39,024 bases of DNA from contig CANLKN010000028.1 in assembly GCA_947491475.1 (NCBI GenBank), positions 1 to 39,024 on the forward strand, in the 5' to 3' direction. The position numbers and the translations under genes were made by a program. Shown in pieces: positions 1 through 39,024 of this stretch. This DNA comes from Akkermansiaceae bacterium. GTDB taxonomy: Bacteria > Verrucomicrobiota > Verrucomicrobiia > Verrucomicrobiales > Akkermansiaceae. The notes under the pieces were generated by a model. It saw nothing but the letters and a program-made list of their open reading frames with translations, did not search any database and was not told the DNA's origin. The number at the start of each line of letters is the position of its first letter. The stretch's first letter is position 1.

Positions 1-1589
1 CTGAAGCCGAACGCGTGCCGCATCTCCGGCACAAACGACGGATAGATGTGGAATTTGTCATCCTTCCACGGTGAGCCGGCTCCATGTGCATCCGGCCGAC
101 GCATATAACTGTTGAGAAACGTCGTCACCTGCTTGATCGGCTCGAACCCTTGTTCGCGCAGGAAGACCTCGTCGCGGGAATACATATAATGCCACCACAG
201 GCTCTGCACCGTCCAGGGCGGCACGCACATCATCATGTTCCATGGCGGCGACGGCACCGGCGGCGTGTCGCTCACCTCCGGATAGAGCGACACGGTGTAA
301 GCCGCGCCGGGCAGATCGTAGAACGCGCGGGCATAGCGCTCGTGACACGGCAGCCAGTCGCGGACCATCTGGACGTATGGCAGATGCAGATCCTGATGGT
401 TGCAGGAAAACACACCCCAGATGGTCTGCTGCGCGTTGTAGTCCAGATGATAATCGCTGTGCCATGCCCAGCCAAATTTCTCGGCGACCCATGGGCCATA
501 CAAGCCGGGCTGGACTCCGCCGGGTCTCGCGGAGCAACCGTGCAAATACAGGCAGCGATACCAAGCTCGTTCGAGAGCCTGATCCTCCAGGCAAACCTCT
601 GAACGGCTCCAGAAGGCATCCCAATGCGAACGCGCCGCCGCCATCGCCTCGTCGATGGCCACATCGGTCGGTTCCGGCACTTCGCCTGCGTCATGACCGA
701 TGGCCGTATCCAGCCCGTGCTCCAACTGAACGCACATCCGGACCCCTCCGTGCCAGCGGACGTTGGGCAGGACCGGCACAATTTCGGCCCCGAGCGAGTT
801 GGGCTCGTCCTCGATTGTTTTTCCGCGCGCGCCGTATTTGGCCATCGCCGCATGGACGCGCTGCAACGCCGCTGCATCAAACGTTCCGGCCACACGCGCG
901 GTCACACGCAACGCGCGGTCCCGCATGGGATCGGAGGGCATGGTCGGCAGAGTCTGGCGAAAAAACAAGTGCCCGCCGGACTCACCGAGTTCCGTCTGTT
1001 CCCACGGTTCGGCCTGCCACTCCACGCGGTTGATGATACCGGCGAATGGCAGCCCATCCCCACGCACGACGCGCACCCACAACCGGTCGGCCTGCGGATC
1101 GGGGATCGCCTCCAACCGCGCGGCCACACCATCAGCGGTCCGCAGGTTTACCTGGCACACGCCATCGGCCAGACGCACGCGATGGCCGAGCACCTCCAGG
1201 GTCCGTCCATCAAATCCCAGCACGAGCGTGCCGCAGGGCCACGGCCGGGGGAACTTCTCGTCGTAGCTCGCATTGGTTTTTTTGGAGTATTCCTCGGTCC
1301 ACGCGAATGCCCTCTCATCGCCCTGCTCGCGGGCCTTCCACTGTTTCCAAAAATCTTCGAATGTGCCGTAGAGTTCCTCCGGCACCGCGGCCGTGCGAAT
1401 ATCCCACACCGAGTTATGGCCGAAATGCAGCAGCACCGCATCCGGCCGCGTGCGCACCGCGACGCCCAGCGCGCCATTGCCGATCAGCCCGGCTTCCGAG
1501 ATCCGCACGGCCGGCTTGTCCAGAACGATGTCATGCAGGGAGTAATGATGTGGCCTCATCATCATTTCAGAAAGTATTTCCGAGGGCAT
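1..1589 (-). CDS. GH95-like glycoside hydrolase, partial (3' end outside window)
   Basis: This minus-strand reading frame is open from ATG 1589 to base 1 (529 codons), so it continues beyond the window; the ORF track misses it because no stop is present. An in-frame TGA lies just upstream of the ATG, which fixes the start region (the later ATGATGATG run is an alternative). There is no signal peptide, so a cytoplasmic location is likely. The N-terminal part looks like the beta-rich domain of clan GH-L enzymes ('GLIGNGALGVAV', 'LLHFGHNSVWD'). From about residue 380 the segment 'GLYGPW...HSDYHLDYNAQQTIWG' resembles the start of the GH95 (alpha/alpha)6 barrel, where a DYxxNxNxQMNYW motif is usual; here the first Asn is Asp. 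Fucosidase or galactosidase activity is possible but not shown. It is the last visible gene of the 1-9954 cluster, 37 bases after its neighbour. Confidence 0.82.
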   Translation of the reverse strand, partial: MPSEILSEMMMRPHHYSLHDIVLDKPAVRISEAGLIGNGALGVAVRTRPDAVLLHFGHNSVWDIRTAAVPEELYGTFEDFWKQWKAREQGDERAFAWTEEYSKKTNASYDEKFPRPWPCGTLVLGFDGRTLEVLGHRVRLADGVCQVNLRTADGVAARLEAIPDPQADRLWVRVVRGDGLPFAGIINRVEWQAEPWEQTELGESGGHLFFRQTLPTMPSDPMRDRALRVTARVAGTFDAAALQRVHAAMAKYGARGKTIEDEPNSLGAEIVPVLPNVRWHGGVRMCVQLEHGLDTAIGHDAGEVPEPTDVAIDEAMAAARSHWDAFWSRSEVCLEDQALERAWYRCLYLHGCSARPGGVQPGLYGPWVAEKFGWAWHSDYHLDYNAQQTIWGVFSCNHQDLHLPYVQMVRDWLPCHERYARAFYDLPGAAYTVSLYPEVSDTPPVPSPPWNMMMCVPPWTVQSLWWHYMYSRDEVFLREQGFEPIKQVTTFLNSYMRRPDAHGAGSPWKDDKFHIYPSFVPEMRHAFGF

Positions 1590-1626
1590 AGTATTGATTC
1601 ATAAGCTGATTTCATAATGCCATCGG

Positions 1627-2901
1627 CTATTTGATGATTTTGAAAAGTCTTCCGTCGCCGCCTTCAAACGGAAACTGGAAGCTGCTGCTTTTGCCGAGAT
1701 CCGCAAACGATCCGTCGCTGTGGGACACTTCCTTCAGGCTAACCGGCGCGTCGAACGCGATCGTCAGGGTTTGCACCTTGGCGTTTTCCTTGTTGACCAC
1801 CATCAGGTAGCGCGCTCCAGCGGCATCCTTGAACAGGCTGACAATGGCATTTCCGCCTTCCACCTTGGGAATCGATCCTCCCGACGGCAGGGGCTGGCAG
1901 GAACCGGTGATTTCGCCGACATGGTAAACCGCCTCGCACTCCAGCCCGAGCAACACTTTCGACAGCGCACCGATTTCCTGATTCAGTTTTTTCGCCACCT
2001 CATATTCCGGGGTGGGTGCCCCGTCATTGACAAGAAATGCGGGCCAGGCATTCCAGTAGGTGAAGTAGAAAATGCCCCGCGCACCATACGCAAGACAGGC
2101 CATCACCCTCAGCCGCGTGTCGTTGGCGTCCGGGTGGATGCACACCGCCCAGGTCTGATGATGCTTCGCCGCAATCGGGCGGAAGATCTCGAGGTTGTTG
2201 TAAAAATCCGGCCCAGGAGGCAGTCCCTTTCCCTTGTCGCTGCCCTCGTTCCATTCTTTGAACCCGTTGTAGTTGTCGTAACCGGAAAGGTCGCATTTCA
2301 CCGTGGACAAGAATTTCTCCACATACTCCTGATAAGTGGCGGTCTGCAACTGCTGGTGCACCGATGCGTAAGTGGGCAGCAAGTTGATGTAGGTGATATG
2401 CGTCGGATCTTTTTTCCGGAGGTATTCCACTGTTTCGGCGATGCGCGGGAACAGGCTGGCTCCCGGCTCGTCGTCCACGATGTAACCCAGCAGCGCCGGA
2501 TGCGAGGCATAGTCGGCGATTGCGGCATCGAGATACTGTCCGATGGGTCCCGGATACTTCTCCTTGTCCCGGACCATCTCCCAGATCCGAGGGTCGGCAA
2601 CCAGCGCCTTGATGCCGACCTTCTGGCACATGTCCAGGTATTTCAGGTTCTTCTCCTTGGTAAAATCCGTGAGCTTGGTGCCGTCATGATAGGGCATGGC
2701 CGCGTTGAATCCGCCGTCCTTGATGTTTTGATAGAGTAGTTCTTCGGTTCGGGCGGAGGGTGGACCGCACCAATAGCTGATGATCAGGTTGTTCTTCAGC
2801 CAGTCCTTCGTTGATGCCGGGGTCTCCTGTGCCTTTCCGTCTCCGCTCGCTGCGAAAACCAGGACGGTAGCCAGACAGATTCTGTGGATATGTTGATTCA
2901 T
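1627..2901 (-). CDS. Secreted TIM-barrel (clan GH-A-like) putative glycoside hydrolase
   Basis: A 424-residue protein with an N-terminal signal peptide (hydrophobic 'ICLATVLVFAASG', likely cleavage after GKAQ). The region from about 35 to 320 reads as a TIM barrel: 'GGFNAAMPY', 'VGIKALVADPR', 'LGYIVDDEPG' (E145 is the natural candidate for a catalytic acid/base in the GH-A style D/N-E-P motif), 'GYDNYNGF' and 'GIFYFTYWNAW'. The last 90 or so residues look like a beta-sandwich with 'YLMVVNKEN'. This pattern occurs in many unassigned glycosidase-like proteins of Verrucomicrobiota, but I cannot name a CAZy family. Its ATG overlaps the stop of the upstream gene as ATGA, so translation of the two is probably coupled. 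Confidence 0.83.
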   Translation of the reverse strand: MNQHIHRICLATVLVFAASGDGKAQETPASTKDWLKNNLIISYWCGPPSARTEELLYQNIKDGGFNAAMPYHDGTKLTDFTKEKNLKYLDMCQKVGIKALVADPRIWEMVRDKEKYPGPIGQYLDAAIADYASHPALLGYIVDDEPGASLFPRIAETVEYLRKKDPTHITYINLLPTYASVHQQLQTATYQEYVEKFLSTVKCDLSGYDNYNGFKEWNEGSDKGKGLPPGPDFYNNLEIFRPIAAKHHQTWAVCIHPDANDTRLRVMACLAYGARGIFYFTYWNAWPAFLVNDGAPTPEYEVAKKLNQEIGALSKVLLGLECEAVYHVGEITGSCQPLPSGGSIPKVEGGNAIVSLFKDAAGARYLMVVNKENAKVQTLTIAFDAPVSLKEVSHSDGSFADLGKSSSFQFPFEGGDGRLFKIIK

Positions 2902-4871
2902 GGTTGGTTATTTATGTGAAGGACGACTACTTCGTTGCTGTGCAGGGTAATGGTGTTTCCTGAGATCCTGGCACCCTTAGACCACGGGCCGGGCACCTCG
3001 TTCACCATAGGTTGGTGGTTCTTCAGCGATACGGTGGCGGTCCTAATCTCATGGGTTGGATTGTAAAGACACACCGTGTGCTGTCCTTCGCCAATCTCAT
3101 TGATGGCATAGTAAATGCCGTCGCCGCCGACCTGGATCGGGAGGTGCTTCCGCACAGTTGCGCGCAGGTAACGTTGGACACAGTGCAGCAGCTCAAAGGG
3201 CGGGTCAGGCCGGTATTGCAGGCGTTTGATCATGTCGAAACCCGGGGCGGTCATGTCATCGGTGAGGCCATGATCGGCAAGGATCATGGTGACCTTGCCG
3301 GAGCCAAGGGCTTTTTCCATGATCACGGGATCATGTCCTTCGGTGGTCGCCACGACGTCCCAGCCATCATGGGTCTCCGGCTTGCGCACGGAATAAAACG
3401 CTTCGCGAACCTCCTCGTCGGTGGCGGGAATGAAGCTGTGGAAAGCCGGGTGTTTCTCCGCGCTGATGCGCAGTGCGAACCACTGTTCCGCGATTTGCTC
3501 CATGACTTTGGAACTGGCGACCAGATGTCCGCCTCCCTCGACATAGGCCCGCAGCCGTCCAAGGAAGTCGCTGTCGGGAGTGTCGTCAGACAGCAGCCAG
3601 ACAACCGGATAGTCCGCGAGGACGTCGCCGCCCGCATCACTTAGCAGAACATCCACCACATCGCCCTCCGGCGTGGGGGTGATGAACCCGCGCTCATCGC
3701 GATAGAATCCCGACCAGGTATAGCCGGGGTAGAACAGGTCGTAGGCCTGATCCATTCCGTGATCCGACGGCCCATACGGAAGGCAGTGCCACACCACGCG
3801 ATGCTCAAACGAATAGAGATGCCGGGGTGGTGTCCATCCGGCGTAATAATCCAGCATCAGCGCCAGCGGACGGAGCTGCCGGCCTCGCGGATGCGGGCTC
3901 CTCGCCCACTGGGTGAAGTCGCGGAGAGCTTCGCCCAGAGGGCTCAACTTGCGCACGCCGGCCTCGTCCAGATCATCGGTATAGAACCCGCCATCCAAGC
4001 CGACGACCGCCGCCTCGGCGAAGTAGTTGATCACCCATGTGGCCATGATCAACCCGATGGAATGCCCCTGGAATTTTCCGGCCTTCCAAACGCCCATCTC
4101 GCCATCCTCAATCGGCTGCACGACATCGGCGGAGTCGGTATAACAACGGTATCCCCAGCGGTCGAACACCGAGGTGATCATTTTATATTGCAGGCCATAC
4201 TGTCGGCAGGCACCGCGCAGAAACGAGGTGTAAACCTGCACGTTGAGAAGTGCCTGTCCGATCTCGGCCCCCACCATCCGGATTCCTATCTCATGGAAAT
4301 AGTGCGGGAAGGTGCAGCCCACGATCGTGCTGGAATTGCCATGCAATTTTTCCATGAGGTCGGCCAGGTAACCGACCAGCAGGTCATGACCTTCCCTGCG
4401 GGTCTTGGGCCGTTTGTCGGCATCCAGATATTGCATGACATCGCGCCCGAACAGGCCGTCCCATTCGCCCATATCCCAGCCCCAGAACAGGTCGCCGACC
4501 TGTTCTTCGATGTAGCGGTTTTCTTCGCTTGTCAGTTGGCAGGCTATCTTTGCATAACCCGGGCCGTCAGCCAGTTTATCGGACTTGAAAATCGCCCAGA
4601 AGTCGAAGGGTTTTCCGAGTTCCCGCAACTTTTTGATCTGCCCGTGCCAGCGTGCGATCAACTCACTTTCGCCCACTGGCGGAAAGGGCACGCCGGGTGT
4701 GATGTTAAGAATGAACCCGCCCAGATCCCACGAATCGCCCAGACCCAGGTTGGGAGCCATCAGGTGCATGGCATCCGCCAGATCGTAGTGGAGGAACTCC
4801 CGGTCGAAGTTGTGCCAGCTATACTGGGCGATCGTCATGAACCGCCCGAGCTTGATTGTCATTGGTTTCAT
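2898..4871 (-). CDS. Cytoplasmic glycoside-hydrolase-like protein with GATase-like domain
   Basis: A 657-residue protein starting MKPMTIKLGRFMTIAQYSWH with no signal peptide, so it probably acts in the cytoplasm. Residues 1-380 look like a TIM-barrel catalytic region ('NLGLGDSWDLGG', 'DLFWGWDMGEWDG', 'TSVFDRWGYRCYTDSAD', 'VVGLDGGFYTDDLDEAG'). About 400-530 resembles the Rossmann/GATase-like domain of beta-galactosidase trimerisation regions ('YPVVWLLSDD...LRAYVEGGGHLVAS'). The C-terminus is a small beta domain ('TVCLYNPTHEIRTATVSL'). I do not recognise a numbered family. The gene overlaps both neighbours by ATGA (4868-4871 and 2898-2901), strong evidence of an operon with coupled translation. 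An intracellular step acting on imported oligosaccharide is an inference from the missing signal peptide. Confidence 0.83.
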   Translation of the reverse strand: MKPMTIKLGRFMTIAQYSWHNFDREFLHYDLADAMHLMAPNLGLGDSWDLGGFILNITPGVPFPPVGESELIARWHGQIKKLRELGKPFDFWAIFKSDKLADGPGYAKIACQLTSEENRYIEEQVGDLFWGWDMGEWDGLFGRDVMQYLDADKRPKTRREGHDLLVGYLADLMEKLHGNSSTIVGCTFPHYFHEIGIRMVGAEIGQALLNVQVYTSFLRGACRQYGLQYKMITSVFDRWGYRCYTDSADVVQPIEDGEMGVWKAGKFQGHSIGLIMATWVINYFAEAAVVGLDGGFYTDDLDEAGVRKLSPLGEALRDFTQWARSPHPRGRQLRPLALMLDYYAGWTPPRHLYSFEHRVVWHCLPYGPSDHGMDQAYDLFYPGYTWSGFYRDERGFITPTPEGDVVDVLLSDAGGDVLADYPVVWLLSDDTPDSDFLGRLRAYVEGGGHLVASSKVMEQIAEQWFALRISAEKHPAFHSFIPATDEEVREAFYSVRKPETHDGWDVVATTEGHDPVIMEKALGSGKVTMILADHGLTDDMTAPGFDMIKRLQYRPDPPFELLHCVQRYLRATVRKHLPIQVGGDGIYYAINEIGEGQHTVCLYNPTHEIRTATVSLKNHQPMVNEVPGPWSKGARISGNTITLHSNEVVVLHINNQP

Positions 4872-7210
4872 TTTGTTACCTTCAAATATCGTTTGATTCC
4901 CATCACGTTGTTGCCCTTGATCGAAACCCCATACAGCCCGGGGAATGCATCCTCGGGCACACGGATTTTGAAAGCTTGGCCCGCAAGCAACTCCGGCGGC
5001 TTGGTGATGGTCAGTCCGGGGGCAATAACCTCCAGCTTGGTCCCGGGATTTTCTCCGGCGAGGGAGCAGGTTTTGACTTCCAACTCATCGCCGGGTTTGG
5101 CGGCGGGAAGCGCGTCGAAGCCCACGACGCTGTGGCCGGGCTTGGGAAGCACCGCGAGCATCCAGTTCGACATGCCGGGAATGACGAGCCTGCCGTCCTT
5201 CCTCTCCGGCTTGGCACTTGTCCATTCGAGCTTCTCGATGTCGCAGACGGCCATGTCTGGTGAAGCGATGCCGGATTGGGGAAGAGACAGATCGTAGGCG
5301 GCACGCTTCGCCGACAGCTTGCCGAAATCTCCCCACGACGAGGTTTGCTGCTCCGGCCTTGCCGCGACGAGCAGGTTGCAGGCGTCACTGCTGAAGTGCC
5401 GCGTGTGGATTTCCGGGTCGATGGAGGCAGGTTTCTCTAACACATTGCCCCAGACCAGCGTGTTATGCACCGGAGATTGCGCGCAAAACCAATTCGCTTC
5501 TTCGTCGGCAAAGTCACGCTCCCACTGCGAACGACCGCCGGGCAGGCCTGCCAGCGACGGCCACACAACACCGGCCGTGGTCAGGGCGAACGGACGGTAG
5601 GATTTCATTGCGATCCGCATCGGCGGGACGTCCTCGGCATAGAACTTGTGCTGGGTATAGGCTGTCGGGCAGTAGCGGCTGTAGAAATCCACTGGTCCCT
5701 CCGTCCAAAACATGGCGTCCGCCTTGACCGAATGGACCGCTTTTTCGACCTTGGAAAGAAGCTGCTTCATCCATTGATTGTAGTCATAAGGAGACGCATG
5801 ATTGTGTTCCGGATTGTAGCAGTCGCGGTAGGAAAACCCCAGCGAGTCCAGCCGAATGCCATCCGCGCCGGTCTCTTGCATCACCCGAGTCGCCACGTCC
5901 ACAAGATGGTCCTGCCATTCCACGCTGCCCGGGCACATCATATAGAAGCCCTGGTCGGTATAGGGGCCTGCCGTGCCGCCGTCGGCATTGATCACCTGCC
6001 ATCGCTGGGCCTTGCCCGCTTTCGCCAGCTCGCTTTGCAAAGGGACAATATATCCCTCGATATACAGGCAGGTCCGCAGGCCCAGCTTGCGCGCCGCCGC
6101 GATGCCCTCCCTCATCGCCTCGGCACCGCCCAGATCCTCGCGGATCACGTTGTCTCCATCCGTGTGCTTGTTATAGATCATCGACCCGCGGCACCAGAAG
6201 GCATACTCGGTCAGATCGACGGGAATCCTGATATTTGCCTGTGGAATATCGCGAAAGCTGTCCAGGAGCCATTGTCCGCCGTGGTCGGCAACGATCCCCG
6301 GCCCGGCCTTCTTGAAGTGGATGCCGTTCGCGCTGTCCAGTTCCCTGACCCACTGCGGCACGGGCGCGGGCTTGAACGCGATCTCCGACCAGTCGGCGAA
6401 GTCGCGCGCGGTGGCCTTCCAATCGCCACTGTAAACTTTCATCAGGGTCGTCGGCAGCGTGCGGGACTCGCCGGCTGCCAGCATGCGCGGCGGATAATAG
6501 CTCACTTTGACCACCGGCTTGTGTTGGATCAGCTTCTTGGCGAGCGACTCGGGATCCTTGATGACCAGGCCGAGCGCGGAGCCAGATGCCGGGTCAAACA
6601 GCGAATGCCACTGCATGGACCACTCGGTGGACAGCCCGTAGGTGCGGTCCGGGAATGCCCATGCGTCCATGATCAGTCCCGCCTGATTCAGCCATGTCTG
6701 CTTCATCGCCGCATCGGGCGCGCCAAGCTGCACGCCGTCGAGCACGGGAAACTCAACCAAAACGTCCTGCTCACCCGCGCCGACATTTCTCACCATCAGT
6801 TGCCATTCCGAGTCTCCAGAATCATTCCGCAGGACCACTTTCAAAACGAACTCAAAGCCCGACGCGGCGTAGTTCATGGTGAGCGATTGGCCTACGTCTT
6901 CGCTGAGGGCTTTGGCCGATACCAGTCGGATGCTGTCGGTCCCCAACTGGATGGCCGCCTCGTTGTTGCCTGATGGCAGCCACGGGCTTTTGAATCCAGA
7001 AGACACGCGAAACGGTATTCCCGGGCGCGGGGACGCCTTGAGAATATTGTCGCCCAGCTTGCGGTTTTCAATCTTCACCAACTCGCCGGAAGTGCCGTCG
7101 AATTCAATCCGGCAGGCATCGTTTTCCAGAATGGCAGGCTCTCCGGCTTGTGTGATAAACGGCGTGACCAGCAGGAACAGCGCCGCGAGGTTGTTCTTCA
7201 TGTGATTCAT
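4868..7210 (-). CDS. Secreted DUF6259-type TIM-barrel hydrolase-like protein
   Basis: The ORF track starts at 7438, but the coding start is better placed at ATG 7210 (or ATG 7201, three codons on), because a signal peptide follows directly ('KNNLAALFLLVTPFITQAG') and the upstream part reads as another frame of the neighbouring gene. The mature protein begins with a beta-sandwich ('LENDACRIEFDGTSGELVKI') of about 300 residues. A TIM barrel follows with 'RIPVDLTEYAFWCRGS', 'LGLRTCLYIEGYI', 'GADGIRLDSLGFSYRDC' (D455, possible nucleophile) and 'DAMFWTEGPVDFYSRY' (E504, possible acid/base). A C-terminal beta domain ends the protein. This matches the DUF6259 type common in Verrucomicrobiota and distantly resembles clan GH-D/GH31-like barrels; substrate unknown. 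It overlaps the next gene by ATGA and lies 41 bases after the beta-helix gene fragment. Confidence 0.82.
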   Translation of the reverse strand: MNHMKNNLAALFLLVTPFITQAGEPAILENDACRIEFDGTSGELVKIENRKLGDNILKASPRPGIPFRVSSGFKSPWLPSGNNEAAIQLGTDSIRLVSAKALSEDVGQSLTMNYAASGFEFVLKVVLRNDSGDSEWQLMVRNVGAGEQDVLVEFPVLDGVQLGAPDAAMKQTWLNQAGLIMDAWAFPDRTYGLSTEWSMQWHSLFDPASGSALGLVIKDPESLAKKLIQHKPVVKVSYYPPRMLAAGESRTLPTTLMKVYSGDWKATARDFADWSEIAFKPAPVPQWVRELDSANGIHFKKAGPGIVADHGGQWLLDSFRDIPQANIRIPVDLTEYAFWCRGSMIYNKHTDGDNVIREDLGGAEAMREGIAAARKLGLRTCLYIEGYIVPLQSELAKAGKAQRWQVINADGGTAGPYTDQGFYMMCPGSVEWQDHLVDVATRVMQETGADGIRLDSLGFSYRDCYNPEHNHASPYDYNQWMKQLLSKVEKAVHSVKADAMFWTEGPVDFYSRYCPTAYTQHKFYAEDVPPMRIAMKSYRPFALTTAGVVWPSLAGLPGGRSQWERDFADEEANWFCAQSPVHNTLVWGNVLEKPASIDPEIHTRHFSSDACNLLVAARPEQQTSSWGDFGKLSAKRAAYDLSLPQSGIASPDMAVCDIEKLEWTSAKPERKDGRLVIPGMSNWMLAVLPKPGHSVVGFDALPAAKPGDELEVKTCSLAGENPGTKLEVIAPGLTITKPPELLAGQAFKIRVPEDAFPGLYGVSIKGNNVMGIKRYLKVTK

Positions 7211-7251
7211 AATGTGTTTCGGAGCTTGTGATGCATTGAATGTTGATGCCG

Positions 7252-7806
7252 CTAAAATCCGTTCGTTTTCCCGTCCGGCGGGCGGTTGTGGATGTTGACG
7301 TTGTCGAGGTGGAAAACCGCCGGGCCCTCCGCATTGCTGATAAACCCGAGCCAGTCGAGCGACTTCCAACCAGCTTGGTGCGGGAGTGCGGTGAAGCGGT
7401 GCGCGGGCTCGCCGGGCACCTGCACGGTCATGTCCCATGTGCCGGCGGACTGCTCCCCCAGCCCGGCCTTGATCTCAAAGTGGATCCATTGATCCTGCGG
7501 TAGCGGCAGGGTTTTGTCCGCCACGCGCAGGACGCCGCCGCTAATGACAAAGCTCGGCCCGGTTAGATACGGCGAGGCATTGTCACGCCATTCTTGCTGG
7601 AGTTCAACGCCGGGGCCGATCCGCAAATCGAACGAGCACTGCGACAGTCCTTCCCGGTGCCGCGGCGCAAACACCAGATGCGGATCAAAGCGGGAATTCA
7701 GTCCCGCTTGATCGGCAAACTTTAGGCTGCGCCGTCCGCTGGCCGCCGCTTCCTCCGTGGGTGCCAGCGTCCCAGCTTCGCCCCCATTGGAAATGGTGCA
7801 AGCGAA
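7252..7806 (-). pseudogene. C-terminal domain separated from the beta-helix gene by a nonsense codon
   Basis: Directly after the TAG of the beta-helix gene the same frame stays open to TAG at 7252. It encodes a lamin-G/beta-sandwich-like ending: 'AAASGRRSLKFADQAGLN', 'FDPHLVF', 'WIHFEIKAGLGEQ', 'GTWDMTVQVPG', 'GWKSLDWLGFISNAEGPAVF' and 'HLDNVNIHN'. In related secreted proteins a 'xFESD' segment normally leads straight into such a domain, so this is the lost tail of the upstream gene and not a separate gene. The 140-residue entry in the ORF track (from 7674) is just the part after the first ATG. No frameshift is needed to join the pieces. A sequencing or assembly error or stop-codon readthrough could also explain the TAG. 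Confidence 0.75.
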
Positions 7807-9954
7807 CTAGGCCGTGTCGGATTCGAAACCCTCTTCGATGTCAAGCGGTGGCACGGGCGGCATGCGCGGAACGAGTGTGAAATCGGCGAATGATGGCTCG
7901 GCTGCCAGCTTCCGCCAGGCGGGGCTGCCCTGCACACCGGCTTTGGCATAATCAAACGGCACAAAACCAAGACCCAAGACAGGGGAATCGTCGGCGAGCT
8001 TGAAATCCCGCTGTGCCAGGTCGGCAAACCCCGGATCGGCCACCAACGAGTGGGCGTCCTGCCCGCCCGCCTGCCATTCACTGAAACTCTTTCTGTCAAA
8101 GTCAGCGCCCTGCCCATCCGCCCGCCAGTATAGGTTCCGGTCGAGCGTCATCTGTCCTTGATGCATTGTGCCTGAAACGAAAGGCCCGGACTGGCTGACC
8201 ATGATGTTCCGCTCCGCGCGAAACGATTCGTGCGGTTCCACCCGGGAACGCCGTAATACCCCGCCTTGAGAGAAGGCCAGAATATTGTTCTCCACCATAT
8301 TGTCCCGCCCGTAATGCTGGTAGAAACAGGAATAGAGGATGTCGTGGACCAGATTGTCCCGCACGGTTATCCCCGTGCTGCCCTCGTCCAGATAGATGCC
8401 GAAGACCGTAGCAGGGCTGCTGCGCAGGTGATGAATGTGATTGCCGCGAATCACCGTGCCCTCGCTCATGCCCAGCGTGTAAATGCCAGCCATGTCACCC
8501 AACACACCACTGCCTAGGTGGTGAATGTGATTGTATTCGATGCGGTTCCGCTTGGCCGCGCTCTCGCCATAACCCCAGCTCCAGCCCACCGAGATGCCGC
8601 TGTAAACGAAGTCCGAAATGTCATTGTGTGCGACGACGTTGTCGGAGCTGTTACCGATCCAGACGCCAATCGCTCCGTAGTGAATCCGGCCGCCGCCGCG
8701 GATGATGTTATGCTCCACCACGTTGTGGTTGGAAACGCGCCGGGACGGGGCAGAGTCGTTGTCCCAGCCATTCCCAATCCTCACCCCGCCCGCACCGAGA
8801 TCATGCAGGTAACATTGGCGCACGACGTTGCCGGAGCAGCCGCTGCGAAACCATATGGCATTCAGCCCGACATGTGCGATCTCGCAGTTCTCGAACGTGA
8901 TTTGCCTGGCGTCGTCCGCCATGACCACCGCCGTGATGCCATGTGCCGCCTGGGCATCCGAGTGGCCGCCGGGCGGCAGGAGGTATTGCCCGTGCAGAAA
9001 GCGCAGGCCTCGAAACGTCAGATTTTCCACCGGCTTCTCCGCCTCGCCGGTGATGTGGATGAACTGTTCGACACGCGGGGCGATGACTTCAGCGCGATTC
9101 ATATCTTCGTCCGGCAAGGGCCAGTAGAGCAAGGTGCCGGCGCGGTCCAGGAACCATTCACCCGGTGCGTCCAGAGCCTCGCGGAAGTTCTCCAGATGAT
9201 AACGGGATCCAGCGGTGAATTTGATGAACGGCAAGGTGTGGTCATCATCGGTAATGGGCGTCACGTAGAAGTCAGTGTTCTCCGCGTCGTAGATGCGCCC
9301 ACGATGGCGTGAGATTTCCCAAAAGTGATAGACGACGGCTGTGACATCTCCTATCCGGTCCGCCGGCACCTGGGCCAGCGGCGCGAGGATGTCAGGAAAC
9401 CCCTGAATCAGCCCATGGCTAAGATCGGCATCTTTTCCCGTTACCGGATCCCTGCCTTTTGCCAGTGCGCCCCGCAGGTAGCTCCAATCCTCGTTCGGCG
9501 TGCGCGCGCGGATCGCGCGGCGGCCATTGATCCAGAGTTGCTCGAAATACCACTCACCTGCGGCGACTTCTGGGAACGTGGCCTGCCAGAGGTGCTCCCC
9601 CTGTTTTTCCCAGCCGGTGATGCGGGTTCCTCCTGAAAACACCGGCTTCGCGCCAGGGGCCGCCTCGTAGGTCACGCCGGAATCCTCCGGCGTGAATTCC
9701 ACCGTGCCACGCAAGGGATACGTCCCATCCGCAATGATCACCCGCGCGTCTATCCCGGGTTGCTGCTGCCGCTGTTTTCGGATGGCATCGCGCGCGGCTC
9801 CAAGAGTGGCCAGCGGTTTCTCCACCGTGCCGGGATTCGAGTCGCTGCCGTCCACCGCAAGGAAGAGGATGGCTGCTTGGTCGTCCGCTAGGGCGGGCAG
9901 ATCCATGCACGCCGAAACGAGAAATAGGATAAGCGCGAAAAGTGTTTCCTTCAT
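7807..9954 (-). CDS. Secreted right-handed parallel beta-helix protein (GH141-like), cut short by in-frame TAG
   Basis: A 715-codon frame with a signal peptide ('ETLFALILFLVSACMDLPALA'), then the 'LAVDGSDSNPGTVEKPLATL' entry typical of secreted beta-helix carbohydrate enzymes, a beta-sandwich insert ('EWYFEQLWINGRRAIRAR'), and many right-handed helix coils rich in N/H/I ladders ('NVVEHNIIRGGG', 'NRIEYNHIHHLGSG', 'IRGNHIHHL', 'ENNILAFSQGG'). The architecture resembles GH141 and related beta-helix enzymes; the exact family is uncertain. A clear Shine-Dalgarno sits upstream. The frame stops at a TAG (7809-7807, codon 716) right after 'EEGFESDTA'. The same frame then continues open for another 184 codons with a recognisable C-terminal domain, so this is a truncated version of a roughly 900-residue protein. 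The entire helix is retained and may still be functional. Confidence 0.8.
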   Translation of the reverse strand: MKETLFALILFLVSACMDLPALADDQAAILFLAVDGSDSNPGTVEKPLATLGAARDAIRKQRQQQPGIDARVIIADGTYPLRGTVEFTPEDSGVTYEAAPGAKPVFSGGTRITGWEKQGEHLWQATFPEVAAGEWYFEQLWINGRRAIRARTPNEDWSYLRGALAKGRDPVTGKDADLSHGLIQGFPDILAPLAQVPADRIGDVTAVVYHFWEISRHRGRIYDAENTDFYVTPITDDDHTLPFIKFTAGSRYHLENFREALDAPGEWFLDRAGTLLYWPLPDEDMNRAEVIAPRVEQFIHITGEAEKPVENLTFRGLRFLHGQYLLPPGGHSDAQAAHGITAVVMADDARQITFENCEIAHVGLNAIWFRSGCSGNVVRQCYLHDLGAGGVRIGNGWDNDSAPSRRVSNHNVVEHNIIRGGGRIHYGAIGVWIGNSSDNVVAHNDISDFVYSGISVGWSWGYGESAAKRNRIEYNHIHHLGSGVLGDMAGIYTLGMSEGTVIRGNHIHHLRSSPATVFGIYLDEGSTGITVRDNLVHDILYSCFYQHYGRDNMVENNILAFSQGGVLRRSRVEPHESFRAERNIMVSQSGPFVSGTMHQGQMTLDRNLYWRADGQGADFDRKSFSEWQAGGQDAHSLVADPGFADLAQRDFKLADDSPVLGLGFVPFDYAKAGVQGSPAWRKLAAEPSFADFTLVPRMPPVPPLDIEEGFESDTA

Positions 9955-9960
9955 GGGGAT

Positions 9961-9969
9961 GTCTCCTTT
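9961..9969 (-). promoter_or_regulatory. Shine-Dalgarno of the beta-helix gene
   Basis: On the minus strand the sequence AAAGGAGAC lies with AGGAG eight bases before ATG 9954. It is the clearest ribosome-binding site in the window; most other starts here have no recognisable SD. It fixes the start of the beta-helix gene. Confidence 0.7.
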
Positions 9970-10159
9970 CGATGCATCCTCATCCAGATGCGGCTTCGCC
10001 GGGTCGTTCGGCTGATCTCTTTATTCATCATGTGTCTCGCTGAGTTGTGAAAGAGGGATTGGGTTCGTATCCTTCCCGCCGAGGGAACACGCAAAAATGC
10101 TGGCATACAAAGGGAGTAGCCCCCAATCGTATTTACCCTTATTTTGAGCCATGCTTGAT

Positions 10160-10181
10160 GCGATTTACGTTTGAAAATCGC
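10160..10181. repeat. 7-bp inverted repeat upstream of AraC pseudogene
   Basis: GCGATTT (10160-10166) and AAATCGC (10175-10181) are perfect inverted arms with an 8-base spacer, 26 bases before ATG 10208. Position and size would suit an operator, but a chance match is quite possible. Confidence 0.3.
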
Positions 10182-10207
10182 TCTTCCTTCAGATTCTTTT
10201 ACTTTTT

Positions 10208-10528
10208 ATGAGCCTTGCTCAACCATTCCGCCACGCCCTGCCGGTCAACGAATCGCTGTTTCGCACCGCCTTCTAACTGACGCATGCCGGCTGGGATCCG
10301 TTCAAGCCCGGCGACTCATCCCGGCGTGGCGACGGGCCGATGTATCGCTTTGAATGGAATGACGGACGCATCCTGCCGGAATTCTGCCTCGCGCTACTGA
10401 TCGCCGGCAGCGGGGAGTTCGAGACCCGCGAGCACCGCTGCCGCATCCATCCCGGCGATGGTTTCCTGTTTCGCCCGGGCGAATGGCACCGTCCGTCACC
10501 AAAGACAGGATGGACAATCCGCTGTTAG
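10208..10528 (+). pseudogene. AraC-family regulator, N-terminal cupin part (nonsense codon and split)
   Basis: From ATG 10208 the frame reads MSLAQPFRHALPVNESLFRTAF, then an in-frame TAA (10274-10276), then continues 'LTHAGWDPF...MYRFEWNDGRILPEF', 'GSGEFETREHRCRIHPGDGF' and 'LFRPGEWHR'. This is the ligand-binding cupin half of an AraC/XylS regulator. A Tyr codon (TAC/TAT) mutated to TAA would fit the context 'F-x-LTHAGW'. The frame ends at TAG 10526-10528, which lies inside direct-repeat copy 1. The DNA-binding half is found 2.06 kb downstream. The linker of roughly 90-100 residues normally present between the two halves is missing. The ORF-track entry starting at 10340 is only the part after the TAA. 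Confidence 0.8.
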
Positions 10529-10544
10529 GAAATTGCTTTTGGCG
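10521..10544 (+). repeat. 24-bp direct repeat, copy 1 (left boundary)
   Basis: Reads gctgttaggaa-a-ttgcttttggcg. It matches copy 2 at 23 of 24 positions (A versus T at position 12). It supplies the stop codon that ends the AraC N-terminal fragment. The two copies sit in different AraC reading frames, so they probably belong to the segment and not to the AraC gene. Confidence 0.8.
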
Positions 10545-10549
10545 GGAGG

Positions 10550-10753
10550 CTACTGAAACAGCCGTTGGGCCGGACCGGCCTGCCTGTCGTAGCCTTGGCG
10601 AAGACTGGAGGGCGGGGAAAAGGGGGGGCAAGGTTCCAGTCTGGCTTCGAAACGGTAAAAGGCAACGCCAGCGACTTGGATGGCGTTACCGGTGTTGGCG
10701 GCGAGGGTGAAGATGAGGAAAATTGCGAGGAAGTGGCGGAGATGTGAGTGCAT
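10550..10753 (-). pseudogene. Signal peptide fused to the last strand of a surface-protein tail (deletion remnant)
   Basis: A 67-codon frame from ATG 10753, 34 bases after the stop of the larger beta-helix gene. It starts with a good signal peptide ('MHSHLRHFLAIFLIFTLA' then ANTGNA) and goes almost at once into 'GVAFYRFEARLEP'. That stretch matches the end of the neighbouring protein ('GGGFYRFEAVLDP'). The rest ('SSLRQGYDRQAGPAQRLF') is readthrough into a repeat-like sequence. The simplest reading is a second gene of the same type that lost everything between its signal peptide and its last C-terminal strand. It could also be a tiny secreted peptide, but nothing supports that. Confidence 0.6.
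10579..10605. repeat. Possible dispersed intergenic repeat
   Basis: The stretch containing 'tgtcgtagccttggcgaag' resembles the short 'GTAG..TTGGCGAAG' sequences that recur in intergenic regions of various bacterial genomes. Only one copy is in this window, so its repeat nature is recalled from other genomes and not demonstrated here. Confidence 0.3.
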
Positions 10754-10787
10754 TGGGAGGTGCTTGAAGGCGTGGTGATTCCGTGCC

Positions 10788-12602
10788 TCATTGGGGATCC
10801 AGCACGGCCTCGAAGCGATAGAATCCGCCACCGGGCAGTGGGTTCCCATCAGTGACGGTGACGCGCTCGGTTTCTCTGTCAACTGGGGTGATGATAAAAC
10901 TCACTCCGGGTTTGGAGGAGGCTCCATATGGGGTGAAGCGATAGATCTCACGCCAACTTTCGGGAGTGAGATCGGATGAGCGCATGAGACGCCAGGATGT
11001 GTGGGTCTCGGGGACGGCGGTATTTCGAGAGGTTATGAAGGTGAGGACGGGCTTGCCTTCGGAATTGTGGACGGGGGAGCTGAGGGCGGAGGTGCTGGAG
11101 GCGTCCGGCACGAAGGGATTGGTGCCGTGGAGGCGCTCGATGGCGTAGGGGAGGCCGTCGCCGTCGGCATCGGCATTCCAGAATAGCGGCATGTGTTGAT
11201 AGATGATAGAGGCGTCGTCGTAGGGATGACGATCGCCTTGGTATTCGACGGCTCCGATGTCTCGTGGGCCGATGCACGGGTAGCCGCGCTGGTCATAGTA
11301 GAGGGGGGAATAGCCGGGGGAATCGATGGCAGGGCTGCCGATAAGGGGCGGCATGGTCTGGGTGGGGCCTCCGTAGTTCCCGAGGGGTGCGAGTGAGAGG
11401 ATGGGTGTGATGAGATTGGTTTCGGGGTTCACTTTGTCGCGCAGAAGGACATCGGGTGAGGAAGGAGCGCCGTTTCCACAGACGAGGGTGGCTCGCAAGT
11501 AGGCGACTCCCTCGGCGAGTCCGCCACCGGCGATTTTGGCGGTGTTAGCTGCGATGGTGCAGTTCTCAGCACTGAGTGTGTTGTGAAAGAAGATGCCTCC
11601 ACCGTAGTCGTTCGCGGTGTTGAGGGCGATGGTGCTGTTTTCGAATATGTTGTAGCCACTGTAGATGAAGATGCCGCCGCCGGAGATTTTGGCGGAGTTT
11701 CTGGAGACGGTTGAACTCTTGAGCAGGATGGCATTGCCAGAGCAGTAAACGCCGCCGCCATTGAAAAGAGCGGAGTTTCCGTCAACGGTGGAGCGCTCGA
11801 GCAGGATGGATCCATCGGCCAGGTAAATGGCTCCGCCATCTGAGGTAGCGGAGTTGCCGGTGAAAACGCTGTCTTTGAAGTTGGAGGTGGGGCCGGTGCC
11901 TGCTTGCATAAAAATCGCGCCACCGCGTCGCCCGTTATTCCCGGTGAATGAGCAACTCTGAATCTGGATCGGGTAAGTCGCATAAATGGCACCACCCTCT
12001 AAAACGGCGGAGTTCCCGGTGAAGGTGGAATCCTGGAGGGTAAGAATGGGTAGGCCTGGGCCCGAAATCCTGGAGAAGTAGATGGCACCGCCGACGCCCC
12101 GGGCGGAGTTTCCGGTGAAGTGGCATTTTTTTACGGTGAGAATGGTCGTGTCGATGTTGGAGATGATGCCACCTCCTTGTGCATTGTGACCACCGGAGAT
12201 GATGAGCGAGTCGAGGACGATGGTGCCGGGACCGACACGGAAGACCGTGGTGTCATCGGAGGTTTTTCCGTTGCCTGATTTATCGCCGGAGAGGGTGATG
12301 CGGACAGGAAGCGATGAGCCGTCGATGGTGAGGGACTGAGTGATGAGGAGCTCGCCGAGGATGAGTCGGATGGTCTGGCCGGAGAGAGCGGGGGCGAAGG
12401 TGACGATGTCTCCGGCGGGCGAATATTTCACGGCCTCGCGGAGGGAGATGCCGGTGCCGCCGCCGAGAATGCGGTTGTCCTCGTCCACCTTGGTGGTGAC
12501 GAGGGTGCCTTGGGCCGAGAAAGGGATGAGGAGAAGCGCCGGGAGGAGGCGAAGGAGGATGGAGCTGTTAGGAATTTGCTTTTGGCGCACGGTGGAATTC
12601 AT
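10788..12602 (-). CDS. Secreted choice-of-anchor-Q parallel beta-helix surface protein
   Basis: The ORF track begins at 12833, but that upstream part is antisense to the AraC HTH. ATG 12602 gives a 604-residue protein with a signal peptide ('SSILLRLLPALLLIPFSAQG'). The middle consists of Pmp-like coils with repeated 'FTGNSA..GGAIY' and 'GGGI(F)' motifs (about 170-400). Next comes the choice-of-anchor-Q signature ('LAPLGNYGGPTQTMPPLIGS', 'PAID', 'DQRGYPC', 'RDIGAVEYQG'). The C-terminus has a Ca-binding-like loop 'DADGDGLPYAIE' and ends 'GGGFYRFEAVLDPQ'. It is probably a cell-surface adhesin or glycan-associated protein. The gene lies in the repeat-bounded segment, but its first codons are in AraC-derived sequence and repeat copy 2, so the present start was created or captured by the insertion. 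Confidence 0.78.
   Translation of the reverse strand: MNSTVRQKQIPNSSILLRLLPALLLIPFSAQGTLVTTKVDEDNRILGGGTGISLREAVKYSPAGDIVTFAPALSGQTIRLILGELLITQSLTIDGSSLPVRITLSGDKSGNGKTSDDTTVFRVGPGTIVLDSLIISGGHNAQGGGIISNIDTTILTVKKCHFTGNSARGVGGAIYFSRISGPGLPILTLQDSTFTGNSAVLEGGAIYATYPIQIQSCSFTGNNGRRGGAIFMQAGTGPTSNFKDSVFTGNSATSDGGAIYLADGSILLERSTVDGNSALFNGGGVYCSGNAILLKSSTVSRNSAKISGGGIFIYSGYNIFENSTIALNTANDYGGGIFFHNTLSAENCTIAANTAKIAGGGLAEGVAYLRATLVCGNGAPSSPDVLLRDKVNPETNLITPILSLAPLGNYGGPTQTMPPLIGSPAIDSPGYSPLYYDQRGYPCIGPRDIGAVEYQGDRHPYDDASIIYQHMPLFWNADADGDGLPYAIERLHGTNPFVPDASSTSALSSPVHNSEGKPVLTFITSRNTAVPETHTSWRLMRSSDLTPESWREIYRFTPYGASSKPGVSFIITPVDRETERVTVTDGNPLPGGGFYRFEAVLDPQ
12564..12587 (+). repeat. 24-bp direct repeat, copy 2 (right boundary)
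   Basis: Reads gctgttaggaa-t-ttgcttttggcg, same orientation as copy 1. On the minus strand it encodes residues 6-13 of the beta-helix protein that starts just outside it; on the plus strand the AraC HTH half begins directly after it. Confidence 0.8.
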
Positions 12603-12912
12603 CTGGAACTTCAGCCATGATATTGTGGATGTGCCGGCCGTGGCGGAAAAAACCGGCATTGCGCGGCGCACGCTCGACCGCCGGTTCCAAGCCGCAACCG
12701 GACACAGCGTGCTGGACGAAATCCAGTTCTGCCGCGTGTCGCGCGCCGTCACCCTGCTTGAGGAGACACGCCTTTCCATCAAACACATCGTCCACCGCGC
12801 CGGCTTTCGCAGCGAAGAACACCTGCGGCTCACGTTTCAGAAAACCTTCGGCAAAGCGCCACTGGCATACCGTGAAAACCCGTGTCAGCCTCTCAGAGGC
12901 AAACTGCCATGA
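12588..12912 (+). pseudogene. AraC-family regulator, C-terminal HTH part (separated from its N-terminus)
   Basis: The frame 'TVEFIWNFSHDIVDVPAVAE' begins immediately after direct-repeat copy 2. It continues through both AraC helix-turn-helix motifs ('GIARRTLDRRFQAATGHSV', 'SIKHIVHRAGFRSEEHLRL') to the typical 'FGKAPLAYRENP' end and a TGA at 12910-12912. No cupin domain or own start precedes it: upstream in this frame is the insert. It is the missing half of the 10208-10528 fragment; both read on the plus strand. The HTH itself looks intact, so the disruption may be recent. The first bases overlap the start of the oppositely oriented beta-helix gene. Confidence 0.82.
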
Positions 12913-12972
12913 ATGCTCGCGGGAGGATTCGATGAAACCCATGAGCACACTTCCCGAGTTGCGCAGCAGCCG

Positions 12973-13596
12973 TCATGGCCGGAAGCGCGATACTGCCTGC
13001 GTGCGCGAGCGGACGTGCAGCTTGGCGTAGATGTGCTGGAGGTGGGTTTTGATGGTGTTGATGCTGACAAACATCTTTCCGGCGATTTCCTTGTCGCTGA
13101 AGCCGCGCGCGAGGCAGTCGAGCACTTCGCGCTCGCGCTCGGTGAGTTGTTCTCCCGGCGGCGAAGCGGGGCGGCTGTCTTCATGAAACGAGGCCACCAC
13201 CTTGCGGGCGATGGGCGCGCTCATCGGCGAGCCGCCTTCCTTGACGTCGCTGATGCCCGCGAGGATTTCCGCAGGAGAAGCCCGCTTGAGAAGATAGCCG
13301 TTTGCGCCGGCTTTCAGCGCGTTGAAAATCGATTCGTTGTCCTCGTAAACGGTCAGGATCAACACATGGATGGCCGGGCAGAGCTCCTTGAGCTGGCGCG
13401 TGCATTCGATGCCGGAGCGGTTCGGCAGGTGGATGTCCATGATCACGACCTCCGGTTGGCAGCGCGGGATTTCCAGCACGGCTTCTTCCGCGGAGGCGAA
13501 CGCGCCGAGGCAGCGGTAGCCACGCGCCTTTTCCAGGATGGCTACCAGGCTGGCGCGCAGTTCGCGGTTGTCTTCAACAATGGCGACGGTGGTCAT
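12973..13596 (-). CDS. NarL/FixJ-family response regulator
   Basis: A 207-residue protein from ATG 13596 (MTTVAIVEDNRELR). The longer ORF in the track has an unlikely N-terminal extension. The receiver domain has the acidic pair E8/D9, the phospho-acceptor D54 in 'VVIMDIHLPNRSG', the Thr in 'LILTVYED' and the Lys in 'GYLLKRAS'. The LuxR-type HTH is complete ('LTEREREVLDCLARGFSDKE', 'MFVSINTIKTHLQHIYAKL'). It lies 144 bases downstream of the propeller histidine kinase on the same strand and is its likely cognate partner. Candidate targets are the divergently transcribed surface-protein genes at 17077-21334, an inference from position. Confidence 0.92.
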   Translation of the reverse strand: MTTVAIVEDNRELRASLVAILEKARGYRCLGAFASAEEAVLEIPRCQPEVVIMDIHLPNRSGIECTRQLKELCPAIHVLILTVYEDNESIFNALKAGANGYLLKRASPAEILAGISDVKEGGSPMSAPIARKVVASFHEDSRPASPPGEQLTEREREVLDCLARGFSDKEIAGKMFVSINTIKTHLQHIYAKLHVRSRTQAVSRFRP

Positions 13597-13740
13597 GACT
13601 TGCACTTGGGTGGTCTGTCCGGCGGGGGGTGAATCCGCCGCAAGGAATGGGGCAGGGGACGCATGCATCTGCCGCCAGCCTATCCGCAGGAAAACGGGCG
13701 TGAATCCCCCAAAAGAATGATTTTCGAGCAAATCGTCGTT

Positions 13741-16700
13741 TCATTTCAGGGGAACTTCAAGCGTCACGCGGGTGCCGCCGCCGGGCCGCGGGGTGAACTC
13801 CAGTTTCGCGCCAAGACTCCCGGCGCGGTGGCGCATGTTTCCCATGCCGTCACCGCCCGTTTCGACGGAGGGCGGCAGGCCGATGCCGTCGTCCTCCACC
13901 ACGAAACGGATGCCGCCGGGCATGGTGGAAACCCGCAGCCAGACTTCGCCGCCGTGCGAGTGGCGGGCGGCATTGTGCAGGGCTTCCTTGAGCACCAGGA
14001 AAAGATTGTGGCGGATCACGCTGTCCAGCGCGTGCTCCGGCAGCGGCTCCTCCAGATCGATGCGGCAGCGCATCCGCGCCGTGCCGAGCAAGTCCTGCGC
14101 GAACTGGCAGATGTAGGCGATCACCTGGCTCAGGCAATCGTTCTTGGGATTCACTGCCCAGACGATCTCGTCGATGGCGCGGACCATTTGCTGCGATTTG
14201 CGCCTGATCTCCGAGAGTTGGTTCTGGCTATCCTCGCTGCCGGATGGTTCCGCACCGGTGGTTGAGCTAAGCCATGAAATCTGGGTAAGCGTGGCCCCCA
14301 GATCGTCATGCAAATCTTGAGCGATGCGGGCGCGCTCGGTCAAAATTGCCTGCTGGCTGCGGAAGCGCTCGATCTGGATTTGATGTCGGCGGCGGATGGC
14401 CAAAAGCGTGAAGCCTGCGACCAGTGCGGCCCCCGTAAGCGGCAGGGCGAAGCGGAACCACCGCGTTTGCCAGAAGAACGGCTTCACCACGATGTCCATC
14501 GCGCTGCCCGCCTCGTTCCAGACGCCGTCGTTGTTTGCGGCCAGCACGCGGAAAGTGTATTCGCCCGGTGGTAGCAGGCTGTAGCTGGCCGAGCGCTGGT
14601 CGCCGCCATCGACCCAATTCGATTGCGCCCCTTCCAGCTGCCATCGGTATCTGACTTTTTCCGGAGCGCTCAGACTAAGTCCGGCAAAATGAAACTCGAT
14701 GTGCCCGGGCCCGGGGCCGATGACCCACGAGCTGCGCGCAGCGCCGGGAACGGATGAAAACATGGGTGTGAAATCCGGTAGGCGCGATCCATCCACCCGG
14801 ACTTCCTCGATCACCACCGGCGGCGGCCGCGGATTGACCGTCACCGCCTTTGGATCGATGGCAACAGCTCCGGCGCTGGTCGCAAACCATAGCTGCCCGT
14901 CCCGCGCCCGCCAGCAGGCGGGTTGAAAACCCGCCGAGCATTGAGCGGTCGGCAGGCCATCCGCCATATCGAAGACCAAGGCCGTTACCTGCGGAATCCG
15001 GCCAGAGAAAAAGCCGCGCAATTCGGCTTTATGCACCCGGGCAATACCATTTTGTGTGCCGAGCCAGAGATGGCCCGCGCCGTCATCGAGAATCTGGGAG
15101 ATATTGTCGTCCGGCAGTCCGTCATCTTTGGTGATACGTTTGAAAACGCCATCCTTGAAATGGAGCAAGCCCGCACCCAGCGTGCCGATCCATAGCCCGC
15201 CTTCCTGATCTGGCTGCAGGGCTTGGAAACTCATCCACGGCGCGGCCCAATCCGGCCGGTAGCGTGTGAACACGCGGTCTTTGAAACAGCGCAACTCGCC
15301 CTGCTCCAGACCGATCCACAACGCGCCATCCGCATCCTCCGCCAATGCCAGGACAAACGGCGGATTCTCACGGGTGGCCGCACCTCCGGGAACCACCGGC
15401 GAGCGCACCGGGACAAAGCCGTCCGCTTCCTGAAATAACTTGAGCTGGCCTCCCTGCCACAGCCACAAGCCGAACTCATTGCCGATCCACAGTCCTCCAC
15501 TGCGGCTTTGCAACAGGACACGCACGGCGGAGTTGAACGATCCGGGAAACAGTGCCCGCGTGAAATCCCCCGTGTCGCGCTGCCACAGCCCGCCGAGAAT
15601 CGCCCCCACCCATAGTCCGCCGCCTTTGCCGGGAAAAGCCACGGTTTCCATGCCTTCGAAATCCGCCGGCATGGAGAAGCGCCGGAAGCCGTCCGCTTCC
15701 AACCGCCAGAGCGAATGTTGCGCGCCACCCAGCCAGATGTTTCCCCGTTCGTCCTCGCACAACGAGTGAATCGGTGTAGGAGTGTTGTCGGGACCGGCCG
15801 GAAAACTGCGGATGAAACGCGCTCGCAACATGGCCAAACCGCCTTGTTCAAGAGCCGCCCACACATTGCCTTCCTGATCGACAGCCAGCGAGTTGACTTG
15901 ATGGTCAAGTGGCTCGCGGGAGACCGATCCATCACCGCGCACGTGCCACAGGCCGTGCCCGAGATTTGCGCACCAGACACCGCCATCAGCATCCGGCACC
16001 ATGAGCGCCTGCGCCGCCTGCGCCGCCTGTGGCACCAGCAGTTCGCGCCAAGGCTCCACCTTGCAAGACCAATCGCCATCCCGCCATTTCCAGAGTTCTT
16101 TTTCAAAGCGCACCCAGACGCCGCCATCGGCCGCCGCCGCAAGTTGCTCCACCCGGCCGCTGTCGGATCCGTTTGCCACAGGTTTGAACTCTCCATCAGT
16201 CCAGCGGGCGAAGCCTTTCTCAGTTCCCGCCCAGATCATGCCCTCGCGGTCCGAGGCCAGCAGATGAACTACACCGCTGGTCTCGGTGGCGCTGGCCGAC
16301 AGCGCCACGAACCCGTTTTTCTCCAATTGGAAAACCTGGCCACCACTTGTGCACAGCACCCGCCCCTGCCCATCCACCGCATACCGGGTCAGATGCGAGG
16401 CACCGGGCGGTTCCAGATCATCCCATTGCACTGCGCCATCCACCATTCTGCGTCTCAGCAGGCAGCCGCCGAAGGTGGTGAACCACTTCTCGCCGGGACG
16501 GTCCCACAACAATTGCATCAGCCAGTCACCCGGTGGCGTCCTAACGCCCGCCCTTTCGAAGTGGAAACTTCCGTTCTGTTGTGTGATTACCGCCCCGCTT
16601 AGCAGACTGATCCACAGCGTTCCCTCCCGGTCCACCAACAGCCGGTGGATGCCCGTTTCCAGAATCGCCGGCGTGTTCGCGGGGGTGAAACGCTCGAAAT

Positions 16701-16929
16701 TCATCCCGTTGAACCGTGCCAGCCCGCCACGCGCGGTCCCGATCCAGAGATACCCGTCCGGCGTCTGCGCCACCGTGCGCACCGTGTCTTCCGGCAGGCC
16801 GTTGTCGGTCCGCCAAATCCTCAGCAGTGACTCGGCGGGCAAGCGCATCGGCGACAACAGCGCCAGCGCGGCGCAGCACCCGGCCAGGATCCTGGCAAGC
16901 GTGCGAAACTGGCGGGAAAGCGTCACCAT
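13741..16929 (-). CDS. Propeller-sensor histidine kinase (Reg_prop / Y_Y_Y / HisKA_3 / HATPase)
   Basis: A 1062-residue membrane sensor. An N-terminal signal or anchor segment (about 12-32) precedes a long series of two-component regulator propeller repeats from about 38 to 660 ('GYLWIGTARGGLARFNG', 'GGLWIGTLGAGLLHF', 'GHLWLGTQNGIARV'). A Y_Y_Y domain follows ('YRWQLEGAQSNWVDGG', 'YSLLPPGEYTFRVLAANNDG'), then one transmembrane helix (about 824-845). The HisKA_3 box 'RARIAQDLHDDLGATLTQI' holds the phospho-acceptor H874. The HATPase domain shows 'KEALHNAARHS' and 'VEDDGIGLPPS'. There is no fused receiver or DNA-binding domain, unlike the hybrid systems of Bacteroidota, and the regulator is a separate gene downstream. 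By analogy with such sensors the ligand is likely a periplasmic glycan fragment. Confidence 0.93.
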   Translation of the reverse strand: MVTLSRQFRTLARILAGCCAALALLSPMRLPAESLLRIWRTDNGLPEDTVRTVAQTPDGYLWIGTARGGLARFNGMNFERFTPANTPAILETGIHRLLVDREGTLWISLLSGAVITQQNGSFHFERAGVRTPPGDWLMQLLWDRPGEKWFTTFGGCLLRRRMVDGAVQWDDLEPPGASHLTRYAVDGQGRVLCTSGGQVFQLEKNGFVALSASATETSGVVHLLASDREGMIWAGTEKGFARWTDGEFKPVANGSDSGRVEQLAAAADGGVWVRFEKELWKWRDGDWSCKVEPWRELLVPQAAQAAQALMVPDADGGVWCANLGHGLWHVRGDGSVSREPLDHQVNSLAVDQEGNVWAALEQGGLAMLRARFIRSFPAGPDNTPTPIHSLCEDERGNIWLGGAQHSLWRLEADGFRRFSMPADFEGMETVAFPGKGGGLWVGAILGGLWQRDTGDFTRALFPGSFNSAVRVLLQSRSGGLWIGNEFGLWLWQGGQLKLFQEADGFVPVRSPVVPGGAATRENPPFVLALAEDADGALWIGLEQGELRCFKDRVFTRYRPDWAAPWMSFQALQPDQEGGLWIGTLGAGLLHFKDGVFKRITKDDGLPDDNISQILDDGAGHLWLGTQNGIARVHKAELRGFFSGRIPQVTALVFDMADGLPTAQCSAGFQPACWRARDGQLWFATSAGAVAIDPKAVTVNPRPPPVVIEEVRVDGSRLPDFTPMFSSVPGAARSSWVIGPGPGHIEFHFAGLSLSAPEKVRYRWQLEGAQSNWVDGGDQRSASYSLLPPGEYTFRVLAANNDGVWNEAGSAMDIVVKPFFWQTRWFRFALPLTGAALVAGFTLLAIRRRHQIQIERFRSQQAILTERARIAQDLHDDLGATLTQISWLSSTTGAEPSGSEDSQNQLSEIRRKSQQMVRAIDEIVWAVNPKNDCLSQVIAYICQFAQDLLGTARMRCRIDLEEPLPEHALDSVIRHNLFLVLKEALHNAARHSHGGEVWLRVSTMPGGIRFVVEDDGIGLPPSVETGGDGMGNMRHRAGSLGAKLEFTPRPGGGTRVTLEVPLK

Positions 16930-17076
16930 ACGGGAATTTCAGATTCCAATGACTTGTGGCCGCCCCGTCCTTCAGCAAGGCCAAAATAAAAAATCATACT
17001 TTCGGGCGATAGACAGGACAGGGGGAGCCAAACCACATTAGCCAAACCAAAAGAACCCCCCAATCCCAACCAACCC
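16930..17076. promoter_or_regulatory. Divergent promoter region, kinase gene / surface-protein genes
   Basis: These 147 bases separate the kinase (leftward) from the first surface-protein gene (rightward). An AT-rich patch (aaaataaaaaatcatact) lies near 16981-17000 and could contain a -10 element for either direction. The 40 bases before ATG 17077 are C/A-rich with no Shine-Dalgarno. No confident promoter or operator was identified. Confidence 0.4.
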
Positions 17077-19347
17077 ATGAAATCCAAACTCTATCTGCGC
17101 GCCTTCGGCTTCGCCACCTGCATCGGCTGCCTGCCCCCCCAATCCGCTTCCGCCCAATCGTTTTTTGACAACGGCGGCGGCGACAACCTGTGGTCCAACA
17201 ACCTGAACTGGAACGGCGACGCGCCACCATCCGGCAACATCGCCATCGCTGGTGGGCTCACCGCCATCTCCAACGGCAATGTAAGCCTCTCCATTGGAGA
17301 TCTGACCATCGGCGCGGATGGCTCCTTCGGACTGAACGCAGGCCCGGCAGGCGACGGCACCTTGGAAGTGACCGCCGGCACCTTCTCCACCAGCATCGGC
17401 ATGCGCCTCGGTGTGGCGGCCACCACCACCACCGGCACCCTCACCGTGAAAAACACCGGCACGGTGGACATCACGGCCGGCAATCTTCTCGCAGGCAACT
17501 TCAATGGAATCGCCGCGACAGGAGTGATCAACGTGCAAACCGGCGGCACGCTCAACCTGAGCACCACCGGACTCCAGCGCATCGGGCACGGTTCCAGTGG
17601 CACCTTGAATATCTCCGGCGGCACTATGAACCAAAGCAACGCCATGCTCGAAATCACCGCTGCCGGGGCACTCAACGGTGCTTTCAACATGTCGGCGGGC
17701 ACGCTCAACGTGAACCAGGAAATGCGGGTGGGAAATGCCTTCTCGATCACCACGGCCACCCACTCAGGCGGCACGATCAACAAGCTGGCCACCCAGGTCG
17801 GCAATTATGTGGTGGGAGCCAACAGCGCTCCGGTCAACTACTCCCACACCGGGGGCACACTCAATGTCGAGGACGGGGCCGGGAGTTTTATTCTGGGCTG
17901 GAACAGCGGTGATGTGGAGGGTTTCGGCGGCCAGGTTTACACGCTCAACGGTGGCGACATCAACATCGGCCAAACGTCGAGCACCGGTTTGCGCATCGGC
18001 CTCGGCGCTTTCAAGGCGGTCATGAACGTGCAGAGCGGCAACCTGACCATCGGTGTGGGATCCGGTATCGGGCTCCGGATGGGTGAAGACTTCAACGGCG
18101 TGGGCAATGCGATTCTGAACGTCTCCGGCGGCACCGTCACGGTCAACAGCGGCAACATGTTTGTGGGCGTTCAAAACACCGTCAACGGCAACAGCAGCGG
18201 TCTGGTGACCCAGACCGGCGGCACGGTGACGCTGGCCCCGGGCCAGACCCTGTGGGTGGGAGCCCCGTTCACGACCGCTGTCGGCACTTACAATCTGAAT
18301 GGAGGCACACTTGTCACTAACAGCTTCGGCATCGGCAGCCCCAACGGCGCTATCAACTGGGGCAGCGGCACCCTCCAGAACAACGGAAACATGACTTTCA
18401 ACTCGTCAGTGAACATGACAGACACCGGCATCTGGGACACGGCGGGATACACCGCAACCCAGTTGGCGGGCGTGGACATGTCCGGCACCGGCGGCCTGAC
18501 CAAGACGGGTGCTGGCACGCTCGTTCTCCAGGCAAACAACAGCTACTCCGGCACCACCTCTGTGAACACCGGCACGCTGCTCGTTGATGGAGCCCTGACA
18601 GGCGCAGGCGCGGTCAATGTCGCTTCAAACGCTGGCATTGGTGGCAATGGCGACATTTATGGAAACCTGTCAATCGCCGCCGGAGGCAAATTCGCTTTCA
18701 TTCCGGCAAGCACACTCGGCGTGGTTGGTTCGGTGGTAATCGACGGCACCTTCGGCGTGGCCAGCCTGGTCAATGCGGATCTGACCGCTGTTGACTGGAG
18801 CGCGGTTGCCCCTGACACCTATCCGCTCATCGATACGACGCCCACCGACTTCTCGACACTGGGCATCCAGAACTGGGGGGTGGCGAACGCCTATAACCTC
18901 GGCGGCGGCAAGAGCGCCTACTTCGAAACCCAGGGCGGCGCGGATCTGGTTCTGGTCGTGGTCTCCGGTGGTGCGAACTACTCGTCCTGGGCCAGCGCCT
19001 TCACCAGCCCGGCGCTGTCCAACACCGCATCCACCGCGGATCCTGACTACGACGGCCTGACCAACGCCATGGAATACGCGCTGGGCCTTGATCCCCGTTT
19101 CTCCTCCGCCTCGCCCGGCGTCGCCAGCAACGGCGGCAAGACCATCACCTTCACCAAGGGAGCCGAGGCCAAGGTCAACGGCGATGTTACCTATCAGATC
19201 GAAACCTCCATCTCGCTCGGTGCGGCGCCAAATCCATGGACGCTGGATGTCACGAATGTCACCGAAGACGTCGACACCATCTCGATCACCTTCCCGGCAG
19301 GCCCCTTGAAGAACTTCGCCCGTCTCAAAGTCACCCTCGCCCCTTGA
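17077..19347 (+). CDS. Secreted autotransporter-repeat surface protein with Ca-binding-like C-terminal tail
   Basis: A 756-residue protein. Signal peptide residues 1-26 (cleavage near 'SASAQ'), then a long G/N/T-rich beta-helix passenger with recurring 'GGTLN', 'GTLTV' and 'NISGGTM' strands. A canonical autotransporter-associated beta-strand repeat lies at about 470-503 ('GGLTKTGAGTLVLQANNSYS'). The tail from about 640 carries 'DPDYDGLTNAMEYALGLDP' (a DxDxDG-type Ca loop) and a beta domain ending 'FARLKVTLAP'. No outer-membrane barrel domain is present. Residues 27-440 are almost the same as in the next gene, while signal peptides and C-termini differ. It probably sits on the cell surface. 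It lies 52 bases before its paralogue with no terminator between, so co-transcription is likely. Confidence 0.88.
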   Translation: MKSKLYLRAFGFATCIGCLPPQSASAQSFFDNGGGDNLWSNNLNWNGDAPPSGNIAIAGGLTAISNGNVSLSIGDLTIGADGSFGLNAGPAGDGTLEVTAGTFSTSIGMRLGVAATTTTGTLTVKNTGTVDITAGNLLAGNFNGIAATGVINVQTGGTLNLSTTGLQRIGHGSSGTLNISGGTMNQSNAMLEITAAGALNGAFNMSAGTLNVNQEMRVGNAFSITTATHSGGTINKLATQVGNYVVGANSAPVNYSHTGGTLNVEDGAGSFILGWNSGDVEGFGGQVYTLNGGDINIGQTSSTGLRIGLGAFKAVMNVQSGNLTIGVGSGIGLRMGEDFNGVGNAILNVSGGTVTVNSGNMFVGVQNTVNGNSSGLVTQTGGTVTLAPGQTLWVGAPFTTAVGTYNLNGGTLVTNSFGIGSPNGAINWGSGTLQNNGNMTFNSSVNMTDTGIWDTAGYTATQLAGVDMSGTGGLTKTGAGTLVLQANNSYSGTTSVNTGTLLVDGALTGAGAVNVASNAGIGGNGDIYGNLSIAAGGKFAFIPASTLGVVGSVVIDGTFGVASLVNADLTAVDWSAVAPDTYPLIDTTPTDFSTLGIQNWGVANAYNLGGGKSAYFETQGGADLVLVVVSGGANYSSWASAFTSPALSNTASTADPDYDGLTNAMEYALGLDPRFSSASPGVASNGGKTITFTKGAEAKVNGDVTYQIETSISLGAAPNPWTLDVTNVTEDVDTISITFPAGPLKNFARLKVTLAP

Positions 19348-19399
19348 AATTCCCGTCATTCACATCTCCAAACCACGATTCCAAAAATAAAATCCGAAT

Positions 19400-21334
19400 A
19401 TGAAATTCAAACCATTCCGCACCTCTGCATTCGCCATCTTCATGGGGGCCGCCTTGTCTGGCGTTTCCTCCGCCCAAAGCTATTTTGACAACGGCGGCGG
19501 CAACCAATTGTGGTCGAACAACCTGAACTGGAACGGCGACGCGCCACCTTCAGGCAACATCGCCATCGCCGGTGGACTCACCGCCATCTCCAACGGCAAT
19601 GTAAGCCTCTCCAGTGGAGAATTGATCATCGGCGCGGATGGCTCATTCGGATTCAACGCAGGCCCGGCAGGTGACGGCACCTTGGAAGTGACCGCTGGCA
19701 CCTTCTCCACCGACGTGGGCATACGCCTCGGTCTTTCGGTCGGCGGTCACACCGGCACCCTCACCGTCAAGGACAGCGGCACGGTGAACATCACGGCCGG
19801 CAATCTTCTCGCAGGCAATTACAATGGTGTTGCCGCAACTGGAGTGATCAACGTGCAAACCGGTGGCACGCTCAACCTGAGCACCACCGGTCTCCAGCGC
19901 ATCGGGCACGGTTCCAGCGCCACCTTGAATATCTCCGGCGGCACCATGAACCAGAGCAACGGCACGCTCGAAATCACCGCCGGCGGTGGGCTCAACGGTG
20001 CTTTCAACATGTCGGGGGGAACGCTCAACGTGAATCAGGAGATGCGGGTGGGCAATGCCTTCTCGATCACCTCTGCCACCCATTCCGGCGGCACGATCAA
20101 CAAGCTGGCCACCCAGGTCGGCAACTATGCGGTGGGTGTGAACAGTTCCCCGGTCAACTACTCCCACACCGGCGGCACGCTGAATGTCGAGGACGGGGCC
20201 GGCAGCATGATCCTCGGCTGGAACAGCGGTGATGTCGAAGGGTTCGGCGGCCAAGTTTACACGCTCAACGGTGGTGACATCAACATCGGCCAAACATCCA
20301 ACGCCGGTTTGCGCATCGGCCTCGGTGCCTTCAAGGCCACCATGAACGTGCAGAGCGGCAACCTGAATATCGGTGCGAATTCCGGTGTCGGACTCCGGAT
20401 GGGTGAAGACTTCAACGGTGTCGGCAATGCGATTCTGAACGTCTCCGGTGGCAACGTCACCGTCAATGGCGGCAACATGTTTGTGGGCACCCAAAACACC
20501 GTCAACGGCAACAGCAGCGGTCTGGTGAACCAGACCGGCGGCACATTGACTCTTGCCGTTGGCCAGACCTTGTGGGTGGCCGCTCCAGCCACCACGGCCG
20601 TCGGCACATACAACCTCAACGGCGGCACACTCGTGACGAACAGCATCGGCATCGGCGGTGTCAACGGTGCCTTCAACTTCGGCAACGGCACGCTCAAGAA
20701 CAACGCCAACATGACCACTGCCGCCGCGATGAACCTGACGGCCACCAGCACCTGGGACACCAACGGATTCAATGCCACGCAACTGGCCGCCATGAACGGC
20801 ACGGGCGGCCTGAACAAGGCGGGCGGCGGCACACTCGATATCCAGGCAGCCAACAACTACGCCGGCACCACCCTGGTAAGCGCCGGAACGCTGCTCGTCA
20901 CCGGAAGTCTCGGCGGTGGAAATACCGTCACTGTGGGATCATCCGGCACCATCGGCGGTTACGGATCAATCACTGGCAGCCTTGCCTTCCTGGCAGGCGC
21001 GGACTTCCTGGCAGGCGCGGACTTCCTGTTCGATCCGCTCACCACGCTCACGGTGAACGGCGGCACAGTCTCTTTCGGTGGCTTCAGCGTTGCCGACCTC
21101 TTCGGGTTGACCAACGCAGTGTCGGAGGGCACCTACACGCTCATCGACGGCTCAGCGACCATTAACTTTGCCAACGTCGCCAACTTCGGTCTGGCCAACG
21201 CCTATGATCTGGGTGGCGGAAAGAAAGCCTACTTCGAATCCGGTAGCATGAATCTGGTGGTCATTCCCGAGCCCAGCGCCGCGCTGCTCGGCGGGCTGGG
21301 CCTGTTCGCCCTTTTGCGCCGCCGCCGCGCATGA
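19400..21334 (+). CDS. Secreted autotransporter-repeat protein with PEP-CTERM sorting tail
   Basis: A 644-residue paralogue of the preceding protein. It has its own signal peptide (cleavage near 'VSSAQ'), then the shared core starting 'DNGGG..LWSNNLNWNGDAP'. A beta-strand autotransporter repeat is near 469-500 ('GGLNKAGGGTLDIQAANNYA'). The C-terminus is a textbook PEP-CTERM signal: PEP motif, hydrophobic 'SAALLGGLGLFALL' and terminal 'RRRRA'. Such proteins are recognised by an exosortase, which is not encoded in this window. An 18-base tandem duplication (20989-21024) gives 'LAGADFLAGADF'. A strong terminator follows the gene. The role is probably exopolysaccharide- or surface-associated structure. 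Confidence 0.9.
   Translation: MKFKPFRTSAFAIFMGAALSGVSSAQSYFDNGGGNQLWSNNLNWNGDAPPSGNIAIAGGLTAISNGNVSLSSGELIIGADGSFGFNAGPAGDGTLEVTAGTFSTDVGIRLGLSVGGHTGTLTVKDSGTVNITAGNLLAGNYNGVAATGVINVQTGGTLNLSTTGLQRIGHGSSATLNISGGTMNQSNGTLEITAGGGLNGAFNMSGGTLNVNQEMRVGNAFSITSATHSGGTINKLATQVGNYAVGVNSSPVNYSHTGGTLNVEDGAGSMILGWNSGDVEGFGGQVYTLNGGDINIGQTSNAGLRIGLGAFKATMNVQSGNLNIGANSGVGLRMGEDFNGVGNAILNVSGGNVTVNGGNMFVGTQNTVNGNSSGLVNQTGGTLTLAVGQTLWVAAPATTAVGTYNLNGGTLVTNSIGIGGVNGAFNFGNGTLKNNANMTTAAAMNLTATSTWDTNGFNATQLAAMNGTGGLNKAGGGTLDIQAANNYAGTTLVSAGTLLVTGSLGGGNTVTVGSSGTIGGYGSITGSLAFLAGADFLAGADFLFDPLTTLTVNGGTVSFGGFSVADLFGLTNAVSEGTYTLIDGSATINFANVANFGLANAYDLGGGKKAYFESGSMNLVVIPEPSAALLGGLGLFALLRRRRA
20989..21024 (+). repeat. 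18-bp perfect tandem duplication in the PEP-CTERM gene
   Basis: Two adjacent copies of cctggcaggcgcggactt add six in-frame residues (LAGADF repeated). The region is absent from the paralogue, which has diverged here. Confidence 0.85.
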
Positions 21335-21341
21335 TAAGAAT

Positions 21342-21369
21342 TTCCGGAGTTTCCTGGATTTCTCCGGAA
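21342..21369 (+). repeat. 8-bp hairpin just after the PEP-CTERM gene
   Basis: TTCCGGAG (21342-21349) and CTCCGGAA (21362-21369) can form a perfect 8-bp stem with a 12-base loop, eight bases after the stop codon. There is no T-run after it, so it may be an auxiliary 3' structure in front of the better terminator that follows. Confidence 0.45.
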
Positions 21370-21373
21370 TCGA

Positions 21374-21404
21374 AAGGGACCGTCGGTGGGGATCGGCGGC
21401 CCTT
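21374..21404 (+). terminator. Intrinsic terminator after the surface-protein genes
   Basis: AAGGG-(A bulge)-CCGTCG and CGGCGG-CCCTT form an 11-bp stem (one G-T wobble, one bulged A) around an 8-base loop (GTGGGGAT), followed by GTTATT. It separates the surface-protein pair from the rhamnosidase genes that follow on the same strand. Confidence 0.65.
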
Positions 21405-21436
21405 GTTATTGCAGCAGTCTGCCGCAACTTCTCACA

Positions 21437-24400
21437 ATGATCCGACACATGATGCACCGTTGTTTGTTTCCCGCCTTGGCCGCATGCGCCATCTTCAGTT
21501 CCACCGTTCCCGCCGCCGCAGAGGCGGCTCCTGCGGAATCCGTTCTATCAGAACAAGGCTTCCTCAATCCGCCTGATTCCGCCCGTCCGTGGGTCTATTG
21601 GGTCTGGCTGCGGGCAAACCTCGACCGCGAGGGATTGAAGGCGGACCTGCAGGCGCTGCACCGCGCGGGCATCCGCGGCGTGCTGGTCATGATGATCAAC
21701 TTCGGACCGATCCCGCAGGGGCCGGTGGAAATGCACGGCGATGATTTTCATTCCATCGTTCAGGAAACGCTGCGCGAGGCGGCGAGACTCGGCATCGAAG
21801 TGAGTTTTTTCACGCAGGAAGGATGGAGCACCACCGGTGGGCCCTGGGTGCCCGTGGAAGACAGCATGCAGATGAAGGTGTGGAGCGAACTGCAAGTCAC
21901 AGCGGGAACCACCAACCCGACCCTGATGACTCCCTACCAGCGGCACGGGTTTTACCGGGACGTCCGCGTGTTGGCATTTCCGACTCCCGCGAGCGAAAAG
22001 AATCCGTTGAGCAAGAGACATCCCGTGGTGCGATTGGCGGATGGCACTGTGGCAAATGCCGCCGCGCTTTGGGATGGCGATGCGGCCACCTCGCTGTCTG
22101 TGCCGTCAGGTGATGGCGGAGCGCAGCTGACGATCGAGTTAAGTGAACCGATGGATGCCGGACGGCTGCGTTTCACGCCTGGATCCGGTCCCGTTCTGCA
22201 AGGCCAGCCCGCAACGCTGCAGGTATCGGACGATGGCGTGCATTTCCGCGATGTCGCCGCTGCGATCTGGCCCTACTATCATCCGGCGGCGCTGGCGTAT
22301 CCGTGCGGCGACAGATGGCAGGGTGAGGCGGATTTCAAGCCGGTCTCGGCCCGTTGGTTCCGGCTCGTGTTGCCACATCCGGAGCTGAGCCTGTCCGCAC
22401 TGGAAATCCTTCCTCCGGCAGCCGGAGATGCGCCGATTCCGGCTGCGGACGTAATTGATCTAACAGCAAAACTCGGACCCGACGGCCGCCTCGACTGGAC
22501 GGCTCCGGCGGGTGACTGGACGATTCTGCGATTCGGCCACACCGCCATTGGCAGCATGAACCATCCGGCCACGCCGCAAGGAACCGGTTTCGAGGTGGAC
22601 AAGCTGAATGGTGACGCGCTGGAGAAACACGTCGAAACCGGAATGCTCGGTCGAATCCTCCGGGAGGCAGGGCCACTCGCTGGAAAGACGATCAAGTTCG
22701 CACACATCGACAGTTATGAAAACGGCGAGCAAAACTGGACGCATGGCATGGAGACCATATTCCAGAAAACGCGCGGTTATGATCCCACCGCATGGCTGCC
22801 CGCGCTGACCGGTCGCACCGTTGAATCGGCGGGCAAGACCAAGGCTTTCCAACAAGATATCCGCCGAACGATCGCCGACCTGTGGGAGGAAAACAATTAT
22901 GGCAAACTGGCGGAGGTGATGAAGCGCCATGGCATGGGAATGTCCAATGAGCCTTTCGGCGAATTCGTGGCGGACGGCATGCGCGTTTCCGGGTTGGCGG
23001 AAATGCCGATGGGCGAGTTCTGGTATCGCTTCGGCCTGCCCGGCGACGGCTACATGACCGGCCCGGTGAAGTCCGCCTCGGCGGGTGCGAATCTTTACGG
23101 GAGGAAATATGTCGGCATGGAGGCCTTCACCACCGGCGATTGGTGGGACTCGAGCCCCGCCACCCTCAAGCCGCTCGGCGACCGCGCGTTTGCCGACGGG
23201 GCCAACCGGATGATTTTCCATAACTCGCCCGCGCAGCCATCCACCGATCCCCGCGAGAAGCCGGGTTTGCTCTGGACCAATGGGATCTATTTCATGCGCA
23301 ACCTCACATGGTTCGAACAATCGCGTGCCTGGCTCGATTACCTCAGCCGCTGCCAGTTTCTTCTTCAGCAAGGCCACGCGGTCGTGGATGTGGTGTATTA
23401 CGACGGCGAGGGCGGTCACCAGTATTTCAACGGAGCCGCCGGCCTGCAGGACGCCATCGGACATGGTCGCAAGTTCGATCCCGCCGACAAGTTATCATTA
23501 TCCCGCATGTCCGTACGCGACGGCCGTCTCGTGCTTCCCCACGGCCAGGAATACCGTGTGCTCGCCCTGCGGGATGAACAGACCATGAGTTTGGCCGTGC
23601 TGGAAGACGTCGCCCGCCTGGTTCGTGAGGGAGCGACCGTCGTCGGAGCGCCGCCCAAAGCTCCGTCCGGAATGGGCGCTACAGAGGAACAGAAAAAACG
23701 CTTTCATGAATTGGTGGAAGCGCTGTGGGGCCCCGTTACCGAACACAAACAACCTGTTCGCATCACGGCTAGCAGCACATTTCATGGATTCGATGCGCAA
23801 AACCTGGTGAATCGCGCTCAGTTAAACATTCCGCGTGATGGAGTGATGGATCACGCGCTGCTCCAACCGGCGCTCGCATGGTTGAGCCTCGATGAAACGC
23901 AGCCGGTCATCGAGCTCGATCTCGGCAAGAGCCTTCCTTCCGACCGCTTGCTGATGTGGAACCATAATGCCCCCGGCGAAAGGGCTAGGGGTATTGCCAA
24001 GGCCCGGATATTTACCCGGGAAAGTGATACGGCGGAATTCGAGTTGCTCGGCGAATTCGACTTGGCTGCCGGTCCGAATGACGGCTCACCTGCTTCCGTG
24101 GCGGCCACGATTCCGCTCGGGGGACGCTCCGTGCGCCAGGTGCGCATCGAGGCTCTCGAAAATCACGGCGACGCACAATACACAGGGCTCGGCGCGATCG
24201 AAGTAATTCCGGTTGAGGATGGTTCAACCGGCCGCGCCTATGGCAAGGGCATGGTTTTTTCCAGCGGAACAGGGTCGCCGTGGAATAACGCGTTTGCCCG
24301 CCTCAAGCTGGCGCCGGACTTCGAATCCGAAACCACCAATCTGGTTTTCCATCATCGCAAACAGGCCGGAGAAGATTGGTATTTTGTTTCCAATCAACTC

Positions 24401-25528
24401 GACCGCCCGCTGGTGACGGATGGTGTCTTCCGTGTTGCCGGCAAAGTTCCCGAGTTATGGGATCCGGTCACGGGCAACCGGATGGACGCTCCGGTTTGGA
24501 GTGACGAAACGAATGGCCGCACGCGCATCCGGCTTGAGTTGGAACCCTTCGGCTCGGTGTTTGTGGTGTTCCGCCGCGAGCCGGATTCCAAGCCGCACCT
24601 GACTGGAGTGATGGAGGAGGAGATGAATCCTGTTAGAGGAACCGTCGAGGTGCGAAGCGCGATCCTCCACAATCTTGCCACCGGTCAAACCCTCGCCGAT
24701 CTCACCGGGCAGCTGCGTGGCAGGATCGAGGACGGCAAGCTGGCCGTGGATGCGCTTACGGTGGACCGCTGGTTCAACACGGTCGCCGAACGCAATCTGC
24801 GCATCGACATCGACGCGTCGTGGAATGGCGAGCCGCTGAAGCTGCAACTCATCCGCGGCGACACCCTGCAAATCCCGCCGCCACCGAAAGAAGCCGCCGC
24901 CGGATTCTTTGCCGCAGGCGCGGACGGTAAGTGCCGCTTGCTGGCTCGCGAAAACGGGGATTTCTCCCTCGCGTGGAGTGATGGCAAAACTACCCGCCAG
25001 TCTGTGAAAAACCTTGTCCCGCCGATCACGCTGGATGGGCCGTGGCAGGTGAATTTCGACCCCGCATGGGGCGGACCGGAATCGATTTCATTCCCCGCAT
25101 TGTCGGACTGGACGAAGCACGATTTGCCCGGCGTCCGCTACTATTCCGGCACGGCCGAATACATGATCCGCTTCCAGCTTCCGCCGCAGTGGATTGAGAA
25201 AAACGGAGCGGTCGAGTTGGATCTCGGTGCGGTGGAAACGCTGGCGGAAGTCCAGCTCAACGGAAAGGATCTGGGCATATGGTGGAAGCCGCCTTTCCGT
25301 GGAATCATCACCCCGGCGCTCATTGCCGGTGACAACGAGCTGCGCGTGCGCGTCACCAACCAATGGACCAACCGCCTCATCGGCGATGCCGCCCTGCCGG
25401 AGGAAAAACGCATCACACGAACCACCATGCGCCCGTATGGCGCGGACTTCCTGCTCGAGCCCTCAGGCCTGATGGGCCCCGTGAAGCTGCGCCGCCTGTC
25501 AGTGGTTCACACTCAGCCAAATCCATGA
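21437..25528 (+). CDS. GH106-type alpha-L-rhamnosidase, secreted, with inserted discoidin-like domain
   Basis: The start is placed at ATG 21437 (MIRHMMHRCLFPALAACAIF), giving a signal peptide and 1363 residues; the track start at 21386 adds sequence lying in the terminator loop and 5' region. The N-terminal motif 'ARPWVYWVWLRANLDREGL' with 'DLQALHRAGIRGVLV' is characteristic of GH106, as are 'GGPWV' and 'HIDSYENGEQNWT'. A discoidin/F5-8C-like insertion is visible at about 774-925 ('ITASSTFHGFDAQNLVNR'), making this protein about 145 residues longer than its neighbour. The end is a GH2-type sugar-binding sandwich ('LDGPWQVNFDPAWGGPE', 'VQLNGKDLG', 'LRVRVTNQWTNRLIGD'). Likely role: removal of alpha-L-rhamnose from pectic or algal glycans outside the cell. 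Its stop overlaps the next start as ATGA. Confidence 0.88.
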   Translation: MIRHMMHRCLFPALAACAIFSSTVPAAAEAAPAESVLSEQGFLNPPDSARPWVYWVWLRANLDREGLKADLQALHRAGIRGVLVMMINFGPIPQGPVEMHGDDFHSIVQETLREAARLGIEVSFFTQEGWSTTGGPWVPVEDSMQMKVWSELQVTAGTTNPTLMTPYQRHGFYRDVRVLAFPTPASEKNPLSKRHPVVRLADGTVANAAALWDGDAATSLSVPSGDGGAQLTIELSEPMDAGRLRFTPGSGPVLQGQPATLQVSDDGVHFRDVAAAIWPYYHPAALAYPCGDRWQGEADFKPVSARWFRLVLPHPELSLSALEILPPAAGDAPIPAADVIDLTAKLGPDGRLDWTAPAGDWTILRFGHTAIGSMNHPATPQGTGFEVDKLNGDALEKHVETGMLGRILREAGPLAGKTIKFAHIDSYENGEQNWTHGMETIFQKTRGYDPTAWLPALTGRTVESAGKTKAFQQDIRRTIADLWEENNYGKLAEVMKRHGMGMSNEPFGEFVADGMRVSGLAEMPMGEFWYRFGLPGDGYMTGPVKSASAGANLYGRKYVGMEAFTTGDWWDSSPATLKPLGDRAFADGANRMIFHNSPAQPSTDPREKPGLLWTNGIYFMRNLTWFEQSRAWLDYLSRCQFLLQQGHAVVDVVYYDGEGGHQYFNGAAGLQDAIGHGRKFDPADKLSLSRMSVRDGRLVLPHGQEYRVLALRDEQTMSLAVLEDVARLVREGATVVGAPPKAPSGMGATEEQKKRFHELVEALWGPVTEHKQPVRITASSTFHGFDAQNLVNRAQLNIPRDGVMDHALLQPALAWLSLDETQPVIELDLGKSLPSDRLLMWNHNAPGERARGIAKARIFTRESDTAEFELLGEFDLAAGPNDGSPASVAATIPLGGRSVRQVRIEALENHGDAQYTGLGAIEVIPVEDGSTGRAYGKGMVFSSGTGSPWNNAFARLKLAPDFESETTNLVFHHRKQAGEDWYFVSNQLDRPLVTDGVFRVAGKVPELWDPVTGNRMDAPVWSDETNGRTRIRLELEPFGSVFVVFRREPDSKPHLTGVMEEEMNPVRGTVEVRSAILHNLATGQTLADLTGQLRGRIEDGKLAVDALTVDRWFNTVAERNLRIDIDASWNGEPLKLQLIRGDTLQIPPPPKEAAAGFFAAGADGKCRLLARENGDFSLAWSDGKTTRQSVKNLVPPITLDGPWQVNFDPAWGGPESISFPALSDWTKHDLPGVRYYSGTAEYMIRFQLPPQWIEKNGAVELDLGAVETLAEVQLNGKDLGIWWKPPFRGIITPALIAGDNELRVRVTNQWTNRLIGDAALPEEKRITRTTMRPYGADFLLEPSGLMGPVKLRRLSVVHTQPNP

Positions 25529-28500
25529 CACCTGGATACCTCAGACATCTGGTTCTTGTTTCCGCGAGCGCCATTTTATTTTCCAACCTTCACGCTGCGG
25601 AGAATGCAGGCAAGCAGCAGCAGCTTGAGCAGTCGTTCGCAGCCCCCACGGAAACACGCAAGCCGTGGTGTTATTGGTATTGGATCAACGACCACATCAC
25701 CCGGGAAGGAATCACCAAGGATCTTGAAGCGATGGCGCGCGTCGGGATCGGCCAGGCGGTCATCGGCAATATTTATCTGGTCGGGATCTACGGCTACAAC
25801 GAACCGGCCGGAAACGTGAAAGTGCTGACTCCGGAATGGTGGCGCATGGTCGATCATGCCCTGACAGAGGGCAAACGCGTGGGCGTGGATATTTCAATGT
25901 TCAATTCGCCCGGCTGGGGGCAGGCCGGCGGACCGTGGGTGAAACCGGAGGATTCCAACCGTTATCTCGCGTTTTCCGAACTCCGGGTGATGGGACCGCA
26001 GAAGTTCATTGGAACTGTGCCTGCGCCTGGTGAGAATTTTCAGGATGTCGCACTGCTGGCCGTGCCGATGGCCGATCCCGCCAGCCTCGCGGAAGCGGGC
26101 GCGGCGCTCACCAGCACGCCGGCGATTCCAGAACCGGAAAACATGATCGACGGCAGCCGCGAAACAAGCGCCACCATTCCGGCCGGCAACTCGTCGCTGG
26201 ACATCACATTTCCCGAAGCGCGTGAAATCCGCAGTCTCGTGATTCAATTGGCGAAGCACGGCTGGAAGGGCGATGTCAAAGTGCAGTCGGAGCTGCCGGA
26301 TGGCACATGGCAGGATCTCGGCCACGTGAACGCCAACCGCTGGGATCCGAATCCCGCCGTGGGATTCCTCCCGGCCGGCCCGGTCTCGCTCGCGATTGAA
26401 CCGACCACCGCAAAACGGTTCCGGATTCAGTTTCTCGGTGTGGAAGGTGCCATGGAAATCTCAAACCTCCTGCTCACTCCCGGTGTCTGGATGGAACAAT
26501 TCACCGAGAAACAGCTTGGCCGCATCCATCCGGGGCCGCTCACCCCATGGAAGGAAAACATGTGGCCGCAACAGGCGGATGCCACGGGCAAGGCGTTCAC
26601 GACAGGCGACGTGATCGACTTATCTAACAAGATGTCACCTGACGGCTCGTTCACCTGGGATGTCCCGCCCGGCAAGTGGGCCATTCTCCGCGCCGGAATG
26701 CTTCCCACCGGAGCAAAAAACGGCCCGGCCTCGCCGGAAGGCACCGGTCTGGAAGTGGACAAACTCAATGCCGGCGCGGTGCGCAGGTTTTTCGACGCCT
26801 ACATGGGCAAGGCCGTCAGCATGGCGAGCGCCAGCGGCCATGAATCGCTGGCCTATGTGCACTCGGACAGTTGGGAAACCGGACCACCGGGATGGACGGA
26901 CGATTTCGAGAAAACGTTCGAGGCGCGTTACGGCTACAGCCCGCGCCCGTGGCTGCCTGTCCTTGCGGGGCGCGCCGTGAACAGCCGCGCGGATTCAGAC
27001 CGCTTTTTGTGGGACTATCGCCGCCACATCGCCGACCGCACCTCATCGGATTATGCCGGGGAACTGCGCCGCGCCGCCAATGAACACGGACTGCGATTCT
27101 CCTATGAGAACTACGGGCACTTCGGCTTTCCCGGAGAATTCCTCCAAATGGGAAAGAATGCCGATACCCTGCTCGGGGAGTTCTGGAAAGAGGGCGAACT
27201 CGGCACCATCGAACTGCGTGCGGCGTCTTCCGCCGCGAATATCTATGGGAAAAACCAGGTCTCGGCGGAAGCCTTCACTGCTGGCGGCCCCGCATTCCAA
27301 ATCACTCCCGCCGCGCTGAAAGCACGGGGCGACTGGGCATTTTGTGAGGGCATCAATCACTTCGTCCTGCATCTCTTCATCCATCAGCCGTGGAATGACC
27401 GCGTGCCAGGCATGAATGCGGAATTCGGCTTCGAATACAACCGGAGCAACACATGGTTTGAAAACAGCCGGTCCTGGATCGACTACCTGCGGCGCTGCGG
27501 CTTGATGCTGGAGCAGGGATTCCGGGTGGCGGACGCGGCGTATTTCATCGGTGAGGACGTGCCCAAGAATACCGGCATCCGCGATCCGGCCCTGCCGCCC
27601 GGCCGCGATTTCGATTATATCAACTCGGAGGTTCTCGCGACGGCCACCGTCCGCGATGGGCTGATCACACTGCCGCACGGCGTCGCCTATCCGGTGTTGG
27701 TGCTGCCGCCTCTCGATACGATGCGCCCGGAAGTCCTGCGCGCCATCCGCAACCTCGTCCTCGCCGGCGCCACCGTGCTCGGAAATCCGCCGGAACGCTC
27801 GCCGAGCCTGGAAAACCAGCCAAAAGCGGACGCCGAAGTCCGCCAACTGGCCGGAGAACTCTGGGGCAACGCTGCCGAACCGCTGCGCCAGGTCGGCAAA
27901 GGCCGCGTCGCGCGCGGCATGAGCATGGAGCAGGTTTATGCTTTGCTCAAACTGCCGCCCGATCTGGAAACCACCGTTCCAATCCTCCACACCCACCGCA
28001 GGGATGATCATAAAGACATCTACTTTCTAACAAACCAAGCCAGCGCCGATGTCTCCTTCGATGCGACCTTCCGCATCGATGGCAAAGCGCCTGAAATCTG
28101 GGATCCGGTGCATGGAACCATCATCCGTCCGGCGAATTATGACTTTGTCGATGGCCGGGTGCGCATGCCCATGCACCTCGGCCCGGCCGGTTCCGCGTTT
28201 GTCGTTTTTCGCGAGGGTAATCCGGCACCCGCCGCCGGGCAGCGTATCGTCGCCTTGCACAAGGACGGCCAGGCAGTTTCCACTTCAAAATCCAGTAACA
28301 ACGGCATGGAAATTATTTCCGCGAAATACGGGATTCCCGGAGATGATGCACGCACACTCGACGTCCGCGAAACCCTTTTGAAAGCGCTGAAGAGCGGTCA
28401 ACGTCAAATCCCAATCGCGTCGTTCGCCACGCCAAGTGATCCCGCGGTCGGTGTCGTGAAAACACTGCGCGCGGAACTGCGGGTGAATGGTGCATCCGTT

Positions 28501-29181
28501 CTGCTGGAGGGCACGGACCCCGAAACCATCGAACTGCCGCGCCTCCCGGCCGCGCCATGGCCGGCGGAGGCATTAATCAGTGCCGATGGCAAATCCACCC
28601 TGCGTATTTGGCAGCCCGGAATCTATGACATCTCGCTTGATGGCGGGAAAGTCCGGCAGATCGATACCCGCAATCTGGCCTCCCCACTCATCATCAACGG
28701 CCCGTGGCAGATTGCTTTTGAGCCCGCACGAGGCGGACCGGAGACCATCACATTTCCAGAACTCATGGATTGGACAAAACATGAACTGCCCGGAATCCGC
28801 AACTATTCCGGCAAGGCGCGCTACCACACCGAGTTCACGCTGTCGGCGGAAGTATCCAAACAACCGCTGATGCTGGATCTTGATGATGTGCGTGATCTTG
28901 CCACCGTGACACTGAACGGAAAAACATTCGCCACACTCTGGTGTGCCCCATGGCGGCTTGATGTCACCAGCGCCGTGCGTCCGGGAAATAACATCCTTGA
29001 AATCCAGGTCGTCAACACCTGGAACAACCGCCTCGTCGCGGACCATCCACTTCCACAAAACGAGCGGCTGACATTTCTCGCCGCCCCTACGGTCCGCCAA
29101 ACCGACCTGCTGCCCGCAGGTCTTCTCGGCCCTGTAAAGCTCCGCGCCGCACACGTGTTTTCATTGGCTCCATCTCCATGA
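25525..29181 (+). CDS. GH106-type alpha-L-rhamnosidase, secreted (second copy)
   Basis: The start is at ATG 25525, overlapping the upstream stop (ATGA), with a signal peptide directly behind it ('YLRHLVLVSASAILFSNLHA'); the track start at 25363 lies inside the upstream gene. The 1218-residue protein has the GH106 signature 'KPWCYWYWINDHITREGIT' with 'DLEAMARVGIGQAVIG', 'SPGWGQAGGPWVKPEDSN' and 'HSDSWETGPPGWTDDFE'. A discoidin-like segment sits at about 200-310. The C-terminal sugar-binding sandwich is present ('INGPWQIAFEPARGGPE', 'VTLNGKTFATLWCAPWRLDV', 'NTWNNRLVADHPLP'). It is clearly homologous to, but well diverged from, the preceding gene, which suggests two different rhamnosyl linkages or substrates. 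Confidence 0.9.
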   Translation: MTPGYLRHLVLVSASAILFSNLHAAENAGKQQQLEQSFAAPTETRKPWCYWYWINDHITREGITKDLEAMARVGIGQAVIGNIYLVGIYGYNEPAGNVKVLTPEWWRMVDHALTEGKRVGVDISMFNSPGWGQAGGPWVKPEDSNRYLAFSELRVMGPQKFIGTVPAPGENFQDVALLAVPMADPASLAEAGAALTSTPAIPEPENMIDGSRETSATIPAGNSSLDITFPEAREIRSLVIQLAKHGWKGDVKVQSELPDGTWQDLGHVNANRWDPNPAVGFLPAGPVSLAIEPTTAKRFRIQFLGVEGAMEISNLLLTPGVWMEQFTEKQLGRIHPGPLTPWKENMWPQQADATGKAFTTGDVIDLSNKMSPDGSFTWDVPPGKWAILRAGMLPTGAKNGPASPEGTGLEVDKLNAGAVRRFFDAYMGKAVSMASASGHESLAYVHSDSWETGPPGWTDDFEKTFEARYGYSPRPWLPVLAGRAVNSRADSDRFLWDYRRHIADRTSSDYAGELRRAANEHGLRFSYENYGHFGFPGEFLQMGKNADTLLGEFWKEGELGTIELRAASSAANIYGKNQVSAEAFTAGGPAFQITPAALKARGDWAFCEGINHFVLHLFIHQPWNDRVPGMNAEFGFEYNRSNTWFENSRSWIDYLRRCGLMLEQGFRVADAAYFIGEDVPKNTGIRDPALPPGRDFDYINSEVLATATVRDGLITLPHGVAYPVLVLPPLDTMRPEVLRAIRNLVLAGATVLGNPPERSPSLENQPKADAEVRQLAGELWGNAAEPLRQVGKGRVARGMSMEQVYALLKLPPDLETTVPILHTHRRDDHKDIYFLTNQASADVSFDATFRIDGKAPEIWDPVHGTIIRPANYDFVDGRVRMPMHLGPAGSAFVVFREGNPAPAAGQRIVALHKDGQAVSTSKSSNNGMEIISAKYGIPGDDARTLDVRETLLKALKSGQRQIPIASFATPSDPAVGVVKTLRAELRVNGASVLLEGTDPETIELPRLPAAPWPAEALISADGKSTLRIWQPGIYDISLDGGKVRQIDTRNLASPLIINGPWQIAFEPARGGPETITFPELMDWTKHELPGIRNYSGKARYHTEFTLSAEVSKQPLMLDLDDVRDLATVTLNGKTFATLWCAPWRLDVTSAVRPGNNILEIQVVNTWNNRLVADHPLPQNERLTFLAAPTVRQTDLLPAGLLGPVKLRAAHVFSLAPSP

Positions 29182-29194
29182 GCGAACCGCTCAT
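29178..29194 (+). repeat. 7-bp hairpin overlapping the GH106 stop codon
   Basis: ATGAGCG-AAC-CGCTCAT is a perfect stem with a 3-base loop and includes the TGA stop of the second rhamnosidase. There is no T-tract. It could be a weak terminator or an mRNA 3' structure before the next gene. Confidence 0.35.
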
Positions 29195-29328
29195 TGCTCA
29201 CGGAATCCACTACTTCGCGCCGACATTCGCGGACATGGACCTTCGCACATTCAACTGCCATCTCGGATGGTCCCTCACGTAAAAGCGTTTGCGGATCAGG
29301 GTATAGGCAGTAATCGTCACTCAAACCC

Positions 29329-32300
29329 ATGACACAAACGCTCTTTTTTCGCCATTTCAGGCAAGTTTCATACATGCTGACCGCCGCCCTGGTGCTGGGC
29401 GGCCAAGCACTGAACGCGCAAACCAACCTGCTTGCCAACGGCGGCTTCGAACTCGGCAATACAAATGGTTGGACCACCTTCGGCAACACGCTCACGGCAT
29501 CTACGGCGCAGAAGCGCACCGGAAGCTATTCCGGCGCGGCGACGAATCGGACGGCAACCAATCAGACGGCGGTCATTAACGCGCTGCCGCTGGTCACGGC
29601 GGGAAAAACCTACCGGTTTTCCGTGTGGGTGCGGCTCGCATCCGGATCGGCTTCAATGAGCCTGGTGCTGGCCCGGCAGGATGCCAATCCGCGGACCATC
29701 ACGACTCTGCATACCGTCACCGCGAACACGGGGTGGACCGAGCTCACGGGCACATTCACCCATGATCCGGTGGGTATTGCCACGGAACTTAACATTTATC
29801 CCACCTGCGCGAACGCCTCACGCAACCTTTATCTCGACGACGCCCAACTGGTGAGGGTGGACAACCTGCTGGCTAACGGCGGCTTCGAACTCGGCAACAC
29901 CAGCGGCTGGACGGCAGCAGGCTCGGCGATCAACGCATCCACCTCCGAGAAGCGCAGCGGTCAATACGGCGGCTTTGTTTCCGGCCGCACGGTGGAGTGG
30001 CACGGGGCATGGCTCAATGGTTTGCAGACGGTTCTGACGCCGGGCAAGACCTATCGGGTTTCCTTGTGGATCAAGCCGGCTGCCGGGACGGACATCGAGG
30101 TGCAATTGACGACCAAGCAGACGAACGGCGGCGCTGAGCCTGTATATGGGCCGGTCTTGCAACAGCGCGTCTGCACGGCAGGGGAATGGTCGGAGCTTTC
30201 CGGCGGATTCACTTATATCAATCCCGGGAACACCACTGAGTTGAGCTTTTTCGTTTACTGCTTGGACACCACACGCAGTTATTCCATCGACGATGCGGAG
30301 GTGCGCATTGACGAGTTGAGCGTGGACCTGGCGGTGACGGGGGCTCCCGTGACGCAAAAGGCGACGGGATTCCTCCATGGCCTGGGAGACACCGCGCCCT
30401 CGACTTCGTTCTATGAACCGCTGAAGCCGCGTATCCAGCGCTTTCCGGCATTCCTCGCCAACCCGAACATACTCGGCATCCCCACCGGATTCGGCTCGCC
30501 CGCCTACATGAACCGTCTGAAAGCCGTCGGCGCCAGACAGCAGGTCTTAATCTCCGATGAGTATATGTGGTTCGGTCATCACAATTCGTGGGGTTGGCCC
30601 GGAGATGCCGCCCACGATGGATACACCTCCTATCAGCTTTTGGATGAAAAAATCGACAGTCTCTTGGATCACGCGCTGGCGAATTTCCCGTCCTTGGCCG
30701 GCTGGCAGATCGAGTGGGACATCTGGAACGAGCCAGACTATGAATATTTCTGGGGAAGGTCCCAGGCGCAGTTCTTCGAGACATGGAAGCATGCCCACCA
30801 AAGGGTGCGCGCCAAGGATCCGAATGCGGTGATCGTAGGCCCGAGCATTGCTTTTTTTGTGACAAAGGGCGCAACCCAGATTCGCGGAGGTTGGCTCAAA
30901 GATTTCCTGATTTATGCCCGCGACAATAACGTGCTGCCGAACATCGTCAGTTGGCATGAGATGATGAACCCCAAGGAAATTCCCGCGCAGGTGCAGATGA
31001 TCAGGGATTTCATGGCTGCCAACGGCATCGCCGACCGTCCGATCGACGTGAATGAATACCAAGGCCCGGGCGAAAACCTGATGCTCAGCCCCGGCAACAC
31101 GATTTCGTTCCTAAGCAGTTTCGAGAGCACTGATGTCCGCCACGCCATCCGCGCCTGTTGGAATGAGGATGCCGCACAGACCGACGGAACCACCAATGGG
31201 CTTTTCCCGGGCCGATTGGACAATATTATGACCATGGCACCCTTCCAGCCGCGGGCGCAGTGGCATGTCTATCGCTCCTATGCTGATATGAGCGGCCGCA
31301 TGGTGCCGGTTGGCAGGGGTGGCTTTCTCAGCGGCCTGGCCTCGGTGAATGTCGCCACCGGCAACGCGCACATTCTCGTTGGCAATGATGGCACGCAGGC
31401 ATTCACCACGAATGTGACGATCCAAAACCTCTCCCAACTCGCGAATTTTTCCACCACCGGAAATGTGCGGGTGCGGGTGCGGGAGATTCCCTATTCCGGC
31501 CTGAACGCGCTGGGCGCTCCCACTGAAATCTCCAATGCCATTCTCACCCCGGCCGGCGACCAACTCGTGCTGCCACTGAGCGTCACCTCGCGCGCGGCCT
31601 ATGAAATCACCTTGCAAGCAATCGGACCGAAAACAGCATCCGCGGCAGACGACGATTGGAACGCACCCGCCACTTGGACCAACGGCATGCCCGTCAGCGG
31701 CGGCGCGACCGGTGTCATCCACAACGTGAGCTTCCAGACAGGAGATTCATGGACCGGCGGCGGATGGGAAAACGGCCTGCTCATCGGCTATGATTCGTGG
31801 GGCGCGAACTGGGAACTGAGCGGCAGCGGTTCGGGAATCCTCAATATCACCGGCGGTAATCTCACCACCGGTTATCTTGGCCTCGGGGCGGGTTTAAATG
31901 GCGGTTCGCAAACTGGCACCCTCAACATCTCCGGCGGCACGGTCACCGCCAATGACACGATGTTGATCGGTTGGTCGGCCGCAGGCGGGTCGTCCGTCAA
32001 TGTGAGCGGCGGCATTTTGAATCTTTCAGGAAACGCCGACACATTTGTGGTCGGTCATGGTGCCGCGGCAGCCATGAATGTCACCGGTGGCACGGTGAAC
32101 CTCGATCGCTCACTGGCTTTCAACAATGGCTCGATCCTCAACATCGGCGGCACGGGCCTTGTGAATCTCAATGCCGGCGGCAGCCTGAGCGCCTCGCCGA
32201 CGATCCAAAGCGGCGGCACACTCAGGTTCAACAGCGGAGCCGGTAATTCTAACAACAACCTGTTCGTCCAAGGTGGTACGGTCGATGTCAACGGCCTGAC

Positions 32301-33153
32301 CCTGGCTGCTGGAACCTGGGCCAACTATCTTTCCACCGCCGATGGCAACCGCATCCTCAACTCCAGTGCCTCGCCCGCCGTCATCGCCGATGGCAACACG
32401 CTGTGGCTATGGAACACTGTCTCGATGACTACCACCATCGAAACCATCGGCGATCTGACCATTCATTCGTGGATTACCGGCTCGCAAGGCCACTATGGAG
32501 GCATCACGAAAAACGGCTCCGGCATGCTCACTCTCACCAATCCCGCCAATGACTACACCGGCCACACGGTGGTGGGCGCGGGCATGCTCCGCCTGAACCA
32601 ACTCAGGCTGGCGGACATCGCCGATGTCCGGATCGCATCCGGCTCTCTGCTGGACTTGAATTTTTCCGGTACGGACAGCATCCGCAGTTTGTATATCAAC
32701 GGCGTGAAACAGGCCGGCGGGACCTGGGGTGCGACCGGTTCCGGCGCGCAAAACAACAGCGCCCTCATTGCCGGCGGCGGCATGTTGCTGGTTTCCGCCG
32801 GTGCGAAGTATGCCGACTGGGCGAACGACAACGGCATTCCCGGCGAACCCGCCACCGATGATCATGACGGCGATGGCATCAAGAATCTGGTCGAATACGC
32901 GCTGGGCTCGGATCCCGTTGTGGCATCCGGCTCACCATCCAGCGTGGTTGAAACCACGGTCACTTACCAGAAAGGAGCCGCCGCCGTGGCCAATGGCGAT
33001 GTGGGTTATGTGATCGAAACCTCCACCACTCTCGCCGCAGGCTCATGGACCGCAGTGACACCCGATGTGAACAACTCTACGTTGATTTCTTTCACTCTGC
33101 CTCCCAACTTGGATCGCGTCTTCGCCCGTCTGCGGGTCACCCAGTCGAATTGA
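29329..33153 (+). CDS. Chimeric secreted glycosidase: two CBM-like domains, GH39-like domain, autotransporter repeats, Ca-binding-like tail
   Basis: A 1274-residue protein. A signal peptide ('MLTAALVLGGQALNAQ') precedes two similar CBM4/9-type modules that each start 'LLANGGFELGNT.GWT' (about 32-170 and 183-325). A clan GH-A catalytic domain from about 345 to 660 resembles GH39: 'WQIEWDIWNEPDYEYFWG' (E468, likely acid/base) and 'PIDVNEYQGPGENL' (E576, likely nucleophile), plus a beta-sandwich to about 765. The next 350 residues are autotransporter-type strands ('GTLNISGGTVTANDTMLIGW', 'GGITKNGSGMLTLTNPANDY'). The tail is 'DHDGDGIKNLVEYALGSDP' followed by a beta domain ending 'FARLRVTQSN', the same type as in the protein at 17077-19347. 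An enzyme tethered at the cell surface is the likely meaning. It lies 147 bases after the rhamnosidases and may have its own promoter. Confidence 0.87.
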   Translation: MTQTLFFRHFRQVSYMLTAALVLGGQALNAQTNLLANGGFELGNTNGWTTFGNTLTASTAQKRTGSYSGAATNRTATNQTAVINALPLVTAGKTYRFSVWVRLASGSASMSLVLARQDANPRTITTLHTVTANTGWTELTGTFTHDPVGIATELNIYPTCANASRNLYLDDAQLVRVDNLLANGGFELGNTSGWTAAGSAINASTSEKRSGQYGGFVSGRTVEWHGAWLNGLQTVLTPGKTYRVSLWIKPAAGTDIEVQLTTKQTNGGAEPVYGPVLQQRVCTAGEWSELSGGFTYINPGNTTELSFFVYCLDTTRSYSIDDAEVRIDELSVDLAVTGAPVTQKATGFLHGLGDTAPSTSFYEPLKPRIQRFPAFLANPNILGIPTGFGSPAYMNRLKAVGARQQVLISDEYMWFGHHNSWGWPGDAAHDGYTSYQLLDEKIDSLLDHALANFPSLAGWQIEWDIWNEPDYEYFWGRSQAQFFETWKHAHQRVRAKDPNAVIVGPSIAFFVTKGATQIRGGWLKDFLIYARDNNVLPNIVSWHEMMNPKEIPAQVQMIRDFMAANGIADRPIDVNEYQGPGENLMLSPGNTISFLSSFESTDVRHAIRACWNEDAAQTDGTTNGLFPGRLDNIMTMAPFQPRAQWHVYRSYADMSGRMVPVGRGGFLSGLASVNVATGNAHILVGNDGTQAFTTNVTIQNLSQLANFSTTGNVRVRVREIPYSGLNALGAPTEISNAILTPAGDQLVLPLSVTSRAAYEITLQAIGPKTASAADDDWNAPATWTNGMPVSGGATGVIHNVSFQTGDSWTGGGWENGLLIGYDSWGANWELSGSGSGILNITGGNLTTGYLGLGAGLNGGSQTGTLNISGGTVTANDTMLIGWSAAGGSSVNVSGGILNLSGNADTFVVGHGAAAAMNVTGGTVNLDRSLAFNNGSILNIGGTGLVNLNAGGSLSASPTIQSGGTLRFNSGAGNSNNNLFVQGGTVDVNGLTLAAGTWANYLSTADGNRILNSSASPAVIADGNTLWLWNTVSMTTTIETIGDLTIHSWITGSQGHYGGITKNGSGMLTLTNPANDYTGHTVVGAGMLRLNQLRLADIADVRIASGSLLDLNFSGTDSIRSLYINGVKQAGGTWGATGSGAQNNSALIAGGGMLLVSAGAKYADWANDNGIPGEPATDDHDGDGIKNLVEYALGSDPVVASGSPSSVVETTVTYQKGAAAVANGDVGYVIETSTTLAAGSWTAVTPDVNNSTLISFTLPPNLDRVFARLRVTQSN

Positions 33154-33214
33154 TTTGAGACTGTTGCGTGAGGAGCAAAGAGCTTTGTCATTATGATTTC
33201 CAACACCAGAACCC

Positions 33215-33538
33215 GCGCTGGGCGCTCCCACCGAAATCTCGAATGCCATTCTCACCCCGGCCGGCGACCAACTCGTGCTGCCATTGAGCGACACCTCGCG
33301 CGCAGCCTATGAAATCACGCTGGAGTCCGCTGCACCCAAGGTGGTCTCGATCACGCCGATGACGGGCGCTGGCAGCGGACAGGTCCGGTGCCGCGTGATT
33401 TTCGGCCGGGCGGTGGCGGGCTTCGATTCGGCGGACGACGTGACCATCACGGGAACCGGAGCCAGCGTGGCCCGGCGCTTTCTCCGCATGCCTGTTCATT
33501 ATTGGATTTTTGCGGCTTCCGCTGCGGTGTTGGTATAG
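33215..33538 (+). pseudogene. Truncated copy of a glycosidase segment with part of an Ig-like domain
   Basis: Bases about 33215-33321 repeat 31507-31613 of the preceding gene at roughly 90% identity by eye ('ALGAPTEISNAILTPAGDQL', then VLPLS.TSRAAYEITL). The frame then goes a different way: 'PKVVSITPMTGAGSGQVRCR', 'VDSADDVTITGTGAS'-like text (actual: FDSADDVTITGTGAS). That looks like the beginning of an Ig-like or calcium-dependent beta domain, and it breaks off at about 33473. It has no start codon and a TGA in frame upstream. Its last part overlaps the end of the convergent GH2 gene. It is the remnant of a second, related glycosidase gene that was otherwise deleted. The ORF-track entry from 33275 covers only its end. 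Confidence 0.7.
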
Positions 33539-36500
33539 GGATCGATGGCGAGCCAGCGCAGGCTTGCAGCGCCATCGCCCTGGACGGCGAGTTCGGCAGC
33601 CTGGCCCGGTTTGAGAAGTTCGGAGGGAAGCGTGAGCACGAAGATGCCCGAGGCGTCCTGGTCGTTTGCCCAGAGCGGAAACCATCGCAGGTTCGCGAGA
33701 CGCGGCTCGCCGACGAAGTTGGTGGTATCTCGCACCTGCGTCCACTCGGCGCGTTTGGTCGAGCTTTCGAAGCGCAGGGTTTCCCTGCCGTTCACGGAGA
33801 GCGCGAATTTGCCGGCCGGCTGGGAGGCAAACCCCATGGCTCCGGCGAAGACGAGGTTGACGCGGTCATCCAATTTACCCGGTAGAACCGGAGTGCGCCA
33901 GATGACGGGTGGCGACGCGGCGTTGAGGCGGCAGAAACGCAGAGACTCGCTTTCCGCATGCCAGGTGCGAAGCGCGGCCCCCTCTCCGCCTGCGACTGTC
34001 GCGGCATCGACACCGGCGAGCAGCGGTCCCTTTGGCACGCCGATGAAATCCTTGAGTAGAAAATCCCGCGGGACGACCGGCAGATCGTCCATCGGCGCGG
34101 CGGCGGCCTCCAGCAGACGCGCGATGGCCCAGGCCCGGCTGGGCTCGGGTGTGGCGGCATTCCACTTTTCCGGCTCGAAGACCAGGCCGCTGAGAACCAC
34201 GCGTCCTTTGCCCACGGCGAATTCACTGAGCGTGGCGAGATCGGCAAGCCTTTGCCATGTATCAATATTGCGGATCAGCAGACGGGGTTTGAGCGGCCAT
34301 GTCTCCAGCGGATAGGTGCGGGAACCATCGAGCAGGTGATACCACCCGGCATCGCACCAGCCATCAGGCGCAAGCTCGCGGGTGAGTGGCGTGTTGCCAT
34401 AGGTCATCGTTCCGCCATTTTCCATGCCGGCGACCGATCCATCCCACCAACCTCCGCCCCAGCGGCGGGTTTGAGAGGGGACTCCGCTGGCAGGCGAAAG
34501 CAGCAGCAGCCGCGCGCCGCCCTCCACGGCGGCCAGCACATCGGGCGTCGCTTTGGACGTCACGTAGATCGCCTGGGTTGGGAGAACATTTGTTCCGGTC
34601 GGGATCGGCTTGGCTGCCACGTTTGCAAGCATCGGCAGCAGGAGTTCCTCCGCAAACACCGGCGCGGGCAGACTGGTCTTGGGGACGGCGGCCGGATAGA
34701 TCCAGCAGTTCCATTCGTTTTCGGCCTTGCCGCCCGCTGTGGACAGCCCGACCTGGAAACTCACCGGCGTGGGTTTTGTGACGGACGGGAAACCGATTTT
34801 GAGTTCCGCCAGGAGCGTGACATCGCCCTGCTTCAGAACGGCTGTCGCCGCGTCCCCGCTTGCGAGCGTTTGGCCGCCGGAGAAAAGCTTCCACTCCAGC
34901 TTGCCGGCCGCCCAGTCCTGCGGGTCGAAATTCGAGCCGAAAATCCGCACGTCCGCTTGGGTTCCCGCCAGGACGTTGCTCGCAGGAAAGCCCTTCTGCA
35001 GCACGGCCACCGGGCTATTCCAACGCAGCACCTCGGCGTCCGTGGGGAAGGGTTTGCGCTGCATGCGGATGTCGAAAAGGCCGTCCGTCGCGTTCCAGAA
35101 ATCCACGATCTGCCAGAAATGGTAGCCGGACCAGCCGGGGTTCAGACGCAGGGCCTCGATCGACATCTTGGCACCCGCCCCGTAAAGGCGCTCGCTGCTC
35201 TCCGCCCATTTTTCGGACTCGTCGAGCAAGCCCCGGGCCTGGAGCTTTTGCATCGCCTCCTGGAACCAGTGCATCTTCACTGCGCCGTCATAGCCATCAA
35301 ACATCCGACGGAATCGCGGAAACGTGAAGTGGTTGACATCCTCGTGCGAGATCGAGGGTTTGACCGGAAAGGGAGCGAGTTCGTAGCGGCGGGGGTTCCC
35401 CATCGGGAGATCGCTCACCCCGATGAACTGCACGAAGTAGTCGAGCGTGCCGCGGTCCAGCACGCCGCTGGAAAACTGCACGCCGGGATCCGGCGGCGAG
35501 ACGCCGAGCATGTGGATGCCATCGCTGTCAATGACCGGCCGACCGGGGTCGAGATCCTTGGCCACGGCATAGAGCTGCGCCGCCAGCGGGAAGATCCAGC
35601 GCTTCGTCTGCGGATAGTTCCATGCGGGATAGCCGTAGAGTTCGTTTCCCATGCTCCACGAGAAGACGGAGGGATGGTTTCTGAAACGCTCGATCATGTT
35701 GCGCCAGACGCGCTCATAAACCGCCAGCGTGGCGGGGAATTCGGTCTCGGCTTTGCGATAGTATTGCTCGTAGGCAACCGGCATCTCATAGGTAGCAAGA
35801 AAGCCCAGCTCATCGCAGACTTCGAGATACTCCTCCGGCAGCGCATGGCTGTGGTGGCGCGATGAGTTGAACCCAAGCCCCTTGGCCGCCGAGATCAACT
35901 TATGGTAAAACTCCTTGTCCGGCTGTGGAAGGATCTGGCTGGGAAAATTCGATCCGTCACTCTCGCCGCGCAGCATGATGCGCTTGCCGTTGAGAAGGAT
36001 CTTCTCGCGTTCGAGCCGGATTTCGCGCCAGCCGAAGCGTTCCTTCACGCTGTCCACCACGTTTCCTCCATCCACGATCTCAACCAGACAATGCTGAAGC
36101 GTGGGTTTTTCCAAAGACCACAACTCGGCGTCCGGCACTTCGAACTGCGCGAACAGGATCGGCATGTGGCCCGCCGTGGACTGCGCGACCTCCTGCGTGG
36201 CGATTTCCTTTCCCGACGGACCAATCAAGGTGAAGCGAACCCGCGCCGATGGCGGAATCGGGGCGTTCAGCGCGGCGATTACCGTCGCCACGCGCGGCTC
36301 GTGCCAGGTCCGGACAATGACCGATTCGATCCAGTTCGTCGCACGGGCCTCTAACCAGACGTGGCCCGAGAAGCCGCCGCCCAGAAATGGGATCGGAATA
36401 TACTCGGGAAAATCATATCCCGCGCCCATCAGCGGGTCCTCCGCCGGACGACGCACCGAGTCCACCTCCATCGCGAACCCCTGTGCCTGTCCGGGTTTGA

Positions 36501-36927
36501 TATAGGGCGTGATGTCCCATGCAAACCGCTCCGCATAGGTCTGCGGCGGCGCTTCCACCAGCTTGCCGTCCACCCAGAGCCGCAGATATCGGTAAACTCC
36601 TCCGCAGCGGAAAAAGACCCGCTTGCCGGCAAAATCCTGCGGGATCGTCACATTGCGGAAATACCAACCCTTGCCGTGCGCCGTATGGCGGGCCTCCTTG
36701 GTCTCTTCCCCGAAGCCCTGCGCGGCCCAGTGGCCGGGGACTTGGATCGCGCCGTCCGCCGTTGGAACCTGCTCATGCCAGCGCCGGGCCTCGCCCTCGC
36801 CTTCGGGGTCCAAACGGAATTGCCATTCCCCGTTCAGCACGACTTTCGGGCGGGATGTCGTTTCCGCCTGGAGCGGAGCCGGCAGGCAGAGAAGTGCTGC
36901 GCCAAGCGCGATCATTTTCAAAATCAT
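33499..36927 (-). CDS. Secreted GH2-family glycosidase (beta-galactosidase-like)
   Basis: A 1142-residue protein with signal peptide ('LKMIALGAALLCLPAPLQA'). The sugar-binding jelly roll shows 'LNGEWQFRLDPEGEGEA', 'VPGHWAAQGFG', 'GWYFRNVTIP' and 'VFFRCGGVYRYLRLWVDGKL'. An Ig-like domain follows, then a TIM barrel with 'FGWREIRLEREKILLNGKRI', 'GFNSSRHHSHALPEEYLEVC', 'SWSMGNELYG' (E429, acid/base) and 'PSISHEDVNHFTFPRF' (E529, likely nucleophile). The protein is long for GH2, with about 400 extra C-terminal residues including an Ig-like segment, a ThuA/GATase-like stretch ('AVEGGARLLLLSPAS') and a final beta-sandwich. Galactosidase, mannosidase or other GH2 specificity cannot be decided. It converges with the gene remnant on the other strand and is 542 bases downstream, in its own direction, of the AraC gene. 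Confidence 0.88.
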   Translation of the reverse strand: MILKMIALGAALLCLPAPLQAETTSRPKVVLNGEWQFRLDPEGEGEARRWHEQVPTADGAIQVPGHWAAQGFGEETKEARHTAHGKGWYFRNVTIPQDFAGKRVFFRCGGVYRYLRLWVDGKLVEAPPQTYAERFAWDITPYIKPGQAQGFAMEVDSVRRPAEDPLMGAGYDFPEYIPIPFLGGGFSGHVWLEARATNWIESVIVRTWHEPRVATVIAALNAPIPPSARVRFTLIGPSGKEIATQEVAQSTAGHMPILFAQFEVPDAELWSLEKPTLQHCLVEIVDGGNVVDSVKERFGWREIRLEREKILLNGKRIMLRGESDGSNFPSQILPQPDKEFYHKLISAAKGLGFNSSRHHSHALPEEYLEVCDELGFLATYEMPVAYEQYYRKAETEFPATLAVYERVWRNMIERFRNHPSVFSWSMGNELYGYPAWNYPQTKRWIFPLAAQLYAVAKDLDPGRPVIDSDGIHMLGVSPPDPGVQFSSGVLDRGTLDYFVQFIGVSDLPMGNPRRYELAPFPVKPSISHEDVNHFTFPRFRRMFDGYDGAVKMHWFQEAMQKLQARGLLDESEKWAESSERLYGAGAKMSIEALRLNPGWSGYHFWQIVDFWNATDGLFDIRMQRKPFPTDAEVLRWNSPVAVLQKGFPASNVLAGTQADVRIFGSNFDPQDWAAGKLEWKLFSGGQTLASGDAATAVLKQGDVTLLAELKIGFPSVTKPTPVSFQVGLSTAGGKAENEWNCWIYPAAVPKTSLPAPVFAEELLLPMLANVAAKPIPTGTNVLPTQAIYVTSKATPDVLAAVEGGARLLLLSPASGVPSQTRRWGGGWWDGSVAGMENGGTMTYGNTPLTRELAPDGWCDAGWYHLLDGSRTYPLETWPLKPRLLIRNIDTWQRLADLATLSEFAVGKGRVVLSGLVFEPEKWNAATPEPSRAWAIARLLEAAAAPMDDLPVVPRDFLLKDFIGVPKGPLLAGVDAATVAGGEGAALRTWHAESESLRFCRLNAASPPVIWRTPVLPGKLDDRVNLVFAGAMGFASQPAGKFALSVNGRETLRFESSTKRAEWTQVRDTTNFVGEPRLANLRWFPLWANDQDASGIFVLTLPSELLKPGQAAELAVQGDGAASLRWLAIDPYTNTAAEAAKIQ

Positions 36928-37469
36928 ACGGTCATGATGATAGGGTAGGGGTTCAATATCAATGCGGTTGTCTGTCTAGCTATGTTCATGGTTTTTGGTT
37001 GGATTTTCCGGGTTGAGTGCAGGGGTATTCGGCCACGAAGGAGTGCCCAGTGTCTGGCAGACTTCCCCTTGTTCTGAATCTTCAAGCGAACGGAAAATAG
37101 CCCGAATCGAGGCGCAAGGGAATGGCTCGCAGCACAATTTTCATATCCTTCACCCCTGTGTTCCCGCACGGTCGAAACCCACCACTCGTGGTGCAAGGTC
37201 AAGCTCGGCCATATGTCGTTAGAGATGCGCGACGCCCTCGAGCGCGGCCCGCGGTCCGCAAAACCATCACCCATCTGGCTGCAGATCAACACCCTCGATC
37301 TGATACGGATGGCCAATCCATCTTCTGCAAAGCCTTGCCTTCTGCGAGCGCAGGCGTCGCGCCTTTATCCCACGCGCTGTCGATTTCCGCTATGCGTGAC
37401 CGCCATGTCTCTCGGCCATGTCAACGACTCCGTAATCCCGCACCGGCGATATCATCGCAGCCCGACCGC
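36928..37469. other. 542-base intergenic region without a convincing gene
   Basis: Several overlapping short ORFs occur in the track here, but none shows a recognisable domain, a ribosome-binding site or a signal peptide. The base composition is less GC-rich than the neighbouring genes in places. It must contain the promoter of the GH2 gene (near 36930-37000) and the 3' end of the AraC transcript. A palindrome near 37180 is listed separately. Decayed coding sequence cannot be excluded. Confidence 0.55.
37180..37193. repeat. 14-bp palindrome CACCAC-TC-GTGGTG
   Basis: Perfect 6-bp arms with a 2-base spacer, about 253 bases upstream of the GH2 start in the non-coding region. It could be an operator for a dimeric regulator. 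Only one copy was noticed, so function is speculative. Confidence 0.3.
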
Positions 37470-38312
37470 TCACACCAACTGACTCTGGTGGAGACGGCGG
37501 TAGCGGTGGGGTGGCATGCCGTAGCGGGTTTTGAAGCGGGCATACAAGTGGCCGGTGCTCTCGAAGCCGACGAGCATCCCGAGCTCGATGATGGGAATCG
37601 ATGTGGAGCGCAGTTGCCGCTCGAAGAACTGGAGACGTGCGTCATTCACATATTCCGTCGGCGAAACACCGAGCCAGGCGCGGGTGGTCCGCGCCACATG
37701 CTCGGAGCCACGGCCGCAGAGGCGCACCCATGCCGGCACGCCTTCACGCATGGCCTCAGGCTCCCGGATGCCACGGCAGGCGCGTGCGAGCCAGTCGGGC
37801 ATTCCCACCGGTAGCACCTCTCCTCCGGCGCTCGGCGCGAGCAGGTTCAGGAGATTGAGCAAAAACCGATCCAGTTCGCGGGAGCTTCGCGGTACCGTGG
37901 CCAGTTCGCCGGTCCAGTCTCCCAACAGGTCGAGATGTGCGGGTTTCAAGGTTCTGACCTCCGGCAGGCTGGAGTTTGACCATGGCCAGAGCGGATCATT
38001 CTGGAAATATCGGCGCTCAACGCCGCTCAAATGTTCGGAAGAAAAGGCCAGGTTGACAAAGCCCAGAGGCCCTTGTGGCAGCTTCTCCACACTGTGCACG
38101 TCGTGCGCGCGGATGAAAACCACCGATCCCGCCGCCAGATCGAGAGTCGCTCCGTTGACGTGGTGGCGGGCGCTGCCTTTAAAAATCCAGAATACCTCGG
38201 CAAAGCGATGCGTGTGCTGCGGAACGCCCCAGCGGCTCGTGCGCAGATCGCTCTGCAAATGGAAATGCTCTCCCGGGCGGAGAAATCCGGCTAGTGTCAA
38301 AACTTTGGCCAT
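37470..38312 (-). CDS. AraC-family transcriptional regulator (cupin + HTH_18)
   Basis: A 280-residue protein. The N-terminal cupin is recognisable by 'LRTSRWGVPQHTHRFAEVFW', 'LDLAAGSVVFIRAHDVHSVE' and a linker to about 175. The C-terminal half has the two AraC helix-turn-helix units: 'GRGSEHVARTTRAWLGVSPT' with 'EYVNDARLQFFERQL', and 'SIPIIELGMLVGFESTGHLY' with 'ARFKTRYGMPPHRYR'. The gene appears complete. It is divergent from the PhyH-family gene (71 bases between starts) and lies upstream of the GH2 gene on the same strand. Either may be its target; the divergent arrangement favours the dioxygenase. The cupin probably senses a sugar or related small molecule. Confidence 0.92.
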   Translation of the reverse strand: MAKVLTLAGFLRPGEHFHLQSDLRTSRWGVPQHTHRFAEVFWIFKGSARHHVNGATLDLAAGSVVFIRAHDVHSVEKLPQGPLGFVNLAFSSEHLSGVERRYFQNDPLWPWSNSSLPEVRTLKPAHLDLLGDWTGELATVPRSSRELDRFLLNLLNLLAPSAGGEVLPVGMPDWLARACRGIREPEAMREGVPAWVRLCGRGSEHVARTTRAWLGVSPTEYVNDARLQFFERQLRSTSIPIIELGMLVGFESTGHLYARFKTRYGMPPHRYRRLHQSQLV

Positions 38313-38383
38313 GTCAACAGGGGGGAAGAATTAATCAGAAGCCGGGAAGAATTCCATTCCGAATGTGGAGTAGGTTTATCCCG
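38313..38383. promoter_or_regulatory. Divergent promoter region, AraC regulator / PhyH gene
   Basis: These 71 bases hold both start regions. 'gtggagtagg' lies 12-21 bases before ATG 38384 and may give a weak, distant Shine-Dalgarno for the PhyH gene. No clear -35/-10 or operator repeat was found. Confidence 0.4.
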
Positions 38384-39024
38384 ATGAATCCAAGACTCAC
38401 CGCAGATCAGGTCGCCCACTACCAACGCGAGGGCTATGTCATTCCACAGGAAGCCATTTTTCCAGAGGAAAAATACCAGAAACTCAAATCCCACTTCGAG
38501 GCGAAGCTCGCCGCGCTGCCGTCCGATCAGCGCCCGGAGGGGATGGATGTCCCGCATTTCACCGATCCGGCCTTGTTCGAGTGGCTGTTCGCCGATGAGG
38601 TTCTCGATCTGGTAGAACCGATCATCGGACCTGACATCGCGCTGTTTTCAAGCCACTTCATCTGCAAGCCCAAGGGCAACGGCAAGCGCGTGCCGTGGCA
38701 CGAGGACTCCGCCTACTGGAGCACCATGCTGCCTGCCTCCATGAACGTCGTCACCGTCTGGTTCGCGATTGATCCTTCCCGTTTGGAAAATGGCTGCATG
38801 CAGGTGATCCCACGCACCCACAACACCGGGAAAATGGGATTCTCCGACTACGACCCGGCAGATGTTTCCAAAAACATCTTTCCGACGGAAGTGACCAAGT
38901 CCCAGCGCGACGATAGCAAGGCGGTGGCCATCGAGCTGGAACCCAACCACGCCAGCCTGCACGACGCCCGCATCATTCACGGCAGCGAGCCCAATACCTC
39001 CACACTGCGCCGCTGCGGCTATAC
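38384..39024 (+). CDS. Phytanoyl-CoA dioxygenase (PhyH) family protein, partial (3' end outside window)
   Basis: The frame from ATG 38384 (MNPRLTADQVAHYQREGYVI) is open to the right edge, 213 codons; the track misses it because no stop is reached. The start of the PhyH fold is typical ('QVAHYQREGYVIPQEAIF'). The Fe(II) ligands are visible as H-x-D in 'VPWHEDSAYWSTM' and the distal His in 'SLHDARIIHGSEPN'; the Arg that binds 2-oxoglutarate is probably in 'STLRRCGY'. The family comprises Fe(II)/2-oxoglutarate-dependent oxygenases, and the members next to AraC regulators in carbohydrate regions have no assigned substrate. No signal peptide is present, so it should be cytoplasmic. Confidence 0.9.
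   Translation, partial: MNPRLTADQVAHYQREGYVIPQEAIFPEEKYQKLKSHFEAKLAALPSDQRPEGMDVPHFTDPALFEWLFADEVLDLVEPIIGPDIALFSSHFICKPKGNGKRVPWHEDSAYWSTMLPASMNVVTVWFAIDPSRLENGCMQVIPRTHNTGKMGFSDYDPADVSKNIFPTEVTKSQRDDSKAVAIELEPNHASLHDARIIHGSEPNTSTLRRCGY

Follow-up and report, generated by a model that had tools for sequence, protein, structure and literature searches.

Do the similar ends of three otherwise different proteins, encoded within a window of 39,024 nucleotides from an Akkermansiaceae bacterium, represent one domain, and may this domain serve as a sorting or anchoring signal next to PEP-CTERM? An earlier note on this DNA had proposed both. An independent HMM was based on 59 sequences, all taken from other genomes, and contained no sequence of the window. 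Among the 526 frames of the window, it selected exactly the three named proteins, P0001 (17077..19347, plus strand; 106.6 bits), P0002 (29329..33153, plus strand; 105.8 bits) and P0003 (10788..12602, minus strand; 22.1 bits, E 3e-6), each with its tail present at these positions, while the runner-up reached 2.0 bits and the top score of 6000 shuffled tails was 9.7 bits. As the three scores lie above those of shuffled tails and other frames, chance is ruled out for the three full modules. The same end-module, for convenience termed VCTD, is therefore shared by all three proteins, as had been claimed. For P0003 and an adjacent open reading frame (10550..10753) no strand had been given; the coordinates hold, but both genes lie on the minus strand, and the plus-strand translations are interrupted by stops. 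P0003 comprises 604 aa, with the start MNSTV at 12602 and the stop at 10788.

The module has a length of about 120-150 residues and starts with a short Trp helix, followed by a Ca-loop-like element (DxDxDG...EYALG..P) and an Ig-like beta-sandwich; the protein ends with the final strand of this sandwich, F-x-R-L-x-V. In P0001, the module covers aa 631-756 (18967..19344), with the helix YSSWASAF at 18979-19002, the loop DPDYDGLTNAMEYALGLDP at 19039-19095 and the final strand NFARLKVTLAP at 19312-19344. The module of P0002 (aa 1160-1274; 32806..33150) is 44% identical to that of P0001 and carries the loop DHDGDGIKNLVEYALGSDP (32860-32916) and the final strand VFARLRVTQSN (33118-33150). P0003 possesses a divergent copy (10791..11201, minus strand) with the loop DADGDGLPYAIERLHGTNP (11115-11171) and the final strand FYRFEAVLDPQ (10791-10823). 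AlphaFold2 models were obtained for the modules of P0001 (pLDDT 90.2, pTM 0.82) and P0003 (loop, helix and eight strands; pLDDT 78, pTM 0.66). A Foldseek search with both models gave no matches at E <= 0.001, and the P0003 model appeared Ig-like with a best TM of about 0.4-0.5 at E 2e-3. The fold is thus predicted to be an Ig-like beta-sandwich, with a resemblance that is general rather than specific to T9SS domains. The DxDxDG signature, which the earlier note had listed for all three tails, turned out to be dispensable, as most acidic loop residues are missing from the copies of Akkermansia-like genomes, in which the remainder of the module is retained.

Upstream of the module, P0001 consists of a signal peptide and PATR beta strands, P0002 of a signal peptide, two CBM4_9 domains, a GH39-like domain and PATR, and P0003 of a signal peptide, Chlamydia-PMP repeats and a choice-of-anchor Q domain (choice_anch_Q). 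BLAST comparison of the full proteins revealed no similarity between P0001 and P0002 in this part, and a truncated copy of the locus gave one weak match (32% over 152 aa, E 7e-4). The N-terminal parts, which had been described as unrelated, are mostly different in their domains, but one PATR repeat is common to P0001 and P0002. The adjacent open reading frame at 10550..10753 (minus strand, 67 aa) had been put forward as a remnant of the module. It encodes a signal peptide followed by VAGVAFYRFEARLEP, and the proposal depends on a single final-strand motif of about 10 residues, VAFYRFEARLEP; among the window frames it was not recovered by the independent HMM, and its assignment is only suggestive.

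The module is abundant and almost always located at the C-terminus. At least 24 copies were counted in this genome, and two single-contig relatives had 51 and at least 106; the module was present in 217 of 289 Verrucomicrobiota genomes. A closer set of seven tails served for the scan of genome contigs. To determine its position, 80 loci were fetched independently by the Ca-loop pattern and tblastn, a search blind to the position within the protein. In these loci, 99 of 101 full-length copies ended 0-7 residues before the stop and two were interior, and a further search found the module terminal in 29 of 30 loci and interior in one. In the genome under study, each of the 23 copies whose end is visible extends to the stop. 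Interior copies, which would have spoken against a sorting role, are thus rare. The passengers include PATR, Ig, RCC1, invasin, LamG, GH85, sulfatase, subtilase, cyclophilin and ExeM/NucH nuclease proteins, and in Akkermansia-like genomes the module occurs on sulfatase and GH18-type enzymes. Modules with identities of 76-79% and 71% stand behind unrelated passengers, and an exchange of the module between passengers is evident from the sequence comparison. By a crude rule rather than a trained predictor, signal peptides were enriched on module proteins (55/75, compared to 105/254 or 41% of the other open reading frames of the same loci; p 1.5e-6), and most module proteins carry one.

An exchange between the module and PEP-CTERM was found next to P0001. 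Its tandem paralog P0006 (19400..21334, plus strand) is 73% identical over aa 1-627 (BLASTP, 808 bits) but has a different end, the PEP-CTERM PEPSAALLGGLGLFALLRRRRA at 21266-21331 (PF07589, 20.4 bits; above the cut-off in the genome search). Judged by sequence, the pair is a natural swap of the C-terminus; no such pair occurred in 116 other genomes of the family, and it is unique to this genome. Among the 14 intact PATR proteins assessed in the genome, six end in PEP-CTERM and eight in the module, and none has both. PF07589 is absent from P0001, P0002 and P0003, which end in FARLKVTLAP, FARLRVTQSN and FYRFEAVLDPQ. As these module ends lack a PEP motif, a transmembrane helix and a basic tail, the module is not a sortase-type tripartite signal. 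The paralog swap and the either/or ends support the proposed sorting or anchoring in parallel with PEP-CTERM, but no cognate protease or translocon was found.

On balance, we consider it somewhat probable that the VCTD is one C-terminal domain that serves as an interchangeable sorting or anchoring signal for Sec-exported proteins of Verrucomicrobiota. The protein would pass the inner membrane via its N-terminal signal peptide, and the tail would fold in the periplasm into the loop-helix and the Ig-like beta-sandwich, with the last strand as the chain end. This folded end may then be read by a component of the outer membrane or the surface, which would either export the protein or retain it at the cell surface or matrix. 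We infer both the export or anchoring by the VCTD and the recognition of the chain end; its action would be comparable to that of the Ig-like CTD in T9SS cargo, and it would offer an alternative route to PEP-CTERM/exosortase. It is possible, if rather doubtful, that Verrucomicrobiota possess an undescribed export or surface-attachment pathway of their own, functionally equivalent to the T9SS with unrelated machinery, which reads a folded Ig-like C-terminal domain in parallel to exosortase. If true, the number of proteins served by such a pathway could be as high as about a hundred in a genome. SprA_N (PF14349), the model for the T9SS core protein SprA, had no matches in any of the 289 Verrucomicrobiota genomes in a search run without a positive control genome.

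The genome under study encodes one exosortase (1.7e-47), and in the phylum sample strong copies of the module (best E <= 1e-9) occurred in 119 genomes with exosortase and in one without; all 96 genomes with at least 10 scored copies were exosortase-positive. This distribution would fit a role as an exosortase-dependent accessory, in which VCTD proteins would be assembled onto, or held by, the surface matrix that also carries the PEP-CTERM proteins, and exosortase would be needed indirectly. The lone exosortase-negative genome (G113), with two intact terminal modules, also fits this explanation, as it still has 18 PEP-CTERM proteins. Their persistence makes a recent exosortase loss or a missed gene likely, and this genome was dropped as proof of exosortase independence. 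However, the association is one-directional, as exosortase genomes can be without the module: this applies to 46 of 57 exosortase genomes in the Akkermansia-like genus, where the association is not significant (p 0.27), and across the phylum both ancestry and genome size act as confounders. As the tail, in addition, lacks any PEP-CTERM part, the accessory role appears improbable. The co-occurrence could reflect a shared dependence or merely common ancestry and lifestyle. With regard to the suggested co-occurrence with a particular protease or secretion gene, the exosortase association was thus observed in one direction, but no dedicated processing or transport partner gene was found.

Co-distribution with exosortase, a marker of an exopolysaccharide lifestyle (PMC1569441), would also be compatible with an adhesion or matrix-binding domain without any sorting role. 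The proteins would then be secreted by another route, e.g., the T2SS, and the terminal sandwich would bind exopolysaccharide, LPS or substrate after secretion, perhaps in a Ca2+-dependent manner. The Ig/FN3-like beta-sandwich with its Ca-loop-like element and the occurrence on polysaccharide-active enzymes and adhesin-like proteins are in line with this. Binding domains, however, usually occur anywhere in a protein and in tandem, whereas the VCTD is almost always terminal, and the loss of most loop acids in the Akkermansia-like copies also argues against it; we regard a purely adhesive function as unlikely. Many passengers are PATR or PMP beta-strand proteins, and the module might therefore be a folding or stability cap for beta-helical proteins without a role in sorting. 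Globular enzymes carry the VCTD too (sulfatase, GH18- and GH85-like enzymes, subtilase, cyclophilin and the ExeM-like nuclease), and the 73% identical paralog of P0001 does without it, ending in PEP-CTERM instead, which renders the cap very improbable.

Searches with the tails in Pfam (21 and 60 tails) and NCBIfam (21 tails) at E <= 1 identified no named sorting domain, as required for a new one, and a sequence search of the PDB gave nothing below E 0.19. Beyond weak TSP3 matches, the module fits no Pfam, NCBIfam or PDB family searched. The tails are unlike TSP3 repeat proteins, as the scores (best in the window proteins 13.8 bits, cut-off 25) are below the curated cut-off and a single loop is present rather than a tandem array. 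The Amuc_1099 family (NF042425; best E 7.9e-6 among 21 tails) was rejected as a link to pili because the matches with known position span only the TSP3-like loop. DUF3999 (PF13163) was matched by six of 60 tails (best 3.8e-6), and three tails rescanned gave no match at E <= 0.01. No earlier description was found in the open-access literature searched, with subscription papers and preprints mostly outside this coverage, and plasmid records gave no match. The module belongs to no named family among those searched and is probably undescribed.

Verrucomicrobiota are major degraders of polysaccharides and mucin, and the surface placement of their extracellular enzymes and adhesins is largely unexplained. 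In a survey of fibrillar adhesins, nearly half had no known anchor, and further anchor domains were suggested (PMC8286594). The VCTD probably acts as a so far undescribed 'address label' that assigns proteins to the cell surface or matrix. With a named profile, dozens to about a hundred exported proteins could be annotated in each genome, among them the sulfatase and GH18-type enzymes of Akkermansia-like genomes.

Among known systems, the DxDxDG..N..EYxLG.xP element resembles a single loop of TSP3_bac (PF18884) and the Amuc_1099 family, but these matches remain under the curated cut-offs and cover some 20-35 of the 120-150 residues, and TSP3 repeats, unlike the VCTD, occur in arrays and in the protein interior. 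PEP-CTERM shares with the VCTD the terminal, interchangeable and multi-copy occurrence on signal-peptide proteins and is replaced by it on paralogs; the VCTD differs in being globular, with 120-150 residues and without the PEP motif, transmembrane helix and basic tail. GlyGly-CTERM/rhombosortase and LPXTG-type signals have an equal logical role but are short tripartite signals of motif, helix and basic residues, which the VCTD is not. A homologue of the ExeM nuclease, whose family includes a GlyGly-CTERM branch ('ExeM-GG' in NCBIfam), has the VCTD in its place. The CTD of T9SS cargo in Bacteroidota (Por_Secre_tail PF18962/TIGR04183; CHU_C PF13585) likewise forms a folded Ig-like beta-sandwich that is located at the very end of proteins with a signal peptide, with unrelated passengers, many copies per genome and conserved last strands, and it is this folded Ig-like end that the T9SS reads (PMC5445135). 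No tail matched the T9SS models of Pfam or NCBIfam at E <= 1, and, in contrast to the T9SS CTD, the VCTD has an additional N-terminal Trp helix and Ca-loop/helix and no KxxxK end.

The earlier note had claimed that three exported proteins of the window share a C-terminal module, and the three tails are indeed real: P0001 (17077-19347, plus strand; PATR strands) and P0002 (29329-33153, plus strand) translate as claimed, and P0003 is encoded on the minus strand (12602..10788). An HMM built from sequences of other genomes only scored them at 106.6, 105.8 and 22.1 bits, respectively, with no other match among 526 window frames. As the next-best frame reached 2.0 bits and the best of 6000 shuffled tails 9.7 bits, the P0003 tail is, judged by its sequence, a true but divergent copy. 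P0003 additionally contains the NCBIfam domain choice_anch_Q, a name that refers to variable C-terminal anchors. The 67-residue ORF at 10550-10753 (minus strand), which has a signal peptide and was said to keep the final strand of the module, has only about ten residues in common with it and is no more than a candidate remnant. At 10550-10620 (minus strand) it reads through 'SSLRQGYDRQAGPAQ', which resembles what a common short repeat, dispersed in genomes, would encode when translated; a local search around the ORF gave no inverted repeat.

The surrounding genes at 21386-29181 (plus), 33499-36927, 4868-7438 and 7807-9954 (all minus) encode two tandem GH106 alpha-L-rhamnosidases, a GH2-like enzyme, a DUF6259/GH66-like protein and a GH141-like beta-helix protein. 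Together with a Reg_prop/Y_Y_Y histidine kinase (13741-16929, minus) and an AraC regulator (37470-38312, minus), they probably form a utilisation region for rhamnose-rich polysaccharide.

The module consensus starts with a Y[AS]xW helix and DxDxDGlxNxxEYxLGxxP, followed by a beta domain with vExSxxLxxW, and its last strand, FxRLxVT, forms the chain end; proline is the final residue in 44 of 99 copies. AlphaFold2 modelled the P0001 tail, with 59 homologues, as helix, loop, helix and six strands (pLDDT 90.2, pTM 0.82), the last strand covering residues 122-129 of 131, and Foldseek found no close structural match. The weaker P0003 model (pLDDT 78, pTM 0.66) shares the opening loop and helix, continues with eight strands and was grouped by Foldseek with Ig-like domains (TM about 0.4-0.5, best E 2e-3). 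No Pfam or NCBIfam family matched the tails over threshold; TSP3_bac recurred below threshold over the loop, and an unexplained weak similarity to DUF3999 (PF13163) occurred in 6 of 60 tails of alignment A4 (best E 3.8e-6). The tests made did not place the module in the T9SS, PEP-CTERM or TSP3 families, and no earlier description was found in the open-access literature searched, a scope outside which most subscription journals and preprints lie. In four loci of Akkermansia-like genomes (L187, L190, L245 and L254; G113, G082 and G024) the loop is degraded, with CPAGDG or VPAGDG in place of DxDxDG, but the helix and an RRFLRLKVTR end are retained; the passengers there are sulfatase-like or GH18-like, and the module follows a BACON-like domain (domains named by eye).

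The proposed restriction to the C-terminus held across 80 loci, fetched by Ca-loop pattern and tblastn without use of position, where 99 of 101 full-length copies stop 0-7 residues short of the stop codon. The exceptions are L117, whose C-terminal 250 residues hold two nearly identical copies back to back, the second being terminal, and L118, with further sequence after the module. Copies were also terminal in 29 of 30 further loci, as were all 23 copies of the own genome whose end could be seen. The N-terminal parts of 48 module proteins matched 48 Pfam families, mostly one protein each; PATR was commonest (11 proteins), and others included Ig, RCC1, invasin, LamG, GH85, sulfatase, subtilase and cyclophilin. 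One of these proteins (alignment A5) is an ExeM/NucH nuclease (E 9e-155) that also matches the ExeM-GG model and ends in the module instead. By a crude rule rather than a trained predictor, signal peptides occurred in 55 of 75 module proteins versus 105 of 254 other ORFs of the same loci (p 1.5e-6).

P0001 has an adjoining tandem paralog, P0006 (19400-21334), with which it shares 73% identity across 627 residues; beyond these the two diverge, P0001 ending in the module and P0006 in PEP-CTERM. Among PATR proteins of this genome with a readable end, six carry PEP-CTERM, eight the module and none both; several more look frameshifted or cut. Apparently frameshifted or split PATR genes lie on contigs C6, C43 and C2, reflecting family decay or MAG assembly errors. 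The P0001 module is 76-79% identical to a copy on C108/C155 (probably one gene split across both contigs), and those of C27 and C132 are 71% identical; BLAST found no similarity between the passengers of either pair.

In the own genome, a 3.9 Mb MAG in which the window is contig C28, a two-sequence profile gave 24 matches; a 21-tail profile gave 40 at E <= 0.05, the weakest of these being doubtful. Of two single-contig relatives, one of the same genus holds 51 copies and one of the same family at least 106 (150 of 273 candidates scored in the latter). In a sample of the phylum, 217 of 289 genomes had a match with E <= 0.001, although many of these matches are weak. The 80 loci, the best of 369 from a species-level genome collection, are all titled Verrucomicrobiota or 'PVC group' and cover Akkermansiaceae, Verrucomicrobiaceae and Opitutaceae, including Haloferula, Luteolibacter and Prosthecobacter; as they are the best of 369, the module may also be present in other phyla.

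SprA_N had no match in the 289 genomes, in a search run without a positive control, and 214 encode an exosortase. Strong module copies (best E <= 1e-9, E-values read by hand) occurred in 119 genomes with an exosortase and one without, and 95 of 169 genomes without strong copies have the enzyme. Among 76 genomes of an Akkermansia-like genus, 11 had both, one the module only, 46 exosortase only and 18 neither (p 0.27). Thus, in counts uncorrected for ancestry and genome size, strong copies nearly imply exosortase, and the reverse is false. The lone exception, G113 (single contig, 2.7 Mb), gave no exosortase match at E <= 1e-5; since 18 PEP-CTERM proteins persist there, the gene may have been recently lost, frameshifted or missed. 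That the module is an accessory dependent on exosortase appears improbable to us, and a folding cap more improbable still.

A binding domain is a tentative possibility that we rank below a function in sorting or anchoring. We lean slightly towards the module being a sorting or anchoring domain, because it recalls the T9SS CTDs, whose Ig-like end is needed for export and in which losing even two end residues hinders transport (PMC5445135). The likeness lies in the near-absolute restriction to the chain end, the independence of the passenger and the terminal Ig-like fold, and for the module it rests also on the exchange with PEP-CTERM.
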